Virus record (IMG/VR): IMGVR_UViG_3300020171_000001
Location: 62,001-126,000 of that record
From: a virus
DNA length: 64,000 bases
Reading direction: 5' to 3' (one strand)
The translations under genes were made by a program, and so were the position numbers. This document shows, one piece after another, positions 1 to 64,000 of this stretch. Below the pieces are notes generated by a model. That model did no database searches and was not told the origin of the DNA. It saw nothing but the letters and a program-made list of their open reading frames with translations. Numbering within the stretch: position 1 is the first letter of the stretch; every line of letters starts with the position of its first letter.

Positions 1-455
1 CCTGAGTTGTACAGCGCCGCGGGACACCGGCGGCAGGCAGCCGGCGGGGCCGGCGCGGCGCATCGCTCCCGGCTGCGCATGAGCAGGTAGGCGCCCGCCC
101 GGAGGTTCTCGCCGAGCGGCCGGATCAACCGAACCAGGTGGGGTAGGCAGTCAGGGACGTGGATCTGAGCCACGCCAACGTCGCAGCCACGGCGGCCCCG
201 GCCGCGGCGCCAACCCATGACGGACGGCCGCCAGCCCGACTCTGCCCCCGCCACGGCCACGAGGAGCCCGCCTGGGAGCCCGTGTGCGCGCTCGGCTGCC
301 AGGGCCAGGCGTACTACCCGGGCGCAGGTCTGGCGGGCGCAGCGGCGCGCTGGGTGCGCCAGGACCGCACTCACGAGCGCGGCCTCCGTCGGCGCTATTA
401 AGTGCGGCCGCGCGCTGGCCACGGCAGCCAAACTGCAGACCACGGACACTGCCAT
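1..455 (-). CDS. lytic transglycosylase/lysozyme-like protein, 3' end cut by window edge
   Basis: Read from ATG 455, the frame stays open to base 1, so the C-terminus lies outside the window. The first ~20 residues are hydrophobic with no early charge and could be an export signal. Residues 71-75 read AESGW, the usual context of the catalytic Glu of lysozyme-like (SLT) folds. GVAQIH follows at 94-99, and LYNSG near residue 150 matches the 'YN.G' closing motif of the same fold. The product would cleave peptidoglycan at lysis or on entry. It lies at the end of the lysis and membrane-protein block. No clear Shine-Dalgarno is seen at ATG 455; GTG 461 or TTG 500 are in frame and possible. Confidence 0.68.
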   Translation of the reverse strand, partial: MAVSVVCSLAAVASARPHLIAPTEAALVSAVLAHPARRCARQTCARVVRLALAAERAHGLPGGLLVAVAGAESGWRPSVMGWRRGRGRRGCDVGVAQIHVPDCLPHLVRLIRPLGENLRAGAYLLMRSRERCAAPAPPAACRRCPAALYNS

Positions 456-507
456 AATCACCGCCCACGGCGCCGCATCTGCGCACAGGCAGCGCTGCAA
501 CCCGCGT

Positions 508-861
508 CTAGTGCTCTTTGTTAGCACCCAGGACTCCGGCCGCCTGGCGGGCTGCCACGCGGTCCGCCAGCGCCCTCCGCGCAGTGCGGATGGCATCAAG
601 CGCCCGCTCATTCTCCTCACAAGCGAAAGGGCCCGTCTGGAACGCCGCCATGCGGTGTTCCTCGATGGCGAGCAGGGCGTCATCGAACACGCCAGGCGTG
701 GCGCCGGGGGCGCCGCGCGCCCCGTGCTGGAACTGCACCTTGCAGACATCATCGGGGCCACCGTACTGGATCGCGTACAGGTGGCAGGCATTGCCCGCCT
801 TGTGGTCTGGCTCGTCGATCGTTGATACGTTACATGGGGCGTAAACGGCGATGGATTCCAT
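508..861 (-). CDS. small conserved phage protein of unknown function
   Basis: The protein has 117 residues. ATG 861 is chosen because GGAG lies 6-7 bases upstream; an upstream ATG extension lacks such a site. The C-terminal half carries the pattern FQ.G, then GPFACEEN, then AL.AIR.AR.AL..R and a GVLG ending. I recall this pattern from many small phage proteins without a known role. It is probably helical and cytoplasmic. It overlaps the membrane-protein gene upstream by 32 bases. A link to the Acb2/Tad1 anti-defence hairpin was considered, but I could not match its motifs. Confidence 0.72.
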   Translation of the reverse strand: MESIAVYAPCNVSTIDEPDHKAGNACHLYAIQYGGPDDVCKVQFQHGARGAPGATPGVFDDALLAIEEHRMAAFQTGPFACEENERALDAIRTARRALADRVAARQAAGVLGANKEH

Positions 862-1087
862 GGGTTTCTCCTTTGCAGACTTTGTCTCTATAACAAACAA
901 CACTCTCCGCTGGCACGGCATATTGGGAGGCGCCCCGCCGTGCGGCATCACGCACCGGCTGGCAGTGCCCGGAGCCGGCGAGGGCCAGGAGCACGAGCGC
1001 CACCGCGCAGCCGGTGATCATCAGCATCACGCCGGCACGGGTGAGGCGGTACGACCACGGGGCGGGCGGGATATCGAGCGGGGTCAC
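830..1087 (-). CDS. small single-pass membrane protein
   Basis: The start is GTG 1087, which shares the GTGA overlap with the stop of the methyltransferase gene and so suggests translational coupling. The protein has 85 residues: a short proline-rich N-terminus, one hydrophobic segment at about residues 19-39, then a polar tail with three Cys. Small coupled membrane proteins in a lysis neighbourhood are often accessory holins or spanin parts. The Cys after the hydrophobic segment is preceded by SGH, not a proper lipobox. Function not assigned. Confidence 0.55.
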   Translation of the reverse strand: MTPLDIPPAPWSYRLTRAGVMLMITGCAVALVLLALAGSGHCQPVRDAARRGASQYAVPAESVVCYRDKVCKGETHGIHRRLRPM

Positions 1088-2229
1088 GGCAGCCGCCCTA
1101 TCTGTAGGCAATCCATCACCGCCCGGACGAACGTCGCCGCGAGCTCCGGGACGATCGCGTTGCCGTAGGCGCGCAGTTTGCCCACGCGGCCGGGAACCCC
1201 TGCAGCCAGCGGGAATGTTCTGCGTTGAGCTGGCCTGATTTTCCCGTCCCGGCAGAGCCACCAATCGGCGTCTGCCCATGTTCCGCCAGTAGCGCCTGGA
1301 GGGATAAACTCGTCAGGGACACGCCAAGCCTGGACCCGCGTTCCACTGCCGAGGTCTTGCGCGCAAGAAACTGCTCGGGCGTCCACCCCGCCTCCTGCGC
1401 CGCTGGGGTCGCCCGCCCCGTCAGTGGGGCTTGCTGGCTCAGCGGCACTCCCGTGTCCTGCGGTCTCGCGTCCGCCCCGCCCCGGCTGTGGTCCTGCGCC
1501 ATCGGACTGCACCAGCCCGCCAACTGAACCTGGACTGACAGGTCCTTCGCTGACGACTTGCCGCCCGTGTTCGGATTGCTCTCCTGCCGGGCTCTCCACG
1601 TCTCCGGTGTGTTCGCATTGTGCGAATCGAATACCGTCGGGGTGACCCACCCCGCCAGTCGCGAAACCTCGTTCAGCGGTCGGCTGTTTTTTCCGTGCTT
1701 GTTGCTCGCGGAGGACTTCCAGTCCCGCGCCGTGGCGCACGGCCACCCAGTAAAGCCGTTGCCGGATGTGCGGCGCACCGACGCCCGCAGCGCACAGATC
1801 GGCTCCCCCGACGGCATATCCCAGCGCTTCCAGGTCATCGCGTACAGCCGCGAGCCACGCCCGTCCAGCCGGGCTCGCAACCTGCTCTCCAACGACGACC
1901 AGAGGTCGGCACTCGCGGATGAGCCGGAGCCATTCGGGCCAAAGGTGCCGCTTGTCGGCGGCTCCCTTCCCGCGACCGGCGATGGAGAACGGTTGGCAGG
2001 GGCAGCTGCCGGTCCAAACGGGAAGGTCATCTGGCCATCCCGCAAGACGGAGAGCGAGCGGCCAGCCGCCGATGCCTGCGAAGAAGTGGGCGTGCCCGTC
2101 GGGGAGGTCGCTCGGCTGCACTTCGCGGATGTCTCGTTCATCGATTACCCCGACGGGCAGGTGGCCGGCGGCACACAGATTGCGGAGCCACTGCCCCGCG
2201 TAGCCGTCGAACTCGTTGTAGTAAGTCAC
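1084..2229 (-). CDS. C5-cytosine DNA methyltransferase
   Basis: GTG 2229 is chosen because it overlaps the upstream stop as GTGA; the protein is 381 residues. It should methylate cytosine C5 in DNA using S-adenosylmethionine. Visible motifs are motif I (HFFAGIGGW, about 48-56), motif IV with the catalytic Cys (SCPCQPFS, 75-82), motif VI EQV (115-117), motif VIII (GAPHIRQRLYW, 151-161) and motif X (YGNAIV, about 355-360). The stretch between VIII and X, where the target recognition domain lies, is low in complexity and rich in Gly and His. A likely role is protecting phage DNA from host restriction; no partner nuclease is seen. A second long frame overlaps the same DNA. Confidence 0.9.
   Translation of the reverse strand: MTYYNEFDGYAGQWLRNLCAAGHLPVGVIDERDIREVQPSDLPDGHAHFFAGIGGWPLALRLAGWPDDLPVWTGSCPCQPFSIAGRGKGAADKRHLWPEWLRLIRECRPLVVVGEQVASPAGRAWLAAVRDDLEALGYAVGGADLCAAGVGAPHIRQRLYWVAVRHGAGLEVLREQQARKKQPTAERGFATGGVGHPDGIRFAQCEHTGDVESPAGEQSEHGRQVVSEGPVSPGSVGGLVQSDGAGPQPGRGGRETAGHGSAAEPASPTDGAGDPSGAGGGVDARAVSCAQDLGSGTRVQAWRVPDEFIPPGATGGTWADADWWLCRDGKIRPAQRRTFPLAAGVPGRVGKLRAYGNAIVPELAATFVRAVMDCLQIGRLP
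1116..2141 (-). CDS. overprinted ORF inside the cytosine methyltransferase gene
   Basis: This 341-residue frame runs wholly inside the methyltransferase gene on the same strand. It does not look like random antisense. It repeats LAGW four times (as LAGWVTP and LAGWCSP, among others), has WKRWDMPSG, RASVRRTSG and AQDHSRGG, and ends with SRWLQGFPAAW followed by a Ser/Arg tail. I recall the same landmarks (TP..RDWK, LAGW.TP, HSRWLMGFPPEW) in many phage proteins labelled methyltransferase. SRWLQGFP also resembles the motif just before the GNA motif of C5 methyltransferases. Either both frames are translated, or one is the relic of a frameshifted allele. No good ribosome site is visible at its start. 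Confidence 0.4.
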   Translation of the reverse strand: MNETSAKCSRATSPTGTPTSSQASAAGRSLSVLRDGQMTFPFGPAAAPANRSPSPVAGREPPTSGTFGPNGSGSSASADLWSSLESRLRARLDGRGSRLYAMTWKRWDMPSGEPICALRASVRRTSGNGFTGWPCATARDWKSSASNKHGKNSRPLNEVSRLAGWVTPTVFDSHNANTPETWRARQESNPNTGGKSSAKDLSVQVQLAGWCSPMAQDHSRGGADARPQDTGVPLSQQAPLTGRATPAAQEAGWTPEQFLARKTSAVERGSRLGVSLTSLSLQALLAEHGQTPIGGSAGTGKSGQLNAEHSRWLQGFPAAWANCAPTATRSSRSSRRRSSGR

Positions 2230-2354
2230 GGCAGCCGCCCGCGCAGATACGCGCCGGCGAGGAGCGCCGCGCCGGCCGAGACCACGATGGCGACGAACAG
2301 CATCGCGCCACCCGCCGTGCCGGCCGCCCGCGCGGCCCACCGGGCAGGGCTCAT
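2226..2354 (-). CDS. very small membrane protein
   Basis: A 42-residue frame from ATG 2354 to TGA 2226-2228. It overlaps the upstream gene as ATGA and the downstream methyltransferase as GTGA, which is strong evidence that it is real. A positively charged start (SPARWAARAAG) precedes a hydrophobic stretch (about residues 16-37), and the end is R.RLP. It is a single-span membrane peptide in the lysis region and could be a small holin or an accessory of one. Function not assigned. Confidence 0.5.
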   Translation of the reverse strand: MSPARWAARAAGTAGGAMLFVAIVVSAGAALLAGAYLRGRLP

Positions 2355-2629
2355 TCCGCAGCCTCGCCCGCCAGCTCGCGCAGCACGTCGAGCACCCGGC
2401 CGTGCGTCTCAACGTCGAGCACCAGTACCAGCGCGCTCGAGTCGTCCAGGCCCGGCACCGACACCGCAGCGCCCGCGCCCACAAGCCGCGTGGGGCAGTG
2501 CTCCAGTTGGTCTAGCGCCCACTGGGCGCGGACGCACACGGGCCGCGCCTCGAGGGTCTGCCGCAGATAGCGAGCCAGGTCCAGCGCGTCCTGGTAGGCG
2601 TCCTCAAGCGCGCCGCGTGGGTCGCTCAC
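2351..2629 (-). CDS. hypothetical protein, 92 aa
   Basis: An acidic, soluble-looking protein of 92 residues, overlapped by 4 bases at both ends (ATGA) by its neighbours. It has no recognised motif. The C-terminal part (LVLVLDVETHGRVLDVLRELAGEAAE) looks like strand-turn-helix. The overlaps place it in one translational unit with the membrane proteins either side. Confidence 0.6.
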   Translation of the reverse strand: MSDPRGALEDAYQDALDLARYLRQTLEARPVCVRAQWALDQLEHCPTRLVGAGAAVSVPGLDDSSALVLVLDVETHGRVLDVLRELAGEAAE

Positions 2630-2847
2630 CGCCGGCTCGCCGGGGGCGGCGAGTCGTCCAGGATATCGGCCACCGCCGCGTGGGTCGCGGCGACCTGGCC
2701 CGCCCGCGCGGCGACCTGCGCCGTGAGGTCAGCGGTCAACGCGGTCACGTCCACCGGGTGTCCGGCGGCGCGAGCCATCTCGATGATGTCGGAGACCAGC
2801 CCGGCGGCTACCTGCACCGCCGTTACGAGGATGCTTGCCCAGTGCAT
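2626..2847 (-). CDS. hypothetical protein, 73 aa, helical
   Basis: A 73-residue Ala/Val-rich protein that starts MHWASILVTAVQVAAG and is helical throughout, with an amphipathic AQVAARAGQVAATHAAV segment. It overlaps the next gene by ATGA and lies 3 bases after the holin-like gene. The N-terminus could associate with the membrane. Function not assigned. Confidence 0.6.
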   Translation of the reverse strand: MHWASILVTAVQVAAGLVSDIIEMARAAGHPVDVTALTADLTAQVAARAGQVAATHAAVADILDDSPPPASRR

Positions 2848-2850
2848 GCG

Positions 2851-3438
2851 TCACCTCCCCAGAGGCGGGGGCAGGGTGAGCCCCCACTGTTTCGCCAGCG
2901 CCAGCCCGTGCTCGTATGCCGCCAGCGCGACCGAAAGATACCCCGCCGCTGCCGGCGAGTCAACAGCCGCAAGAGGGATGCCTACCAATAACGCCCGGTC
3001 CACGGTGTCCAGCGCGTTGCGGTAGCCGTCGAGCGCCCGCAAGCACTTCGCGGCGCCGGGGCACTGCGCGAGCGGCACGCTCTGGCCGGGGACGGCGCAC
3101 TTGCTCGCCTCGGCCTTGCATGCGAGGTCGAGCACCGGGTAGCCGCGCGTCCACGCGATAGAGCTGCCCTGCGCCGTGATGCTCATGCGCTGGAGCGTGC
3201 TCGTACCGCAGCCCGTTGCTCCGACGGAGAGCAGGCCGACGAGGGCCACGGTCCACAATAGGCCCTGCGTCGTGATGGCCCGCAAGAACACGAACACAGC
3301 CGTGGACGTGATGCCGACGATGGTGGTCTTCGACGCGCCGTTGACCCATGCCTCCATGACGGTCAACAGCAACGTGGCGACGGCGGCCCAGAGGGTGCGT
3401 GAGCGATACCAGGGTTTCGAGGTTGCAGCCGGTTCCAT
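2851..3438 (-). CDS. holin-like protein with a lipoprotein-like C-terminal part
   Basis: The protein has 195 residues. The N-terminus (KPWYRSRTLWAAVATLLLTV..., about 8-60) matches the layout of small phage holins: 'KPWY.SRT.W', two membrane spans, then a T..G loop. A third hydrophobic segment follows directly and ends GATGCGTST (about 73-81), which looks like a lipobox. After it comes an Ala/Cys-containing helical domain. One continuous frame therefore seems to join a holin and a lipoprotein (spanin-like) module. An internal start could also make the second part separately. Its role would be membrane permeabilisation at lysis. The start has GGAGG upstream. Confidence 0.6.
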   Translation of the reverse strand: MEPAATSKPWYRSRTLWAAVATLLLTVMEAWVNGASKTTIVGITSTAVFVFLRAITTQGLLWTVALVGLLSVGATGCGTSTLQRMSITAQGSSIAWTRGYPVLDLACKAEASKCAVPGQSVPLAQCPGAAKCLRALDGYRNALDTVDRALLVGIPLAAVDSPAAAGYLSVALAAYEHGLALAKQWGLTLPPPLGR

Positions 3439-3451
3439 GAGAGTGCCTCCC

Positions 3452-3748
3452 TTACAGCTTGTTGCGCAGGTCGATTGCCTGCAGCGTTACCACGCCGATA
3501 ATGCGCCTGGCGATGGCCGCCCACGCTATCGCGGCCTGGGCTTTGTTCTTCGCCAGTGCGCACTCGCCGCTCACGATGGGCAGCGCGTCCCGCGCTCGCA
3601 GTGCCCCCGTGTCCACGAGCGCCACGCACAGCGGCGACCCGCTATTGCGGGCCATGCCGCGCGCGGCCATGAGCAAGTCTTTGGGGAGCGTGCCGCCGAG
3701 CGCGTCCACCAGCACACAGGAGTCGTCACCGCAGAACCGCTTGCTCAT
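3452..3748 (-). CDS. hypothetical protein, 98 aa
   Basis: The protein has 98 residues, ends just upstream of the holin-like gene and overlaps the gene before it by ATGA. It starts MSKRFCGDDSCVLVDALGG and has a mostly helical Ala-rich second half. No family was recognised. Its position implies a role in lysis or late virion maturation, but nothing in the sequence proves this. Confidence 0.55.
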   Translation of the reverse strand: MSKRFCGDDSCVLVDALGGTLPKDLLMAARGMARNSGSPLCVALVDTGALRARDALPIVSGECALAKNKAQAAIAWAAIARRIIGVVTLQAIDLRNKL

Positions 3749-4029
3749 TTTCGCCTCGTCCCCCCGGGCAGAATTTGGCTTGTGCTCATGCGGGCGGCGT
3801 CGCGGGCCATCCCCGCCGCGCGGCCCGGCGAGGCGCCCGCCGTTCGGATGCGTTCGATCCCTTCAACGATGGCGGCGCCCGTCGTGTATCCCAGGGCGAT
3901 AAGCGCCTGCACATCGGTGATTTTCTCGGCCACGGCATAGGCCATGGCGCGCACGACCTGCGACTCGGAGACCACGCCGACGTCTATCAGCGCGGCGAGA
4001 AGCCCCGCTGGGATCGCGCTACCGCTCAT
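3745..4029 (-). CDS. hypothetical protein, 94 aa
   Basis: The protein has 94 residues, overlapped at both ends (11 bases with the upstream membrane protein, ATGA with the next). It is helical with a basic C-terminus (ILPGGTRRK). No motif was recognised. It belongs to the same translationally coupled set as the holin-like gene. Confidence 0.55.
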   Translation of the reverse strand: MSGSAIPAGLLAALIDVGVVSESQVVRAMAYAVAEKITDVQALIALGYTTGAAIVEGIERIRTAGASPGRAAGMARDAARMSTSQILPGGTRRK

Positions 4030-4225
4030 CGTCCACCCGCCGCTCGACGCGCCGAAGCGTTTCCGCCACTTCGATCTGGGATTTGATGCTGGCGGTGGAC
4101 AGTTCCATGAGGGCCTTCGTCAAGTCCTTGATGGTCGCGAGCGCTTGCAGATACAGGTAGAGGAGCACGGCACCCAGAACGTAGCCGCCGCCGAGCTTGA
4201 GCAGTGAGAGCGTGAGCGTTTCCAA
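4019..4225 (-). CDS. small membrane protein with cytoplasmic coiled tail
   Basis: The protein has 68 residues. One hydrophobic segment (about 5-27, LLKLGGGYVLGAVLLYLYLQAL) is followed by a charged amphipathic helix ending RRVERRVDDER. This single span plus coiled tail is like small phage holins or holin accessories. It is the first of the coupled small genes after the fibre proteins. Confidence 0.6.
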   Translation of the reverse strand: METLTLSLLKLGGGYVLGAVLLYLYLQALATIKDLTKALMELSTASIKSQIEVAETLRRVERRVDDER

Positions 4226-4250
4226 TGGGCGTGCCTATCCTGTCTCCGCG

Positions 4251-4997
4251 CTACAGTGCGATCACGCGCGCCTTGTTGAACGTGCCGACGCACCCGAGAT
4301 TCGCGCCATAAGTGTAGCTCACGAGCGCGACGAGCCGGCCGCCTGGCGTGAACGTCACATCGCTTTCGACCAGCGTCCACGTCCAATCGGTCATGGCGGG
4401 CTCGGACCCCAGCGCGTTGGCGCTGCGTCCCCAATAGATCGCTGGCCACTTGCACATCAACGCGAGCCAGTAGTTGTCCTGCGCTACCGCGGTGAGTCCC
4501 ACCTCCGCGCCGGTGTTGTGCCCGCTGAGAACCTGGAGCGCGGCGGCGCCATTGCGCCTCAACTGCGCGTGGTAATACTCGCTGCGATCTGCCGCGTCGT
4601 AGACCGTGAGGCCGACGACTTTCTCGTTGCCGGCGGGGAGAGCGCAGTGAGCATATGCGATGAAATCGCCGTCGCTCGGAACAGGCAGAAAAGCGAACGG
4701 CGCGTTGTAGTTCGCGCTGGGCTTGTGCCAGTCGTAGGTCGCGCCAGGGATGGCCGTGACCACATACCCGCCCGCCGAGTCGGCGAACGTCCCCGGGCCG
4801 GGGCCGGGCGTCTCCGTCCAGTCGGAGATGTGCGCAGACACCAACTCGTCTGTGTAGCCCGTCAGCAACCGCGTCCCGTCGTAGACGAGCTTGCCGCGCT
4901 TGGGGCGGTACTTGGCGGAGATTTCAGCGCCCGTGGGTTGGACCGCCGCCCCGATCAGCGTTTGGTTTGCCGCGGTCAGTGTGTATTCGATAGGCAT
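4251..4997 (-). CDS. structural/receptor-binding-like protein
   Basis: The protein has 248 residues. GGAGGG lies 7 bases before ATG 4997. The sequence is rich in Gly, Thr, Tyr and Trp with alternating beta-strand pattern, and its second half (YYHAQLRRNG, VAQDNYWLALMCKW, WTLVESDVTF) resembles a concanavalin-like/LamG jelly-roll. It sits after a fibre-like gene. A tail-tip or fibre adhesin is the most likely role; there is no direct motif proof. Confidence 0.55.
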   Translation of the reverse strand: MPIEYTLTAANQTLIGAAVQPTGAEISAKYRPKRGKLVYDGTRLLTGYTDELVSAHISDWTETPGPGPGTFADSAGGYVVTAIPGATYDWHKPSANYNAPFAFLPVPSDGDFIAYAHCALPAGNEKVVGLTVYDAADRSEYYHAQLRRNGAAALQVLSGHNTGAEVGLTAVAQDNYWLALMCKWPAIYWGRSANALGSEPAMTDWTWTLVESDVTFTPGGRLVALVSYTYGANLGCVGTFNKARVIAL

Positions 4998-5000
4998 GGG

Positions 5001-5234
5001 CTAGCCCTCCAGGTCCAGGTGAGAGATCGTGCCGTCGGCGCCGCGCTGGCCCCACTTCCCCGCGTCGGCGTCGTATGCCACGCCAGCGCCAACGCCTGTC
5101 ACGAGGCGCAGCTTGGCGATTTCGAGTTGCGCCTCTTGCAGTGCGATGGCGGCTTGGTTCTCGAGGTCGCGTGCGTGCGTGAGCTTGTCCATCACGCCGG
5201 CGGCCTCCTTCTCGGTGGGGTGTCGCGGCTTCAC
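5001..5234 (-). CDS. hypothetical protein, 77 aa
   Basis: A short protein whose first 45 residues form a charged helix (KLTHARDLENQAAIALQEAQLEIAKL) and whose C-terminus (AYDADAGKWGQRGADGTISHLDLEG) is extended and Gly-rich. It overlaps the preceding gene by ATGA and ends 3 bases before the adhesin-like gene. It may be a fibre chaperone or small baseplate part. Confidence 0.55.
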   Translation of the reverse strand: MKPRHPTEKEAAGVMDKLTHARDLENQAAIALQEAQLEIAKLRLVTGVGAGVAYDADAGKWGQRGADGTISHLDLEG

Positions 5235-5485
5235 GGCTTCACCGCCTTGTCTACCCGCGGCAGGCCGGCGGTCAGATCGCCAACGGCCGAGAGCACAGAG
5301 GCGTGGAGCACGGCGTTGCGCACCCGCGTGAACGCCGTGCCATCGAGCTGTACGAGGATCTCCTCGGGCACGGGGCCGTCGGTGTCCAGTGCGAGGCGCA
5401 TCTCGCCGCTGCGCAGGTCCACCGTTACCGCGACGATATCAGCCGTAGTAATGTTCCCATCTATGGCTTTGCGAATTTTGCCCAT
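5231..5485 (-). CDS. hypothetical protein, 84 aa
   Basis: An 84-residue protein with alternating strand pattern (ADIVAVTVDLRSGEMRLALD) and a C-terminal helix. It lies 10 bases after the fibre-like gene and overlaps the next gene by ATGA, so all are probably made from one message. No family was recognised. Confidence 0.55.
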   Translation of the reverse strand: MGKIRKAIDGNITTADIVAVTVDLRSGEMRLALDTDGPVPEEILVQLDGTAFTRVRNAVLHASVLSAVGDLTAGLPRVDKAVKP

Positions 5486-5495
5486 GGCTCAATCC

Positions 5496-6743
5496 TTAGG
5501 TTGCGCTGATAGCCGCGCCGAGCGGGATGCGGAGCAGTGCCACTCCAGTGTCCACGTACAGGCACGGCAGCCCACCGTTGCCGTTCGAGCAATAGCCAAT
5601 GCGCCCGGCAAGGGCCGGCGTCGGCGCCGCTGCCACCGAAACGGATGGGATCATCATGCCCTTGGTGAACACCGCCCAGAGCATCGTGCGGGCGTCGGCG
5701 TTGTTGACCCAACTTGCCTCGGCAACGATGAAGTTGTCGTCGATGCTGGCGAGGTTCGCGTCGTAGGTCAGCGCGACGGCGCGCTGGTAGGCGACGTTCG
5801 ACCGGCCCGCGTTGACGATCTCAATGACCTCGTTGGTGGAGGTCTTCATCGTGGTGGCGGTGGACAGCCCGGTAGCGTTGTTCACCCGCGCCAGGGTCAT
5901 CTGCCCACTGACGTAGACCGCTGGGACGTACAGTCCGCCGGCCAGGAGCGACATCACCGTGGCGAACGCGCCAGCGCCGGTCTGGTACTCCCAGACGAGG
6001 TCCACCGCCCCCGTCGCATTCTGCCGGGCCAGGCCGTAGCAGCGCCACGCGCAGCCGACCGACGAGCCCGAGCCGGTGGCCCACGCCCGCCCACGCCAGG
6101 CCAAGCCGGGGGTATACTGGTCCACGCCGACTGTGGCAGGCTCGGTGTTGTCGAGCGAGATGTGCGTGGCCGGCGTCTCGCCGGTGGCCCATGCGCGCTG
6201 GGAATTGACCCAGGCGCCACCTGTGTAGATAGGAACGTCGCCGGCAGCTGGAGACGCCGTTGGCGGGCGCACGGCCCCGGCTGCATCTGCCCCGATGTCC
6301 CCGGGGGACAGGGCCTGCCCGCCGCCCGTGGAATAGACAGCCTTGGCAGGGGCATTGCTCGCGGGAAGCTGCTTCGAGGCGTCCAGGGGGGCGTAGCCGT
6401 TGGCGCTGTCCTTGTTGGCCGTCTGCTCGAAGTCGGCTGCGGCGCGTGTCACGATGTCGCCCGCCCCCGTGTGCTCCGCGCCGTTGATCGCGTGCGACTT
6501 CGGGTCGCGCTTGTCGGTGGGCGCATCGGCGCCGATGGCCGAACGCCCGTCGGCTGCGCTGGCAGCCGTGACGAGCGCGCGGCCCACCACGGTCTGCCCG
6601 TGAGCCGCGATGGACCCGTTGTGGCTACTGATACTTGCAGAGGCCTCTGCCTCGGACGACAGGAGTTCGCCGATCTGGGCCTCGAGTTCGACTTGGCTCG
6701 CGGCCGCGGGCGCCGAACCAGATCCGTAGTAGGTGTAGGACAT
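5496..6743 (-). CDS. tail fibre-like protein
   Basis: The protein has 415 residues; GGAG precedes ATG 6743. After a short N-terminus comes an Ala/Ser-rich helical stretch (about 16-60). Fibre-shaft landmarks follow (GRALVTAASAADGRSAIGA; HAINGAEHTGAG; then a run of GDIGA/GGAW type repeats). The long Gly/Thr/Asn-rich C-terminal domain ends LLRIPLGAAISAT. This layout is common in phage side fibres and collar proteins. It is separated by ~17 kb from the main baseplate cluster. It would mediate host contact. Confidence 0.7.
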   Translation of the reverse strand: MSYTYYGSGSAPAAASQVELEAQIGELLSSEAEASASISSHNGSIAAHGQTVVGRALVTAASAADGRSAIGADAPTDKRDPKSHAINGAEHTGAGDIVTRAAADFEQTANKDSANGYAPLDASKQLPASNAPAKAVYSTGGGQALSPGDIGADAAGAVRPPTASPAAGDVPIYTGGAWVNSQRAWATGETPATHISLDNTEPATVGVDQYTPGLAWRGRAWATGSGSSVGCAWRCYGLARQNATGAVDLVWEYQTGAGAFATVMSLLAGGLYVPAVYVSGQMTLARVNNATGLSTATTMKTSTNEVIEIVNAGRSNVAYQRAVALTYDANLASIDDNFIVAEASWVNNADARTMLWAVFTKGMMIPSVSVAAAPTPALAGRIGYCSNGNGGLPCLYVDTGVALLRIPLGAAISAT

Positions 6744-6752
6744 GCTGTTCTC

Positions 6753-7138
6753 CTAGACCCGGATGGCGATTAGCACGGTGAGCGAACCGATCCCTGCAGC
6801 CGGGGTGTAGACCACGCGGAGATACGAAGCCGCAGTGGCCACATCATCAGCGATGTGGCCGAAAATGCTGCCAGCCGCGACGGCCTGGCTTCCCTTGGTC
6901 TCCCAGTGCGAACCGTCCAGGGAGAACCGTCCAGGGAGACCTCCCAGGTGACATCCCCCTGGTGCGTCGGGACGGCGGGCGGGTCAGGGGCGACGGCCAC
7001 GGAGAAAAACTGGAAGCAGAGGCGGCGAACTGGCTGACCGGCTTCATCTGGGTTTCCCAGGATAACCGTCGGGGACGTGATGATACCGGACATGTCGCCG
7101 GAGTCGACGAGTGTTCTTTGGCCAGGCGTGGGGGGCAT
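6753..7138 (-). pseudogene. small beta structural protein, frameshifted by 14-bp duplication
   Basis: From ATG 7138 (AAGGAG just upstream) the frame reads normally to GDVTWEVSLDGS, then meets a perfect 14-bp tandem duplication and shifts. As it stands, translation ends at 6770 with an unrelated basic tail. Removing one copy restores a 123-residue protein that continues HWETKGSQAVAAGSIFG... and ends SLTVLIAIRV at the stop 6753-6755, just before the fibre gene. 'WEVSLDG..W' proteins of this size are common next to phage fibres. Either the gene is broken (or switchable), or the duplication is a sequence-assembly error. Confidence 0.75.
6911..6938. repeat. 14-bp perfect tandem duplication (AACCGTCCAGGGAG x2)
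   Basis: Two adjacent identical 14-base units lie at 6911-6924 and 6925-6938. Because 14 is not a multiple of three, the extra copy shifts the frame of the gene that contains it. Confidence 0.95.
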
Positions 7139-7187
7139 CTTGGGGCTCCTTCCCTGATATCAGTTCCCAAGATACCACAGAGGAGAA

Positions 7188-7580
7188 TTACAAACGGACC
7201 TCGCGTGCGCGCCGGAGCAAGGACAGGACCGGAGGACTCGAGTCGACGGGGAGCAGGGGATGAACTGCCGCGTTCAGGGCACTGTCATCTGCCAGACGGG
7301 CCAGAGCATCACCGTGGCAGGCCCGCGGAGCACACCAGCATCCAAGGACCTTTCCGCGAAGACCTGATAGCGTTGCCATGATGCGCGGCTGCGTCACAAC
7401 CCATTGAGCATAGCGTTGGATGGCCTCAGCCCGTGTTCGCACGCGGTACTGCGCCAGGGTTCCAGGGCAATGGGAAAACGGATTGCCGTACAGCGAAGGC
7501 CGGCCTATGTACACATCGTAGGCTTCGTGCCGGCAATTGACCACGCGGGTCGACGGCTGCGTGCCCTGCGAGTACTCCAT
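7188..7580 (-). CDS. DUF4326 domain protein
   Basis: The core reads RVVNCRHEAYDVYIGRPSLYGNPF, then a R.EAI.RYAQWV helix, LRGKVLGCWCAPRACHGDALA and a short tail. These are the hallmarks of DUF4326: IGR.S..GNPF, then C.C.P..CHG, a probable metal site. The family is frequent in phages and has no firmly established biochemical role. ATG 7580 was chosen as the closest start to the conserved core; ATG 7595 and TTG 7640 are in frame, and none has a good ribosome site. Confidence 0.75.
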   Translation of the reverse strand: MEYSQGTQPSTRVVNCRHEAYDVYIGRPSLYGNPFSHCPGTLAQYRVRTRAEAIQRYAQWVVTQPRIMATLSGLRGKVLGCWCAPRACHGDALARLADDSALNAAVHPLLPVDSSPPVLSLLRRAREVRL

Positions 7581-7667
7581 GCAGTCAACGGGCATGACTG
7601 CGGAATCGCGCGACGGGCCAGGGCCCTGAGCAGAGCACAAGGGATGCGGACAGAACCCGCATGGACT

Positions 7668-8099
7668 TCATGACTCAGGCCCGCCCGCCAGTGGGCAATC
7701 GTGGCAGCCCCAGCGGCGCCAGTGCGCCTGCACGGCGTAATCAAGGCACGCTTTGCGATGTACGCAGGTTTCCTCTCGGGTAACAGGCCTGCTCATACAA
7801 AGATCCGGCGTTTCGGCCGGCGCTGGTCGGGCTCTCGCAGGGAGGTCAAATGCTACGACGTCCCGGGCCGGGCCATGCGTCCAACACCCGTGGCTTACTC
7901 GGTGAGCTTGCCTCCGTCGCTGGAGGCGCTCCATGGCACTGGTGAATTGTCCTTGTGTCAGGCCGGCAAGACCACGAAGGCGGAGTCCACGGACGGGCTT
8001 CGAACTCTGCTTGAGAGCAGCAAGGATGCACCGGTCAGCTTCGCTACGTCTCAGGGCCCCTGCAGGTGCTCTGGAGGCGCCTTGGAGAGTTCTATCCAC
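7668..8099 (-). CDS. winged-helix-like protein with C-terminal Cys/His knuckle
   Basis: A 143-residue frame from GTG 8099. Residues ~20-70 (CILAALKQSSKPVRGLRLRGL, then TQGQFTSAMERLQRR) look like a winged helix-turn-helix. The C-terminus carries C.HRKACLDYAVQAHWRRWGCHDCPL, a small Cys4-type zinc knuckle I have seen on phage regulators. It probably binds DNA and could regulate the late minus-strand operon. No Shine-Dalgarno is visible, so the start is uncertain. Confidence 0.6.
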   Translation of the reverse strand: MDRTLQGASRAPAGALRRSEADRCILAALKQSSKPVRGLRLRGLAGLTQGQFTSAMERLQRRRQAHRVSHGCWTHGPARDVVAFDLPARARPAPAETPDLCMSRPVTREETCVHRKACLDYAVQAHWRRWGCHDCPLAGGPES

Positions 8100-8117
8100 G
8101 GCCCGTGAAGTTAACGT

Positions 8118-8129
8118 GGCAGGCCTGCC
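8118..8129. promoter_or_regulatory. 12-bp perfect palindrome GGCAGGCCTGCC
   Basis: A perfect inverted repeat lies immediately upstream of the winged-helix-like gene and beside an 11-bp tandem repeat. It could be an operator for that protein; this is inferred from position only. Confidence 0.3.
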
Positions 8130-8134
8130 GGGTC

Positions 8135-8156
8135 AAGCAGAATCCAAGCAGAATCC
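8135..8156. repeat. 11-bp tandem repeat AAGCAGAATCC x2
   Basis: Two perfect adjacent copies lie in the short gap between the genes ending at 8162 and starting at 8099. It is non-coding and may be a slippage product. Confidence 0.85.
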
Positions 8157-8161
8157 GGGTT

Positions 8162-8479
8162 TCAGCCCAGAGTCACCGTGAGCAGTGTAGCTAGTCCAAC
8201 AGCGATGGGCAACGCGGCGAGCGTGGTCCACTCGTCGGTCCGTAGGGTATTCGAGCCATCGATGAATACCGTGGTCGTGGCCAGCTCCCAACGTACCCGA
8301 GTGAAGGTGAGCTTCTGGTCCTGGAAGTTGACCGGGGTCGGGCCGACGACCAGGGTCCCGTTGGCCTGCCGGGTGACGATCTGGAAGGAGAAGGTCCCGT
8401 GGGCCGCTGCGACCTGCTTGGACGCGCTGGTCTGATCCGCTGCCATGGACACGCTGTTCAGGAAGCAAAAGGCTGGCAT
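8162..8479 (-). CDS. small beta-rich structural protein
   Basis: The protein has 105 residues; GGAGGA lies 8 bases before ATG 8479. It is beta-rich (GTFSFQIVTRQANGTLVV, KLTFTRVRWELATTTVFIDGS), with a 'S..TLRTDEWTTLAALP' segment. Its layout is like that of the frameshifted protein at 6.75-7.14 kb. It probably decorates the virion or forms a fibre domain. It is the last gene before the modification cluster on the same strand. Confidence 0.55.
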   Translation of the reverse strand: MPAFCFLNSVSMAADQTSASKQVAAAHGTFSFQIVTRQANGTLVVGPTPVNFQDQKLTFTRVRWELATTTVFIDGSNTLRTDEWTTLAALPIAVGLATLLTVTLG

Positions 8480-8513
8480 GCTGATTGGTCCTCCGGCTAA
8501 ACGCTAGTCGAGG

Positions 8514-8522
8514 AGTGTAGCA
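8514..8522 (-). promoter_or_regulatory. candidate extended -10 promoter (TGC TACACT)
   Basis: On the minus strand TGCTACACT lies 35 bases before the start of the 105-residue protein, within the 61-bp gap after the asparagine-synthase-like gene. The -35 region is weak. A separate start here would give the structural gene transcription independent of the modification operon. Confidence 0.3.
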
Positions 8523-8540
8523 TAAACCAATGAGAGATTC

Positions 8541-9461
8541 TCAAGCAGCTTGAGCCATGATTTCCTGGAACCACCGGGTGGACCAGAGAGGCTCGCCATC
8601 CGGGCGCCATGCCTGCGGGATGAAGAGGCCCTTCTTGGTCTGCTCCTCCACGATCATGTCCGGGACACCAAGTTCCCGGGCCACGACGCGCAGGGGCGCT
8701 TTGCAGTACTCAGATGTGACTCGCTCGTCGGGGAACAGACGACCGGCTGCCTCGCGCACCATCGGGTGCCCGAAGGGGAAACGTACCTCGGCGCCGAAGG
8801 CCTGGAGGCACGCGGTCTCGTTGACCAGGAGCGGGGGCAGGCCATGATGGAGGTCCACTAGCCGGGCCATCTCCACGGCAGACGTTACGTTGGCTGCGTG
8901 TTTGTCGATCAGCTCGTAGGCCTCTGCGGTGGGGACCGTGCGAGCGATCATTCGGGCCGCTGCGTCCCGCGGGCCGTCAATGCCCAGCACGTGCCGGATG
9001 ATCCCTTTGTAGGCCACGAGGCGGTAGTCCGCGAAGATCTTGTCGAGGTAGTGCAGCACGCGGTAGCGTGTGTAGCCACCGAACAGCTCGTCGGCGCACT
9101 CACCGGTGAGCAGGACTTCGATGCCGTCAGCCTGCGCTCGCCGAGCCGCGAACCACTGGCACACCTGGGACCACGAACCGGTCCCATGGGTGAGCCGGTA
9201 GACTTCTGGAAGCGCGTCAAGCATCTCCTCGCGGGAGAAGGTCACTTCGGTGACCGGAAAGCCACGGGCGGCCAGCCGAGCCGCTGTGATGTTGTCCTGC
9301 TCGGGCCAGGTCACGCAGTAGAGGTGGTCAAGTCGGGCGATAGCCTGGATGATGGCCGAGTCGAGGCCACCCGAGAGCAGTAGGCCAGTGCCACTCGGGC
9401 CCTGCGGCGCGATAGACTCTTGCACTGCGGTGGCCAACGCCTTCGAGATGCTTTGGTGCAT
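8541..9461 (-). CDS. asparagine synthase-like ATP-pyrophosphatase domain protein
   Basis: ATG 9461 is chosen (GGAGG 8 bases upstream), giving 306 residues. SGGLDS (30-35) is the ATP-binding P-loop of PP-loop enzymes. GECADELFGGY (120-130) and RFPFGHPM (227-234) are signatures of the synthetase domain of asparagine synthases. The N-terminal glutaminase domain (Cys1 type) is absent, so the protein would need free ammonia, a partner glutaminase, or another nucleophile. Related enzymes amidate sugar acids in O-antigen clusters (WbpS type) or form beta-lactams. In this context amidation or acyl-adenylate chemistry on a glycan or peptide is a reasonable guess. It is last in the cluster, 34 bases after a sulfotransferase-like gene. 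Confidence 0.8.
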   Translation of the reverse strand: MHQSISKALATAVQESIAPQGPSGTGLLLSGGLDSAIIQAIARLDHLYCVTWPEQDNITAARLAARGFPVTEVTFSREEMLDALPEVYRLTHGTGSWSQVCQWFAARRAQADGIEVLLTGECADELFGGYTRYRVLHYLDKIFADYRLVAYKGIIRHVLGIDGPRDAAARMIARTVPTAEAYELIDKHAANVTSAVEMARLVDLHHGLPPLLVNETACLQAFGAEVRFPFGHPMVREAAGRLFPDERVTSEYCKAPLRVVARELGVPDMIVEEQTKKGLFIPQAWRPDGEPLWSTRWFQEIMAQAA

Positions 9462-9495
9462 TCTGCCTGCCTCCTCTACGCACCGATCTGTGCGC

Positions 9496-10041
9496 CTACG
9501 GATTTGCGTTTTCGTGAGGGTAGCTATGGCCATGGCGCGGGTCTCGACCGAGAAACCCTGTGAGGTCCCCAAGCTTGTCCTTGGCGTCAAGCGGTAGGAC
9601 AAGAAGTTTGTCCTTGCCTGCTCTTCTGAAGCAGCGGCGGACGCAGTCCTCGTGCTGGTCGAAGATGTCCCCGAACTGCCCACGGTGGAACCGCCGGGTG
9701 CCGAAAGTGCTCATGTTGCTGAGGTGCGTGTCAGGGTCATCGCTGGCCACCCGGTGCGCCTCCCACCACCGCTCGCAGGAGTCCAGCCAAGTCTCGCGCT
9801 GGCGGGTCGTGAGAATGAATTGGCTCTTGGGGTAGACGCGATCGAGATGCCGGTAGTAGCGAGTGCCGAAGTGGACCAGAGCATCCCAGGTATCAGGTTG
9901 CCAAGTGAAGTTCGCCTCTTCCAAGACCTGCTTGTAGAAGCCGAAGGGGTTGTGGATCACCCGGAGGTCGAAGCTCTCCAGTGCTTTGGCCAAGCTCACT
10001 GTTCCCGTCTTGGGCAGGCCGATGCCGAAGATCTTGCTCAT
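9496..10041 (-). CDS. sulfotransferase-like protein (P-loop, PKTGT type)
   Basis: ATG 10041 overlaps the upstream stop as ATGA; 181 residues. The N-terminus MSKIFGIGLPKTGTVSLAKAL (loop at 10-17) is the 5'-phosphosulfate binding loop of the Sulfotransfer_4-like family. FILTTRQRETWLDSCERWW (about 73-91) matches the '.. R.P..W..S...FW' region. These proteins are thought to move sulfate from PAPS to an acceptor, though several relatives are biochemically untested. The 'P...YPHEN' ending is typical too. It would act with the second sulfotransferase in this cluster. Confidence 0.72.
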   Translation of the reverse strand: MSKIFGIGLPKTGTVSLAKALESFDLRVIHNPFGFYKQVLEEANFTWQPDTWDALVHFGTRYYRHLDRVYPKSQFILTTRQRETWLDSCERWWEAHRVASDDPDTHLSNMSTFGTRRFHRGQFGDIFDQHEDCVRRCFRRAGKDKLLVLPLDAKDKLGDLTGFLGRDPRHGHSYPHENANP

Positions 10042-10580
10042 GCTTGTGGCCGCCACGCCTCAAGGTTGAGGCTCATCAACCTCCCGTCGGCCTTTCGCAG
10101 GTGGGGAAGATACGCCTGGGAGAAGTCATCCACGTGCGCATGCTCAGTCCTGCGCCAGTCGTAGCGCTGGATGCGCACGAAGCCCGCGGCTGAGAGGGCC
10201 ATGGTGAGCCACGCTTCATCGAAGGCGCAGTGGTGGAAGTTCAGTGGGTGGTCCTGCCCCCCGTAGAGTAGGCCGTGGAGTCCTTCAAGGCTCTTAGTCT
10301 CCTGGTACCAAGCGCAGATCGCAGAGAAGTCCGGGACGGCGAGTCGGAGGACCCCACCAGGTGAGAGAACACTGCGCCAGTCCCCGAGCACGCGGGGAAT
10401 AGCCTCGCGGTGAAAATGCTCCAGGATATGCGACGCGTAGACTGCTTCTGCGACTCCTGCACCAAACGCTTCGACGAGGTGGGCCGCAGAGACGATGTGG
10501 TCGATGTGCGCGTGCGGCATCAGGTCGACGTGGACCCAGCCCGCGATGTACCGTGGTCCGCAGCCGATGTGGAGTTTCAC
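10038..10580 (-). CDS. SAM-dependent methyltransferase (class I)
   Basis: The protein has 180 residues. The N-terminus KLHIGCG (2-8) is the SAM-binding loop. GWVHVDL gives the acidic residue of motif II, ILEHF (about 52-56) motif IV, and LSPGGVLRLAVPDF (about 71-84) motif V. This compact layout is frequent in glycan clusters and in phages. The acceptor is unknown. Coupled by ATGA at both ends. Confidence 0.82.
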   Translation of the reverse strand: MKLHIGCGPRYIAGWVHVDLMPHAHIDHIVSAAHLVEAFGAGVAEAVYASHILEHFHREAIPRVLGDWRSVLSPGGVLRLAVPDFSAICAWYQETKSLEGLHGLLYGGQDHPLNFHHCAFDEAWLTMALSAAGFVRIQRYDWRRTEHAHVDDFSQAYLPHLRKADGRLMSLNLEAWRPQA

Positions 10581-11365
10581 GTCGGTACCTCGCAGACCAC
10601 GTTGACGCTCCGTTTGGACAAGTCGTCCTCTGCAATGATGGCCTCGAGGTCCACAGGAGAAAAGGTCTCCTCACGTACGAATCTGTAGCCCATGTCCTGC
10701 AGCAAGAGCAGCATCTCCCGCGTCTTCGTTCCGTAGGTGTAGTTGCTATCGCGAGCAAGCCCTGCAGACTCACGGAGGGTATAGTCGCAGACCTCGAGGA
10801 GCAGGACCGGGCGGAGCCGGGCCAGGGTCCTTCGTGCTCCGAAGATGAAGTCCAACTCGCTGCCATCGAGGTCCACTTTGGCGAAGTCCAGGCGGTCCAT
10901 CTGCAGATCGTCCAGTGCCACCGTTGCTATCTGCGCAGAGGGTTGCTCGCAGCGCGTGGGCGGCCAGGAGTAGTTGAAGAAGGTTTCCTGTGGCCCCTGT
11001 GCCCTCCGCCCAAGAGCTTTGCAGTGGACCACGGTGTTTTCGATGTCGTTTAGTCTGCAGTGCTCCCCGATCAGGGCAGCCGGCTCGGGCATGGCTTCGA
11101 AAGAGGCCACGTGGCCCCCCGGCCCCACCAAATACGCCAGAAGCACTGTGTAGTAGCCCATGTTGGCGCCGGCGTCCAGTACGTGCATGCCTGGGCGGAC
11201 AAGGCTCTCGACGGCCCACGTGGAATAGGGCTCCCAGATGTGGCTTCGGAGGACAGAGCCATCGATGAGCTGTTCGGGGTCGAGTAGCCAATGGAAAGCC
11301 GGAGTGTCTCCCCGCTTCAAGGCTATGGGCGCGTCATACGGCTCTTTCAAACTACGGTAGGTCAT
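10577..11365 (-). CDS. FkbM-family methyltransferase
   Basis: ATG 11365 overlaps the upstream stop by ATGA; 262 residues. DAGANMGYYT (64-73) is the SAM loop. FAKVDLDGSELDFIFGA (161-177) is the FkbM hallmark (usually 'K.D.EG.E...l.G'). FkbM proteins O-methylate sugars or polyketides, and appear repeatedly in capsule and O-antigen loci. Here one member would methylate a sugar added by the cluster's glycosyltransferases; this is an inference. Confidence 0.85.
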   Translation of the reverse strand: MTYRSLKEPYDAPIALKRGDTPAFHWLLDPEQLIDGSVLRSHIWEPYSTWAVESLVRPGMHVLDAGANMGYYTVLLAYLVGPGGHVASFEAMPEPAALIGEHCRLNDIENTVVHCKALGRRAQGPQETFFNYSWPPTRCEQPSAQIATVALDDLQMDRLDFAKVDLDGSELDFIFGARRTLARLRPVLLLEVCDYTLRESAGLARDSNYTYGTKTREMLLLLQDMGYRFVREETFSPVDLEAIIAEDDLSKRSVNVVCEVPT

Positions 11366-12228
11366 GGCCAAGTTCTCCCAACCAAGGACATTGCTTCGTG
11401 CACACATGGATCTCCGTAGCAAATCTCCACGTAGCGCTGGATAGGGTTTGCCACATTGGGGTCGACGCGGACCCCGCGGATTCCTGGTAGCCCATCAACG
11501 TCATTGCCAGACCACGGGTTCCTGTCAACGGTGCCTGCCAAGATCGCATTGCGCAGTGTATGCACATTCCCGCCGATGTGGTGCTGCCGTTTTTCTCCGT
11601 AGTCCTCTGCTGGAACCGTCAGGATCTTCGTGGTCTCTGAGCTCTTCAAGCCCATAATACGCGGCATGGCATGGCTTGCGTCGGTAGCCAAATCCTCATA
11701 GGCCAGCACATGGTCAGGCGCTGATGCGGAGAGAGCTATGACGTTGGCGGCCCAGTTTGCAGCCCACAGTGCTACGTCGCTGTCTGCTGCGTTCTCACCG
11801 ACGAGAGACCGTGCGTAGGCCCAGGGGGGCTTGTGGACCAGAACCCGGATGTGCTGCTCATCCGGGTTGCAAGTCTGCATGATGCTTGTGTACCCCGGGT
11901 TCTTGCTGGTATCAATGAGCCAGCCCGTGACCCCGAAAAGTTTGCGTACCTGTTGGTAGTGGTCGCGCAAAGTCAGACTGGAGTGCTCCTTGATGAACGG
12001 GCACATGCCGCCGCAAGACCTGCAATATGCCCGGTAGATGCCCGAGGCATAGCGCTGGCGACGAAGGGCGATGAACAAATCGTGGTCGTTTGCACTCATG
12101 TTGAGGACACAGTAGTGGATCCACTCCCCCAGCATGGTCCATCCGGGCTGCGCACCAGCGATTAAGCCGAGGAGCGTGGAGCCGGATCGGCCCATACCCA
12201 CGACGTGGAGGACGCCAGTGCCCGTCAT
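11362..12228 (-). CDS. sulfotransferase (PAPS-dependent type)
   Basis: The protein has 288 residues. VVGMGRSGSTLLGLI (9-23) is the 5'-phosphosulfate loop. A Cys triad (C69, C72, C76 in YCRSCGGMCPF) matches the C.CG...C..W feature of a bacterial sulfotransferase subgroup. IDTSKNPGYT (about 105) and VHKPPWAYARSLV (about 131-143) fit the 'D.SK.P' and R.P.....S blocks. It should transfer sulfate from PAPS to a hydroxyl. PAPS supply would come from the host, since no cys-type genes are present. Coupled at both ends. Confidence 0.8.
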   Translation of the reverse strand: MTGTGVLHVVGMGRSGSTLLGLIAGAQPGWTMLGEWIHYCVLNMSANDHDLFIALRRQRYASGIYRAYCRSCGGMCPFIKEHSSLTLRDHYQQVRKLFGVTGWLIDTSKNPGYTSIMQTCNPDEQHIRVLVHKPPWAYARSLVGENAADSDVALWAANWAANVIALSASAPDHVLAYEDLATDASHAMPRIMGLKSSETTKILTVPAEDYGEKRQHHIGGNVHTLRNAILAGTVDRNPWSGNDVDGLPGIRGVRVDPNVANPIQRYVEICYGDPCVHEAMSLVGRTWP

Positions 12229-13418
12229 TGCTGAAACTCATTCGGTGCCAAACGCTGGAGGTACCGGCCATAGCAGTGCCGAATGGCCTCTCGGTAGCTG
12301 TTCTTGGCTACGACAGTATCGGTATGCTCTTTGGCTGCCAGGGCCATCCGAGACAGGAACTCTCCGTCCTCCCGTGGGGCCTTCAGCACCTGGAAGAAGT
12401 TCGCAATGGAGCCATCGAACCCAATGTAGTGCGTTCCATTACGGTAGCCGAATTCAGTGAGTTCTCCGTGCCTATCATGGAGAACCTGGACCACGCCTGT
12501 TTCGAACAAGTCGAACAATCTACCGTTGAAGAACGACGAGATCGGGAAGTTTACGCCGAATCGCGATCTGGCGTAATAAGGCGCCACGACGTACCCGTTC
12601 CGGTTGACGTCGTTTCGCGGTAGAAGTTCTCCATCGCGCATGCCAGAGCCACAGAGAAGACTGCGGTGCCCGGTTTCTCCCGCGCGGTGGTTCAACTCGG
12701 TCAGGAACGCACGGCGTTCCGGGTTCATGTCCCCGCGGCAGCCGACGAAGATTAAATCGATGTCGACTGCGCCCCGGCGCAGATCCTCTGCTTTTTGCTG
12801 TACGGTGAATCCTGTGTCCTTGCACCATGCCTGGAGTTGATCGGATGTCCCCCCAATGTGCATACGACAGTAGGGTAGACCGAGAGCCTGGTACTTCTCT
12901 GCAGTTCGCACGCCGGTAGCATAGTCCCAGGTAAGCATTCGATAAACCAGCGCATCGAAATACTTTGCCACAGGGAATGTCTTGATCTCCGATGACCCCG
13001 GGCAGTCATCTCCGAACTCCAGGATGCAGACCTTGAACCTGCCCGAGATCCGCTCCATGACCTCTGGGAAGCACTGATAGGCGTGCTGCCAACGCAGGAT
13101 CTCGTGGTCCCCCGAGAGTCGAAGGAGATCAGAGACCAGTTGGTTTACAACGGCAGGGGCCGGCCTGCGCGTGTTGTCAACCATCCCCGGAGCCATCCCC
13201 TGGGGGAGTTCTAGTACTCCTGCGCGGACATAGGGCAGATACTGAGGGTACGTGGTGGTGTCCACGACGAGGTCTACCCCTTCGTCGGCGAAGCGGTACG
13301 GGTTTCCCCCCCGCCGCTCCTGGATGATCTTGGAGAAATCCGTGTCGTCGGTGTCCGGCCACTTCTGCCAGCTCCGTTGATCGGTGATCAGGACTTCCTT
13401 GACCCCAACAGTTGTCAT
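12225..13418 (-). CDS. CgeB-like glycosyltransferase
   Basis: ATG 13418 overlaps the preceding stop by ATGA; 397 residues. The C-terminal half carries the GT-B nucleotide-sugar binding region in the CgeB style: DLIFVGCRGDMNPERRAFL (about 254-272), then RSRFGVNFPIS, NGRLFDLFETGVVQVLHD and FGYRNGTHYIGFDG (about 315-360). The N-terminal half has a degenerate Rossmann layout. The family is assigned to spore-coat and surface glycan building. Donor and acceptor are unknown. Confidence 0.75.
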   Translation of the reverse strand: MTTVGVKEVLITDQRSWQKWPDTDDTDFSKIIQERRGGNPYRFADEGVDLVVDTTTYPQYLPYVRAGVLELPQGMAPGMVDNTRRPAPAVVNQLVSDLLRLSGDHEILRWQHAYQCFPEVMERISGRFKVCILEFGDDCPGSSEIKTFPVAKYFDALVYRMLTWDYATGVRTAEKYQALGLPYCRMHIGGTSDQLQAWCKDTGFTVQQKAEDLRRGAVDIDLIFVGCRGDMNPERRAFLTELNHRAGETGHRSLLCGSGMRDGELLPRNDVNRNGYVVAPYYARSRFGVNFPISSFFNGRLFDLFETGVVQVLHDRHGELTEFGYRNGTHYIGFDGSIANFFQVLKAPREDGEFLSRMALAAKEHTDTVVAKNSYREAIRHCYGRYLQRLAPNEFQQ

Positions 13419-15127
13419 CTCCGGAAGCCCCAGATCGTGGCCACGGAGAGTTCTGGGACGGGGACCTGCGACGCTTCGTAACCCAATAAGCGTATGCCGT
13501 CCACCAGCGCGGCTTGCTCTTCGGCCCCAGGCCGATGAATCCACCAGCGCTCTACGTCGATAACTGCGTCCCGTCCGTTGAGGGCCAAACGGAGCTTGTC
13601 TGCCTCTGGGACTTCCCACGTTCGCCAGTGCTCATTTATGACGTTTGTGGCGACAAGCATGTCGTAATCCGGTCCGGAGTACCCATCGGGGAACGTCGAA
13701 CAAAGCACCTCGAGATTGCACGCGACCCTCGGGTGCATTCGGGCCATCCAGGCCTGAATATACCGAGCTCCACGGGCCCGCTCGGGGTCAATGTCCACGG
13801 CAACCGCGGGGAACCCGAGGGCAGCCAAGGCCAGAGCTAACTGCGCGTGCCCAGCGCCAACTTCGAGAACTCGCTGAGGCCGTGGGCCTTGGCGGGCCAA
13901 CCATCGGACGATTCCACGGTCATTTGCATCGAGGATTGAGCCCGAGTCCATCTTGTACTTGTAGTACCCGTCGATGGCCAGCCGGCCCGGATTCTCTGCG
14001 AACCAGCTCCGGTGTGCTTCCAAGAGACCAGCGTCGAAGGCATCGAGGTCAGGATCACTGGAGTCAGGGCCACCAGGGCCAACGTCATTGCCCCTAACGC
14101 AGGCTCTGCGTGGGCCACCGGCTGAACTGGATTTGGAGTCGGTTTGCATAGGTTTGCTCTCAAGGATACTTGTAACGTCTGCGAAGCAGACAGGGATCTC
14201 CTCACGCGCGCAAGCCGCGGTCAAACCATCCATGGCCCGGGCTACACGGGGATTGGCAACTGGGGTCCACGTGTCAGCGATGCTTCTCCAGTACACGTCC
14301 CAGAGTGAGTGCGCGTGAGTCTTGATATAGAGTGTGCCGCCGATGACAGGGGACTCCTCAAGCCAGGACACTACGGCGTCAGCCGGCGCCGTGTCTCCGT
14401 GGGCAACAGCGTCCAGGGATACTCGGGAAAACGGCGTGGGGCTGTTCCAGATCAGGAATCGCCCTTCGGCTGCCAGCTGAGATGCGCTCGGGATACGCAA
14501 CAACGCGGTTCGGGGCTTGGCCCCGTCTGCGGCATACCCTTTGGGCGCGGAGAAGGGGACCACGGTATGCGGCGCAGGAATCGTTGGGGCGCAATGCCTG
14601 CGGCCGGGCGGAAAGGAAAAGTCTGCTATCACTCCGTGGCGATGGAGAACAGCGATTTCGTCCACGATGTCGCAGATCGCCGGGTCAGAGGCATTGAGGG
14701 ACCAGCAGCCATGGACGAAGGCTGCGTATTGCGGCAGGTGTAGATCTGCGCGCTGGGCCACGAGGTACCCAAGGAGACTGGACAGTCGGTTGGAGTTGGC
14801 CTCTGGATCGTGGGGCCAGCACTCATGATGAATATGGATTTGCTGGTCTACGCCCGCGCCGACGAGGGCCTTCTGGATCTCCAGGTCAGACGCCATCCTC
14901 GCAGGATTCTCACGGACTCCCAGGTCCCTCTCGTCCCCGAGGATAAAGGACTGCGAGCTGAAGAACACGGAGATGGCTCGAGACCAGGAGCATTGCTTCA
15001 GCAATTCGAGCCACCGCCGGACGTGCCCCACAGACATGAAGGAGCCAGAACCATCTGTCTGGTAAGGCTCAAAGTGGTCGCAATGCGCTAGCACGACGCG
15101 CTGGACGCCACGTTGGGCCAGAGTCAT
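13415..15127 (-). CDS. polysaccharide deacetylase-like / methyltransferase fusion
   Basis: ATG 15127 overlaps the upstream stop by ATGA; 570 residues in two modules. Module 1 (about 1-320) has HCDHFEP (15-21), HIHHE (98-102), HGCWSL (139-144) and ADFSFPPG (168-175). This pattern is that of a little-studied NodB-related deacetylase-like family that reads 'HGNWAL...ADFT.PS'. Module 2 (about 365-570) is a class I methyltransferase with LEVGAGHAQL (421-430) and VDIDPERARGARY (about 438-450). A Ser/Gly-rich linker joins them. One chain may deacetylate and methylate the same glycan. I have not met this fusion before. Confidence 0.68.
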   Translation of the reverse strand: MTLAQRGVQRVVLAHCDHFEPYQTDGSGSFMSVGHVRRWLELLKQCSWSRAISVFFSSQSFILGDERDLGVRENPARMASDLEIQKALVGAGVDQQIHIHHECWPHDPEANSNRLSSLLGYLVAQRADLHLPQYAAFVHGCWSLNASDPAICDIVDEIAVLHRHGVIADFSFPPGRRHCAPTIPAPHTVVPFSAPKGYAADGAKPRTALLRIPSASQLAAEGRFLIWNSPTPFSRVSLDAVAHGDTAPADAVVSWLEESPVIGGTLYIKTHAHSLWDVYWRSIADTWTPVANPRVARAMDGLTAACAREEIPVCFADVTSILESKPMQTDSKSSSAGGPRRACVRGNDVGPGGPDSSDPDLDAFDAGLLEAHRSWFAENPGRLAIDGYYKYKMDSGSILDANDRGIVRWLARQGPRPQRVLEVGAGHAQLALALAALGFPAVAVDIDPERARGARYIQAWMARMHPRVACNLEVLCSTFPDGYSGPDYDMLVATNVINEHWRTWEVPEADKLRLALNGRDAVIDVERWWIHRPGAEEQAALVDGIRLLGYEASQVPVPELSVATIWGFRR

Positions 15128-15735
15128 GGCTTCGTCCCCCAGGGCCACACGCGCACCTCGGGCGTTGCAAGCCCGTGGAAGGTTGCCTTGCTCTCCCCAT
15201 GGGTGTAAAAGCCGTCTTTCCCGACGCCGTTTGTCCCTCGCCACCAGTGGCCGTCTCGGACTATGACGGCTGGGTCGAGAAGAATATCGTCATAGCCCAA
15301 AAGGCGACCGTCGGCTCCCCGGTAGACCGACTGGTGCTCCTTTTCGACATCTAGTAGGAATGGCCGGGCCACGAGGTCCTGGGGCCCTACTACCTCGACG
15401 ACGCTGTGTCCGCTAGTGCCGTCAGAGTGGAGCAGCTCGATCCCCCGGCATTCCACGCGGAAGATATGATATGCAAGAAAGGCAAAGAGAAGGCACTGCT
15501 GCTCGCACCAGCCTGCGCGCTGTTCCAGGATCTCTCGAGGGCAAAGGCTTCCGGGGTGACTCAGGGGGTGAGCGATCTCGGTGCCGACCCAGACCATGAG
15601 ACGAAGTAGCCGCTCTTCTAGGCTCCCGTTCCCCGCCGAGGTCCGAGCCATGGCAATCTGCAGTCGGATTCGTCGATCCGGCTGCACCTCGGCATGGTTG
15701 GCCCAGCGATTCCAGTCGCCGATCGACGCAGGCAT
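15124..15735 (-). CDS. transglutaminase-like superfamily protein
   Basis: The protein has 203 residues. The order Cys (GWCEQQ, C77), His (SGHSVVEV, H110) and Asp (PFLLDVEKEH, D129) is the papain-like triad of the transglutaminase-like superfamily, with WC as the usual Cys context. Such proteins act as cysteine peptidases, amidases or cross-linking enzymes. In this cluster it could cut or transfer an amide or ester. It lies 7 bases after a methyltransferase gene and is coupled to the fusion gene. A weak GAGGGG is seen 13 bases before its ATG. Confidence 0.72.
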   Translation of the reverse strand: MPASIGDWNRWANHAEVQPDRRIRLQIAMARTSAGNGSLEERLLRLMVWVGTEIAHPLSHPGSLCPREILEQRAGWCEQQCLLFAFLAYHIFRVECRGIELLHSDGTSGHSVVEVVGPQDLVARPFLLDVEKEHQSVYRGADGRLLGYDDILLDPAVIVRDGHWWRGTNGVGKDGFYTHGESKATFHGLATPEVRVWPWGTKP

Positions 15736-15742
15736 TTGGGTG

Positions 15743-16528
15743 TTATCCCCTCTTGAACCCGGAGACGGAAACTGGGAATCCGCCTACCCACGTAGCAACG
15801 AATCCGCTGGCAGTGAACCAACCGGTGACCTCTTCGACGGTATGCCAGAACCGATATCTCGGTGTCAGCCAGTCAAAGAAGTCGCTGATGCACTGCTCAT
15901 CATTCGGATTGTAGGACGGCCGCAGGACCTCTTCCAGGGGCCCCCACGCGGGATGGCACAGGTCGCGGATCTGCACGGCGTATTCACGGCAGATGCCATA
16001 GAGGACCTCGGGGGGAACGGCCCTGGTCACCTCATGCATGAAGTCCACGAGGATCTGATGCTTTGGATCTGCCGTGGGCCGGGTGTAGACCCAGATAGCC
16101 ATTTGGCCCCCCGGCTTGACGGTCCGGGCCACATTGGCGAAGGACTGCGCCGGGTCTGCCGTGTGGTGGAGGACCCCGATGGACATGGCCATGTCGACGG
16201 ACGCATCGGGGAGGAATCCGGGTATCGTCAGGTCCGCCTGGATCAGCTCCGCCTGCGGCGCGTTTTCACGAGCCGCTGCGAGCCCGTCGGGGGACACGTC
16301 CACACCGATGGCCTTGCCTCCGTGGTCAGTGATGAACCGGCAGTATCGGCCGATCCCGCAGCCTGCGTCCAGGACGACCTTGCCCGCCAAGTCTTCAAGC
16401 CGCCAACCGGTCTTCTCCATGAACTGCTTCGCGGTGGTCGGCTGGGGCTCCGGGTGCCGTCTCCAGCGCTGGTCGAAGCCCTTGTCTGATTCGGGGGGTG
16501 ACGACGACGACGACGATGACCGGGTCAT
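15743..16528 (-). CDS. SAM-dependent methyltransferase
   Basis: ATG 16528 overlaps the stop of the upstream gene by ATGA; 261 residues. A run of seven Ser encoded by a short (TCG/TCA) repeat lies at 4-10. VLDAGCGIGRY (52-62) is the SAM loop, VDVSPDG motif II, IGVLHHTADP motif IV and VKPGGQMAIWVYT motif V, as in UbiE/Methyltransf_11 proteins. The C-terminal part (FFDWLTPRYRFWHTVEEV) is often found in sugar-cluster methyltransferases. Confidence 0.83.
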   Translation of the reverse strand: MTRSSSSSSSPPESDKGFDQRWRRHPEPQPTTAKQFMEKTGWRLEDLAGKVVLDAGCGIGRYCRFITDHGGKAIGVDVSPDGLAAARENAPQAELIQADLTIPGFLPDASVDMAMSIGVLHHTADPAQSFANVARTVKPGGQMAIWVYTRPTADPKHQILVDFMHEVTRAVPPEVLYGICREYAVQIRDLCHPAWGPLEEVLRPSYNPNDEQCISDFFDWLTPRYRFWHTVEEVTGWFTASGFVATWVGGFPVSVSGFKRG

Positions 16529-17454
16529 GCTGGCTCCTTGGGCTTGGGCTGGCTCAGATACGGGCCGGCGGGGGCAAGGGCGAAGGTGTTGAGTAGCCAT
16601 GTCAGGAGGACTGCTTGTTGATGCGGGCCGGCGCGGCCGAACCGCAGGGTCTTGACGGCATCGTTGGGCACGGCTGGCACTTCATCAGGAGCCAAGAGCA
16701 GCGTCTCGGAGACATCCTGTACAAGGGCCGCAGCAGCTGGGAGCGGGGCAAGCCCCTCTACCAGTCTCTGGAAGTACGTGGTCCACTCCTCCGCAGTGCG
16801 ACTGAGCCTCGCGAGGTCGCGTGGGAGTCGTGGTGATACCCGGGGAAAGTCTTGAATAGCTGCCCACTGGTCGTCGGTGCACTCGGCACCGCGAAGCAGC
16901 ACGCCGTAGGTGGCCAAAGCATCCCCGAGGTTCGGTATGCGGAACGGCGGTTCCTCCTCCCTGTTCTTCCCGCAAGTCCAGAGGACCGCTTCGTAGGGCT
17001 CGATGAGGGCTGCCAACTCCTCCGGAGTGTACTCGCGGACGTGGAAGGGATTCTGGCACTTCCAGGTATTCCAGTTCGGCGTGGAAAGAAATACAAACCG
17101 TCGTGCCACGCGATGGAGTTGGGACAGGAACTCGGTATCCTCTTCGACGTGCTCGAGGACATCCATGGCCGTGACCGCGTCAAACGACCGATCCCGGAAG
17201 TCCTCGATCGGGAGGTCCAGGACGTGCATACGATCCACGGGCGCCGGGTCAGTCCCCACCACGCGCGTGGTTTCACCGGAACGGAGGAGCGCCAGGCCTC
17301 TCCCGTCCCCAGCGCCAACGTCCAGCACGGACAGATCCTTTGCGAGGTACGATGCCAGGAGGTACCAGTGGTCTTGCCCGCCGGTGGCGTTGCTGGCACG
17401 CTGGGCCGGCGGGAGCTTCTCCAATCGCTGGGGTTCAGTTACATTGCGCGGCAC
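16525..17454 (-). CDS. SAM-dependent methyltransferase with C-terminal extension
   Basis: GTG 17454 is chosen (GAGGA 7 bases upstream), overlapping the glycosyltransferase end by 16 bases; 309 residues. SVLDVGAGDGRG (42-53) is the SAM loop, MDVLEHVEED motif IV, and FLSTPNWNTW with HVREYTPEEL are typical of methyltransferases from glycan clusters. Residues after ~190 form a helical domain (DQWAAIQDFPRVSPRL...) without a recognised match. Confidence 0.8.
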   Translation of the reverse strand: MPRNVTEPQRLEKLPPAQRASNATGGQDHWYLLASYLAKDLSVLDVGAGDGRGLALLRSGETTRVVGTDPAPVDRMHVLDLPIEDFRDRSFDAVTAMDVLEHVEEDTEFLSQLHRVARRFVFLSTPNWNTWKCQNPFHVREYTPEELAALIEPYEAVLWTCGKNREEEPPFRIPNLGDALATYGVLLRGAECTDDQWAAIQDFPRVSPRLPRDLARLSRTAEEWTTYFQRLVEGLAPLPAAAALVQDVSETLLLAPDEVPAVPNDAVKTLRFGRAGPHQQAVLLTWLLNTFALAPAGPYLSQPKPKEPA

Positions 17455-19571
17455 AAGAATTCCTCGTAGCGCTGGGACCAAACTGACCAGCTCCAGCGCG
17501 CTTCGATCTCTGCCCGGTTGATGCGGCCCATCTCGGCTACACGGAGCGGATCAGCACGGAGCATGCAGATGGCTTGCGCCAGGGCATCCCTGGTGCGTTC
17601 CACGATCACGATCCCTGTGTCTCCAAACTCCTGGATCTGCGAGCGCTGCATCTCCCGGTGGTTTCCGCAGTCCGTGGTGATTAGCGCATGACCCGAGGCC
17701 ATCCCCTCCATCACGGAATTACTCGCCCCTTCGTATTTGGACATGCAAAGGCACAGGTTGGCCTTCAAGTAGAACACGGGCATCTCGGCCGGGGATAGCC
17801 TGGCTGTGTGGTACTCGGCAAAGACCAGGGGCTGCTTCAGACCCTCGCAGACCGGCTTGATGATGGTGTCGAACCCCTTGACGTCTCCGCAGGCCCCAGA
17901 TGCGTGCTGGGCGTTGCCGTTCCAGGAACAGATGACCTCGCCGGACACAGGGGTCGGCTCGGGGAATCGGTTCATGTTTACAGGATTCGTGAGGTACACC
18001 GCATTGGGGCAGTGGTCGCGCAGCTCGTCGTAGTTTTGCTTCGTGACGACATGAAATGCCCGAAAGCGATTCACGAGCGCGATGTCTTCGGCCGTTGGCG
18101 GCCCCGGCTTTTCAGGCTTGAACCAGAGCGCACGGAGGCTGCCGACGGTGCGGTCCCACGGGAGCATCGCGTCGATGCCCCAGCGGTGGTAGACGCAGAA
18201 CACCGTGTTGAACCGCAACATGGCTGCGCGAATGCGCTCGTCCACTTCATGCGCAGGCAGCGCCTGGCGACCCTGCGCCTCAATCCGTGCGTTGCACCAG
18301 TCGATCACGAACCAGTGTGCAAACCCGCGCTTGCTTCCGAGGTAGAGTTCGAGGTCCTTCATGTTCTGGTGGAAGGCCCAATCTCTCACATCGGAGAGGA
18401 GCAATACGTCGCCGTCCTCGGCCATCTGCTCTACCCCGAGTGCCCGGGCCTGCGCCTCTGCGGGCCCACAGTGCCCCCGTGGGGAAACTAGCCGCGGTTC
18501 GCCCGCGGGCTCGGACCCAGGCCCGGGCGCGGGCGCGAGTGCGGGCGCCGCGACAGGCTGAGCCATGGGCTGCAGGACTTCTGGTGAAACCGGCCGCGTC
18601 GTAGCTAACCCCTGGGGGACACTCTGGCCTTGGATCGCGAGAGCCGCCAGGAGGCACCGGCGCCAGTTCTCCAGGGTGACGTCCCATGCCCAGCGTTGCT
18701 CGACCTCGGCGCGGGCGCCACGGGCCATGTTCGTTCGCGCGTCCGGGGCCATGCGCTTAACGGCTTCAATGGCCTCAACCAGGGCCCCGGTCGTGCGCTC
18801 GCGGAGGAGGAATCCGTTGACCTGGTCACGGATCATTCGCTGAGCGATGCCAACGCGCGTGGAGATGGGGATGCGTTGCGACGCCATGCCCTCGAGGATA
18901 GGGTTCGGCGTTCCTTCACGGACGGACATGCAGGTGATGCACGTGATCGCGTGGTAGAACGGTGGCATCTCGTGGAGCGAGCGTGAATTGCCCTTGGCGG
19001 CGTCAAGGACGTGGAGTTCGACATGCGCCTGCTGGCAAGCTTCGCGTACGAGCCCCAGCCCCTTGTAGTCTGTAATGCCCTTGTCTTGCCCCATACGAGC
19101 GCTGTTCCCGCACCAGCCAATGACCGGAGGCCCAGGAGGCAGCCGGGATGGCATGAAGAGCCGCGTGTTGACGCCGTCTGGGACGAGGAAGATGGGCGGG
19201 AGTTTGGCCCCCGCGGACCGCTGCTGGATGTCTTGCCGGATCTCCTCATTGCACACGGCAAGGATGTCCGTTTGCCGCAGTGCCAGGAGGAATTCAGGGG
19301 ACAGGTTGGCCGGCCCGGAGCAAAAACTCTCGTGGTCGTAGACACAAGTAATGAGCGTACCCGGGCGCAGGTTGGCCCGGAGCCGACAAGTATCCCCCCA
19401 CCAGAAGCAGACCAGTACCGAGGAGCCTGAAACCGGGGATAGGAGTTTGCTGCTTTGCTCGATGACAACCGTGGAAAACAGATTGCCAAGGCCTCGGGCG
19501 ATTTCACGGGAGATGTTGTGGAAGGCCCATCCGGGCTGGTCGATGCTGAGTACAAGGGTCTGCGAGGCCAT
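17439..19571 (-). CDS. tandem double GT4 glycosyltransferase
   Basis: ATG 19571 (AAGGAAGG upstream) gives 710 residues; ATG 19589 is an alternative. There are two GT-B glycosyltransferase domains in one chain. The first (about 1-315) has IGWCGNS (151-157) and EGTPNPILEGMA (219-230). The second (about 388-710) has CSWNGNAQ (548-555) and KYEGASNSVMEGMASG (612-627). EG....ILEGMA is the GT4 sugar-nucleotide binding motif. A Pro/Ala-rich linker (about 318-365) separates them. It is the first gene of the cluster and could add two different sugars in sequence. Confidence 0.85.
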   Translation of the reverse strand: MASQTLVLSIDQPGWAFHNISREIARGLGNLFSTVVIEQSSKLLSPVSGSSVLVCFWWGDTCRLRANLRPGTLITCVYDHESFCSGPANLSPEFLLALRQTDILAVCNEEIRQDIQQRSAGAKLPPIFLVPDGVNTRLFMPSRLPPGPPVIGWCGNSARMGQDKGITDYKGLGLVREACQQAHVELHVLDAAKGNSRSLHEMPPFYHAITCITCMSVREGTPNPILEGMASQRIPISTRVGIAQRMIRDQVNGFLLRERTTGALVEAIEAVKRMAPDARTNMARGARAEVEQRWAWDVTLENWRRCLLAALAIQGQSVPQGLATTRPVSPEVLQPMAQPVAAPALAPAPGPGSEPAGEPRLVSPRGHCGPAEAQARALGVEQMAEDGDVLLLSDVRDWAFHQNMKDLELYLGSKRGFAHWFVIDWCNARIEAQGRQALPAHEVDERIRAAMLRFNTVFCVYHRWGIDAMLPWDRTVGSLRALWFKPEKPGPPTAEDIALVNRFRAFHVVTKQNYDELRDHCPNAVYLTNPVNMNRFPEPTPVSGEVICSWNGNAQHASGACGDVKGFDTIIKPVCEGLKQPLVFAEYHTARLSPAEMPVFYLKANLCLCMSKYEGASNSVMEGMASGHALITTDCGNHREMQRSQIQEFGDTGIVIVERTRDALAQAICMLRADPLRVAEMGRINRAEIEARWSWSVWSQRYEEFLCRAM

Positions 19572-19696
19572 GCGCCCTTCCTTGTCCATCGCTAGTGGGC
19601 CTCTTGCCTGCCTATAGGCGGCAGCCGGTCGCGTGGCTTTTGAACTTGCTGCAGTGGCCAGCCAAGAGGCTGCGTGGGGGCCGGGGCAGAGCGGGC

Positions 19697-20050
19697 CTAC
19701 ACCACGCTGAAGTTGCCCACGGCGTGGGCGCCACCGCCGCTGTTGTAGGTGACCACGTGGTAGGATCCGTCGTGCTGATCCTGAATCCGGTACTGGTCCA
19801 GCGTGGGCGGGTTGGTACCGTCTGCCGAGATGCCGGCTCCGGTGCCACCCGCGTAGAGGGTTCCGGAGCCGCCCGCGACGACGAGTGCATCGAGGGTTCC
19901 CGCGTTCCAGCGCGTGATGACCGTGTTGATCCCGGTGATCACAGTGTTCAACGCGCTGACCAGCGAGCCGGTCAGACGCCCGTCGAAGACTTTTGCGCCG
20001 CTCTTGAACGCGGTTACGGCTACGGAGCTGATCGGGGTGATAGCAGCCAT
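19697..20050 (-). CDS. small structural-like protein
   Basis: The protein has 117 residues; AAGGAG lies 6 bases before ATG 20050. Ala/Thr/Gly-rich, with a helical N-terminus and a beta-rich second half (LDQYRIQDQHDGSYHVVTYNSGGG). It may be a head decoration or fibre protein. It is the first gene after a good minus-strand promoter and is separated from the modification cluster by ~125 bases, in which I see only a short palindrome (GCCTATAGGC). Confidence 0.55.
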   Translation of the reverse strand: MAAITPISSVAVTAFKSGAKVFDGRLTGSLVSALNTVITGINTVITRWNAGTLDALVVAGGSGTLYAGGTGAGISADGTNPPTLDQYRIQDQHDGSYHVVTYNSGGGAHAVGNFSVV

Positions 20051-20082
20051 GGGGTTACTCCTTGGGATTGGAGACTACGCGG

Positions 20083-20111
20083 AGTATCGCTGTGCTCTCG
20101 CGTGCTGTCTA
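20083..20111 (-). promoter_or_regulatory. sigma-70-like promoter, TAGACA-N17-GATACT
   Basis: On the minus strand the -35 TAGACA (20111-20106) and -10 GATACT (20088-20083) are 17 bases apart, about 33 bases before ATG 20050. This could drive the structural gene and, by read-through, the modification cluster. Confidence 0.5.
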
Positions 20112-20164
20112 GGTTACGAGTTCGCGGGCAGGGCCCATTCCATACCCATGCGCCCAGACTACAG

Positions 20165-20530
20165 CTACTCCAAGTTCATGTCAAAAGTCATATCGGAGTC
20201 GCCCCCAGGCAAGCGCAAATGCAGGAATCCCTGGGAGTCCATGAAGGTCTGCAACCGGTAGAATTTCTGGATCACGGCTGACAACACGCGTGTAGCGGGC
20301 ACACCGGAGACCTGACCTGTTGCAATTTGTATGATTTCGTGGAGTTTGGCCTTGCTAACGGCACTCAGGTCTACGGACGTGGAGCCCTTGGGGCGTTTGC
20401 GTGGGCCCCGCCTTTGCTTTTTCTTCTTCAGCCCTAATGACTCCGAAGCTTTCGAAGCTTTCGAAGCTTTCGAAGCTTTCGAAGCCTTTGGGGCCCTTGC
20501 AACCTTGGTGGTCTTCGGTGGTTTTTCCAT
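20165..20530 (-). CDS. Lys/Ala-rich basic protein
   Basis: The protein has 121 residues. Residues ~12-31 are KAS repeats, followed by a highly basic stretch KKKKQRRGPRKRPKG. The rest is a compact helical/strand domain (DLSAVSKAKLHEIIQIATG...). The tail resembles histone H1-like tails, so binding of DNA or RNA is likely. It is divergent from the portal gene. A weak extended -10 (TGCTATACG, near 20555) lies just upstream. Confidence 0.6.
   Translation of the reverse strand: MEKPPKTTKVARAPKASKASKASKASKASESLGLKKKKQRRGPRKRPKGSTSVDLSAVSKAKLHEIIQIATGQVSGVPATRVLSAVIQKFYRLQTFMDSQGFLHLRLPGGDSDMTFDMNLE
20444..20489. repeat. 9-bp tandem repeat CGAAGCTTT, 4 perfect copies plus a variant
   Basis: Encodes the KAS repeats of the basic protein on the minus strand. 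The units are identical at DNA level, which suggests recent expansion by slippage. Confidence 0.9.
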
Positions 20531-20693
20531 TAGCTGATAGACTACCTACCGTATAGCATGTGGCATGTCAACGTGTATTTGGGGGCGGCAGGGATCCCCC
20601 AGAAAATCAACGGGAGGCATCATAGGTGCTTGCCATGGTGCAAACCGCCGGGTATCCTGGGGGCCAACATCTGGAGTAGTACCGGAGCGGCCT

Positions 20694-22586
20694 ATGGACG
20701 ACATGCATACCACGACGCAGGGCGATCAATCGCAAGCTGCGGCCACTGGCGGAACTGACGTAGAAGCCGGTGGAGCTTTCGTCAAGATACAGAGCTTGGG
20801 CACGGAGTCTTCGGAGAGCGCCCGGGTAGGCGAGCTGTTTGTCACATCAGGTGGAGGCCCCCCGGCGCTTGCTCCGCGGGAGTCCGATAACGATGCTGAC
20901 ACGCTGGTTCGGAACTCTTGGTCCGTGCTCAGCATCGTGACAGCGCTCCTCGACAACGTGTATGGGGCGCCGGTGGATGTGGAGCCTGTGGTGGACCCGG
21001 CCAGCGAAGAGGGTAAGCGAACCATCCGGCGTTGGATCCGGCTCCAACGGGCCATGCGGGGAACCTCGGATCGGACTCATCTGGAGATTTCTCAGGCCTC
21101 GTTGGACCAGGCCTGCGGGTGGCTCGATGCCCGGATCGAATACGAGCTGGCTCGCGCCGAGGGCTTCTACGATACGTGCGGGGTAGACCACGATCTGCAG
21201 ACCACACGTATTCTTCTCGGATTCGACCTCGAGACCCGCGGGCGCGCGCACCTGGAGGTTCTGCGGGGCATGGACGGCACTCCGCGGGCCATTCAGTGGG
21301 TCTCCTCCCGGTTCATCCGGATTGAGCCCAAGAAAGACATCGTGGGGTTCCACGACGTGGATGTCCACAACCCCCTCGTTCAGATCGAAGAAGTACGGTA
21401 CCGCCGGTTTCACGGGTTCTATCAGGTGACGGCCGCGCCAGGGTCCGGCGTGTGGTCATACTTCCGTGAGTTTGGCGACCCGCGTATCCGGAGCCGGCGC
21501 TCGGGCCAGCGGGGCTTCGCGACCCTGGAAGACCTCCAAAGGGCCGAAACCGGACCGGGGGGCGCGGGGTCCGGGGCCCACTACGCGCAGGCAGGTTGGC
21601 CCCCGGGGACCCCCGCCACGGAGATTTTGCACTTTGCCCTCTCCGCGCCCTGGGCAGAATCTACTGGACTGGCCCCCTGGTACGCGGCCAAGCCCGAAGC
21701 TCTGGGTATCCGCGAGCTCGCGCAGGAGAACCGTGGGCTGTTGTCCGGCCAGTTGATTCCGCTGCTGCTCATGATGGTCTCCGGCGGCGCTCGTATCGGG
21801 CCCGATCAGCAGGAGTACTGGCAGCGGCAGTTCCAGTCGATTCGGCCTGGGGAACGCGGGCTATTGATCATGCAAGTTCTCGGTGACCGGCTGGTCGGCT
21901 CAGGGGCTCGCAGCGGTGGCGAGCCCAAGATCCAAATCGAGAACACCCGTCCGGCGCAGCAGGACGATGCCTTGGGCCTGAAGTACACCAAGGAGGCCGA
22001 TCGGGCTGTTCGCCGGCTCTACCGGTTCCCTGCGCCGGCACTGGGAGACTTGGAGGGTGTGAACGAGAACACAGCGGACTTGGCCTTGCGGTTCGCCGAG
22101 AGCCAGATCTACGAGCCCCGAAGGGACGCATTCAACCGGCCCTTCGACCAGATTCTGCGGGAGATGGGGCTGGTCGCCGTTCGCACGCGCACACGACCGC
22201 GTATACCCATGCACCTGGGAGAGATCGCTGAAGCCTTCCAGCGTCTGAGCGAGGCCTCCTTGGTCACACCGGAAGACGTTCGACCGTTCCTCCGCCGCCT
22301 GGTCCCCGGTTTGGACCACCTGGGAGACCGGTATTGGGCCAAGCTCCCCCGACGGGTGACCGAGGCCTACATGATGGCACGAGCGCCGCAAGCCGTGGCC
22401 AATTTCCTCGAGCTCGACGACGCACATGCACCGGCGCCGGAAGCATCTGAGCAGATGCGCTCGGCGGACCTCCAAGACGCGGCTGATGTGCTCGCCGGGT
22501 ACGCCCCGGCAACGGCCCCGACCATGGATTCTGAGAATTCTGAGAATTCTGAGAGTTCTGGGACTACGGAGAAGCTCAATGACTGA
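20694..22586 (+). CDS. portal protein
   Basis: ATG 20694 (GGAG 7 bases upstream); 630 residues. The central region (VSSRFIRIEPKKDIVGF, then EILHFALSAPWAESTGLAPWYAAK, LAQENRGLLSGQLIPLLLM) fits the PBSX/HK97-like portal layout, where 'G.sp....l....i......n..ff.nga.P' marks the core. It would form the dodecameric vertex ring for DNA packaging. The C-terminus has a Ser/Glu/Asn repeat (DSENSENSESSG). It is the first head gene of the plus-strand morphogenesis block. No terminase gene precedes it. Confidence 0.82.
   Translation: MDDMHTTTQGDQSQAAATGGTDVEAGGAFVKIQSLGTESSESARVGELFVTSGGGPPALAPRESDNDADTLVRNSWSVLSIVTALLDNVYGAPVDVEPVVDPASEEGKRTIRRWIRLQRAMRGTSDRTHLEISQASLDQACGWLDARIEYELARAEGFYDTCGVDHDLQTTRILLGFDLETRGRAHLEVLRGMDGTPRAIQWVSSRFIRIEPKKDIVGFHDVDVHNPLVQIEEVRYRRFHGFYQVTAAPGSGVWSYFREFGDPRIRSRRSGQRGFATLEDLQRAETGPGGAGSGAHYAQAGWPPGTPATEILHFALSAPWAESTGLAPWYAAKPEALGIRELAQENRGLLSGQLIPLLLMMVSGGARIGPDQQEYWQRQFQSIRPGERGLLIMQVLGDRLVGSGARSGGEPKIQIENTRPAQQDDALGLKYTKEADRAVRRLYRFPAPALGDLEGVNENTADLALRFAESQIYEPRRDAFNRPFDQILREMGLVAVRTRTRPRIPMHLGEIAEAFQRLSEASLVTPEDVRPFLRRLVPGLDHLGDRYWAKLPRRVTEAYMMARAPQAVANFLELDDAHAPAPEASEQMRSADLQDAADVLAGYAPATAPTMDSENSENSESSGTTEKLND
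22527..22562. repeat. 9-bp tandem repeat (TTCTGAGAA type, ~4 units)
   Basis: Encodes the SEN repeats at the portal C-terminus and keeps the frame. Confidence 0.85.
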
Positions 22587-23121
22587 TGATTGGATGGCTC
22601 GTAGAGACCGGCAGGGCCTTGCTATCTTGGGGTCGGTGGCAGGCCAACGCAAAGCTCTACAGGGCCGTGAAGAACACCTGATGCTCGCCCGCGTCGTCAC
22701 GAACGTGTCTATCCCACCTGCCGTGGGAGAGACCCTTGCGTGCAACCCGCGATTCGCTCAGCCGTTCTTCGTGGGCATCGGGCGTACACTGCACCGGGCG
22801 ATGACAGACCCTCGTACGCGTCCGCTGGTGTGGTCCGACGCGGCGGTAAAAGAGCGCCTGGACGTGATCTATGACCTGGTGACCCGGCTCCATGGCGATG
22901 GAAACATCTCCATCCTGGCGACCATGGATCGCCTTTGGGGCGCTGTACTTGCTCGACTGCAGCGTGCGCAGCACCCGGATGACGCTGCTGAGGAGCAGAT
23001 CGCGGGTTCTGCCATGGAGCCCAGTACAGACGGACTCACGGGCAATAGCTGGGCTTGCGCCGAGTCAAAGCCCGGCACCGTGCGAATGAACCCGGGGACT
23101 GAAGACTTCCGGGAGGAGTAA
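22579..23121 (+). CDS. hypothetical head-region protein, 180 aa
   Basis: Its ATG lies inside the portal's last codons (8-base overlap), so the two are coupled. It is mostly helical (NPRFAQPFFVGIGRTLHRAM; VKERLDVIYDLVTRLHG). No family was recognised. Between portal and protease one may find a minor head or ejection protein; this is from position only. Confidence 0.6.
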   Translation: MTDDWMARRDRQGLAILGSVAGQRKALQGREEHLMLARVVTNVSIPPAVGETLACNPRFAQPFFVGIGRTLHRAMTDPRTRPLVWSDAAVKERLDVIYDLVTRLHGDGNISILATMDRLWGAVLARLQRAQHPDDAAEEQIAGSAMEPSTDGLTGNSWACAESKPGTVRMNPGTEDFREE

Positions 23122-23127
23122 GCGCCG

Positions 23128-24609
23128 ATGCCTGTATCCCCAATGAGACAAGAGCGGCAGTTTCTGGCTGAGGCTGTGCGCAAGTCCGTGCAGGGTCTTG
23201 TCGAAACCATCCGAGGATCTGACACGCGGGGCGCCCAATCGGGCCTTGCCGATGGCTCACAGCGTTTGCTGGACGTACTGGGCCCTGGTGGGCTCCGGCG
23301 AGTCATTCAGGGGTACCGAGATCTCCACATGCTTTTCGGTGCTGGCCCTGACTCACCTGAGTGGGCCGTGCATGCTGAACATGCTCTGTGTGAGGCTCTC
23401 GGTGCCCTGGGCGTCCGTCTCCGGTACGCGGATAGGCTGGCTACGGTAGCCGGTGTGCACGGTGCGTCGAAGTACTCCTGCGGTACAACGCAGGAGGGCG
23501 CTGCGCTTCTCACTGAGGTATACCACTTGGCCCCGGACTGCATCATGATGTCGCCTGAAGGCGTCGGAGTGCGCTGCCGCGTCGGCGGCGAGGATCTGTC
23601 TCTGGAACTCTCAGGGGCCCTTGAGGCTTGTGCCCATGCGAGTGTCCTGAGTTCGTATCTCCCCGCAAGTCTGAAGTTGGCCCCTATGCCGTCTGGGGAT
23701 GGGGCACTGCGCCATGTAGGGCTTCCGGAGCCAGTTGCTGGGTCCGCGATGGCCACTGCAGTTTCAGTTTACGACGTGGTCCTCTTGAAGCGCGGCGCCG
23801 GGGCTTCTGGGCCCCTCGACGTTTGGAGCCCTGGGCGATCGGTGGATGCCCTGCCGGCAGCCCGTGTCGAGTTCCTCCGCGTGAACGCCGTTCCGGGCGT
23901 CATGCCGATGACCGCGGGGGCCAAGACCCGAGACGCGGGGGCATCCATGCCGCCAGTTCGCGGGCTGATCTCCGTGCCCTTTGAAGTCATGCCCCTCGAT
24001 GGCTCCGGGAGCACAGGACCGCGCTCGCCAGGAGCCAGTGTGGTACCGGGCCAGGCCCAGCAACGGTGCTACTCCGGGCCCATCATCGGACAAACCACGG
24101 GGGCAAAACGCGCCAGTGGTACTCCGGGCCCGGGGCCGAGCTCGCTGGACCCCATGGGCTATCCCATGGACGGAGAGTTCCCAGTAGACCGCATTGTAAC
24201 CGGTATCGTACTGGAGCCTGAGAAGCCCGACTTTGCTCGTGAGCCGATAGGCAAAGCGGACGGGGAGCTTCTGGTAGCCTCTGGCGACATTCTCTCGGCT
24301 GAGCAGGTAAAGCTGGCCATGTACTGGTGGATGGCCAACACGCGTGGGAGGATGACCTTCATCCATACCGTTCATGGCGGAAAGGAGATCCAGGAGGAGT
24401 GCCCGGTCCTGTCGTGCTGGACCGTGGGAGCTCGTGGGGAGATGTGGAACGGCCGCGAAGTTGTTCCTGGCACATGGCTCCTCAGCGTGTGGTGCCGACC
24501 TGATTGGATCTGGGAGGACATCCAGGCAAAGAAAATCCGTGCGTTCTCCATCGGGTACTTCGGGTACTACCACACGGAGTCAAGGTCTGGCGCACTCGGC
24601 GGCGACTGA
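23128..24609 (+). CDS. XkdF-type prohead protease (frame ends before its C-terminal motif)
   Basis: GGGAGGAG precedes ATG 23128; 493 residues. The last third is the XkdF serine protease domain (Peptidase_S78_2): RIVTGIVLEPE (about 352-362), FIHTVHGGKEI with the likely catalytic His, VVPGTWLLSVWC, and IRAFSIGYFGYY with the likely catalytic Ser. The N-terminal 340 residues are not recognised. The frame stops at 24607-24609, but the family's closing motif (VRSYEVALVPAGANG) is found ~120 bases later in the -1 frame. A -1 frameshift, programmed or mutational, would join them. The product should mature the procapsid. Confidence 0.75.
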   Translation: MPVSPMRQERQFLAEAVRKSVQGLVETIRGSDTRGAQSGLADGSQRLLDVLGPGGLRRVIQGYRDLHMLFGAGPDSPEWAVHAEHALCEALGALGVRLRYADRLATVAGVHGASKYSCGTTQEGAALLTEVYHLAPDCIMMSPEGVGVRCRVGGEDLSLELSGALEACAHASVLSSYLPASLKLAPMPSGDGALRHVGLPEPVAGSAMATAVSVYDVVLLKRGAGASGPLDVWSPGRSVDALPAARVEFLRVNAVPGVMPMTAGAKTRDAGASMPPVRGLISVPFEVMPLDGSGSTGPRSPGASVVPGQAQQRCYSGPIIGQTTGAKRASGTPGPGPSSLDPMGYPMDGEFPVDRIVTGIVLEPEKPDFAREPIGKADGELLVASGDILSAEQVKLAMYWWMANTRGRMTFIHTVHGGKEIQEECPVLSCWTVGARGEMWNGREVVPGTWLLSVWCRPDWIWEDIQAKKIRAFSIGYFGYYHTESRSGALGGD

Positions 24610-24660
24610 AGCATCGAGCGTTTGATCTCCAGACGCTTTCTGGTGCATTCTGCGGGTTGA

Positions 24661-26294
24661 TGACCCAAGTACCACATGACGGCTTGGTAGAGCACCAGGG
24701 GATGCGCCAGCGAGTCCTGGACGTACTCCGGCGCTTGCTCTGGGTCCGTTCCTACGAGGTCGCCCTCGTACCTGCAGGGGCCAACGGCGCCGAAGATTTC
24801 CTGGACGGCGTGAAGGCCCTGCCTGAGAGCGACACCGCACTGGACGGCCTACGGTGGGAGCGCCTTGGAGAGGCCATCACGGCTCTCGGTGTGGGTCTCC
24901 GTTCGGCGCTGGGCAATGAGATCCAGGGTACGGATGAGGCACTGAGCGACGCCTTGGACGCCGTAGTAGACGGTCTCAAAGAGCTCGGCGGGCCGCGCCT
25001 CGAATCCGCAAAAGATCCTCTGTGCCAAGTAACCCGGGCCGTTCGGGATATCGAAGTCGAGACACTGCTCTTGCAATCTCGCGATCCAGAAGCAGCCAAG
25101 GCCATTCGTGGGTTCTGCCAGGAGATAGCGGAGGTACTACCTGCTAGCACCGTCAGCAGCGGGTCTCCTGGCTTCTCCGGAACACGGGAGAAGCCATCCG
25201 GGCAAAAGCCTGGAGGGAGCAAGACACCGCCAGAGGGCTACCCCAAAGACCGTGATGCGTACTTGGACCCGGACAACTACAAGTACCCCATCGACACTGA
25301 GAAGCGCGTACGCGCGGCGATTACATACCTCTCCCGTGAAAGGCCCAATGGCCCCGGGAAGTACACGCGGAACGATCTGGTCTGGATGTGGGAGCGACTC
25401 CGCCGCGCGGCCGAAGGGTACAACATCGAAGTTGCTGAGAGTACTGGAGTCAAGACTCAGGCGCACGCGGGTACCCTGTCGAACGCAGCGGGGGGCGCCA
25501 CGGACGCAGGTTGCGCCGGGCCAGTGGGGACCTCGAGTTCCGGGGAACTCTGTGTAGAAAGCAAGACCACGAGCTCCTTCGGGGGCACGATCGTACATCT
25601 CGTGGAAAACTCGCCGGAGGACCACACCCGCGTGGGAACCATGCAGGGTGCAAAGGTCCTCGGCGAATCCCAAGTGACCGCCGAAGCCGGGAAGGAAACA
25701 AACATGACTACCACTGAGAGTTCTGAGGCGGCCATTGAGCCGATTGCCGAGCCGATTGCCGAGCCGATTGCCGAGCCGATTGCCGAGCCGGCTGTCAAGG
25801 CTGAGACGGATGCCGACCCGGATGCCAAGCCCGCGGTGCCTGCTGAGCCCGATCCGGCGCCGGTAGCCGAGGTCAAGAGCGATCTGTCTGCGGCAGACCC
25901 TGCGCCGGAGTCCGCGGAGTCCGCGGAGCCCGCGGAGCTGTTGGGCCCCTCGCCGGCCGAAAAGGCGATCGAGGGTCTCCAGACCGAGATGCTGGCGGCC
26001 ATGGAGGGCCTGAAGGGACTACTGGAAGCGTCTCTGGGGACCTTCGAGGATCGGCTGGGCAAGCTCGAGACCAAGGCCAGCGAAGCCGTGGCCTCTGCCC
26101 AGCGGGCTTGCGACGAGGTTTCCGGGGTCAAAGCGCGGCAGCACCAGGGGATCCCGGGCACGGCGCCCATGGTGGACCTGGAACCCGCGAGCACTGTCCC
26201 GGATCGTTCCGATATCGATACCGAGGACTACAGCCGGTCGAGTCGGCTGAAGGACCTGAGAGCCAAGAAGGGTGGATTCTCCCCCTGTTTCTAG
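24661..26294 (+). CDS. protease C-terminal part fused to DUF6582-like and scaffold domains
   Basis: This frame is -1 relative to the protease. I give the first ATG (24661), which has no good ribosome site; the frame is open upstream and overlaps the protease end. It begins with the protease closing motif (SYEVALVPAGANG, about 38-50) and continues with a helical region. It then has YPKDRDAYLDPDNYKYPID and a RAAITYL...YTRNDLVWMWERL domain (DUF6582-like, seen behind XkdF proteases). It ends in an acidic Ala/Pro/Glu region with coiled coil. The natural product is probably a protease-scaffold polyprotein. Confidence 0.6.
25704..26294 (+). CDS. nested scaffolding-like protein (internal start)
   Basis: An in-frame ATG at 25704 is preceded by AAGGAA at 8 bases. 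It would give a 196-residue acidic protein: four PIAE repeats, a Pro/Glu region, then a coiled coil (LLEASLGTFEDRLGKLETKASEAV...) and a Lys/Arg-rich end (RLKDLRAKKGGF). Scaffolds encoded in frame inside protease genes are known from lambda (C/Nu3). The short acidic-plus-coil makeup and its place just before the capsid gene fit a scaffold. Confidence 0.6.
   Translation: MTTTESSEAAIEPIAEPIAEPIAEPIAEPAVKAETDADPDAKPAVPAEPDPAPVAEVKSDLSAADPAPESAESAEPAELLGPSPAEKAIEGLQTEMLAAMEGLKGLLEASLGTFEDRLGKLETKASEAVASAQRACDEVSGVKARQHQGIPGTAPMVDLEPASTVPDRSDIDTEDYSRSSRLKDLRAKKGGFSPCF
25737..25784. repeat. 12-bp tandem repeat GAGCCGATTGCC x4
   Basis: Four perfect units encode (E-P-I-A)4 in the scaffold-like region and keep the frame. 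Confidence 0.95.
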
Positions 26295-26366
26295 GGGCCC
26301 GTGAGGGGCCTGGACGTGGTTTCATGAAGCTACCGGTGGATGCCGGTGCAGGAAAAGGAGCTGAAG

Positions 26367-27323
26367 ATGCCCATCACCGAAGGTAGCCACCTGAAGCCCA
26401 CCTGGGCCCAGAAGGCTGATCTGCAGATCTCCCAGATCGCGTCGGGTGGCGAGCTGGTTCGAGAGCAGGTGGAGGAGTACTTCCTCGTGGCCATCGCCGA
26501 GGCGGTAATGCTGGACAAGGTCCGCACTGTGATCATGGGTCGGGACCAGATCGAGTTCCCGATCATGAGCACTTTCGGGGATTCTGTCTGGCAGCCTGCG
26601 TCGGAGTACACCGCGCTGGTCGACGCCGAGCGCGTGCGCCCGGGGTTCACCCAGACCATCCTGACCGTGCGCGAGATCATGAGCGAGGTCCGCTGGCCCA
26701 AGCACATCATGAAGCAGCAGGTCGAGAAGGAGCAGCTCAAGAACACGCTGCTGGGCTACCTGGCCAAGCACCACCGGGGCGGGTGGGACAACCTGATCAT
26801 CGCCGGTGACACGGCGAGCGGGGCCACGCCCTTCCTGCGGCTGTTCAACGGGATGATCGCGGGGGCCACCACCTATGTGTACCCGGCGGGTACCGTGGCG
26901 CTGTCCTCCACGGTCCTCAACACCATCAAGTTCACCATGCTCCAGCCCTACCGGAGCGGCCGGAACCTGGCGTTCTACACCTCGGAGGAGGCGCTCAACG
27001 CGTACCTCACCGAGCTGGAGAGCCGGAACACCAGCCTGGGTGACACCGTCATCGTCGAGGGCACGGAGATGCCGGCGTATCGCCGAGCCCCGATCTACGA
27101 CATCCCGCGCTTCCCCACGTCGCTGGGCATCGGCACCAACGAGACCGTCGTGATGTACTGCGATGCCAAGGACTTCCTGTTCGGGATCCGGGAGAACATG
27201 GAAGTGGAGACCGAGTACAACCCGCGCCTGCGTGCCACGGCGGTCATCACCACCGCCTGGATCGCTCAGGGCTGGATGTACGAGGAGATGGAGGTCAAGT
27301 CGACGGGCGTCCTGTCCACGTAG
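26367..27323 (+). CDS. major capsid protein (HK97 fold)
   Basis: ATG 26367 with AAAAGGAG 7 bases upstream; 318 residues. It follows the protease and scaffold and is followed by a decoration protein, the normal head order. The N-arm ADLQISQIASGGELVREQ, a strand IEFPIMS, GWDNLIIAGDTASGATPF, TFKFTMLQPYRSG-type spine and the closing ATAVITTAWIAQGWMYEEMEV match the PBSX/SPO1-like HK97-fold capsids. It would form the icosahedral shell. Confidence 0.82.
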   Translation: MPITEGSHLKPTWAQKADLQISQIASGGELVREQVEEYFLVAIAEAVMLDKVRTVIMGRDQIEFPIMSTFGDSVWQPASEYTALVDAERVRPGFTQTILTVREIMSEVRWPKHIMKQQVEKEQLKNTLLGYLAKHHRGGWDNLIIAGDTASGATPFLRLFNGMIAGATTYVYPAGTVALSSTVLNTIKFTMLQPYRSGRNLAFYTSEEALNAYLTELESRNTSLGDTVIVEGTEMPAYRRAPIYDIPRFPTSLGIGTNETVVMYCDAKDFLFGIRENMEVETEYNPRLRATAVITTAWIAQGWMYEEMEVKSTGVLST

Positions 27324-27334
27324 AACTAGACCGG

Positions 27335-27364
27335 GTCGGGGGGGCCAGTGGTGGCCCTCCCGAC
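27335..27364 (+). promoter_or_regulatory. 13-bp perfect stem-loop after the capsid gene
   Basis: GTCGGGGGGGCCA (27335-27347) pairs with 27352-27364 around a GTGG loop, with a single G.T pair. No run of T follows, so it is not a standard terminator. It may protect the capsid message 3' end or partly block read-through. Confidence 0.6.
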
Positions 27365-27428
27365 TATGGCAATGGCAATGACTTGATCGCGCGCCGGGTG
27401 AGTCCCGAAGCGCAGAATGGAGGATTCC

Positions 27429-27779
27429 ATGGCTATCACTGCAGCCGCCAAGGTCGGCAACCAGATCGCCTTCGGCAAGGAATACACCGGGGAGGCCCGC
27501 GTCCGGTTCACGCTGGACAGCTCCTACCCGGCGGTGACCGGGGGCTACGCGAGTTTCATCACCACCACGGTGAAGGGGATCAGCGGCCTGGCGAACGTGA
27601 CGTTCCTCGATATCCCGACCCAGCTCGTGACCAACGGCGCGGGCGGCTGGCTCCTGACCTACTACGCTCGGGCCACGGACCAGCTGCGGTTCGTCGACCT
27701 GAGCACCGGCGTGGAGTGCACCAACGGGCAGGACCTGTCCACCTACGCGCTGATCGAGCTGATGGTCCGGTTCTACTAG
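27429..27779 (+). CDS. head decoration-like protein
   Basis: ATG 27429 with GGAGG 5 bases upstream; 116 residues. Beta-rich, Thr/Gly-rich (GEARVRFTLDSSYPAVTGGYASFITTTVKG), with no Cys-rich or enzymatic motif. A gene of this size straight after the capsid gene usually encodes the decoration or stabilisation protein. The fold is inferred from composition and position. Confidence 0.65.
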   Translation: MAITAAAKVGNQIAFGKEYTGEARVRFTLDSSYPAVTGGYASFITTTVKGISGLANVTFLDIPTQLVTNGAGGWLLTYYARATDQLRFVDLSTGVECTNGQDLSTYALIELMVRFY

Positions 27780-27923
27780 GGCGTGCGGCTTCGCCTGTAG
27801 CATAGCAGGTCTACCTACCTGACTTCTGCCCGCGGCCTCCGTGCACGGCCTCTGTGGGCCTTCCAGCTGTCCGTAGCCGGTGCTGTTCTCTGCATTGCGG
27901 GTGGCATTCGTCGTGTTTTTCCC

Positions 27924-27951
27924 TTGCTAAACATACTGGGAGTCCTATAGT
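27924..27951 (+). promoter_or_regulatory. sigma-70-like promoter, TTGCTA-N16-TATAGT
   Basis: The -35 TTGCTA (27924-27929) and -10 TATAGT (27946-27951) are 16 bases apart, within a 210-bp non-coding gap and 38 bases before the next GTG start. It probably gives the following gene its own transcript. The rest of the gap (27780-27923) shows GC-rich repeats of 'GGCCTC.GTG' type but no gene. Confidence 0.55.
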
Positions 27952-27989
27952 CTCTAACCTGTCATACATGGGACACACAGGAGAAACCC

Positions 27990-28958
27990 GTGGCGATTAA
28001 GAAGAAGATGACGCCCCCGTCATTCGAAGAGGCTATTGGGTCCTTTGGCCGCGAGGATCTCCCCCGGGGGACTGACGCAGCTGACACGGGAGACCGCGAT
28101 GACCAGGACCATGACCAGGACCATGACCAGGACCAGGACCAGGATGGCGCAGACGCGGCAGAGATGCCGATCGTGACCGCGCGTGCTCCTGGCCCTTCGG
28201 CGACTGGCATGGCGGCTGTCCTTCAGGCCATGCAGGATCTTCAAGAGCAGAACGCGCAATTGCTCCAGCGCATGGAGCAGATGGAGAATCGACGACTGGC
28301 GCCCGCCGCGCCGGCCGGCGGTCTCCCCAACCTGGAGCAGATGGACCTGCGGCCCCTCGATGAGGGGTCCATCCATGCAAGTTTCGAGAGCTACTTCTGG
28401 ATTCGCATGAAGCCCTACAATCCCGACTTGGGCCATCTGCGCAAGGGCTGCCCGCTCAACGAGCTGACCGACCGTAGCGGTCGCCCGCGTTTCCTCCGTG
28501 GGGGGACCGGTCGTCCCGGCGACGTGCCGCAGTGGGAGCGTGTGTCAAAGACGCAGGCCCTGCGCATGTCCCGGTATCGCCAACGCGATGAAGTCGCGCA
28601 TTCCCCGATGCTGCTGGACATCGTGACCGAGAAGCAGAAGGAGGCTATCGACCTTCGAGAAGCCGCGATGCGGGCAGGGATGCTGGGCATCTCCGGGATG
28701 GACGCCAACGGCAACATGATCCATGCCAGCAGCCAGGTCCAGGTCAACCGCGGCGGCGGCGTGAGCGCCACGGCCAATGCCCCGGCCCCCCGCGTCGTGG
28801 ATGGAGCTCAAGTCCCGAGCGAGCAGGTCGGCGCAGAGCCCCCGCGGTACTGGGAAGTGCAACGCAACCGGATGGACGCGGCCGTTCGACGTGTCGAGGA
28901 GGGCCTTGGCGGGGACATGAGCATGGGCGACGTATCCATGGGCGGCCGCTTGCCATAG
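27990..28958 (+). CDS. hypothetical acidic protein with DQDH repeats
   Basis: GTG 27990 with AGGAG 7 bases upstream; 322 residues. Residues ~33-52 are an Asp/Gln/His repeat from a 12-bp DNA repeat. A coiled coil (AAVLQAMQDLQEQNAQLLQRMEQMENR) follows at about 75-101. The remaining region (FESYFWIRMKPYNPDLGHLRKGCPLNELTDRSGRPRF) is not recognised. It may be a minor head or neck protein. Confidence 0.6.
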   Translation: MAIKKKMTPPSFEEAIGSFGREDLPRGTDAADTGDRDDQDHDQDHDQDQDQDGADAAEMPIVTARAPGPSATGMAAVLQAMQDLQEQNAQLLQRMEQMENRRLAPAAPAGGLPNLEQMDLRPLDEGSIHASFESYFWIRMKPYNPDLGHLRKGCPLNELTDRSGRPRFLRGGTGRPGDVPQWERVSKTQALRMSRYRQRDEVAHSPMLLDIVTEKQKEAIDLREAAMRAGMLGISGMDANGNMIHASSQVQVNRGGGVSATANAPAPRVVDGAQVPSEQVGAEPPRYWEVQRNRMDAAVRRVEEGLGGDMSMGDVSMGGRLP

Positions 28959-28985
28959 GCTCTCGGCCTTCGCCCGGCCCTCGTG

Positions 28986-29612
28986 TCAGAGCCGGCCAGC
29001 AGCGCGGAGTGCGTTGCGGGTCCGGGGAAACTGCAGTCGAATGGCGTCAGCTTCTTCATCTGTGAGCCGCCAAGTGCACCCGCGAGCCGGTCGCAGGTCT
29101 GGGTAGACTCGAGCGAGATAGCGGGACATCCCACCAGGGGAATACCCGGTTTCACGCGCGAGGTCGGCCGCCGTGGTGTACCCGGCGAGCCAAAGTAGGC
29201 CCAGCCGATGGCATTTGGTTTTGACCGCCAAGAGTGTCTTTCCCAGGTCCTTCGCAGCGCGCTCTTGCGTCGTCCTTTCAGCTAGAACGTAAAGCCGACT
29301 GACCTCGGCCCGAGTCCATGCGTCTGCACGGGGGTAGGCGAGCTTGAGCTTGGCCGCCCGACGCTTGATCGCCACGTAGGTCCGTCCCAGGGCTCCTGCT
29401 GCATCTTTCAGCGGTTGCGCATGTAGAATCTGGGCGAGGGCACAGTCTTCCTCGACAGACCATGGCTTCAATACGCACACACTGGGTCGCGAGTGCAGGG
29501 CTCTTCGACGACTGGCGCATGCGTGAACGCTTCGGTCCAGCTGCTGCGCGATCTCCCTCAGGGGCATAGGGGTCTGCAGAAGCGCGATCTCGTCTTGCGT
29601 CCAGTACCGCAT
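28986..29612 (-). CDS. Myb/SANT-like helix-turn-helix regulator
   Basis: ATG 29612 is chosen because the promoter -10 box lies just before it; 208 residues. It has three to four repeats of a Myb/SANT-like unit: W.QDEIALLQ...LREIAQQLDRSVHACASR, then WSVEEDCALAQIL...AAGALGRTYVAIKRRAAKL, then WTRAEVSRLYVL...AAKDLGKTLLAVKTKCHRL, and a final HTH (TAADLARETGYSPGGMSRYLARV). It is the only minus-strand gene inside the morphogenesis block and sits divergent to a connector gene across an operator-like region. It is probably an autoregulated repressor or switch protein. Confidence 0.75.
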   Translation of the reverse strand: MRYWTQDEIALLQTPMPLREIAQQLDRSVHACASRRRALHSRPSVCVLKPWSVEEDCALAQILHAQPLKDAAGALGRTYVAIKRRAAKLKLAYPRADAWTRAEVSRLYVLAERTTQERAAKDLGKTLLAVKTKCHRLGLLWLAGYTTAADLARETGYSPGGMSRYLARVYPDLRPARGCTWRLTDEEADAIRLQFPRTRNALRAAGRL

Positions 29613-29619
29613 TGGCCCC

Positions 29620-29667
29620 AAGGTACCGAGTGACACCCTGCGTGTCAAGTGACTCCCCGCGTGTCAA
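29620..29667 (-). promoter_or_regulatory. promoter with tandem 19-bp dyad operators
   Basis: Minus-strand -35 TTGACA (29648-29643) and -10 TACCTT (29625-29620) are 17 bases apart, and the -10 box is 7 bases from ATG 29612, so the mRNA would be leaderless. Two 19-bp direct repeats (29630-29648 and 29649-29667; TTGACACGCAGGGTGTCAC and a variant) each contain an inverted repeat TGACAC-N5-GTGTCA (perfect in the first). They cover the -35 box, as repressor sites do. Confidence 0.65.
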
Positions 29668-29691
29668 CATGCTGTGTCTGGTAGAGATGTC

Positions 29692-29721
29692 TTGACCCAT
29701 TTCGGTATCAGGATGCACACT
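29692..29721 (+). promoter_or_regulatory. weak plus-strand promoter, TTGACC-N18-CACACT
   Basis: Lies next to the tandem operators and ends 7 bases before ATG 29729. If used, it would also give a nearly leaderless message for the connector gene. Confidence 0.3.
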
Positions 29722-29728
29722 GTAGGCG

Positions 29729-30871
29729 ATGCGCGGAGTCCGACGGGGAGAGCAGAGCACGACAGCGTGGCCCCTGCTCCAGTTCTTCTGCCGTAGCGGA
29801 GGCTTCTTGGCCGACCCGTCCTCGGCATCGTTTGTCATTCAGAACATCAGTAATCCCGCAGCAGCGGCTACCACAGTCGTGGCTGCCACACCGCTTACGT
29901 CTGGCAACCGATTGGGCACTGGTCGGTACGCAGTTCCTACTGGGTTGACGGGTACTTGGGCGTTGGGCACCCACCGTGTTGTGGTGACTTACCGGCTCTC
30001 GGCCAGTGGCCCAGATCTCCGGCAAGTTCTGGAGTTTGAGGTCCTTAGCGATGTGGACTGGCCGGGGACCGGCGCAGAGTACCGCGGGTATGTCTCGACC
30101 CGGGCGCTCTACGAGGACGGGTATGCTGTTGCTGGGACCGACGTCGTAGAAACGCTGCACCGGGTAGTCAACAAGTTCTCCCAGCGCGTCGAGCACTGGA
30201 CAGCGCGGGAGTTCCACCCGACGTTCAAATCGTTGTACGTGGCTGGTATGGACACGGAGTATCTTTTGCTCCGGGAGCCCATCGTAGCTCTGCACGATGT
30301 GTACTACACGTGGATGGGATCGGACAACGTAGAACAGGCGCAGTTGATCACGCGGTCCTCATACCATGTGCGTGTGCGGCATCTCGACGGGGAGATCGGG
30401 AGGGACTCCCGGATTCTCTCCATGCTCGAGCTGTCCTCCGCATGGCTCGGCGACGGCTGGTCTCCGCGTGTCGGTGAGGGCGGACATACTTGGTCAGACC
30501 GGAGTCGCAACTACCGCCTCGACGGTGTGTTCGGGTACACGGAGGGCGCCCTGGACCCAGCGGGCCTGCGCGCTGACATTGGACGCACGCCAGCGCCGCT
30601 CGCCGAGGTCGTGGCTGTTTTGGTATCGCGGCAGCTCGAAGACATGACGTTGAGCAGTCCGATGGGCATGGTCCCGGGGCTCATCGGGACCATCCGAACG
30701 CGGGACCAGATGATCAAGATCGACAGCGGTTCCAGTTTAGCCTCGATGAGCACCGGAGGCGTGTTTACGGGGGACCCGTACCTGGACATGATCCTGAGCC
30801 AGTACGTCGCGCCGACGGACGTGACGCCCGTGGGCCGGTCTCGAGCTTCCGGTGCAGACGCCGGGTGGTAG
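29729..30871 (+). CDS. head-tail connector-like protein
   Basis: The protein has 380 residues. The first ~110 form a beta domain (SFVIQNISN..., LGTHRVVVTYRLSA). The middle (VVETLHRVVNKFSQRVEHWTAREFHPTF, then YLLLREPIVALHDVYYTW) has the layout of gp6-like connectors: 'i...s..ie..TgR.F', then 'L.l..pI..v..v'. The rest is not recognised. It is the first gene of the neck/tail block, after the regulator. Start has no clear ribosome site. Confidence 0.6.
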   Translation: MRGVRRGEQSTTAWPLLQFFCRSGGFLADPSSASFVIQNISNPAAAATTVVAATPLTSGNRLGTGRYAVPTGLTGTWALGTHRVVVTYRLSASGPDLRQVLEFEVLSDVDWPGTGAEYRGYVSTRALYEDGYAVAGTDVVETLHRVVNKFSQRVEHWTAREFHPTFKSLYVAGMDTEYLLLREPIVALHDVYYTWMGSDNVEQAQLITRSSYHVRVRHLDGEIGRDSRILSMLELSSAWLGDGWSPRVGEGGHTWSDRSRNYRLDGVFGYTEGALDPAGLRADIGRTPAPLAEVVAVLVSRQLEDMTLSSPMGMVPGLIGTIRTRDQMIKIDSGSSLASMSTGGVFTGDPYLDMILSQYVAPTDVTPVGRSRASGADAGW

Positions 30872-30877
30872 CGAACT

Positions 30878-31402
30878 GTGCAATTCAACCTCCACATTCC
30901 GCTCCTCGACACCTGCGACGTGGAAATCTTCCGGTTGGACCGCCCGGCAACTTGGGCCGTGAACCCGCCTGGATCCGAGTACGCGGCGGGGTACGACCCG
31001 GTAAGCGAACAGCCCATCGTGAGCTGGACCAACGGGTCCCCGGTGGCTCCACGGCAGGAGATGGCCGCCGTGCGCATCGCAGCGCAGCTCGAGGTGGCGT
31101 CTCACGAACGCCTCCGTGCGGCCTTCGGTGGCGATGCACCTGTAAGCCGCTGGGTGTTTGTGGTGCATCGCCGACAGCTCCGGCGACTGGGCCTGGTTGA
31201 CGCGACCACCGGGGATTGCCTGCTCAAGGCCCGGGACCGCATCGCCCGGGTCATCCGCCGACGCGGTACGTCGGCGGGGCAAACCGTGGGCTTTCGCATG
31301 CCCCTGTACATCTATGAGACGAAGCCTGCTTCTGCTGGCGTAGGCCCCGACGGCTACTCGTTGGAGCTTCTCTATACCATGGAAGAGGACCGGGTGGTCT
31401 GA
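30878..31402 (+). CDS. neck/head-closure-like protein, 174 aa
   Basis: GTG 30878; overlaps the next gene by TGATG. Strand-rich (FNLHIPLLDTCDVEIFRLDRP; RWVFVVHRRQLRRLGLVDATTG; GFRMPLYIYETKP), like small head-completion proteins. The assignment rests on order (connector, this gene, tail terminator, sheath) rather than motifs. Confidence 0.55.
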   Translation: MQFNLHIPLLDTCDVEIFRLDRPATWAVNPPGSEYAAGYDPVSEQPIVSWTNGSPVAPRQEMAAVRIAAQLEVASHERLRAAFGGDAPVSRWVFVVHRRQLRRLGLVDATTGDCLLKARDRIARVIRRRGTSAGQTVGFRMPLYIYETKPASAGVGPDGYSLELLYTMEEDRVV

Positions 31403-32184
31403 TGGGTTCACAAGCCCGTGTATCCCGGTACCGGCCGCGGCAGCGGCGGCTGCCAGTTCCGCAGCAGCACGCCCGCGCATCCTGGTACTCCCAGGGCATT
31501 GCATCAATGCGAAACATCCTACGAGCCGTGGATAGCCCAGTGGCTTGGTCGGCTATTGCTCGGCCTCGGGCGATGGCCCTCGGGCAGTACGCCGTGTTTG
31601 TGACGGCAGCCATGTACTCGGGCATGGCTGATGCCGCGGCGCAAACGGGCCTTGGGACCATCTTCGCCACGCAGGGGAAGGACCAAGGAGCCGTACGGCC
31701 TCCGCGGCCACCGTACCAGCCTGGAGAAACGTACCGGAGACTCGCGGGGGCTATCAGCCACGTTGGCGCTCTTGCAACGCCTCCTTCGATAGCTGGGCGA
31801 TGCCACGTGGGGATCCTCAGTGGGAACGTGGCACCGGATCCCAATCCCAAGTTTCCGCTGGGTACGCCTCTGGAGGTGATTGACGCTGGCGTGAATGGGC
31901 CCACGAGGGTCCTGTCATACGACGAAACAGTACGTTCTCGGGCCTACGCCATTATGATGCGGGAGGGCCGCGGCGGATTCGGCACCCGAAAGCCCGACAC
32001 AGGGCACTTACCGGATGCCCTGGCTGTGCCATCGAGCACAATCACCGTTGTGCGGACCGGAAAGCCCATCTGGGAAACTGCCGCGCGGTCAATTCAGTCC
32101 CTGCTGAAGCAGAGCGAAGGGCTCGGCGGGCCGACGAGTGTTGTTGCTACCCTGGTTCGGCAAGCCGCGATGAAGAGACCATAG
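31402..32184 (+). CDS. hypothetical neck/tail-completion protein, 260 aa
   Basis: ATG 31402 is coupled to the previous stop. A basic N-terminus (YRPRQRRLPVPQQH), a hydrophobic/Ala-rich region (AMALGQYAVFVTAAMYSGMADAAAQTG) and a Gly/Pro-rich C-terminal half with a helical end. No family was recognised. It sits where gp10-like or tail-completion proteins are found. Confidence 0.55.
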   Translation: MGSQARVSRYRPRQRRLPVPQQHARASWYSQGIASMRNILRAVDSPVAWSAIARPRAMALGQYAVFVTAAMYSGMADAAAQTGLGTIFATQGKDQGAVRPPRPPYQPGETYRRLAGAISHVGALATPPSIAGRCHVGILSGNVAPDPNPKFPLGTPLEVIDAGVNGPTRVLSYDETVRSRAYAIMMREGRGGFGTRKPDTGHLPDALAVPSSTITVVRTGKPIWETAARSIQSLLKQSEGLGGPTSVVATLVRQAAMKRP

Positions 32185-32185
32185 G

Positions 32186-33193
32186 ATGGCCATCCCTACC
32201 ATTACAGCGGTGTCCCCGAATACCGGCGTGTCACAAGGCGGCGACCTGATCCTCATCACGGGGACCGGATTCCCAACACCGGCCATACCGGTGGCTCTAC
32301 CCACGCCGGATGTCTACCCGTCTGTTTCTGTGATGCTTGGGAGCGCATCGGCAGAGGTCGTCCGGGTCCTGAGCGCCACTGAGTTGATTGTTCGTACTCC
32401 GGATTACGAGGACAGTGTTCGTGCCTCGGCAGGCGCTGTTGGGGGACCGGTCCCCTACAACGCGTTCCCAGCCGTCGCTGTGGTTCTGCAGAACTTGGAT
32501 GCAAACGGCACCCCGGTGCCTGGTGAGAGCGCCACGCTTGCCAGCGGGTTCCAGTTCATTCGGCGGGCCCTGGGCCCCCCGCGATCCCGCGGTGTCTACA
32601 AGCGCATCCAGGACCAGGTCATGGAATGGCTGCGTCGGAATGTCTGCAAGACCGTGTCCACGGGTCGGAATAGCGAATATGCAGACGGTGCCGAGATCGA
32701 CGTGCGATTGGCCGCGCTACCGGGCATCGGCGTGGTCTGTGTGTTTGAAGAGGATCCTGGGTGGTCGCAGTTTACCGGGGGGCTTGAGGAGGTCGTCGAT
32801 CCGACCGACGCGACCCGGGTACTGGTCTACGACGGCATGAGGGCTCGCCAGGCCCGCGTGAGGCTCTTGTACGCCGGGCAGACCTACGACCAGTGCTTGG
32901 AACTCAGCGAGGCCCTGGAGGACGCTGTGGAGCGCCAGGGGTACATGGTCATGGATGCAGATCCGGATCTGTACCCCGGAGAGTCTGATCGCTACCCGAT
33001 GTTCTGGGCAGAAACTCCACGAGTGGCCAGTCGCGGCGCAGACACAGACGTGACGCATGGCCACGCTGCGTTGCTGATTCGGGGATTCCTGCTCATGTCT
33101 GATGCGCCACGAGAGCGCGCCTGGACAGTTAGCACCTTCGAAGTCGAGGAAGTTGGCATGGACGGTGGCCCACTTCGTACCACTACGACGTAG
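32186..33193 (+). CDS. tail terminator-like protein with N-terminal IPT/TIG domain
   Basis: The protein has 335 residues. Residues ~3-120 read PTITAVSPNTGVSQGGDLILITGTGFP...VMLGS...VLSATELIVRTP, a clear IPT/TIG immunoglobulin-like domain. Phages use such domains as surface decorations. The C-terminal two thirds (YKRIQDQVMEWLRRNV...RLLYAGQTYDQCLELSEALEDAV) fit a tail terminator or completion protein. The domain pair suggests a neck protein with an outward Ig-like knob. Confidence 0.65.
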   Translation: MAIPTITAVSPNTGVSQGGDLILITGTGFPTPAIPVALPTPDVYPSVSVMLGSASAEVVRVLSATELIVRTPDYEDSVRASAGAVGGPVPYNAFPAVAVVLQNLDANGTPVPGESATLASGFQFIRRALGPPRSRGVYKRIQDQVMEWLRRNVCKTVSTGRNSEYADGAEIDVRLAALPGIGVVCVFEEDPGWSQFTGGLEEVVDPTDATRVLVYDGMRARQARVRLLYAGQTYDQCLELSEALEDAVERQGYMVMDADPDLYPGESDRYPMFWAETPRVASRGADTDVTHGHAALLIRGFLLMSDAPRERAWTVSTFEVEEVGMDGGPLRTTTT

Positions 33194-33246
33194 GCGCCAC
33201 AGTGGGTCATACCTGGTAGCGGACCGAGGAGCCACGCATTATCCGG

Positions 33247-33266
33247 CTTGCGGTCGGGCTCGCAAG
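33247..33266 (+). other. inverted repeat CTTGCG-N8-CGCAAG in a 150-bp gap
   Basis: This 6-bp stem and a second one (GCACTG...CAGTGC, about 33288-33305) lie in the gap 33194-33345. Neither is followed by a T run, so a terminator is not supported; nothing else is seen in the gap. Confidence 0.35.
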
Positions 33267-33345
33267 ACCACGGGCAGGCCATGCAGGTGCACTGCGTCCC
33301 CAGTGCTATTTGCACACGGTGACGCCGGAGTTTACCATCAGGGCA

Positions 33346-33657
33346 ATGATTCGATTGAAGAACCGTGACCGGCGGCCCTTTGCCTTCAACCTCTACCACT
33401 CGGAGGTCTGCGCGGAGACCGGTGCATGCTCGTGCACTTCGGTTGTCGTTGACCTCCCCGGGGGTCTTCGCAGTGCACGTCTGGAGCCCTTGGGCGTGCG
33501 CATCGGAGGATGCCGAGATCCTCATGGGAGCATCAGCGCTCCACTCCCTGACGCCGTGGAACATCTGGGGGCTGTTCGCTCTCGCGTGCGAGACGGAAGC
33601 CTGGAAGTTCTCTCTGGTGGGGGCTACGCTCGGGTAGAAATCATCAAGCCGGAGTAG
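33346..33657 (+). CDS. small protein upstream of the sheath gene
   Basis: ATG 33346 gives 103 residues; TTG 33310 and GTG 33319 are in frame. It has a Cys-containing N-terminal part (EVCAETGACSC) and beta-rich remainder ending VEIIKPE. It lies just before the sheath gene. No family was recognised; it may be a small tail or capsid-surface protein. Confidence 0.55.
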   Translation: MIRLKNRDRRPFAFNLYHSEVCAETGACSCTSVVVDLPGGLRSARLEPLGVRIGGCRDPHGSISAPLPDAVEHLGAVRSRVRDGSLEVLSGGGYARVEIIKPE

Positions 33658-33696
33658 CCGGTCGGCACTGGCAAACACCGGAAAGGAATTTCAATC

Positions 33697-35373
33697 ATGG
33701 GTCAGGGTAGAAGCCGCATCGACAACAAGTGGGAGAGCAGTACGCTGCGAGGCATGCCCTCGAAAGACTTCGGCGTTCTCCTGGCCTTGGGCGTCACCGA
33801 GTGGGGGCCGGAGGACGTCACTGCGGTGACCTCGTTCGATGACTTCCGTACGAAGTTCGGTCGGTTCCTGACCAGCTACGACCTCGCGTTGCAGGTCTGG
33901 CTCTTCTTCAAGCTGGGCGGGACACGAGCCTACGTCAAGCGGATCTTCCACTACATCGGGCACGGCGTTGGCGACAGCGCTACCCCGGTGACAGCCGCGC
34001 GGGGAACGACCACGCTCTCCACGGCCGGGGGGCTCCCCTACGGTGTGCAGCAGACGCTGCAGGTGGACGGCCTCTACTTTGGGGCTCTCGCGCTGCGCGT
34101 GGAGGTGATCCTGGCGTCAAACGGCTCGACCGAGTATTTCGACCTGAACGTGTACCATCCCGAGTACACGCTCCCGATCGAGCACATTCGGAACGTGACC
34201 ATGGACGAGGCCTCCGTGGACTACGTCGAGGACGTGGTCAACACGTCAGTGCGACGGAGCAGCTACATCACGGTGACCGATCTGTCAGCGACGGGCACGG
34301 CCACACAGCGTCGTCCGGCGGACCTGGTCTCGCCGGTGCCCCTGTCTGGCGGGAATGATGGCCTCGCTGGCCTTGTCGATGCGGACTATACGGGCGGACC
34401 GACCAACCGGACCGGCCTCTACGCGTTCAATCTGGTCGACGAGGGGAACTTCCTGATCGTCCCGGACAACACGGTCATCGCGACGCAGAACGCGGCCACC
34501 GCGTACTGCCGAGATATCAAACAGGAAAAGGTCGTCTTCATCCCCGATGTCCCGGCTTCGCTGAGCAGTACATCGGCCGTCAACCACGTAACTGCGCTCA
34601 CCAATTCCCGGGCTCGGTCGGGCCTGGATTGGCCACGCATGCGAATTTCGAACCCGAGTAAGGCCATCTACGGGCAAAACGTGGAGACCCTGGCCGTCGG
34701 TACTTCGGGCGCCAGAGCTGGTCTCTCGGCTGCTCTTGGCAAGGGCGGCGTCTCCGGCGTCGTAGTTCCTCAGAAGATGTGGACGAACCCGTCCAACGAG
34801 GTCTTCGGCTGGATTGCCGAAGCCGTGGGCCTCGAAGGCTTGGACAGCAAACACGAGGTGCTGGATCCCACCGTGCAGGACCGTGTGACGGACTACGGGA
34901 TCAACCCGGTGCTGGTGGGCAAGCGTGGGACCGACGGTCGCTACGGCGTGTGGTTCAACGACTGCCAGACGGGGGAAGCCACTTCTGCTGTGGAACTGGG
35001 ATCCTTCGGCAACCAGGCTGGGCTTTCCCACCTGCGGTACATCTACACGGCCTATCTCCAGCAGCACCGAACGCAGGGAAACACTGAGATGCGGCGGTTG
35101 CAGATCGAGATGGCCCTGAAGACCAGCCTGGGTTCCTGGGCAGCTCTGGGCTGCTTCGCCACGACGGACGCCGCACAAGCGTTTTACGTCAACGTGGACG
35201 TGGGCGGCCAGAACATCAACAACCCGTTGGTCCAGCGACAGCAGAGGATGATCATCAAGATCGGCATCGCGTTCGCGGACCCGGCCCGGTTCATGGAGCT
35301 GGTCTTCACACGGGACAATCGCGCCGTGGAGAGCTACATGCAGCAGATCACGGCCAGCACGGGCAACGCATAA
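33697..35373 (+). CDS. contractile tail sheath protein
   Basis: The protein has 558 residues; AAAGGAA lies upstream. The start GMPSKDFGVLLALGVTEWGPEDVTAVTSFDDFRTKFG, then LALQVWLFFKLGGTRAYVKRI is the N-terminal sheath signature ('G.P.Gv.giiG...kGP...p..v.s...f...fG.......l...v..ff.nGG...yvvRv'). The C-terminal domain (GLSHLRYIYTAYLQQHRTQGNTEMRRLQIEMALKTSLGSW) is the conserved sheath core. It would form the contracting outer tube. Followed at once by the tube protein. Confidence 0.92.
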   Translation: MGQGRSRIDNKWESSTLRGMPSKDFGVLLALGVTEWGPEDVTAVTSFDDFRTKFGRFLTSYDLALQVWLFFKLGGTRAYVKRIFHYIGHGVGDSATPVTAARGTTTLSTAGGLPYGVQQTLQVDGLYFGALALRVEVILASNGSTEYFDLNVYHPEYTLPIEHIRNVTMDEASVDYVEDVVNTSVRRSSYITVTDLSATGTATQRRPADLVSPVPLSGGNDGLAGLVDADYTGGPTNRTGLYAFNLVDEGNFLIVPDNTVIATQNAATAYCRDIKQEKVVFIPDVPASLSSTSAVNHVTALTNSRARSGLDWPRMRISNPSKAIYGQNVETLAVGTSGARAGLSAALGKGGVSGVVVPQKMWTNPSNEVFGWIAEAVGLEGLDSKHEVLDPTVQDRVTDYGINPVLVGKRGTDGRYGVWFNDCQTGEATSAVELGSFGNQAGLSHLRYIYTAYLQQHRTQGNTEMRRLQIEMALKTSLGSWAALGCFATTDAAQAFYVNVDVGGQNINNPLVQRQQRMIIKIGIAFADPARFMELVFTRDNRAVESYMQQITASTGNA

Positions 35374-35406
35374 CCGAGTCCCTGACGGGGACTCCCGGAG
35401 CAAGAT

Positions 35407-35892
35407 ATGGCGACCCAGGCACGATCGCGGGAACTGGCAGCCCAGGCGTTCTTCTACATCTTCGATATGGACGGGAACCTGTCCGGGAAGGTGCGATCGG
35501 TCACCGGGGGTGACATCACTTTCGAGATCGCAACGAACCGCGAGGGCGGATCTATCTTCCCCCAGAAGATGGCCACAATCGCGGACACCGGTGAGGTCAC
35601 GCTCCAGCGCGCTGTGCTCCCTTCGGATTCCTCCTTCTACGACTGGCTGCTGGACCAGGCCGATGTTCTGGCAGACATGCCCGTGGGCTCCGGTCTGCGT
35701 GATCCGGACACCCTGCGGGATATCGTCATCGTTGGCGAAGCCCGAGACCGCACGCGCATTCTGCAGTGGACCCTGCACGGCTGCTCGGTGGCTGGCTACC
35801 CCATGTTCCAGTTCGACAACATGGGCGGGGATCTGCTCATCGAGGAACTCCGGATCGTCTATGAATGGCCCGAGGTCGATTTTCTCGGGTAA
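35407..35892 (+). CDS. tail tube protein
   Basis: The protein has 161 residues; GGAG 7 bases before ATG. It follows the sheath, as in T4 gp18-gp19. FYIFDMDGNLSGKVRSVTGGDITFEIATNREGG, then LQRAVLPSDSSFYDWL and EELRIVYEWPEVDF fit the T4-like tube family (gp19-like): 'G...v..v.G....v......G......tl.rg...d..fy.W'. It forms the inner tube for DNA passage. Confidence 0.87.
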   Translation: MATQARSRELAAQAFFYIFDMDGNLSGKVRSVTGGDITFEIATNREGGSIFPQKMATIADTGEVTLQRAVLPSDSSFYDWLLDQADVLADMPVGSGLRDPDTLRDIVIVGEARDRTRILQWTLHGCSVAGYPMFQFDNMGGDLLIEELRIVYEWPEVDFLG

Positions 35893-35916
35893 GTTTTCCA
35901 GGCATTCCACTAGCCT

Positions 35917-35952
35917 CCAGCCCCAGCCCCAGCCCCAGCCCCAGCCCCAGCC
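35917..35952. repeat. 6-bp tandem repeat CCAGCC x6
   Basis: Six perfect units lie in the 234-bp non-coding gap after the tube gene. On the minus strand they would read as Gly-Trp repeats, but no gene is supported there. They could act as a weak block to read-through. Confidence 0.9.
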
Positions 35953-36072
35953 CCCCGTAGAGCCTGTCCTGGTGCCTTTCGTGCCGTTGTATAGTTTGCC
36001 CCCGTAGCACTCCCAGAACTGCGCGGTGCTCCAGCCAACGGGTCGAGGGGGCAGAGTGCCCGCTCGCAGTCC

Positions 36073-36100
36073 TTGACAGGCCTGACAGGCATGGTAGATT
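36073..36100 (+). promoter_or_regulatory. sigma-70-like promoter, TTGACA-N16-TAGATT
   Basis: Perfect -35 TTGACA (36073-36078), 16-base spacer and -10 TAGATT (36095-36100), 26 bases before the ATG of the tail chaperone gene. It probably starts the message for the chaperone, tape measure and baseplate genes. Confidence 0.65.
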
Positions 36101-36126
36101 GGCACGAATCTGAGGAGGTCGTACCC

Positions 36127-37281
36127 ATGTCTGTCGTTTGCGAGCCATCCGGCCTTGTCCTGAATCTGCGTGCGCTGAGACCCGGAGACATCCACGATGT
36201 GTTGGAGAGCCTCCGAGGGAGCTCGGGAGCAAGCGCCAGTGGGTCCGCAGATGTCTCAGCCACGCAGCGCATTCAAGAGCGCATGCGCCGTCGTCGGCAG
36301 CAGAAGCAAGGGCACGCGGGCGAGGACATCGACGACATGCCGTCGCAGGGCGCCAAGTTCTACGCCGATTATGGCGGTGGCACCCTGGTGGGCGAGATTC
36401 TGAACCGGCTGCAGCAGCCGCCCTTCGTTCTGGATGCTGGGGCCTACGGCGGGAACCTCGTGCCGGGGCGCCCGGTTGACTTCCGCAAGTTGCTCATCAC
36501 GGACGTGGAAAGTGCTGTGTACCGCGTTCGCGAAGCCGCCGGAGTACCCCTGAGCATCCGCCCCAACTGCGGGGCCTGCGGACGACTCTCACGCGAGTCG
36601 CAGGACATCTACGTGTCCGATGTGGAGCACTGGGCATGCTCAGATCGGGGGAAGCATGCCCTGGCTGAGGGGACGCCTGTCGATGTCGAGGGGCGAGAGT
36701 GGATCGTGAGCTTGGTCCCGCCCACGCTGGCTCGGCAGAGTGCTGTGGACCGCATCTTGGCTCTGCCCACCTACCCCGTGAGCTTGCGCCTGGACACGAC
36801 CCTCTTGGCGTCCATCGGTGCCGTGATCCCGTACTGCCCCGCAGATGCCGCAGATGCCGCAGACGCTGGCAGGCCCGTGGGGGCTGGCGGGTCTGAGGAC
36901 CGCGGAGCATCAGCGGAATCGGGGGGCCCGGCGCCGGCAGCGCCTGCTGCGAAGTCCCCCACGGCCCTGGAGAGGCAAGTGCGGGAGATCAGCCTCCTGA
37001 CCCGCGGGGGGTCTGCTGAGAACTCGGTTGGTGGGCCCGGCAAGGTGCTCACGATGCCCCTGGAGATCATCCAGTGGTGGCGAAACATGGACGACTGGGC
37101 TCTCCGTGAAGACATCATGGAAGAGGTCAGCGATCTCTGGGGCGGTGTGGACTCAGAGTTCATGTGGACCTGCAAGGTCGACCCCACTGTTTGCAGTACG
37201 GAACAGCGGGGGATGGTCCCTTTGGATCTTTCGTTTTTCGGCTTGGTGAGCGTGGGTCCGCGCCGCCGCCGGAGGAAGTAG
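36127..37281 (+). CDS. tail assembly chaperone / T4 baseplate-type protein (upstream frame)
   Basis: ATG 36127 with GAGGAGG 8 bases upstream; 384 residues. PNCGACGRLSRESQDIYVSDVEHWAC (about 157-182) is a zinc-knuckle-like block. Together with the preceding 'R...d.e..vy..re..G' helix it resembles T4 baseplate-assembly proteins (gp26-like) used as tail chaperones in myophages. Between tube and tape measure one expects a chaperone pair joined by a -1 frameshift. The frame ends with basic RRRRRK, and the next frame overlaps it. It would coat the tape measure during tail growth. Confidence 0.72.
   Translation: MSVVCEPSGLVLNLRALRPGDIHDVLESLRGSSGASASGSADVSATQRIQERMRRRRQQKQGHAGEDIDDMPSQGAKFYADYGGGTLVGEILNRLQQPPFVLDAGAYGGNLVPGRPVDFRKLLITDVESAVYRVREAAGVPLSIRPNCGACGRLSRESQDIYVSDVEHWACSDRGKHALAEGTPVDVEGREWIVSLVPPTLARQSAVDRILALPTYPVSLRLDTTLLASIGAVIPYCPADAADAADAGRPVGAGGSEDRGASAESGGPAPAAPAAKSPTALERQVREISLLTRGGSAENSVGGPGKVLTMPLEIIQWWRNMDDWALREDIMEEVSDLWGGVDSEFMWTCKVDPTVCSTEQRGMVPLDLSFFGLVSVGPRRRRRK
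37233..37239 (+). promoter_or_regulatory. candidate -1 ribosomal frameshift site G TTT TTC
   Basis: In the chaperone frame the codons TTT TTC follow G. Slipping back one base gives GTT TTT and opens the frame that runs to 37625. The site lies 43 bases before the chaperone stop. Confidence 0.55.
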
Positions 37282-37625
37282 CCCAAGCCCGGGAGGACCT
37301 CCCGGAGGAACTAGCCTATTTGGCCGAGCATCCGATTCCGCCGAACTGGGTAGACTTCCTGTTCGGGTTCCCCGTGACACGCCTGGGGTACCTGAATTTG
37401 ATCCGCGCTCTTATCCAGAACGGCGGGATGACACCAGCGCTTGCCCTGGGGTCTGTTCGGGAGGCCAATGCCATGCCCCTCTCCTTGGCCACTGAATTGC
37501 TGCAGTTGATGTCTCATTCCCTTCAGGACATAATGGACGGTGCCGACTCCCCGCAGGAGACGACGTCTGATGGCCGCCGTCGCACCAGCATTGTTTCCAT
37601 GTTCCATGGCGGCGGCAAAGGATAG
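37233..37625 (+). CDS. tail assembly chaperone, downstream (-1) frame
   Basis: This frame has no start with a ribosome site and is best read as a -1 frameshift extension of the chaperone. The extension reads RLGERGSAPPPEEVAQ, then EELAYLAEHPIPPNWVDFLFGFPVTRLGYLNLIRALIQ and a Ser/Gly-rich end; ~130 residues. It has the helical content expected of the 'T' part of G/GT chaperones. It ends 8 bases before the tape measure gene. Confidence 0.62.
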   Translation, partial: VFRLGERGSAPPPEEVAQAREDLPEELAYLAEHPIPPNWVDFLFGFPVTRLGYLNLIRALIQNGGMTPALALGSVREANAMPLSLATELLQLMSHSLQDIMDGADSPQETTSDGRRRTSIVSMFHGGGKG

Positions 37626-37633
37626 AGCCTGAC

Positions 37634-40600
37634 GTGGCGCTCATAGCCAACCTCATCTCCCGGCTCACCATCGACATCCGGGTGAAACGGGCCACGCTGC
37701 AAGTCCAAGCTCTCACGGCATCGCTCGTCGGCTTGGAAGCAGCGATGGGGAACACTGTTGCTTCGCTGTCCTCTGGGGCCCTGGCATCGAGTATCGCAGC
37801 GGCCACGGGGCGATTCAAGCTTGTCGCGACGACCGCCGCAACCAATTTCAATGCAGCCACTACCGCAATCAACGGAACAACTGCCGCGCTTCGCAATGCC
37901 TCGACGGCCCTGACCGCCACGGGCACCACGATGGGCGGAACTGCCAATCGTGTCCGCGCAGCAGCGGCTGGCGGGAGCACCGTTGGCACCGTTGGCACCG
38001 TTGGCCGAGGCGGCGGTGCAGGCAAGGGCGGCCTGAACAGGGGCGGTGGCCGCCCGGGGGTGCCGCCCGGGGGCGGATTTGCCGGTGTTGCAGGTTCCTT
38101 CGTGGGCATGCTGGTGGGCGGCTATGCCCTGCAGGGCATCAGTTCGTTTCTGAACCGGTCCATGGAGATGGAAACGGCGCTGGTGCAGCTCCAGGCCATC
38201 ACACGGGCCAACACGCAAGAGATGGCTGCCTACGAGAAAAAGATCTTGGAGGTTGCCGGCGCCACGCCCTTTGACCCTGCGCAGATCGCCGAGGGCATGC
38301 TCAAACTCCGGCAAGCAACCGGGTCGAGTAAGGCGGCTCTCGAGCTTCTGGGTGCCACAGCCAATACAGCACTGGCATCGTTCGATAAACTCTCGCTCCC
38401 TGCCGCTGCGGATTTTATCGGGCAGATTTCCAAGTCGTTCGGTGGGACACCGGCCGAGGTCGGCGAACGCGCTCAGAGCATCTATCGACTCTCCCTGGCG
38501 TCAGGCACGCCCATTGAGCACTTTTCCAAGGTGGCCGGTAAACTCGGTGCTGCGGCCAAACGCGGCGGGCAATCACCGGAGACGATCTTGCGCATGTTCG
38601 CGCTCTCCGCGGGTATGACCGGTGGGGCCAAAGAAGCAGCTACGCAGCTTGAGCGCGTCTCTGGCGAAATAGGCACCCAAGGTGCCATTGAGGGCCTGAA
38701 ACAGATTGGCGTCGTCATCGAGAAGACCGAAGGGGGCATCAAGGACTTCGGAGACATCATCCTCCAGCTCGTAGAACGATGGAAGCACAGTCCGGAAATG
38801 GCCAAGGCGGCGTTGACCAAGAGCACCGGTGGGATCGACATGACCAAGACGGGCTCGCGTCGCGGGGCAGGGCAGGGCATCGGTGAAAAGTCGGTTCGCG
38901 CGATCCTCTACCCCGTGGTTCGGCTTCTCGAAGGGGTCGGCGGAGTCGGGAAAGGCGCTCAAGCCTGGAACATGCTAGGCGATGAGATGAAGAGCACTGT
39001 TGACATCATGGCTATCCTCGCTGAGCGCCGACTGAGCACGCTGAACGGGCAGCTGCAGCTCCTGGGAGAAGAGCTGGGCAAGACCGCGCGAATCGTTGGG
39101 GACATCATGGCGCCCTTCGTGCGCAGACTCGCGGGGGACCTGCAGGCCCTCACCGGGCGCTTCCAGGCTGCGTACAAGAACAGCAAGTTGTTTGCTTGGG
39201 CCGTGGACAACGTGGTTGAAGTCCTGGGCAAAGCAGTAGTTGCTTTTTCGGCAATAGCGATGGCCAAGGGTGGCTACGGCCTTGTCAAGAACGTGGCCGG
39301 GTTCACAGGTCTTACGGGGGCCGCGGGCTGGGCTATCGACAGATACAAGAACAGGGGCATGCCTTCAGCAGCTGCGCAAACCCGCGCCATGGCTATGCGT
39401 GGCCCGGTGCCCGCAGTTGCCGCGAATGCTCTTACTGGTGCTGCACTGGGTCAAGCCATGGGCGGTGTGGGGTTTGGCGCGGCTTCACTCGGGGGGAAGA
39501 TAACCGTGGGGGCCCTCGGGTTGGGCTTGGCGCTTATAAAACTGGCGGCTATCGCCGCTGCGCTCTACGTCGCGTTCAAGGCTCTCGAGTGGGTCGCTGT
39601 GAACGTCTGGTCGGTGGCCACCAGGGGCTGGAAAGGGACAGTGCAGAAGAAGCGGGAAGAGAAATGGCACGAGATCATGCGCGGGGAAGAGACAGGTGTG
39701 AAGCTAGCAAGCAATCAGAAATTGATCAAGGTCCTTCAACCCATGTCGGACTCTGACATACAGGCTGTCTCTGCCGAATTCCGGACCAAGTTCCGCAAGT
39801 CCATAGGCGAAGCCTCGCTAGACGAAATGGAATGGCTGGGATGGCGCATCACGAACCACGGCGCGCTCCTGGCCAGAGCTCTGTGGGCGTCGAACAAGGC
39901 CAGTATCGAGATGACCAAGAGCCTGGTGGACCAGGCAAAAGCGACTCATGCTCAGGTTGCCCTCCAGGAGAAGCTCAACACAGCCTACGCCTACGGGTTT
40001 ACGCGGATGAACAAGCTCATGGAGGAGGCCAAGGGCATGGCCTCTTATGTCCCCCCCGAGATAAAGTGGGGTACGCACAAGAAGGGCGAGGCACTGCTGC
40101 AGGCTGCTTTGGGCCGTGGCGACCTCGGGGACGCCGAGCAGCGCCTGGTCATGTCGGCGCTGAACATTGGCCAGCAGATGCAGCCCCTGGTGGAAAGCTC
40201 CGTGGCAGGAAATATAAGCACGGAAGACCATGCTACGCTCACCCGACTGGCGGAACTCTGGCAGATAGCCTTTACGCAACTTGCTCGTCAGCGCGTGGGC
40301 GGATTCTCGCTGGACTTCGCTGGGAAATACGGGGCAGACGTCCTGTCGCAGATCACGGCGATTGGCACGGAGCAAAACCGGCACTACAGCCGTGGCCTCG
40401 GTGCGCTCACCCACGGGCAGTTCCTGGATCGGGCCAATCCCGCCATGTTCATCCCCGGCTGGGACCAGAGCGCCCTCGGGTACCAGCCGATACCCGGCTG
40501 GTCCGATGTACTCCAGGGGCCGTGGAATCGCCAGTACACCAACCCGACCGTGGATCCCAAGACGGGTCGGCCGATCGGCGCCCGAACGTCTGAGAACGAC

Positions 40601-40903
40601 TATGATTATAATTGGCTGAGTCCCACGAACACGGACTACAGCACTGGGCAGAGCAGACTGCCGCAAGCACAAAAGAGCGAGCGGACGTCGTTCCTCACGG
40701 AGCAATCGGCCTTCATGGAAAGGGCCATGTGCAGGGCTCTGCAAACGGTATTTAAAGTACCTTCCCCGACTGCACGGTCGCTTGCCCTCGAATGGGAGAA
40801 CTTGCCCCGTGCTGAGAGCAGCACACCGGCGCCTGCATGGGCCAAAGACCCCATGTCGCGAGCGCAGGATGGGGGCGAATACCACAAATGGGGGCCACAG
40901 TAA
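37634..40903 (+). CDS. tape measure protein
   Basis: GTG 37634; 1089 residues, the longest gene in the window. It has an Ala/Gly/Thr-rich helical N-terminus with (GTV)n repeats at ~115-120. A PhageMin_Tail-like core follows (about 150-420: FLNRSMEMETALVQLQAITR... EILEVAGATPFDPAQIAEGM...KAALELLGATANTAL). Two hydrophobic segments lie at about 535-560 and 610-660. The C-terminal half is not recognised. It sets tail length; at ~0.15 nm per residue one would expect a tail near 160 nm (standard relation, not measured here). Confidence 0.9.
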   Translation: MALIANLISRLTIDIRVKRATLQVQALTASLVGLEAAMGNTVASLSSGALASSIAAATGRFKLVATTAATNFNAATTAINGTTAALRNASTALTATGTTMGGTANRVRAAAAGGSTVGTVGTVGRGGGAGKGGLNRGGGRPGVPPGGGFAGVAGSFVGMLVGGYALQGISSFLNRSMEMETALVQLQAITRANTQEMAAYEKKILEVAGATPFDPAQIAEGMLKLRQATGSSKAALELLGATANTALASFDKLSLPAAADFIGQISKSFGGTPAEVGERAQSIYRLSLASGTPIEHFSKVAGKLGAAAKRGGQSPETILRMFALSAGMTGGAKEAATQLERVSGEIGTQGAIEGLKQIGVVIEKTEGGIKDFGDIILQLVERWKHSPEMAKAALTKSTGGIDMTKTGSRRGAGQGIGEKSVRAILYPVVRLLEGVGGVGKGAQAWNMLGDEMKSTVDIMAILAERRLSTLNGQLQLLGEELGKTARIVGDIMAPFVRRLAGDLQALTGRFQAAYKNSKLFAWAVDNVVEVLGKAVVAFSAIAMAKGGYGLVKNVAGFTGLTGAAGWAIDRYKNRGMPSAAAQTRAMAMRGPVPAVAANALTGAALGQAMGGVGFGAASLGGKITVGALGLGLALIKLAAIAAALYVAFKALEWVAVNVWSVATRGWKGTVQKKREEKWHEIMRGEETGVKLASNQKLIKVLQPMSDSDIQAVSAEFRTKFRKSIGEASLDEMEWLGWRITNHGALLARALWASNKASIEMTKSLVDQAKATHAQVALQEKLNTAYAYGFTRMNKLMEEAKGMASYVPPEIKWGTHKKGEALLQAALGRGDLGDAEQRLVMSALNIGQQMQPLVESSVAGNISTEDHATLTRLAELWQIAFTQLARQRVGGFSLDFAGKYGADVLSQITAIGTEQNRHYSRGLGALTHGQFLDRANPAMFIPGWDQSALGYQPIPGWSDVLQGPWNRQYTNPTVDPKTGRPIGARTSENDYDYNWLSPTNTDYSTGQSRLPQAQKSERTSFLTEQSAFMERAMCRALQTVFKVPSPTARSLALEWENLPRAESSTPAPAWAKDPMSRAQDGGEYHKWGPQ

Positions 40904-41526
40904 TGCCATCAACCTACGCCGTGCAGCCACCGACCCGGGCGCGGAGGCATCTGACGTTCTACGATGTAGATACCCCGTCCAACTACATCGTGGTGCCGTA
41001 CAACCCGGTTGAGTTCTCCGGCAAGATCGAGGCAACTCTCGCCAACCCTCAGGCTGTTGGCTGGACGGGGCCAGCTGTGCAGCACGGGTCGACCGGAGGC
41101 CTGTCGCCCGTTGAGATCCCACTGCGGTTCGACGAGCGCCCGCAGACAGACGCGCGTCGTATGGGCGTTGGAGCTGGGCTATCCTTCGAAGAAGCCCGCG
41201 ACTGGCTCACATCTCGGATCTACAGCCCACGGTTGGGGATTGCGCCAGTGCTGGTTACCGTGGTTTGGCCCAACACCGTGTCATTCTGCGGTGCCATCGG
41301 CAGCGTGGGTGTCAACATCACGCGGTGGGACGCCACGCTGAAAGTACGCGATGCCACGATTACCGTGTCCATGCAAGAGATCGTGGACGGCTTCCGATCA
41401 GCGGCTTCGATCGTGGCCAACGGGTGGGAGTTCGTGCGGTCTCCGGGTACTTCCGGCGGTCAACAACCGAGCATCGGGTTAGACGGGCACACGGCAGAAG
41501 GGGACTTTCCCCCGGAGTTGCCCTGA
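40903..41526 (+). CDS. baseplate/tube-initiator protein (CIS tube-like)
   Basis: ATG 40903 overlaps the tape measure stop (TAATG); 207 residues. YNPVEFSGKIEATLANPQA...GGLSPVEIPLRFDERPQTDARRMG (about 28-85) resembles the N-terminal tube-like domain of small contractile-injection-system proteins that carry LysM domains ('v.PFNP..i'). It would bridge the tube to the hub. The C-terminus is short. Confidence 0.6.
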   Translation: MPSTYAVQPPTRARRHLTFYDVDTPSNYIVVPYNPVEFSGKIEATLANPQAVGWTGPAVQHGSTGGLSPVEIPLRFDERPQTDARRMGVGAGLSFEEARDWLTSRIYSPRLGIAPVLVTVVWPNTVSFCGAIGSVGVNITRWDATLKVRDATITVSMQEIVDGFRSAASIVANGWEFVRSPGTSGGQQPSIGLDGHTAEGDFPPELP

Positions 41527-41909
41527 TGGCTGTAGACACGTCACTGGCGTCTTTCAACCTGGGTGGGCTGTACCGCCACGGGGCCATCTACGAGGGAGCC
41601 GACGGGCGCTTGTACGTCTCTGTTCCTGAGCGGTTGCCGGCCTTCGACGTGGTGGACGGGCAGTACGCCGCGGTCTACGCTGCCCGGGGCGGCGGGGAGA
41701 CTCTGATCGATGTTGCTCTGCTGTACTATCGGGGCACCCTGTCGTCCCCCGTGGACGCATGGGAGGTCCTGGCGCAGTTCCAGGACGACCCCCTGGTGGA
41801 CCCGTTTTGCTACCTGACACGTGGCCGACTCCTGCAAGTGCCTCCGGCGGCCTACTTTGGGGCGTATGCCTACGGGGATTCCTTGCTGGATGGATCTCCG
41901 GAGTTCTGA
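41526..41909 (+). CDS. small baseplate protein, 127 aa
   Basis: ATG 41526 overlaps the preceding stop (TGATG). Tyr/Gly-rich, beta-strand pattern (LYRHGAIYEGADGRLYVSVPERLP; DGQYAAVYAARGGGETLIDVALLYYRG). The position between the tube-initiator and the hub fits a baseplate adaptor (LysM/gpX-like), but no motif proves it. Confidence 0.55.
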   Translation: MAVDTSLASFNLGGLYRHGAIYEGADGRLYVSVPERLPAFDVVDGQYAAVYAARGGGETLIDVALLYYRGTLSSPVDAWEVLAQFQDDPLVDPFCYLTRGRLLQVPPAAYFGAYAYGDSLLDGSPEF

Positions 41910-41915
41910 GGCGCT

Positions 41916-43406
41916 ATGCCCGTAAGCGAATTCAAGACCTGGAACCCTGTTCTGCACATCCGGACTGTGCAGGGGAATGTCCCCGGTGAAGAACTGCGAA
42001 AGCGGACCCTCAAGCTCGCCTTCGTGAGCCGCCTGCGGGAGTTCGACCATATTGAATGGGAGGTCATGAACCACGATGGGCTCCTGACGCAGCCTAGTAC
42101 TATGGTCGCGGGGATGATCGTGGCCATCAAGCTCGGGTACATCGATCAGACTGCGCCCTGGCGAACCTTCGTGGTCAATCGCATGCGCGGCGGCGTGGGT
42201 GTCTCAGGCCGGGAGTGTGCATCGGTCGGGGATGGGGAGAGCACCATTACGCTGTTTGGCCGTAACCGAAATGCTCGTGGCGGACAGCCCCGGAGCCCAC
42301 AGGGGCAATCATGGGAGGCCGGCCGAGGGTCCGCGAGGAAGTGGCCTGAAAAGGACCTCACGGCCAAGGGCAAGGTCCGCAAGCCACGGAAGGTGCATCC
42401 GTCGACGGGCGACATGGATGCCACTGACATGCTCCTCAACCGGGAGCGATCCGGGGGGCAATCTTCCAAGCCCCGGGTGATCATCGCGCGGAGCACGTCG
42501 AAAGCCGTCATCCAGATTGCCCAGCGTTGGGGCTTCCGAGAGGAGCAGATCCTGGTCGAGAGCACCGGTGATTTCCTCGAAAACATGACGGTTCCGGCTG
42601 GCCGTTCAGACGCCGAGCACCTGCAGATCCTGGCAAGGGACTACGGTTTTCAGTTCTTCATCGACCACCAGGGCGTGTTCCACTGGCATTCCGTGGCCTA
42701 CGCGCGGGACACGGCAAATGCAGGGCGGCCGGTCGAACAGTTCTTCTACGGAGGGGGTCCTGATATCCTCCGCATAGGCATCGACGCCGATTTCACATTG
42801 CCCTTCGCGCAGTCCATAAAGGTCAGTACAGCCAAACGGAAGGTCCGCGGCGTCCTGGTCCAGAACATGGACGGAGACGCGGCCATCAAGGCCGTTGGTA
42901 TCGGGCAAGGCACGATCTCTGATCTGGGCATGGACGGTGGCCCGCGGGCTACGGAGCAATCGCGTCAGCTCGTGAAGCCTTACCATCTACCAGCTATACC
43001 CACGGACTATGGCTCTGCGGTTTGGGAGAGCATCCGCCGCAAGTACATTCGTAAGCTCACGGATGCCTTCAAGCTTACGATCAACTGTGTTGGCAATCCC
43101 AGGCTCCTGGCCGGCAAGATCGTGGAGGTTGCGGGCACCGGCTCAATCTTCGTGGATGGGCCGTGGATGATCGGAGAGGCCCGACACACCATTCAGAACA
43201 GCAACAGTATCGTATACGGTACGGATGTCCAACTCCAGCTTGCAGCGCGACCCGCTGGCGGGAAGAAGAGCAAGGGCAAGGTGCGTGTTGGATCTACGGG
43301 GAATCTACGGCTGAATCGGCAGAACAAGACGGATGAACGTGGCACATTCACTGTAGACGGCTACCAATCGACAGGCCGGTCCGTGGCCGGCGAGGGAGGC
43401 AAGTAG
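41916..43406 (+). CDS. baseplate hub protein (gpD/gp27-like)
   Basis: The protein has 496 residues. The pattern of a phage late control D/T4 gp27 hub is visible: 'SDAEHLQILARDYGFQFFIDHQGVFHWHSV' (about 228-257), the domain that in P2 gpD and VgrG reads 'e.....lA...G..f.......l.f'. A Gly/Lys-rich insert at about 110-160 (GGQPRSPQGQSW...KGKVRKPRKVHPSTG) is unusual. It would form the trimeric hub above the spike. Confidence 0.78.
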   Translation: MPVSEFKTWNPVLHIRTVQGNVPGEELRKRTLKLAFVSRLREFDHIEWEVMNHDGLLTQPSTMVAGMIVAIKLGYIDQTAPWRTFVVNRMRGGVGVSGRECASVGDGESTITLFGRNRNARGGQPRSPQGQSWEAGRGSARKWPEKDLTAKGKVRKPRKVHPSTGDMDATDMLLNRERSGGQSSKPRVIIARSTSKAVIQIAQRWGFREEQILVESTGDFLENMTVPAGRSDAEHLQILARDYGFQFFIDHQGVFHWHSVAYARDTANAGRPVEQFFYGGGPDILRIGIDADFTLPFAQSIKVSTAKRKVRGVLVQNMDGDAAIKAVGIGQGTISDLGMDGGPRATEQSRQLVKPYHLPAIPTDYGSAVWESIRRKYIRKLTDAFKLTINCVGNPRLLAGKIVEVAGTGSIFVDGPWMIGEARHTIQNSNSIVYGTDVQLQLAARPAGGKKSKGKVRVGSTGNLRLNRQNKTDERGTFTVDGYQSTGRSVAGEGGK

Positions 43407-43412
43407 TCGCCC

Positions 43413-44030
43413 ATGGGCTCGCCAATCCCAGGTTTCGTCACGGGGTTTGTCACCCGGCGGGATGACCCGCAGGGCCTCCACCGGATTCGTGCTGTGATCC
43501 CTGCGCTCCTGGAGCCCGAGACACCGTTCTGGATCTGGCCCGGGAACACACCGGGGGGCGGCGGGCCAAACCAGGGCGCGCTCTACCCACCGCCGCAGGT
43601 CGAAGCGCGTGTCTTGATTATGTTCGAGTATGGGGTTTGGGATACCCCCGATGCCCACGCCGTGTATTTCCCGGGCTACTATGGCCTGGACGAGGCCACG
43701 AAAGAGCCCGAGGGGCCTGCCACGACATATGTTGCGACGACGGCTGACAAGGCGCGGCAGCGCGCCACGATCTGGGAGGACTCGGCCTTCGCTATCTATG
43801 TGGCAAACGAGGACGATGACAAGCGCTTGGTGCTCCTGGCCAAGAAAAGTGGCAATCGCATCGAACTCAATGAGACCAGCGGAACGACCAAGACTGGGGC
43901 CAAGATCAAGATCATAGCACGGACAGGCCTCTCCCTAGCCGCCGATGGACTAATCGATATCTATGCCAAGCTGGCTGTGCAGATCATGAAGCGCCGGGTG
44001 CAGACGCTGACCCCAGACAAGGGGATATAG
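43413..44030 (+). CDS. baseplate spike protein (gpV/gp5 OB-fold)
   Basis: The protein has 205 residues. GFVTGFVTRRDDPQGLHRIRAVIPALLEPETPFWIWPGNTPGGG and VEARVLIMFEYGVWDTPDAHAVYFPGYY (about 7-90) is the OB-fold of Phage_base_V ('g.V..n.dp...gRV.v..p......s.Wa.p........p.vGd.V.v.Fe.Gdp..PvvlG'). The remainder is a beta-helix-like spike stem. It would pierce the outer membrane on contraction. Confidence 0.85.
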   Translation: MGSPIPGFVTGFVTRRDDPQGLHRIRAVIPALLEPETPFWIWPGNTPGGGGPNQGALYPPPQVEARVLIMFEYGVWDTPDAHAVYFPGYYGLDEATKEPEGPATTYVATTADKARQRATIWEDSAFAIYVANEDDDKRLVLLAKKSGNRIELNETSGTTKTGAKIKIIARTGLSLAADGLIDIYAKLAVQIMKRRVQTLTPDKGI

Positions 44031-44040
44031 GAACTGTCCT

Positions 44041-44958
44041 GTGTCTGATATCGACCTCGCATGCCTGGGCATTCCGCTGCCTGCGCCCCCGCCGCAGATG
44101 GACTTGCCTGGGCTCGGCACGTTGCAGGAGGCGTGGAAGACCCTCGGGGGTATCCCATCTGCCTCAGACATGGTCGCAGAGTTCCTCAACCAGGCGCAGA
44201 CCGCGCTGGCCCCGGTCAAGCGCTACTTGGAGATGGTGCAGACCGTCGCAGCCATCGTCGAGTGCATCACGAAGATCCCCGATGCGCTCATGTCGCTGGA
44301 CCCGACTGAGCTCCTCGACTGCTTCGAAAAAATCCACAAGGCCGTCATGAAGATCCTGACGTACCTGCCGCCCCTGAGCTACCTGAAGATGGGCCTGGAC
44401 CTCTGCTCGTTCTGCATTCAACTCATCGATGGCATCCTTGACCTCTTGCGGGCCATCGACCGCCGCATCCAGGATTACTCGAAGCTCCTTGAGGAGGCCA
44501 AAGCTGCCGGCGACCAGGAGCTGCAGCAGGCCATGTCGTGCGGGGCCTCCGAGCTGCTCCCCGGGATCATCCAGATGGCCGATGCCATGCTCTTCATCAA
44601 GCCTGCCATCGATACGCTTCTTGAGCCATTGTCTATGGCCCCCGGGGGCGGGTCTCTCGCCACCATCAAGACCCCGCTGGCGCTGGCCGCGAGCTATGCC
44701 CTGAAGGCGAAGGCCCAGATCATGTCTCAGGGCGGCTCGCAGACTCCGCCGCTGCCGCCGTTCCCTCCGTTTACTTTTTCGCCTCCGGAGCAACCGGACT
44801 TCGTACCGTTTCCGCCGCTGGGGTCTCTGCTGTACGCCATGAGCATTCAGCGAGAGCAGCTGGTGTTCATGTACAACTTCTTGGCCAAGATCCTGGGCGG
44901 CGATCTGAAAGACAATGTGCTGTTCGACGCGGTATTCGGGTCCTTCAGCAACTTTTGA
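44041..44958 (+). CDS. helical baseplate protein, 305 aa
   Basis: GTG 44041. Almost all helix, with amphipathic segments (AWKTLGG...ADMVAEFLNQAQTALAPVKRYLEMVQTVAAIVE), Pro-rich stretch FPPFTFSPPEQPDFVPFPP at about 240-258 and a final helix. No family was recognised. It sits between the spike and gp25 genes and may be a baseplate scaffold or plug. Confidence 0.6.
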   Translation: MSDIDLACLGIPLPAPPPQMDLPGLGTLQEAWKTLGGIPSASDMVAEFLNQAQTALAPVKRYLEMVQTVAAIVECITKIPDALMSLDPTELLDCFEKIHKAVMKILTYLPPLSYLKMGLDLCSFCIQLIDGILDLLRAIDRRIQDYSKLLEEAKAAGDQELQQAMSCGASELLPGIIQMADAMLFIKPAIDTLLEPLSMAPGGGSLATIKTPLALAASYALKAKAQIMSQGGSQTPPLPPFPPFTFSPPEQPDFVPFPPLGSLLYAMSIQREQLVFMYNFLAKILGGDLKDNVLFDAVFGSFSNF

Positions 44959-44982
44959 TTTCTCGCAGGGTTCTCTGCTAGG

Positions 44983-45468
44983 ATGTCCGGAATGGGATCG
45001 GGCCTGCAAACGCAACGTCTCCTGCCCCCGGGTCTCCGGGCAGAGGCCATTGCTTGGCCCGTGACGTGGGGCAAGGGCGGACTGGAACGCGTGCAGGGCG
45101 TGGCTCGCATCCGGAGCGCCCTGGAGCACCTGGTCATTACACCGCTGAACGCCTACTGGGTGGACCCAAAGTACGGGAGCCTGTTTCATCAGCTCCGCAC
45201 GCAGGGGATGTCCATCGATGCATCTGGGCAAAGCGGGGGCGGCGCCGGTTCGGGCCTGCAGACCGTGGTTGTTTCGCACTTCATGCAGCAAGTTGCTATC
45301 TATCTACCGGCTGTGGCCGTCCACGGAGTCTCGCCCCGGCCGCAGGCAGACCACCGGCTCGTGATCCACGTCATCTGGACCCTGGCCACTGCCCGAGGTC
45401 AGGGGTCTTCTGGGACGATGCAGGGGCCAGGTCTCGGAGCCATGGCCCCGCTGAACGTGGTGGTATAG
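44983..45468 (+). CDS. baseplate wedge protein (gp25/gpW-like)
   Basis: The protein has 161 residues. 'IAWPVTWGKGGLERVQGVARIRSALEHLVITPLNAYWVDPKYGSLFHQL' (about 23-72) matches the GPW_gp25 layout ('i.....l..iL.T.pGer...p.yG..l..'), and a strand-rich end follows. It would be a core wedge part and binds the sheath end. Confidence 0.82.
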   Translation: MSGMGSGLQTQRLLPPGLRAEAIAWPVTWGKGGLERVQGVARIRSALEHLVITPLNAYWVDPKYGSLFHQLRTQGMSIDASGQSGGGAGSGLQTVVVSHFMQQVAIYLPAVAVHGVSPRPQADHRLVIHVIWTLATARGQGSSGTMQGPGLGAMAPLNVVV

Positions 45469-45472
45469 GAAT

Positions 45473-47047
45473 ATGGCCAAACCCCTTCTGCCCACGCAAG
45501 AACTGGATTTCGTCGGGCTCGACCGACAAATGCTCCTGGCGCGACTCCGGTGGAACGCCTCCCAGGCTTTCTCGGGCTGGATAGACTACTCCCTGGCGTG
45601 CCCGGAGAACGTGATCTTGGAAGCTGAAGCGCTCCTCGGCGCCATGGGCTTCTCGCTCACCAACGAGCGGACTCGGCAACTCACCTTTGCCACGGTGACT
45701 GACCGCTTGATGATGATCCGGAAAGCCGGGCCCCATGGCCTCACACTGTCCTCGGCCACGGCTGCGCAGGTCTCCGGCGTGTTTTCCCTGCCCGGGGGCG
45801 CACTGGCCACGAAGGTGGTGACCGTGACTGCTGGTACTCGGCTCCAGGCTGGACCAGCGCAGTATGAGATGCAGGCCACTGCCACAATCTCTATCGGGTC
45901 CAACGCGTCGGGCTCGGTCATCCTGGAGAATAGCGAGACGCAGTCCGAGCTTGTTCGGTCCGATGGCTCAGCAGACCAGGTTGTGGGCCTCTCATCCTAC
46001 CCCGTAATCGACAGTAGCGTAGTTATCGCGGCGGCAAACGGCACGTATCGAACGACGCGCCCGGACAACGGAATGGCCTACAGGTCTTTCCTGGAGATGA
46101 GCGGGGCTACACTCGGCGCAGTCGTTCGCGTGGATAACGAGGGCCGTGGGTATGTTTTCTTCGGCAATGGCCTCAACGGAGTCATCCCGCAAGGCAACGT
46201 CCAGATCACGTATAAGACCGGCGGGGGGTCCTCTGGCCGTGTGGTCTCTGGGGCCTCCTGGACGTTCCTCGATGCGGTCTACGATGAGTCTGGAAGCCAA
46301 ACCACTGTTCTATTCGCCAACCCGGCGGCGTCAACAGGCGGCCTCGACCAGATGTCTGTTGAGGAGGCCCGGGTTCGCTTGCCCATGCAGATCCGCGTGC
46401 GAGAGCGGACTGTCAACGAGGACGATGCGGAGACCACCGCGGAGACCACAGGAGGCATCGTCCGGGCCACGTTGATGACCTCGAACCACTCGAAGAGCAT
46501 CCCTGAGGACACAGGCCGGTTGTACCTCGTTGCCCTCGGAGCGCAGTACGCGGACACCGGGTACTACCCGCCGGCGGCGCCTACGACCGCGCAGATCGCC
46601 GCGGTGACGGCCAAGATCGCTCGTGGAGGCGAAGCCCCGGTCATCATGGGGGCCCGAGTGACGGTCCACGCGTTCATCGCGCGGACCGTGAACGTCGCCG
46701 TCCGGGTTCACAAGGCAAGCGGCATCTCTGCGACCGCAGCCAAGGCAGCAGTGACCAGTGCGTTGCAGACCCACTTTGCTGTGGCGAATAGCAGCGGAAC
46801 GCCGCTTTACACTGTGGGCTTCGGGCATGAGATGCTCAGCTCCTCCGGCGTGGCGGACTACGAACTCCCATGGTCTGATCTCTTTGGCGCGATTCGCAGC
46901 ACGCCGGAGATCCGGAAGATCCCATCAGACCCGCTCAACTTGCTCCTCAACGGCGCACAGGCCAGCGTATTCCTCAAACCCGAGGAGTTCCCGGTCTTGG
47001 GGGCCCTGACCGTGTACGACATGGACACCGGGGGCACCGTGATCTGA
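45473..47047 (+). CDS. baseplate J-like protein
   Basis: The protein has 524 residues. GSSGRVVSGASWTFLD (about 250) followed by NPAASTGGLDQMSVEEARVRLPMQIRVRERTVNEDDAE (about 280-318) is the Baseplate_J signature ('nt.pasGG.d.Es.e..r.....p...r...RaVt..Dye'). A C-terminal region around TVHAFIARTVNVAVRVHKASG fits the same family (T4 gp6/P2 gpJ). It connects wedge and hub. Next gene overlaps by TGATG. Confidence 0.88.
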   Translation: MAKPLLPTQELDFVGLDRQMLLARLRWNASQAFSGWIDYSLACPENVILEAEALLGAMGFSLTNERTRQLTFATVTDRLMMIRKAGPHGLTLSSATAAQVSGVFSLPGGALATKVVTVTAGTRLQAGPAQYEMQATATISIGSNASGSVILENSETQSELVRSDGSADQVVGLSSYPVIDSSVVIAAANGTYRTTRPDNGMAYRSFLEMSGATLGAVVRVDNEGRGYVFFGNGLNGVIPQGNVQITYKTGGGSSGRVVSGASWTFLDAVYDESGSQTTVLFANPAASTGGLDQMSVEEARVRLPMQIRVRERTVNEDDAETTAETTGGIVRATLMTSNHSKSIPEDTGRLYLVALGAQYADTGYYPPAAPTTAQIAAVTAKIARGGEAPVIMGARVTVHAFIARTVNVAVRVHKASGISATAAKAAVTSALQTHFAVANSSGTPLYTVGFGHEMLSSSGVADYELPWSDLFGAIRSTPEIRKIPSDPLNLLLNGAQASVFLKPEEFPVLGALTVYDMDTGGTVI

Positions 47048-47979
47048 TGGAAGTGAAGAACCCATCTTTTGAGATCGCCGGGCTCGGCCCAGGCCAAGCC
47101 CAGGACTGGGCGGAAACCCAGACCGGCCCGGCGGAGGACATCGGTGTCTTCGACGGTGGCGCAGTTCTGGGCTCTGTACCCTTCGAGTGCTTCGAAGCCG
47201 AGTGGGGTGACAACCACCTGTCTGCCTGGGTGCTTACCGCAGCGATGGTTTCCCCGGGTATGTTCGAGTACGGCACCGAACCGCAAGAGACCTTCGAGAC
47301 ATCGTGGGTCGAACCCGCTGCCCCGACGTCGCCTCCGGTCTGGAACCACCATGCCCGCTGGGGATTCCTGGCTTCGGATCTGGACGCTGCGCTGTTCGAT
47401 GTGGGCCTGGGCACGCCAGAGGCCTACGAGGACTTCGAGGCGTACTGGCTCGACAACGACGCAGCGAGCTGGATGTGGCCCGGGGGCGCGCTGTTCTCGT
47501 TCAACACAGAGGCCGGGCCGCGGGGGCCCTTCGCTGTCATCCTCGGCGATACCTTGTCGGTCAGCATAGACGGGGCTCCAGCGGTCACCATCACGTTCGT
47601 CGCTGGGGCCACGACGGCCGTGGGCATCGCCGCAGCCATCGCTGCGTTGCTTGCCGGATGCCGCGTCTGGAGCACGGCATTGGGGCGCATCGGACTCGCC
47701 TCGAACGCGCCTTGGGGGACCATCCAGGTTACTGGCGGAACGGCCAACGCAGCCTTGCAGTTCCCTACCGGGGCACCGGCGACGTCGGCCACAGGGAGCT
47801 TCGATGTCGGGACACCGGAGAACGGGGAGGACTTCGAAGAGGAGTGGATGGACAACGAGACCTATGATGTTGGCTTCGCCCCGTTCGGTGGTGGTACACT
47901 GGGCTTCGCCCTGTTCGATGGCGGCAGCTTGCCCTATGAGAGCTTTGACGGCGTTGCCTGGACGGAGACCTTCGCGTAG
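47047..47979 (+). CDS. baseplate-peripheral protein with E.FE..W repeats
   Basis: The protein has 310 residues. It contains at least four copies of an acidic aromatic motif: PFECFEAEWGDN, QETFETSWVEP, AYEDFEAYWLDNDA, NGEDFEEEWMDNE, plus a final SFDGVAW. They are spaced 30-100 residues apart. A central beta domain (LGDTLSVSIDGAPAVTITFVAGATTAVG) looks Ig-like. The role is unknown, perhaps a baseplate arm binding fibre proteins. I know no family with this motif. Confidence 0.62.
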   Translation: MEVKNPSFEIAGLGPGQAQDWAETQTGPAEDIGVFDGGAVLGSVPFECFEAEWGDNHLSAWVLTAAMVSPGMFEYGTEPQETFETSWVEPAAPTSPPVWNHHARWGFLASDLDAALFDVGLGTPEAYEDFEAYWLDNDAASWMWPGGALFSFNTEAGPRGPFAVILGDTLSVSIDGAPAVTITFVAGATTAVGIAAAIAALLAGCRVWSTALGRIGLASNAPWGTIQVTGGTANAALQFPTGAPATSATGSFDVGTPENGEDFEEEWMDNETYDVGFAPFGGGTLGFALFDGGSLPYESFDGVAWTETFA

Positions 47980-48011
47980 CTCGGCTGGAAAACCTAAAAA
48001 GAGAGATCGGC

Positions 48012-48749
48012 ATGTCTCAAGCAGACTGGAAAGACCTGACGGGCACTGCGCTGGACACGGGCAGTATTCGCCGCGGAGTCTCGAGTGCCTTCGTGGTCCC
48101 CAACGGCGGGAGTACGTTCATCTATGGCCTGCGTGCGCTCGTGTCCACGACGGGCGCAGGCGGGAAGTACTGCGACCTCGCCGATTTCAAGCCCATCGTC
48201 GGCGCGAAGAAGGGCGGGTCTGTCTCGGTGGCCATGAAACGGCTTACCAGCGGGATCACATACGCGCCGTTCATCGGCTTGCTCAAGGGTACTGACCCGG
48301 CCACGGCCATCGGGTACTACCTGGGGCTGACCCAGGAGACCTCTTACAAGATCGGCCTGTTCAAGGGGACTCCGGCGACCGGCCTCTCGGCCAGCGCTGC
48401 GAACCTGCTTCCCGGTCGATCGAGCACCGCGACCTACACTGACGTGGGGGACACAGCCGCGGCCTGGCATCACCTCCGGCTCGACGTTCTGTCCAACCCA
48501 CACGGCGAAGTGGTCCTCAACGTGTACAAAAACAACCTCGACGCAGTGACCGGCAATCCTGTCACCGCGCCGGTGTGGGAGGCGATCCCGGGCATCTCGC
48601 AGTTCATCGACGACCCACTGGGGTTCTGGAGCGGCAGCGCGCCCCACGAGGACGGCTTCTACGTGGTCTATGGCATGTACACGAACAACGGCGCCGGTGA
48701 GGCCTGCGCCTTCGACCACGTGGTGGTCCAAAGGCAGATAACCCCGTAA
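48012..48749 (+). CDS. structural tail protein, 245 aa
   Basis: Beta-rich protein (GSTFIYGLRALVSTTGAGG, HHLRLDVLSNPHGEVVLNVYKNN) with the style of lectin-like jelly-roll domains, in a run of baseplate/fibre genes. It shows no enzymatic motif. It is probably part of the baseplate periphery or a fibre. Confidence 0.58.
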   Translation: MSQADWKDLTGTALDTGSIRRGVSSAFVVPNGGSTFIYGLRALVSTTGAGGKYCDLADFKPIVGAKKGGSVSVAMKRLTSGITYAPFIGLLKGTDPATAIGYYLGLTQETSYKIGLFKGTPATGLSASAANLLPGRSSTATYTDVGDTAAAWHHLRLDVLSNPHGEVVLNVYKNNLDAVTGNPVTAPVWEAIPGISQFIDDPLGFWSGSAPHEDGFYVVYGMYTNNGAGEACAFDHVVVQRQITP

Positions 48750-48783
48750 AGCCTCCGAGCGGGGCTTAGGCTGGAGCACCAAC

Positions 48784-49608
48784 GTGGCACACCCGTTGTG
48801 GGCGCATCCTGGGACACGCGAGGGGCGCATTGCGCCTGTGCACAGCTCCGCCGCGGTCGGCTCCGGATACTCCTACGGCGTACCCTATCTGTACTACGGG
48901 AGCTACTACGGGCTGTCCGCGCATGTCTTCTGCCTCGGCCGCGACATCATCCCGTTCTCCCTCCGACGGCTGCAGATTGGCGCCACGGCGTCTGTGGAGC
49001 AGTCCTTCGTCGTCACGACGGTGCACAAGTTCCTCCTGTTCGTCTGGCACATGCGCGTGCCTACCAGCCTCCCGGTGGCCCGCACGCTGGTCAGCAACGG
49101 CTCCGTGTCCTTCGTGGGGGGCTATCAACAGGCCGGGTGCCGCGGGCTCCTCAGCCCTGTCGATGGTCTTTCCGGCGTCATCCTCGATGCCCCCGGGGCT
49201 CTGTCGCAATTCCAACTCAGCGACTTCGAGCAGTGGTGCACCATCAGCAACGCCACGGACCCGGTGAACGACGGGACGCATCGCATCGTGTGCCCGTCGC
49301 AGGATGGCACCGAGGCCGGGTACTTCGACCGGGCCGTGCTCGAGAACGTGAACCGGATGGGCGTTCCGGCGCCCGACACGGGGTCCATGGTCGAGCGCCT
49401 GAACGACCCTGCAGTGACTATCCGGGTCCACGGGCTGCGCTGGGTCGCTCGGGCTTACTGTGACTGGGGCGCCGGTTGGCAAGCCCGTGTGGTGCTCCAG
49501 GAGCCCGTGGGTCGCAACCTGATCCGGAGTTCCATGGCCTTGCATGTCTCTCAGTACACGGGGCCTCTGGGCGTCAAGTTCGAGCTGATGCTCGAGCGGG
49601 CAGAGTGA
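48784..49608 (+). CDS. structural tail protein, 274 aa
   Basis: GTG 48784 with GGAG 7 bases upstream. Mostly beta-strand (RLQIGATASVEQSFVVTTVHKFLLFVWHMRVP...) with a Tyr-rich N-terminus (YSYGVPYLYYGSYYG). No family was recognised. It may be a baseplate plate or fibre anchor, by position. Confidence 0.58.
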   Translation: MAHPLWAHPGTREGRIAPVHSSAAVGSGYSYGVPYLYYGSYYGLSAHVFCLGRDIIPFSLRRLQIGATASVEQSFVVTTVHKFLLFVWHMRVPTSLPVARTLVSNGSVSFVGGYQQAGCRGLLSPVDGLSGVILDAPGALSQFQLSDFEQWCTISNATDPVNDGTHRIVCPSQDGTEAGYFDRAVLENVNRMGVPAPDTGSMVERLNDPAVTIRVHGLRWVARAYCDWGAGWQARVVLQEPVGRNLIRSSMALHVSQYTGPLGVKFELMLERAE

Positions 49609-49612
49609 GGAA

Positions 49613-51385
49613 ATGGCCGACGACACCCGGGTGACTGTCCCTGCCGTCTACACGGATGAGATCCGCGCGTGGGATCCTGCCGAGGCCCTGCTGGTGGTCA
49701 ATCGGATACCCGACGCTGGCGAGACCGGCGTGCCGTGGGATCCGGACATCCGGTTCCAGGTCGTGTGCACCACGGGTAGTCCACTGGCGGCCGATACGCA
49801 GGTCTGGGTTCTTCGCGGGTCCACGGGCACCACTGTTCTGGCCGTGGACATGGCCGCTGGCGGTGTCCAGCCCGGGTACTCGGGGTCAGCGGCCTACCGG
49901 CAGTCCGTGGGCTCCGCGGTCCTTGACGAACTCGACGTGGCCATTGCCCCGGATATTGCGTTCGAGTCCATGGAGGTCGTTGGGATCCGCATCACGGCGG
50001 CGATCGGCGGGCAACCGAGCGAGACCACGAACTACGAATTCACGGTAGCCGACTACAACCATCCGGAGATCACGGAGATCGTCTGGCTCTCGGCCACACG
50101 GGCTCTTGTCCGACTGGACGAGGTGGCCCACGATGATTCGCTGTACCTGCTCTACGCCAAAGGGAACGTCGATATCCAGGGATCCGGTCATGTAATCGTC
50201 CGCGGCGCTTCGGATGAGGCCACGAGTATCTCCGCGGGGATGGCTCTGGAGGTCCGCGGGTCTGGCGCCACCGTCAACAACATGAGCGGCTTTGTGATCA
50301 CGGCCACCGGCTCAGGCAACAGCGGGGCCCCGGGCTACCTCGATCTGGCCGGCGACGAGAGCAATACCGTGGAAGACACTGGCGTGGATCGGGATAGCCA
50401 GGGGATCATTGAGGACCAGCGGGACCTCCGGTGCTCCATTGCCCGTATCGTTTTGACGGCCCGTCTGTCCAGCGAAGGGGCAACTGCAGAGAGCTACGCG
50501 GCGGAGCGCATACAGACCAGCTACGTCCCGCTGGTTCGGCAGATCTCGAAGGTTGCCTCAGAAGACCTCGCTGAGGGCCTCGCCTACGGACAATGGCTCT
50601 ACGTGGACTTCGATGAGCCCCTGTCCTTGGGACGGCTCTACACGCTAGCCTGGACCCTCGGGGACACACTGGGCAACTGGGGCGAGTCAACGTACATGTT
50701 CCAGATGCCACGGTTCGGTGTGGAGGAGGGCATCGATTTTTGGGCAAACGGCATCCAGTCTTCGCGGGACAAGGAAGCCGACCTTCGGGAGGGCACAGGG
50801 GCGCTTCGCCGCCTGTCTGTCATCTTGGGGGATGCGCTCTTGCTCCAGCGCTACTACGCGCAGCAGATGGTCCACCTGGACGACGCCGGTAAGTGCCCGG
50901 ATGCCTGGGTCCCCTTCCTGCTCTACGACCGTGGAAACCCGTTCACGTTTGCCACGCAGTCTCTCCGGCTGGGCCGGCGCGTGGCCGAGTTCCTTCCCGA
51001 TCTCCTTCGGGCCAAGGGGACAGCGGGGGCCATCGAAGTCTTCATTGCCCGCGTTCTCGGGATCCAGGGGTCCGCTGTGGCCTACTGGACGGCCGACAAT
51101 TGGGTTCTGGGGAGCCCTGTCTTGGGTCGCCTGGGGCACACCACAGTGCTGTGCCCGTCGACGGCCTATGAGCGCAACTGCTGGGTGTTCTACAGCGCGC
51201 GTGACGTGACGGACGCAGAGGAGTCTATCATAGTTGAGATCTGCCGCTGGGCAGACCCCTTCAATTTGCACTTCCTGGGGGTCATTGAGCCCTCTGATGT
51301 TCAGGATGGCTCCCTGGTCCCCGGCGGCGGCTACTGGGTCCTGGGGACATCGGTGCTGGGCAGTAGTACAATCCTGTCGCCCTGA
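49613..51385 (+). CDS. tail protein with gpI-like C-terminal domain
   Basis: The protein has 590 residues. It has two N-terminal Ig-like modules ('VVNRIPDAGETGVPWDPDIRFQV', 'LYLLYAKGNVDIQGSGHVIVRG'). The last 190 residues carry SLRLGRRVAEFLPDLLRAKGTAGAIEVFIARVLGI, the 'l..iy..KGT..sl...i...' pattern of P2 gpI-like tail proteins, then a wing with YWTADNW. It should join baseplate to fibres. The large N-terminal extension is unusual. Confidence 0.65.
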   Translation: MADDTRVTVPAVYTDEIRAWDPAEALLVVNRIPDAGETGVPWDPDIRFQVVCTTGSPLAADTQVWVLRGSTGTTVLAVDMAAGGVQPGYSGSAAYRQSVGSAVLDELDVAIAPDIAFESMEVVGIRITAAIGGQPSETTNYEFTVADYNHPEITEIVWLSATRALVRLDEVAHDDSLYLLYAKGNVDIQGSGHVIVRGASDEATSISAGMALEVRGSGATVNNMSGFVITATGSGNSGAPGYLDLAGDESNTVEDTGVDRDSQGIIEDQRDLRCSIARIVLTARLSSEGATAESYAAERIQTSYVPLVRQISKVASEDLAEGLAYGQWLYVDFDEPLSLGRLYTLAWTLGDTLGNWGESTYMFQMPRFGVEEGIDFWANGIQSSRDKEADLREGTGALRRLSVILGDALLLQRYYAQQMVHLDDAGKCPDAWVPFLLYDRGNPFTFATQSLRLGRRVAEFLPDLLRAKGTAGAIEVFIARVLGIQGSAVAYWTADNWVLGSPVLGRLGHTTVLCPSTAYERNCWVFYSARDVTDAEESIIVEICRWADPFNLHFLGVIEPSDVQDGSLVPGGGYWVLGTSVLGSSTILSP

Positions 51386-51407
51386 AAAGACGGGCTCGAG
51401 GTAGCAG

Positions 51408-53240
51408 ATGGACCGATTCGATTTCTACGCAGGGCAGATAGTCACACAGGCCGACCTCGATCAAGCCTTTACCGACTGTGAGGTGTCCGAGGGGCACCTT
51501 GCCACAGACGGCGGTATGATTCAGGTCGACTCGGGCGCATCACCTGGGCCCACGGCCCTCGGCGGCATCCTGTCTGGGCTGGTGATCAGCGCGTCCGCTG
51601 GCGTGGACAAAGCCACTATCACGGCAGGCGTCGCACGCGACGAGACAGGGCGCCGTATCACGCTTCCGTCGGGGGCCACGGTGTCACTGACCAAGGCCGG
51701 CGCCACGGACGAGGGTGACATCGTGGATGCTCTGCCGGCCTCCGGCGCGAGCATCGCGGCCTCGTGCCCGATCGGGCGGCAGATCGTGGCATCGCTGTTC
51801 ATCGTGGCCGACGAGCACCTGTCGCTTCTGGAGCAGGACGAGACCGAAACCTGGGTCTACACTCGGCGGGAGGACTCGTTTCACTTCACCGTCGAGATCG
51901 GCACGTCCTTCGACCCCGCAGCGGTACCGGATCCGATCGTCGTGTCGGCTCTGGCCAACGGCAAGGTCCTCCTCGCCGACATCCTGCTGACCAACAACGC
52001 AGGAACCATGGTGGCCATAGCCGGGGGCGTCTGCACGTGCGACCGCGATTGGGACCTCCTCGGCGGCAACTACGCCAAGGCGAACGGGCGGCGCAGCGAT
52101 GCCATCGCTTTTGAAGGTTCCAATGCCGACTTCCCGCAGCTCGGCTCCGTCAACTACCTGCGAGCGCCCACCGTGCGCAAGGCCCTCTACGACATGATGG
52201 CCATGCTACAGGACAACGCCTCCGGCTTCCCAGGGGCCTACAACGTGGGTGCCATCGCCGAGACCGGCGCCGGCCTGCTCCACGAAGCCATCGTGGCCAA
52301 GACGCTTACCAAGGGCAATGTCTCCGTCCAGCTCCTGGAACTGCTCAACGCCGTCAACACCAAGCTGTCCCGCGGTGGAGACACTATCCAGCCCCAGGCG
52401 GGTGTAGACGGCCTCGTGCTGGATCCCTCGGTGATGACGGACACGCAAGCCCTCTTGAGCATCCTGTCTCTGAGCAATGCCGGAGCTGCACCGTTTCTAC
52501 GTGTCAGTGGCTCTCGCGGCCACCTGTGTTTGCCGCACCCACTGTATGAGGATTTCAACTGGATCGGGCCCGCCGCCGGTTCTCTGACGTTCTCTGGAGA
52601 AACTGACGAGTGGGGCACCACGGTAATCGGCGGTGGTGGTTCCATCGGCTTGCAAACCAGTGTCCCAGGCGGAGTTCTTATCTTTGTCACAAGCGGTGGG
52701 GCCAACGACGGTATAACCCTGGCCTCGGGCTACAACACAGCGACGGGGGTCTCCCACGGGCGCTGGAACTGCGGCGCTGCGCCTTGGGCCATCTTCGGAA
52801 TCCGATTCCGCATTCCGGCTATCGGGTCCATGAATGACCTCAAGCTCAACTTCGGATTGTCTACTTTCGGCGGGAGTAGCTCTGCCAGTCTACTGTACAA
52901 CGACGACACGGCAGGCGGCACGCCCAACAAGAACTTGTACATTGTCTGCGCGGACAGCATCGGGGGCAGCGGCGCAGCGCCCCTCGGAGAGCTATCCCAG
53001 GACACCTGGTACACGGCGCGTATCGCTGTGCTAGGGGACACCTCTGTGGTGGGGCAACTCGCAGAAGAGGGGGCAATGCCTGGCCCCGAGGTCTTCGCCC
53101 CGCCCCCCGGGGGTACCATGGCGGATAGCCACTATTCGGCTGTAGCAGGTATCATCGGAACCACAGGCGTGGCTGCACGGACACTGGAGGTAGACTGGAT
53201 CTATGCTGCCGATGGCTACCTGCCACCGGACATGAGGTAA
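51408..53240 (+). CDS. tail fibre protein
   Basis: The protein has 610 residues; GAGGTAG precedes ATG. The N-terminus (MDRFDFYAGQIVTQADLDQAFTDCE) is like phage fibre/baseplate attachment domains. A beta/Gly-rich shaft follows. The C-terminal domain (about 390-600) is strand-rich with Ser/Gly-rich loops and looks like a concanavalin-like tip. It follows the gpI-like gene, as fibres do, and is the best receptor-binding candidate in the window. Confidence 0.75.
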   Translation: MDRFDFYAGQIVTQADLDQAFTDCEVSEGHLATDGGMIQVDSGASPGPTALGGILSGLVISASAGVDKATITAGVARDETGRRITLPSGATVSLTKAGATDEGDIVDALPASGASIAASCPIGRQIVASLFIVADEHLSLLEQDETETWVYTRREDSFHFTVEIGTSFDPAAVPDPIVVSALANGKVLLADILLTNNAGTMVAIAGGVCTCDRDWDLLGGNYAKANGRRSDAIAFEGSNADFPQLGSVNYLRAPTVRKALYDMMAMLQDNASGFPGAYNVGAIAETGAGLLHEAIVAKTLTKGNVSVQLLELLNAVNTKLSRGGDTIQPQAGVDGLVLDPSVMTDTQALLSILSLSNAGAAPFLRVSGSRGHLCLPHPLYEDFNWIGPAAGSLTFSGETDEWGTTVIGGGGSIGLQTSVPGGVLIFVTSGGANDGITLASGYNTATGVSHGRWNCGAAPWAIFGIRFRIPAIGSMNDLKLNFGLSTFGGSSSASLLYNDDTAGGTPNKNLYIVCADSIGGSGAAPLGELSQDTWYTARIAVLGDTSVVGQLAEEGAMPGPEVFAPPPGGTMADSHYSAVAGIIGTTGVAARTLEVDWIYAADGYLPPDMR

Positions 53241-53244
53241 CGCC

Positions 53245-53523
53245 ATGCCACTGATTGATTGTCGAGTGAGCGTGAAGGAACAGACCCTGGAGACCCTCCA
53301 GGGACTCCGCCAGGGCCCGCGAACGCGCATGAAGTTGGCCTACAAGGACCGGCCGGATCTCACCTTCATCGTCCAGGGAGACCTCCCGAGCCAGTGCCAG
53401 CGTGCCGCGCAGGATGCTGCCCGGCAGCGCTTCGGCCACACGCATGACATCCTGTCCGTGAACATCACTGATGCGCGGGGCCGCGCGGTTGCCGTGGTCA
53501 TCAAGCCCCGCGTCGTGGGATAG
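53245..53523 (+). CDS. hypothetical protein, 92 aa
   Basis: ATG 53245, GAGGTAA upstream. A small alpha/beta protein (LIDCRVSVKEQTLETLQGLRQGPRTRMKLAYKDRPDLTFIVQG). It could be a fibre chaperone from position. No family was recognised. Confidence 0.6.
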   Translation: MPLIDCRVSVKEQTLETLQGLRQGPRTRMKLAYKDRPDLTFIVQGDLPSQCQRAAQDAARQRFGHTHDILSVNITDARGRAVAVVIKPRVVG

Positions 53524-53530
53524 CGGTCCC

Positions 53531-54052
53531 GTGTCCTACGCCTACGCAGCTCTCAAGGTTGCGCTGCAGGCCGCTGCCGACATCCTGGGGCGTGCAGCGC
53601 AGGTTGCTCTTGGGTCTCCCGACGAGGTCGAGTACCCGACGTATGGCCTGTCCCGCGCTACCCGGGACACGGGGCAGATGTGGGCTACTGGTGAGTCCCC
53701 AGTAGACCTGGTCTTGCAGGGGCTAGGGGCCGAGTTCGACCGGGCGGCCGTGGCCTGGGCCATGGTGAAGACCCAGGCGGCGGGGGTGCCGCCCACGATT
53801 TCGGCACAAAGTCGAATAGCCAACGTGTCCAAGGACGAGGTCAACGACCAGATCACGGTGACGTTCGCTGTCCCGTTTCTTTCCTCAGAAGGGATCGTCC
53901 CTTGGGCCTTCCCCAGCATCGTCGCCGGGTGCCCTCGGCTTGTCGGCATCAATACAGGCCAGATGACCCTCGAGTTCATCGACCCGGTCACCGGCCTCAA
54001 GCTCGGGATCAACAGCCGGAACATCCGGTTGTTTGCCATCGGCGCTGTCTGA
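53531..54052 (+). CDS. hypothetical structural-region protein, 173 aa
   Basis: GTG 53531 gives VSYAYAALKVALQAAADILGR. A helical start is followed by a beta-rich second half (DEVNDQITVTFAVPFLSSEGIVPWAFPSIVAGCP). It is the last plus-strand gene; its final 168 bases overlap the minus-strand gene that follows. Confidence 0.6.
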   Translation: MSYAYAALKVALQAAADILGRAAQVALGSPDEVEYPTYGLSRATRDTGQMWATGESPVDLVLQGLGAEFDRAAVAWAMVKTQAAGVPPTISAQSRIANVSKDEVNDQITVTFAVPFLSSEGIVPWAFPSIVAGCPRLVGINTGQMTLEFIDPVTGLKLGINSRNIRLFAIGAV

Positions 54053-54505
54053 CCTCGGAGTGCTCTCCGGGGCCCAGGTCAGTTCTGGGTCCCCGGCGCC
54101 ACGAACCAGAGCAACGAGCTGCCGTTTGCCCCCCGGCCCCGCCGGGCCCAGCACCACGACGCGCGTCATGGCCACCCAGGCCGTCAAGATCGGCGGCTCG
54201 TCGAATGGCAGGAGCTGGCACAGCGGCGCAGCCTGCGCAAGGGCCTGCGACAGGCCCGGGTGGACGGCAAGACGCAGGTCCCGGTGCAAGAGACCGAGGA
54301 GTTCAAGACGTCGCCAGAGCATGTGGACCCACGCCGTGCCCATGACCAGGGCCTCGGGCGTCTGGATGACCAAGGTCCCATGGGGTATACGGAGCACGAT
54401 GCCCAGGTGAGACTGGTCGCCCACAGCTGATACCTCCCTGAGGCCGCAGGGGAGCTCCAGGGCGCCGAAGTCTTCTGGCGGGGCTCCAGTATGCTCTATG
54501 GGCAT
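53885..54505 (-). CDS. hypothetical protein, long antisense 3' overlap
   Basis: ATG 54505 (GGAA 9 bases upstream) gives 206 residues; GTG 54514 is in frame. Residues 1-~145 look protein-like: hydrophobic strands VLRIPHGTLVIQTPEALVMGTAWVHMLWRRLELLGLLHR... and WVAMTRVVVLGPAGPGGKRQLVALVRGAGD. The last ~55 residues are Asp/Pro/Glu-rich and lie antisense to the plus-strand gene. No family was recognised. It is the last gene of the minus-strand replication block. Confidence 0.55.
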   Translation of the reverse strand: MPIEHTGAPPEDFGALELPCGLREVSAVGDQSHLGIVLRIPHGTLVIQTPEALVMGTAWVHMLWRRLELLGLLHRDLRLAVHPGLSQALAQAAPLCQLLPFDEPPILTAWVAMTRVVVLGPAGPGGKRQLVALVRGAGDPELTWAPESTPRSDSADGKQPDVPAVDPELEAGDRVDELEGHLACIDADKPRAPGDDAGEGPRDDPF

Positions 54506-54921
54506 GGACGGCACTTCCAGGCCACGTAGCGCGCTACCAGCGATACAAGCGGCTCAGGCTTCGATGTGCTTCGGAAGGACAGCGCGTCCCACGGGTACCG
54601 CAGGGGGTAGACCTCGCTGAAGCCCGCCTGGTGGCCCATCATCTCTTGGAGCAGACTCAGGCCGTTGGCCCCTTGCGCTACAGCTACGTTGAACATACCG
54701 AACACGAGCTTGGTACCGGCCAGCGGGTCATGGTTGCCCACGACGCCTGCCCGGTGCTCGCAATCGCCGTGCAGGGTGATATGGCAGGGGGCGCCTTCTT
54801 TGGTTGCGTAGACCACTCGGATGTTCCACCGACGGTCCAGATCGTCTTGCACCGCAAAAGAGCCCACGGTGGTCTGCACAGAATCAAGCTCAGGCATGGC
54901 CCCTGGACGCAGCTCGGACAT
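54496..54921 (-). CDS. hypothetical protein, 141 aa
   Basis: Start ATG 54921 or 54897 (MPELDSVQ...; AGGGG just upstream). It has a small alpha/beta pattern with Cys/His-rich CHITLHGDCEHR and FGMFNVAVAQGANGLSLLQEMMG. No family was recognised. It overlaps the next gene by 10 bases. Confidence 0.55.
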   Translation of the reverse strand: MSELRPGAMPELDSVQTTVGSFAVQDDLDRRWNIRVVYATKEGAPCHITLHGDCEHRAGVVGNHDPLAGTKLVFGMFNVAVAQGANGLSLLQEMMGHQAGFSEVYPLRYPWDALSFRSTSKPEPLVSLVARYVAWKCRPCP

Positions 54922-55000
54922 TCAGGGCCTGGAGGGCACCGGGTCCCGTTGGGGAGCTGGACAATGGCAGAGCTGCTGAAGCCAGTGAGCAGCAACCTGC

Positions 55001-55029
55001 AGTGTCTGCTGGGGGGCCCGACCTGTCAA
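55001..55029 (-). promoter_or_regulatory. candidate promoter, TTGACA-N17-GACACT
   Basis: Minus-strand perfect -35 (55029-55024) and -10 GACACT (55006-55001), 17 bases apart, in the 110-bp gap after the kinase gene. It would serve the two terminal hypothetical genes. Confidence 0.4.
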
Positions 55030-55031
55030 GT

Positions 55032-55742
55032 TCAAAGGGACCGGCGGTGAATGTCCAGGAAGGGATCCGGGGGGGACACTGCGTGGATACGCGTGGCAAG
55101 GTCTTGGACGGTTTGCTCCCGGATCTCCGGTGTGTCCCGGTTGGCGCTCCAGGGAACGTCCAGGATCGCTACGCCTTGGCGGCGTAGGACATCGACCATG
55201 AAGTCGATCTCACGGTCCAGGGCCTGTAGGTATTCCAGGGAGACGGCAGACTCGCAGGCTCGACCGGTCTGCTTCTCCATGCGGGAGATGATGCGCTCCC
55301 GGCAGACCACGGGGGAGGACAGGATCCGGATGCACACGGTGGGCAGCAGCACCATGGTGGTCATGGCCTTGTAAATCGCTTGGTATGTATCGAACTCCCG
55401 CGCCGAGAGCGTGTCCATGGCAAGCTGCAAACGTGCAAAACACGTATCCCCGTAGAAGCTACGGTCGATGAGCGCGAGCCCGTAGCCCTGCAGTGCATGC
55501 CACTGCGCGTGGAGGTGCATGCGGAGCCGGAGTCCGAGCAGGTGAATCTGCATGGTCATGGCCCACCGCTGTGGGTCTGCGTAGAAGTCCGCCAAGTACG
55601 GATTGGCGTTGTTTTGCTCATCTGGCTCTTGGAGCACCAGCGTCTTTGGCCCCAGAGCCTGCCCCAGCTCGGCAACCAGTGTGCTCTTCCCGCTGCTGAT
55701 CAGGCCTTCGACGACGATGACCTTGCTACTCCCGATGTGCAT
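55032..55742 (-). CDS. deoxynucleoside kinase
   Basis: ATG 55742 (GGAGG 5 bases upstream); 236 residues. VIVVEGLISSGKST (8-21) is the P-loop of the dNK/thymidine kinase 2 family, with EP (39-40) the usual substrate Glu. DRSFYGD (93-99) is the family's DRS motif, and SRMEKQTGR is the lid. It phosphorylates deoxynucleosides to dNMP for phage DNA synthesis. It follows the DNA polymerase gene. Confidence 0.87.
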   Translation of the reverse strand: MHIGSSKVIVVEGLISSGKSTLVAELGQALGPKTLVLQEPDEQNNANPYLADFYADPQRWAMTMQIHLLGLRLRMHLHAQWHALQGYGLALIDRSFYGDTCFARLQLAMDTLSAREFDTYQAIYKAMTTMVLLPTVCIRILSSPVVCRERIISRMEKQTGRACESAVSLEYLQALDREIDFMVDVLRRQGVAILDVPWSANRDTPEIREQTVQDLATRIHAVSPPDPFLDIHRRSL

Positions 55743-55761
55743 GAGGACCTCCGCTTCCGTT

Positions 55762-57999
55762 TCATTTTGCTTCGTACAGTGATTTCCCGGTGCTGGGCTC
55801 TGCATCGAGGTAGATAGTGCCATAGGCCGTTTCCATGGGCGTGTTGCCGAAGTGCTTCATGAAGACCCTGGCCACGTCCTCGGCATCGTTCTCCCTCGCT
55901 AGGAAGACGGCTTGGTCGTGCCCGTGGAAGATGCAGTGCGCAGAGTTTCCTGGTCTCGCGTCGAGTTCCCACTGCGTCTGGCACATCTCGGAGGTCACGA
56001 TCTCCGCGCCTCGGCACTGGATCCTCCAATTCGCAAACTCTGTGACAGGCGGGGGCATGACCGGCGAGTACCTCCGGCGACCGAAGGGTGGGATCTCCAT
56101 GAAGCCTTGGCGCTTGACCAGGTCGATCTCTTGCTCGTGCTTCTCGTAGATCTCGTGGAAGAGCCCATGGAAGAGCCCTCGGTGGATCTCTCGGACGAGA
56201 TCCAGGGTCATCATCCGGCGGAGTTCCATGTCAACACGCTTGTTTTCTCGACTGGTACGCCAGATCTTCTCCGGGCCTCCAAGATAGAAGCCGCAGAACT
56301 CCACGTTCTTGGTGACCTTGCGGATTTTGTCTCGCTCCTCCGGCGTCTTCCGCTCCCAGTAGTCCCTGCCAAAGACGTTGACCGCCGCGAACGTGTGCGG
56401 GTCGACCTTCCGGCAGAAGTAGCTCGCTGGTTCCACTTTGCCCTGGATGACCTCGATGAGGGCTTTGCAGTCGGCTGCCCCTGCGTTCAACCGGAGTTCC
56501 AGATTGTTCTTGTCGCTGCCGACCAGGCACCAGCCGGGGGGCGCTTCGAAGAACTTCCTGTCGTCTTCTCGCTGATTTGCGACGTTGGGAGAACTTGTGA
56601 ATCGGATGCCCTTCTGGTCAAACGGTTTCCACTTGGTGTACAGGACACGGTGCTCGCCAGTCCCCACGATGGCCGCTGCGTAGGCCCCGCACACGCGGTT
56701 GGTGACGACCTGCATCAGATCTTCAGTCAGGTCCTCCGGGCCGAAGTCCACGTGGTCGATTGGGTTGTTGTTGCGGTCGACGATGTTGAACGTGCCAAGG
56801 TCCGCGAGGCTGCCGCCGGCCTCTTCGACCTTCTTCCGTTCTTCGTCTGGGTCATCCTGGTAGCATGTTGCGTAGGCCTTGCTCTCCTCATCGAGAGCAA
56901 CCAACATGGCCACGAACGGGTGCTCGATGTGATCGATGATCGCACGATAGCCTGTGGAGGGATCACCCCGGGCTTTGGTCGTTGCCGTGGGCACAAGCCC
57001 CAGGTTCCAGGGCGCCTGGGCGTACTTGGCGCCGAACAGTGCTTCCTGCTTGTCCGCGGGCTTGCGTGGTGAAAAGTCGGGCCAATCGAGCCATTCCCGC
57101 ATGCGCTTGCGCAGGGCCAGCATGAACTTGAGCTTTTCCACGCCCATGGCCCGGCGCTTGACCATGTTGACTGGGATCCCAGTATTCTCCATGGTCCTGG
57201 CCAACTCAGCATAGCTGTTCTGCCAGAAGATGAGTTCGTCGGACATGCCCCGGGCATGGATGTGCTCCGTCAGTCTGGGCACGAGCTGCACCGTGTAGAG
57301 CGCGTCCTTGGCATTGTAGATGAGGAGCTTCCAAGGGTTATGGATTTTGACGCCGAAGCCCTCGTTGGACTTGTACTCCAGCTTCCACGGGCCAACCTGC
57401 AGATAGGTGTGGCCCATGAATCCGAGGTCATGCGGGATATCCGGTTGGACCAGGTGGTGCAGGCCCATGGTGTCGCAGATTGGCCCGCGGACCCGGAGAC
57501 CCTTGCGGTCGAGGACGCCCATGTCGAAGGGTGCGTTCTGGAAGATCTTGGTGATCTGCTCATCGGTCAAGATCTGGCGGAGCAGGACCAAGAGCTCGAG
57601 TTCCAGGGCCTCGGGTAGCAGTCGGAGGTCGAGCAGAGGGAACGCCACGGCGACGTTATTCGGAGCGCCCTCCGCGATAGCAATGGAGTGGAGCCTGCAT
57701 TTGGCATAGTCAAGGGACGTGGATTCCACGTCCACGGCAAGCGCAGGTTTGGCTTGCAGCCAGTAGCGCATCCAGGACTTCGCCGTCTCGAAGTACGTCA
57801 TGAAGTCCACGGGGCCCCCCGGGAGCAGGCAGACCAAGTGCTCCTCGTGCTGACGTCCGTGCTCTGACATCTCGTATGCCTTGAGATAGTCCATCCGGAT
57901 GCAGTCTGTGATGGGCTTGATTCCCCGGATGTCTCCGTGCTTGGATTCTGCCGCGGCATGGAAGAAGGACGCGAGGTGGACCGTTGGAACGACGAGCAT
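55762..57999 (-). CDS. family A DNA polymerase with 3'-5' exonuclease
   Basis: ATG 57999 overlaps the upstream stop (TGATG); 745 residues. Exonuclease motifs: DVES (90-93), NAPFD (155-159), YNAKDA (228-233). Polymerase: RFTSSPNVANQ (466-476), motif A GSDKNNLELR (494-503), motif B RKVTKNVEFCGFYLGG (560-575), QCRGAEIVTSEM (661-672) and motif C GHDQAVFLA (693-701). No 5'-nuclease domain is seen. Motif A has SDKNN where DYSQI is usual, and motif C has HDQ where HDE is usual. It replicates the phage genome; the two changes may alter its properties. Confidence 0.88.
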   Translation of the reverse strand: MLVVPTVHLASFFHAAAESKHGDIRGIKPITDCIRMDYLKAYEMSEHGRQHEEHLVCLLPGGPVDFMTYFETAKSWMRYWLQAKPALAVDVESTSLDYAKCRLHSIAIAEGAPNNVAVAFPLLDLRLLPEALELELLVLLRQILTDEQITKIFQNAPFDMGVLDRKGLRVRGPICDTMGLHHLVQPDIPHDLGFMGHTYLQVGPWKLEYKSNEGFGVKIHNPWKLLIYNAKDALYTVQLVPRLTEHIHARGMSDELIFWQNSYAELARTMENTGIPVNMVKRRAMGVEKLKFMLALRKRMREWLDWPDFSPRKPADKQEALFGAKYAQAPWNLGLVPTATTKARGDPSTGYRAIIDHIEHPFVAMLVALDEESKAYATCYQDDPDEERKKVEEAGGSLADLGTFNIVDRNNNPIDHVDFGPEDLTEDLMQVVTNRVCGAYAAAIVGTGEHRVLYTKWKPFDQKGIRFTSSPNVANQREDDRKFFEAPPGWCLVGSDKNNLELRLNAGAADCKALIEVIQGKVEPASYFCRKVDPHTFAAVNVFGRDYWERKTPEERDKIRKVTKNVEFCGFYLGGPEKIWRTSRENKRVDMELRRMMTLDLVREIHRGLFHGLFHEIYEKHEQEIDLVKRQGFMEIPPFGRRRYSPVMPPPVTEFANWRIQCRGAEIVTSEMCQTQWELDARPGNSAHCIFHGHDQAVFLARENDAEDVARVFMKHFGNTPMETAYGTIYLDAEPSTGKSLYEAK

Positions 58000-58214
58000 C
58001 AGACACCTGTTCCCGACTCGAGTACCTCGACGGCACGCCGAGCCAACGTGTAGGACCTGAAGCGCTTCAAGCACACCAATGAATGCCTCCCGTGGGCCCG
58101 CAGATGGATAACCCAGCCCCCGCCGGGCTCACGGTCGCAGACTAGGCGGCAGCTGCCATCGGCCAGCGTCTCACGCAAGGCCCGACTGTCAAAGAGCATG
58201 TCCATCGTGTCCAT
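57999..58214 (-). CDS. small hypothetical protein, 71 aa
   Basis: ATG 58214 (AGGAAG 8 bases upstream). A small alpha/beta protein (LADGSCRLVCDREPGGGWVIHLRAHGRHSLVCLKRFRSYTLARRAVEVL). It overlaps the polymerase start by TGATG and the lipoprotein gene by 26 bases. No family was recognised. Confidence 0.6.
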   Translation of the reverse strand: MDTMDMLFDSRALRETLADGSCRLVCDREPGGGWVIHLRAHGRHSLVCLKRFRSYTLARRAVEVLESGTGV

Positions 58215-58563
58215 TGGGTATGCTTCCTGTGTAGGCTGCGGTCTGCCCAAAGCGCCGTGGGCGCGAGCATCTTCGGGCATCTTCGCAGGTCTTCGACCGG
58301 AGGATGCACTGGACCCCCAGGGGGATGCCAAAGGCTTCGGTCTTCTCGCACCAGGTAGAACATGGCGTGCCGTCTGCGAGAACTCCGCCTTCTGCGCAAC
58401 CGAGGCTTTGCAGGTGCTGGCACATCATCGCGCATCCTCCGGTTTGGGACCTGGGCACGACCTCTGTATCTGGTGGGCTTGGCAGGCACCCCGCAGAGAG
58501 CACGGCGAGAACGCCAGCGAGAGCACCAGCGAGGGCCCCTGCGGCCCCTGCGTGCGCGGCCAT
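58189..58563 (-). CDS. Cys-rich lipoprotein
   Basis: ATG 58563 overlaps the peptidase stop (TGATG); 124 residues. The N-terminal Ala/Leu-rich segment ends VLSAGC (about residue 26), a good lipobox, so it is a lipidated exported protein. The mature part has Cys in the order C..C...C...C...C...C...C (GGCAMMCQHL, SLGCAEG, TPCSTWCEK, VQCILRSKTCEDARRC), probably disulfide-bonded. I recall similar Cys patterns in phage small lipoproteins. The neighbouring exported-type peptidase suggests that they work together. Confidence 0.65.
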   Translation of the reverse strand: MAAHAGAAGALAGALAGVLAVLSAGCLPSPPDTEVVPRSQTGGCAMMCQHLQSLGCAEGGVLADGTPCSTWCEKTEAFGIPLGVQCILRSKTCEDARRCSRPRRFGQTAAYTGSIPNGHDGHAL

Positions 58564-59363
58564 CAACGGCTCCACGCCGGGGCATTGGACACGACCCAGA
58601 AGCCGTGCGAGGGGCCATCCGCGATGATACCCGGAGAGAGATAGCCAAAGCCCCGGTACCCCCAGGCACTGCCGAACCAGTTCTCCACGATGAACGCGTG
58701 CTGCGACATGTCGTAACCCACGATGACCATGGCGTGGAAGAAATCGGGCTTGTCCACATGCCCGTCTAATCGGCCATGGCGTAGTGGGTTGAGCATGCTG
58801 TAGGCAATCCACGCGTTGCGCATACCGCAGGAGAAAACCACTGGGAGACCGGCCTGGAGCGCCGCGTGAACCGCGGCCACACGGGCTGCCCCGGTCTTTC
58901 GTATGGGCCGAGCGAAGCCCGGGGCCGTGTGAACAAAAGCCCGCTGCAGGACGGCAAGGCTCGGTTCCTCGTGAATGGCCTGAAGACGCCAAGGCCAATC
59001 GGATTCTGCAGGCACACCGAGTTGCTCGACCACAGACACTGCAGACTCGAGAGAGACGGCAATGTTCCGCCAGGGGTCAGCCGGCGCGTAGACCTGCCGG
59101 GCCACAGTCCAGAGGAACAGCGGAGATGGATTCTCCCAGGCCTCCCCCGCCCGGTGTATCTTGGCCCAGACCTGCATGGCTCGGCAAAAGGCAAAAGCGA
59201 CGCATGCCTTGGTGCTCCACTGCTGAATCCGGTCAGGCCCGCAGTGCGCCCGGAAGTCTACCGGGCGTGGATCGATCTCCGGCAGGTATGCTTGGCGATC
59301 GATGAAGACGCCCATGCGGTCCGGTGCAACAGTGCTCTCCAGCGTAGCTGGCGGCGCGGGCAT
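58563..59363 (-). CDS. papain-like cysteine peptidase (C1)
   Basis: GTG/ATG overlap: ATG 59363 with TGATG; 266 residues. Q48 and the catalytic C54 (QQWSTKACVAFAF), H210 (DFFHAMVIVGYD) and N228 (FIVENWFGSAWG) are in the order of C1 peptidases. No clear signal peptide is seen. Phage C1 peptidases are uncommon. It could process phage proteins or attack host proteins. It sits between the DHH and lipoprotein genes with overlaps on both sides. Confidence 0.78.
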   Translation of the reverse strand: MPAPPATLESTVAPDRMGVFIDRQAYLPEIDPRPVDFRAHCGPDRIQQWSTKACVAFAFCRAMQVWAKIHRAGEAWENPSPLFLWTVARQVYAPADPWRNIAVSLESAVSVVEQLGVPAESDWPWRLQAIHEEPSLAVLQRAFVHTAPGFARPIRKTGAARVAAVHAALQAGLPVVFSCGMRNAWIAYSMLNPLRHGRLDGHVDKPDFFHAMVIVGYDMSQHAFIVENWFGSAWGYRGFGYLSPGIIADGPSHGFWVVSNAPAWSR

Positions 59364-60298
59364 CAGCCTGGCTCCTTGGGTACCAGCACGAAGGGCAACT
59401 CCGCGCACTGGAAACCCCCAGCACCCGCATGACCGCCGCCCCCGTGCTTCTCGCAGACCCTCGAGAGGTCCACGCTCGGATGCGTGGTGTAGAGTCGCAC
59501 GGTCCAGTGGCCGTTAGCCCAACCGAAGGTGCACATGGCGTGGTGCCGTTGCATGTCGAACACGGACTCCAAGACGAGAGAGCCCTTCTCCGCTGCGTTC
59601 ATGGCCACGAGCTTCATGCCGTCGAACTCGGTCTCGAAGCTGCACGCCTTGGCCGTCTGCTCGTACTGCAGCATCTGGTACAGATAGATGGCTTCGCCGT
59701 CCTGACATGTACTCCGGATGTCAGACTCGTCGCTCGCGAAGATCCGCTGCCAGTCCGGGGACTCGGGCATGAACTTGGCCATGCGCATGCCGTACTGGAA
59801 CGCAATCGCGTCGGGGTCTTCGTCGTGCTGCCACACGTCGTACAGGGACAGCAGATGCACGGTGCGCGGTACAGGCTCGTCCGGGAAGAAGCAGCGCCAC
59901 GCCAGTTCGCACGCAGCGATTCCCTCCTCCTGGAGTCCGGCCAGTTCGTGCCCGAGTTCGAGGACACCAGCCATGGCCGACCGATGGTGGTCAATCCAGA
60001 TCAGATTGCACAAGGCGTCGAGCTTGACCATCTCCTCGACGGGCTCGATGCACCAGTCTACCATGACCACCGTGGTATCTCGGTCGACCTTGTCCCACGG
60101 GAATGGCTTGCCGTAGTCCATTCCGAGGAGCTGGGCACCTGGGAACTTCCGCAGCGCAATAGCCCCGGCGCAGCGTCCGTCCAGGTCGCTCCGGTGATAC
60201 ACGATGAGGGTTGCGTTGCCCACGTCTGTGTCCGCTGCGGCCGGTTCGGTAGCCAAGCCTGTGGTGCCCGCGGTGTCCGTTGCATTCATGGTCTCCAT
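59363..60298 (-). CDS. DHH-family phosphoesterase
   Basis: ATG 60298 (AAGGAG 7 bases upstream); 311 residues. YHRSDLDGRCAGA (34-46), WIDHHRS (101-107) and GGGGHAGAGGF (about 286-296) are the metal-binding DHH and DHHA1 motifs. Relatives (NrnA/NrnB type) cleave short RNAs or cyclic-dinucleotide products such as pApA. Possible jobs are nucleotide recycling, or clearing host defence signals. The latter is inference. Confidence 0.83.
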   Translation of the reverse strand: METMNATDTAGTTGLATEPAAADTDVGNATLIVYHRSDLDGRCAGAIALRKFPGAQLLGMDYGKPFPWDKVDRDTTVVMVDWCIEPVEEMVKLDALCNLIWIDHHRSAMAGVLELGHELAGLQEEGIAACELAWRCFFPDEPVPRTVHLLSLYDVWQHDEDPDAIAFQYGMRMAKFMPESPDWQRIFASDESDIRSTCQDGEAIYLYQMLQYEQTAKACSFETEFDGMKLVAMNAAEKGSLVLESVFDMQRHHAMCTFGWANGHWTVRLYTTHPSVDLSRVCEKHGGGGHAGAGGFQCAELPFVLVPKEPG

Positions 60299-60311
60299 GT
60301 TTCTCTGCTCC

Positions 60312-60689
60312 TTACTTGACGAGGATTGTCTGCCGGAAGTCATCGCCGAAGACTCCCCGCAGGGCTACGAACAGCGGCTTGTTGATGATGTCAGCCACAG
60401 GCTTCTCGTGCTGCGTCTCCCCGAGTTCTCGGGGCAGGCGAAGGCCCTTCTCGGCCATGCTCGCGAGCAACCGGGAGATCCCGCGGGGTGTGAGGTCGCC
60501 GGCGTCGTTCATGCGTTTCAAGAAATGCGCGGGGATCGCCACCTGCTGCATCACCGCTTCAGCGGTTTCAGCAGTTTGGGGCACTCCGTCTTTCTCGAAG
60601 GTGAAGCGGTACCGTGTCTCGACCAGGATCTCCAGGCACTTCTCTCCGACGGCGCTGACAAAGCCACTCTGTCGCTCTTTCTCAAGCAT
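60312..60689 (-). CDS. hypothetical protein, 125 aa
   Basis: Start ATG about 60689 (GGAGG 6 bases upstream). Alpha/beta: CLEILVETRYRFTFEKDGVPQTAETAEAVMQQVAIPAHFLKRM, then a helical end with VFGDDFRQTILVK. I do not recognise a family. It lies 13 bases before the DHH gene and in the replication block. Confidence 0.6.
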   Translation of the reverse strand: MLEKERQSGFVSAVGEKCLEILVETRYRFTFEKDGVPQTAETAEAVMQQVAIPAHFLKRMNDAGDLTPRGISRLLASMAEKGLRLPRELGETQHEKPVADIINKPLFVALRGVFGDDFRQTILVK

Positions 60690-60783
60690 TGGCTGCCTCC
60701 AATTGGCGATGGATTTCCATGGCCAGTACGAATGCGTGGCCCATGACCTTCGTCTCGCAAGCCACAACGTCTTCGTAGGTCAT
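60682..60783 (-). CDS. very small ORF, 33 aa
   Basis: From ATG 60783 to TGA ~60682 (one-base uncertainty). Reads MTYEDVVACETKVMGHAFVLAMEIHRQLEAANA, helical, overlapping the next start by 8 bases. The coupling and helical makeup suggest a real small gene, but no ribosome site is clear. Confidence 0.35.
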   Translation of the reverse strand: MTYEDVVACETKVMGHAFVLAMEIHRQLEAANA

Positions 60784-60805
60784 GCCCAAGCACCGAGCGA
60801 TCCGG

Positions 60806-61084
60806 TCATGTCAAAATCCCCCCGCGGGCGATGAACATGAGCGGAAACCCGTTAGCATGCGCTGGCATCAGGATCACGAGCGCTGTCCCATCAGGGAGAC
60901 CCGCGATCATGTCCTTGCGCTGCTCTGAGAGCACTCGCCGCGTGTCTTCCACCACATCCAACGTCAGGTCGTGCATCTCGAAGTACGACTCAGAGACCCC
61001 GAGCCAGCGCCCGCGCTGCCCCGTTTCGCCCGTAGCGAACAGGTGGATCTCCATCTTGCAACAGGCGCCCTGCGCGATGATCAT
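60806..61084 (-). CDS. hypothetical protein, 92 aa
   Basis: ATG 61084 overlaps the upstream stop by ATGA. A small alpha/beta protein (MEIHLFATGETGQRGRWLGVSESYFEMHDLTLDVVEDTRRVL...TALVILMPAHANGFPLMF). No family was recognised. Coupled to the radical-SAM-like gene. Confidence 0.6.
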   Translation of the reverse strand: MIIAQGACCKMEIHLFATGETGQRGRWLGVSESYFEMHDLTLDVVEDTRRVLSEQRKDMIAGLPDGTALVILMPAHANGFPLMFIARGGILT

Positions 61085-61836
61085 GGGACTTCTCCATCGT
61101 GCCAGTAGCAATAGAGACATCCGTGGGCGCATGGCCCGTGGCCGGCGAGCAGCTCGTGCTTCCCAGCGATGCAGCCGCAGCCCTCTCGTCGCCGGTCCTG
61201 CCGCCGCGGGTCGCAGACCAGATCCTCATCGTCGGGCTTGAGACTCAGGGCCTCAAGGTCGCGATGGCTCACGCACCCCGGATCGCACACGATGCCAGGC
61301 TCGCCGCAGACCTCGATGCTTTCAGGCTCAGGCAGGAGGTCTTGCAGGTCACTCAGTGCGTCGATGCGCGTGTCCAGAGGCGCATGGAAACCATAGGGGA
61401 GTGCAGGAGCACCAGCTGCGGCAAGGCGCGCCCGGACATGCTTGTAGTTGTCCAGGAACGAAACCCGGACTCGGTCCCCGACGCGCAGTCCTGCGAGGCG
61501 GATCACACCCTGAGATGCCTGGAGCCAGGGCCTCAGGGGGACGATGGGATCGACCCGGAGCACCGCGCGCTGGCCCCCAAGACGGTCCCGCAGCGCCTGG
61601 TAAGCCTCGAGAGCCACGAGGTGCGCAGGCACACCAGGCTCCAGGGCAGAGCCGCCGTAGCCCGTGATGGTGCTATGGACAATGATGTTCTCGGGCCAGT
61701 CCATCCCAGCGAGCCGGCGGGCGAGCTTGCCTGGGTTCTTCGTGATCAGTATGGCCGGGTGACCGTGCCTGACCCAGGGCTTCCAGCGCGTGTCGAGAGA
61801 TGCGTCGCCGCGCTCTGTGATTCCAATGATGGTCAC
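61081..61836 (-). CDS. DUF1848-like, radical-SAM-related protein
   Basis: GTG 61836 overlaps the UDG-like stop as GTGA; 251 residues. 'AILITKNPGKLARRLAGMDWPENIIVHSTITGYG' (about 29-62) is the DUF1848 style ('vfwTKNP.....l......i..q.T..gy'). The C-terminal CAHGCLYCYWHDG (about 236-248) is its C...C..C motif, probably an Fe-S ligand. A further Cys set (C185-C200 region, GCGCIAGKHELL) is present. The reaction is unknown; the family is placed near the spore photoproduct lyase group. Confidence 0.7.
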   Translation of the reverse strand: MTIIGITERGDASLDTRWKPWVRHGHPAILITKNPGKLARRLAGMDWPENIIVHSTITGYGGSALEPGVPAHLVALEAYQALRDRLGGQRAVLRVDPIVPLRPWLQASQGVIRLAGLRVGDRVRVSFLDNYKHVRARLAAAGAPALPYGFHAPLDTRIDALSDLQDLLPEPESIEVCGEPGIVCDPGCVSHRDLEALSLKPDDEDLVCDPRRQDRRREGCGCIAGKHELLAGHGPCAHGCLYCYWHDGEVP

Positions 61837-62357
61837 GTGTTGACCTCTTCCCAGAGCTTCTGGAGATCGACAGGGTTGACCGAGCCTCGGTAGTCGTTGA
61901 TCTTGCCGCGGTTTCCGGTGAGCGTTTCAAAGGCGAGACGGCCCACGGCCACGACCACGGCTTCGGGGTTCCCCTGGGTCACCGAGAGGAGCTCGCCGAT
62001 GAGCCGCCGACGGCATGCCTTGGCCGAGAGCTTCTTGACCAAGTCCAGCCCCAGCGTGGCTCCGCTGGCCAGTAGAACCTTGCGGGGCTGGCAAAGCGCA
62101 CAATTCGATGTCCACACCTGCTCCCGGGTGAATCCCGAAGGGTCTCCGCCGTTGGCGCACATGACCCACTGCGCCTTGCCAGTGGCACCGACGAAGCCCC
62201 TGCCCTCGCGAACCTCACTCGTGCCTGGGCCCTCGCCCACGATGCAGAGCTTGGCCGGGTAGATACCGTCGGGCAAAACCATGCGGTCTCCGCGCAGCGG
62301 GCACAGATGACAATCGGGCTGCACGATCAGCCCGTGGTAGTAGTACGGGGCTGGCAC
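61833..62357 (-). CDS. uracil-DNA glycosylase, family 4-like, short at the C-terminus
   Basis: GTG 62357, next to the upstream TAG; 174 residues. IVGEGPGTSEVREGRGFVGATGKAQ (39-63) is the family 4 uracil-binding motif 1. C16, C19, C89 and C115 fit the 4Fe-4S ligands (CHLCP, CALCQPRK, KACRRRLI). AVVVAVGRLAFETLTG follows. The frame then ends with DLQKLWEEVNT; the usual second motif with 'HP' (H-P-S/A near the C-terminus) is absent. It may be inactive for excision, or act only by binding. Confidence 0.75.
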   Translation of the reverse strand: MPAPYYYHGLIVQPDCHLCPLRGDRMVLPDGIYPAKLCIVGEGPGTSEVREGRGFVGATGKAQWVMCANGGDPSGFTREQVWTSNCALCQPRKVLLASGATLGLDLVKKLSAKACRRRLIGELLSVTQGNPEAVVVAVGRLAFETLTGNRGKINDYRGSVNPVDLQKLWEEVNT

Positions 62358-62885
62358 CTACGGTGTCTCCTCGGGGGGCCTCGTATCCCAAATGTCTTCT
62401 GTGGCCCTTGCCGGCCCCGGATTCATGTACTCCTGCCACGTCCGGTCGAAGAAGTGCCGCCCCCGCGCTTCCTGCGACGGGCCGCCCATCGGGAAGTACA
62501 TGTGGAGGCAACCCGGAACCACGACGTCGGGGCACCCGCCCAGCGCCTGGAGTATCTCCCGGAGCCTTGAGCGGAGTTCCTCTGCGTAGCTTTCGGGGCG
62601 CGCGTGGACCACCAGAGCCAATGGCCCGCAAATGGCCGGTCTGCGCAGAGCCGCGGCCGCAGCCGTGCATAGCATCTTCGTGGTCTCGCCAGTCCTCCGT
62701 CTGGACAAGATAGCGTCGGTCGTTTGCTCGTCGCCGTTTTGCCCGCGCCGTTCCACGGCCTGTCGGATGCCCTCCAGGAACATCTCCCTCCAGGGCATTA
62801 GGCCGAGAGCATCAGCTACACGTTCTGGAGTCCAAACCGGTGCAACAGCGGCAGCAGTTGGATCCACCTCGGAACCTGTTGCCAT
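62358..62885 (-). CDS. P-loop-like phage protein, degenerate Walker A
   Basis: ATG 62885 (GGAGA 7 bases upstream); 175 residues. DAILSRRRTGETTKMLCTAAAAALRRP (about 58-84) has the arrangement of small phage ATPase-like proteins ('RrtGRTt.mL..A..a...g'), but the Walker Lys position is Glu. PLALVVHARPESYAEELRSRLREIL may be the next strand-helix. The reaction is unknown. It is immediately followed by the UDG-like gene. Confidence 0.58.
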   Translation of the reverse strand: MATGSEVDPTAAAVAPVWTPERVADALGLMPWREMFLEGIRQAVERRGQNGDEQTTDAILSRRRTGETTKMLCTAAAAALRRPAICGPLALVVHARPESYAEELRSRLREILQALGGCPDVVVPGCLHMYFPMGGPSQEARGRHFFDRTWQEYMNPGPARATEDIWDTRPPEETP

Positions 62886-62958
62886 CTTCAGTCTCCATTC
62901 TCGTAGCGAGAAGAATGCGGCCAGCCCCCAAGACCGCGGGGGCTGGCGCATCACTGCG

Positions 62959-63612
62959 TTAGCCCCTCGGCGGCGGGGGCGGGGGCGGGGGCGGGACCAT
63001 GCCCTGGGCCGGGGCCGCGGGCGCCGCGGGCGCCGCGGGCGGGGCCGGCGGAGCAGCCGGCTGCGCAGGCGCCATGGGCTGGGCCGGCGGGGCCGGCGGG
63101 GCAGCCTGCGGCATGGCGCTGCCGACCTGCTGCTGGGTCACGTAGGCCCAGGTCTCGTCGGTGTAGGGGAGCCGTGCGTTGACGAAGTTGTTCGTGCCCT
63201 GCTTGTTGGGCACCAGCAGGACGATGTACCGGTAGCCGACGCACACGCCCGCGTCGATCTTGTGCCCGGACGCAGCGAGCTGCTGCAGGTAGCCGGCCAG
63301 GGCCTCCTCGCCGCCCATGCACGCGGACCAGAGGGCTTTGTGGGCCTGCATGTCGCGGGTGTCCCGCTCCTTGTCGCCGGTCTTGCCGTCCCCGATCATG
63401 TCGCTGTAGGGCCGGTCCTTCTTCTCGGTGGTGGCGTTGGGCCCGAGGACGATCTTGGTGCGGTACCGGGTGTACGTCCCGGGGCTGCTCTTGTACGCCT
63501 GCTGCGTGTCCACGTCCGTGACCTCAAGGAGATAGTACCCCTCGGGGTACGCGACGTAGCCACCGGACGGCGTGCTGAGGAACTGATTCGGATCGAACGG
63601 GAGTTCTTTCAT
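62959..63612 (-). CDS. probable ssDNA-binding protein with Ala/Pro tail
   Basis: ATG 63612 (GGAG 7 bases upstream); 217 residues. The first ~150 residues (YVAYPEGYYLLEVTDVDTQQAYKSSPGTYTRYRTKIVL) have the DUF669-like OB pattern of phage ssDNA-binding proteins. An aromatic/basic middle and a Gln/Ala/Pro-rich tail (about 160-217) that ends in a proline run follow. Such tails are common in phage SSB proteins. The ligand is inferred. Confidence 0.6.
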   Translation of the reverse strand: MKELPFDPNQFLSTPSGGYVAYPEGYYLLEVTDVDTQQAYKSSPGTYTRYRTKIVLGPNATTEKKDRPYSDMIGDGKTGDKERDTRDMQAHKALWSACMGGEEALAGYLQQLAASGHKIDAGVCVGYRYIVLLVPNKQGTNNFVNARLPYTDETWAYVTQQQVGSAMPQAAPPAPPAQPMAPAQPAAPPAPPAAPAAPAAPAQGMVPPPPPPPPPRG

Positions 63613-63667
63613 ACTGTGTCTCCTGCGGCCTCTTCGGACCGGTTACGGGCCCCATGGACCCCGTGCG

Positions 63668-64000
63668 TTACTCTGACCGACTGGGCAGAGCAATATGGTT
63701 GTAGATACGGTTGTAGACAGCCCGGAAGGTGGGCACCCCTGGGATTTCCGGATCCACCAGTTTGCCTTCCGAGAATGCAAAAGCGAATCGGTGTCCTACG
63801 CTCCCAATGCTCTTCTCATCAGGGGTCGTCCAGAAGATCGGGCGGGTGACCCGCCGGCCCACAGCACTGCCGAGCGTGATGGCCTCTTCTTTCAGCTCGG
63901 TCTGGATGATCAGGTCTGCGCCGGCCGGCACGTACGTGCGGTTTTGGCCGCTGATCCCCAGCACGATCTTGTCCACCTCGGTTTCGCCTGTGGGCCGCCC
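63668..64000 (-). CDS. hypothetical protein, 5' part outside the window
   Basis: The frame is open to base 64000 on the minus strand, so its start lies outside. The visible 110 residues begin GRPTGETEVDKIVLGISGQNRTYVPAG and run to a stop at 63668. Beta-rich (ADLIIQTELKEEAITLGSAVGRRVTRPIFWTTPDE). No family was recognised. Confidence 0.5.
   Translation of the reverse strand, partial: GRPTGETEVDKIVLGISGQNRTYVPAGADLIIQTELKEEAITLGSAVGRRVTRPIFWTTPDEKSIGSVGHRFAFAFSEGKLVDPEIPGVPTFRAVYNRIYNHIALPSRSE

Follow-up and report, generated by a model that had tools for sequence, protein, structure and literature searches.

A portal-side operon of a contractile-tailed phage may build a methylated and sulfated glycan on virion proteins

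To our knowledge, few systems of phage virion glycosylation are known, and each comprises few genes. Mycobacteriophage glycosyltransferases were reported to glycosylate the capsid and the tail tube (PMC12363180). The chlorovirus PBCV-1, a eukaryotic algal virus, builds a methylated glycan on its major capsid protein by multi-domain transferases (A064R, A061L, A111/114R), one of them fused to a methyltransferase; A064R, a GT-GT-methyltransferase, finishes the capsid glycan (PMC9614988). The glycogene clusters of giant viruses combine glycosyltransferases, methyltransferases and sulfate-metabolism genes. In the Megavirinae (e.g. Moumouvirus australiensis), multi-domain glycosyltransferases stand with sulfate-metabolism and papain-like genes, and methyltransferases occur in related clusters (PMC9614988).

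We analysed a window of 64,000 nucleotides from the 157,287 bp record of a large, uncultured virus, probably the complete genome of a contractile-tailed phage. The window contains an eleven-gene operon (8541-19571, minus strand). Like the mycobacteriophages Che8 (gp110), Corndog (gp38) and Myrna, for which virion-protein targets are reported (PMC12363180), the phage encodes its own glycosyltransferases; unlike them, it carries a set of eleven genes, with methyltransferase domains five times over and predicted sulfation and amidation. Sequence homology to the known phage virion-glycosylation enzymes was not found, which a system of this kind does not strictly require. Compared by domain make-up, the likeness to PBCV-1 is best seen in a relative (G001), whose GT-MT-GT-GT fusion is accompanied by a GDP-mannose 4,6-dehydratase (GMD) and a GDP-L-fucose-synthase-like gene. 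In the Megavirinae, the clusters serve the capsid fibrils and provide their own nucleotide-sugar synthesis, whereas the present genome lacks epimerases and nucleotidyltransferases. Plasmid pEP7_01 of Isosphaeraceae EP7 likewise has glycosyltransferases, a methyltransferase, asnB and a gene homologous to the g138 N-terminus, but its cluster adds an O-antigen ligase and a lipid-carrier-dependent glycosyltransferase, whereas membrane assembly genes are missing from the phage genome. A sequence-only reading of this DNA knew of no phage cluster with two sulfotransferases among such activities. This is supported in part: both sulfotransferase queries came back empty in 50,697 phage records, while the giant-virus clusters do join comparable functions (PMC9614988).

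The eleven coupled minus-strand genes of that reading are all present. Of the ten junctions within the operon, seven overlap by 4 bases, and the remaining three are a 16-base overlap, a 7-base gap and a 34-base gap. All the genes are open with intact motifs, and their combination exceeds chance, with the order conserved in a relative. Searching the phage collection with the cluster by megablast gave no match.

Three glycosyltransferase domains had been proposed, and profile searches bore them out. The g142 gene (17439..19571) encodes a tandem double glycosyltransferase with two GT-B group-1 C-terminal domains; PF13692 matched in two stretches (8e-23), PF13524 matched the C-terminal half, and the motifs EGTPNP and EGASNS are present. 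An AAGGA motif lies upstream of its ATG at 19571, and an alternative open start lies at 19589. Orthologues of g142 with 35-46% identity occur in the loci L008, L009 and L018. The third domain is that of g137 (12225..13418), a CgeB-like glycosyltransferase by way of its L018 orthologue (37-38% identity), which matched PF13524 (Glyco_trans_1_2) above the cut-off (5.9e-8); g137 itself matched no family in the profile search. Neither g142 nor the g137 orthologue had a tblastn match in the 50,697 phage records, and a viral scan with g137 alone found nothing.

Five methyltransferase domains, likewise anticipated, were recovered in g134, g135, the g138 C-terminus, g140 and g141, each with a glycine-rich motif I. 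The MetW/UbiG-like SAM methyltransferase g141 (16525..17454; PF13489 2e-11, PF08241 9e-10) carries LDVGAGDG and shares 42% identity with its positional counterpart in the relative. It overlaps by 4 bases with g140 (15743..16528), a SAM methyltransferase (PF08241 5e-21) with 47-49% identity to its counterpart. FkbM-type g135 (10577..11365; PF05050 1e-14, TIGR01444 2e-17) shows 38% identity. The small SAM methyltransferase g134 (10038..10580; PF13489 6e-5) and the g138 C-terminus (PF13489 8e-6) themselves stay below the Pfam cut-offs; the g134 orthologue (51% identity) is above it (PF08241 7e-9).

By family match and 5'-PSB loop, g133 and g136 are predicted PAPS sulfotransferases, g136 only through its L018 counterpart. 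The g133 protein (9496..10041) belongs to the Sulfotransfer_4 type by its own match above the cut-off (PF17784 2e-17), carries GLPKTGTVS and also matches the solved sulfotransferases 5tiz and 9kf1 at about 5e-6. The sulfotransferase-like g136 (11362..12228) has RSGSTLL as the 5'-PSB loop and HKPPWAYARS as a 3'-PB-like motif, with PF13469 below the cut-off (E 1e-3); the L018 gene at its place, 23% identical, matches PF13469 at 1e-10. Both of the sulfotransferase-like proteins that had been claimed stand, g136 being weak by its own profile match. Performing tblastn with g133 and the g136 counterpart against the 50,697 phage records, we found nothing.

The remaining three assignments fared unequally. 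An AsnB-type ATP-dependent synthetase domain is clear in g132 (8541..9461; PF00733 3e-37; SGGLDS, DELFGGY), though the N-terminal class II glutaminase domain with Cys2 is missing; the orthologue of the relative has this domain, is full length and starts with MCGI. The g138 gene (13415..15127) joins a metal-hydrolase/deacetylase-like N-terminus (DHFEP, HxHH) to the SAM methyltransferase. Its N-terminus gave no match in Pfam, NCBIfam and PDB searches and a structure model with a pLDDT of 39; scanning viral sequences with g138 alone and the phage collection with g138 by tblastn also gave no match. Its one homologue is a planctomycete protein within a GT-asnB-GT-methyltransferase polysaccharide cluster, and the Asp/His pattern is common to both. 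We regard this N-terminus as a plausible, putative deacetylase in view of this homologue. The papain/transglutaminase-like label of g139 (15124..15735) is weak. PF01841 reached 13.5 bits (cut-off 23; E 0.089), which is near noise; WCEQQ and GHSVVEV were spotted by eye, and the gene is missing in the relative L018/G006.

We also checked the whole record for epimerase/dehydratase, sugar nucleotidyltransferase and APS-kinase genes, and none of the three families was found. The proposal of a finishing line that uses host precursors is well supported for this genome. The accompanying statement that sugar-nucleotide synthesis genes are absent holds for the record but does not extend to G001, with its GMD and GDP-L-fucose-synthase-like genes. 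No flippase- or polymerase-like multi-span protein was seen, every protein of the record having at most three hydrophobic segments. Apart from one hydrophobic stretch within the g138 methyltransferase domain, the proteins of the cluster appear soluble.

Using a portal alignment, we found 80 related loci; scans of genome contigs with g142 and capsid alignments found no relatives. In a relative on a 38-kb contig (G006/G007), eight of the eleven genes recur at the same place with their order unchanged; they are flanked by the portal and a small conserved protein at one end and by a fibre-like gene at the opposite end. The genes are thus not scattered singletons in related phages. The seven alignable enzymes have a mean identity of 42.5%, compared with 35.3% for 19 structural proteins. 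Recent acquisition of the cluster finds no support in the conservation of these enzymes, which is at least that of the structural proteins, or in the GC content (61.7%, against 65.4 ± 4.1% for the other genes). At the same site, G001 has a different cassette, namely the four-domain fusion (GT+MT+GT2+GT) and the fucose-type genes, and probably one further methyltransferase. A more distant relative (L022) has a GT4-type gene directly after the portal; glycosyltransferase genes adjoin portal and fibre-like genes here and in relatives. Because synteny is kept in one relative and another cassette occupies the same site in G001, we consider the locus an old, exchangeable glycan module. That relatives keep much of the gene set at the same place among structural genes suggests that the genes genuinely belong to these viruses and are not strays.

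On balance, we lean towards a virion-directed module that builds a glycan on a phage structural protein. We infer late expression, and the operon would probably be expressed together with the fibre and lysis genes. Drawing on nucleotide sugars of the host, the two domains of g142 and the g137 protein would put together a short sugar chain on the acceptor; capping or marking of sugar hydroxyls would fall to the five methyltransferases. Sulfate would be added by g133 and g136 with host PAPS as the donor. The g132 protein may activate a carboxylate, likely of a uronic acid, and convert it to an amide, the nitrogen coming from free ammonia or some other amine; g138 may remove an acetyl group ahead of further modification. 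The likeliest acceptors would be the fibre-like g130, the small end proteins g143 and g131, or the capsid (gene g150). Three targets had been offered, namely a virion protein, a host surface glycan and a small molecule; the position of the locus and the missing flippase and polymerase genes favour the virion protein, circumstantially. The domains and motifs, the tight coupling, the synteny beside the portal and the precedents also speak for the virion-directed module; the lost glutaminase half of g132 and the weak profile match of one sulfotransferase speak against it.

The same enzymes could instead act late in infection, or during a carrier state, to remodel a glycan of the host surface (LPS, capsule or S-layer sugar), and so block superinfection or adsorption to debris. 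Glycosyltransferases, a methyltransferase, AsnB and a g138-like domain do co-occur in a bacterial polysaccharide cluster, and temperate phages that alter the host serotype are described in PMC12619734; yet the multi-span machinery is absent and the locus sits among virion genes in every relative examined, and we hold this to be rather unlikely. It is also unlikely that g132, g136 and g139 are decayed or structural, leaving a methylated glycan with neither sulfate nor amide. The divergent binding loop of g136, its score and that of g139, and the loss of the glutaminase half in g132 would agree with decay, but the intact motifs, the open and closely coupled genes and the clear family membership of g133 speak otherwise.

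We find it very improbable that the products attach glycans to the bases of phage DNA, a hypermodification that would shield it from restriction. Virus-encoded DNA-hypermodifying glycosyltransferases have been described (cited in PMC12619734). The genome also encodes a C5-cytosine methyltransferase (window 1084-2229), but searching for Tet/JBP oxygenase and thymidylate-synthase-type genes in the record and the partial contigs of relatives found neither and gave this reading no support. As far as we know, sulfotransferases, FkbM and AsnB would not be expected in such a pathway. Synthesis of a small molecule or ribosomal peptide, with AsnB and a papain-like protein as in lasso peptides, appears extremely improbable. 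A transglutaminase-like gene is present and the AsnB orthologue does match the lasso cyclase model, but weakly and far below the cut-off, and this model is far outscored by TIGR01536 and amidotransferase models; the relative lacks the transglutaminase-like gene yet retains the glycan enzymes, no leader-binding protein was noticed on inspection, and the glycosyltransferases would be left without explanation.

Returning to the virion-directed module, the size of the operon with its predicted sulfation and amidation, its conservation at the level of capsid genes and the fucose-type replacement in a relative suggest that virion glycans are perhaps complex and diversify at a dedicated locus. We can only tentatively extend this to a phage lineage that decorates its own virion proteins with a sulfated, multiply methylated and amidated glycan and swaps cassettes at one portal-side site, like bacterial O-antigen loci. 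We know of no such virion glycan chemistry in bacterial viruses. Glycan roles for phages (adsorption, protection, host-sugar mimicry) would become testable, and the operon would supply new sulfotransferases and methyltransferases.

The flanking genes place the cluster next to virion functions. The portal gene g146 (20694..22586, plus strand; PHROG 12 portal, 3e-5) is the divergent neighbour that anchors the locus. First in line, g143 (19697..20050, minus strand) encodes a small conserved protein, a candidate virion part or acceptor, with no match in the PHROG search and a poor structure model (pLDDT 42); L008, L013 and L018 keep it next to g142 or the g142 counterpart, the g143-g142 pair itself being retained in L008. 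At the 3' end lies the small protein gene g131 (8162..8479, minus strand); a small protein occupies this position in G001 and G006 as well, with no detected homology to g131. Two signals fit one transcription unit from g143 to g131, namely a promoter-like site (33 bases upstream of g143) and, where g131 ends, a terminator-like stem, such matches being near chance. The g130 gene (5496..6743), in the same direction as the cluster, encodes a fibre-like protein by repeats read by eye, with no Pfam or PHROG match; local homology (68 residues, 47%) links it to G6_4612_5553 at the matching place in the relative.

The operon runs on the minus strand through 11 genes, from g142 (19571) to g132 (8541), and the limits set by the sequence-only reading, 8541-19571, are correct. 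Seven of its junctions are 4-base stop-start overlaps, one is a 16-base overlap and one a 7-base gap; the last is a 34-base gap holding a strong ribosome-binding site. Of the enzymes claimed in that reading, family searches and homologues back the glycosyltransferases (three domains), the methyltransferases (five domains), both sulfotransferase-like proteins and a single AsnB-type synthetase domain. Motif I is intact in all five methyltransferase domains, as are the 5'-phosphosulfate loops of both g133 and g136 and the PP-loop of g132. The predicted enzymatic reading of the operon is mostly sound.

The IMG/VR record, of which the window covers bases 62001-126000, is 157,287 bp long with about 230 genes and 64.5% GC. 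The opening 127 bases recur unchanged at its end, the pattern of a closed circular assembly, which makes a complete genome probable. By gene content the virus is a contractile-tailed phage, since portal, capsid, tail sheath, tape measure and baseplate genes lie to the right of the operon. To its left, on the same strand, we read by eye the fibre-like gene g130 and probable lysis genes. The minus-strand block that includes the operon also encodes a C5-cytosine DNA methyltransferase (window 1084-2229; PF00145, 1e-16). Elsewhere in the record, a serine resolvase gene (PF00239) precedes one for a TnpB-like OrfB (PF01385 and PF07282) at 36266-38180, and the pair looks like an IS607-type element within the phage; positions 40797-42614 encode a DnaK/Hsp70-like protein of 605 residues (PF00012, 4e-13). 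The ATPase-like g191 (window 63668-64000, continuing to record position 127782) carries, by eye, an intein-like insert (CLSGDTIMYDPGTG ... GNHPFLTRGG).

Searching for relatives with a portal alignment as the query, we obtained 80 loci. Two of the contigs, G006 (38 kb; locus L018) and G007 (locus L017), are identical across the 5 kb compared and represent one phage. In matching place and order, G006 carries counterparts of g143 (a small conserved protein beside g142), g142, g141, g140, g137, g135 and g134, and a full-length AsnB; it also has a PF13469 sulfotransferase as the g136 counterpart and lacks g139, g138 and g133. The sulfotransferase lies between g135 and g134 in G006, whereas it lies between g137 and g135 in the window, and from this gene order we read that the sulfotransferase and FkbM genes have exchanged places, the remaining order being unchanged. 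The seven alignable enzymes share a mean identity of 42.5% with those of G006, higher than the 35.3% of the structural proteins. We conclude that the operon is real and that it is both old and maintained.

The claimed absence of sugar-nucleotide synthesis genes held, as epimerase/dehydratase and nucleotidyltransferase families were searched for and not found, nor were APS-kinase families; on this gene content, the host must supply the sugars and PAPS. The operon products look soluble, the genome encodes neither a flippase or polymerase nor any other protein with many membrane spans, and searches for the Tet/JBP and thymidylate-synthase families gave none. Together with the missing precursor families and the position among virion genes, from which we infer the target, this favours cytoplasmic glycosylation of a virion protein over the building of a polymer for the host surface and over DNA modification. 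The operon enzymes would thus glycosylate a virion protein in the cytoplasm, using host-derived sugars and PAPS.

AsnB-like enzymes of O-antigen clusters can amidate uronic acids. The glutaminase half is missing in g132, so its amide step would depend on free ammonia or a different amine as donor; the relative's enzyme is complete. The AsnB of the relative (L095; G6 minus strand, upstream of 7165) has a proline-leucine repeat insert (HPLPLPLPSPLPLPLPSP) within the glutaminase domain, odd for AsnB. For the g138 N-terminal domain, profile and solved-structure searches gave no match, but along its length it aligns to a planctomycete protein, from Isosphaeraceae EP7. The gene for that homologue lies between glycosyltransferase genes, and the cluster further includes asnB and genes for a methyltransferase and an O-antigen ligase; therefore, the domain is likely a glycan-active hydrolase, but its earlier label of deacetylase was a guess from an Asp/His pattern. 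The transglutaminase assignment of g139 is weak, its match being below any cut-off.

Phage enzymes are reported to glycosylate the capsid and tail tube of mycobacteriophages (PMC12363180), and glycoproteins were detected in a Xanthomonas jumbo phage with two glycosyltransferases (PMC5852040). Glycan machineries of far greater size occur in chloroviruses and Megavirinae, and some of them include sulfate-metabolism and papain-like genes (PMC9614988). Viral sulfotransferases as such have a precedent, because a metagenome study mentions their genes as viral auxiliary genes (PMC13079714). By tblastn against one phage collection and in one library of open-access papers, we found no phage operon combining two sulfotransferases with a glycan set.

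Among other relatives, locus L008 retains the g143-g142 pair as far as the contig end. The equivalent site of G001 (40 kb) holds a g143 homologue, a protein of 1140 residues that joins GT4, methyltransferase, GT2 and CgeB-like domains, and genes for a probable glycosyltransferase and a probable methyltransferase. It further encodes a GDP-mannose 4,6-dehydratase (TIGR01472, above cut-off) and a protein whose best match, the GDP-L-fucose synthase model, scores under that model's cut-off. Since relatives carry there an operon-like set, the g143-g142 pair or the G001 set, the site reads as a standing glycan locus with changing content. One distant relative has a GT4-type gene (L022:11760-12884; PF20706 'GT4-conflict', PF13692) immediately after its portal gene, and PF13692 is also matched in four further contigs, roughly 1-2 kb downstream of the portal. 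An unrelated low-GC contig (L102, 37% GC) has a distant g142-like protein paired with methyltransferases after head-like genes. Its positions 5818-13900 form, by annotation, another phage glycan cluster: besides a TPR-GT2 protein and the product of a GT2-like gene, they encode a large GT4/methyltransferase protein and two methyltransferases.
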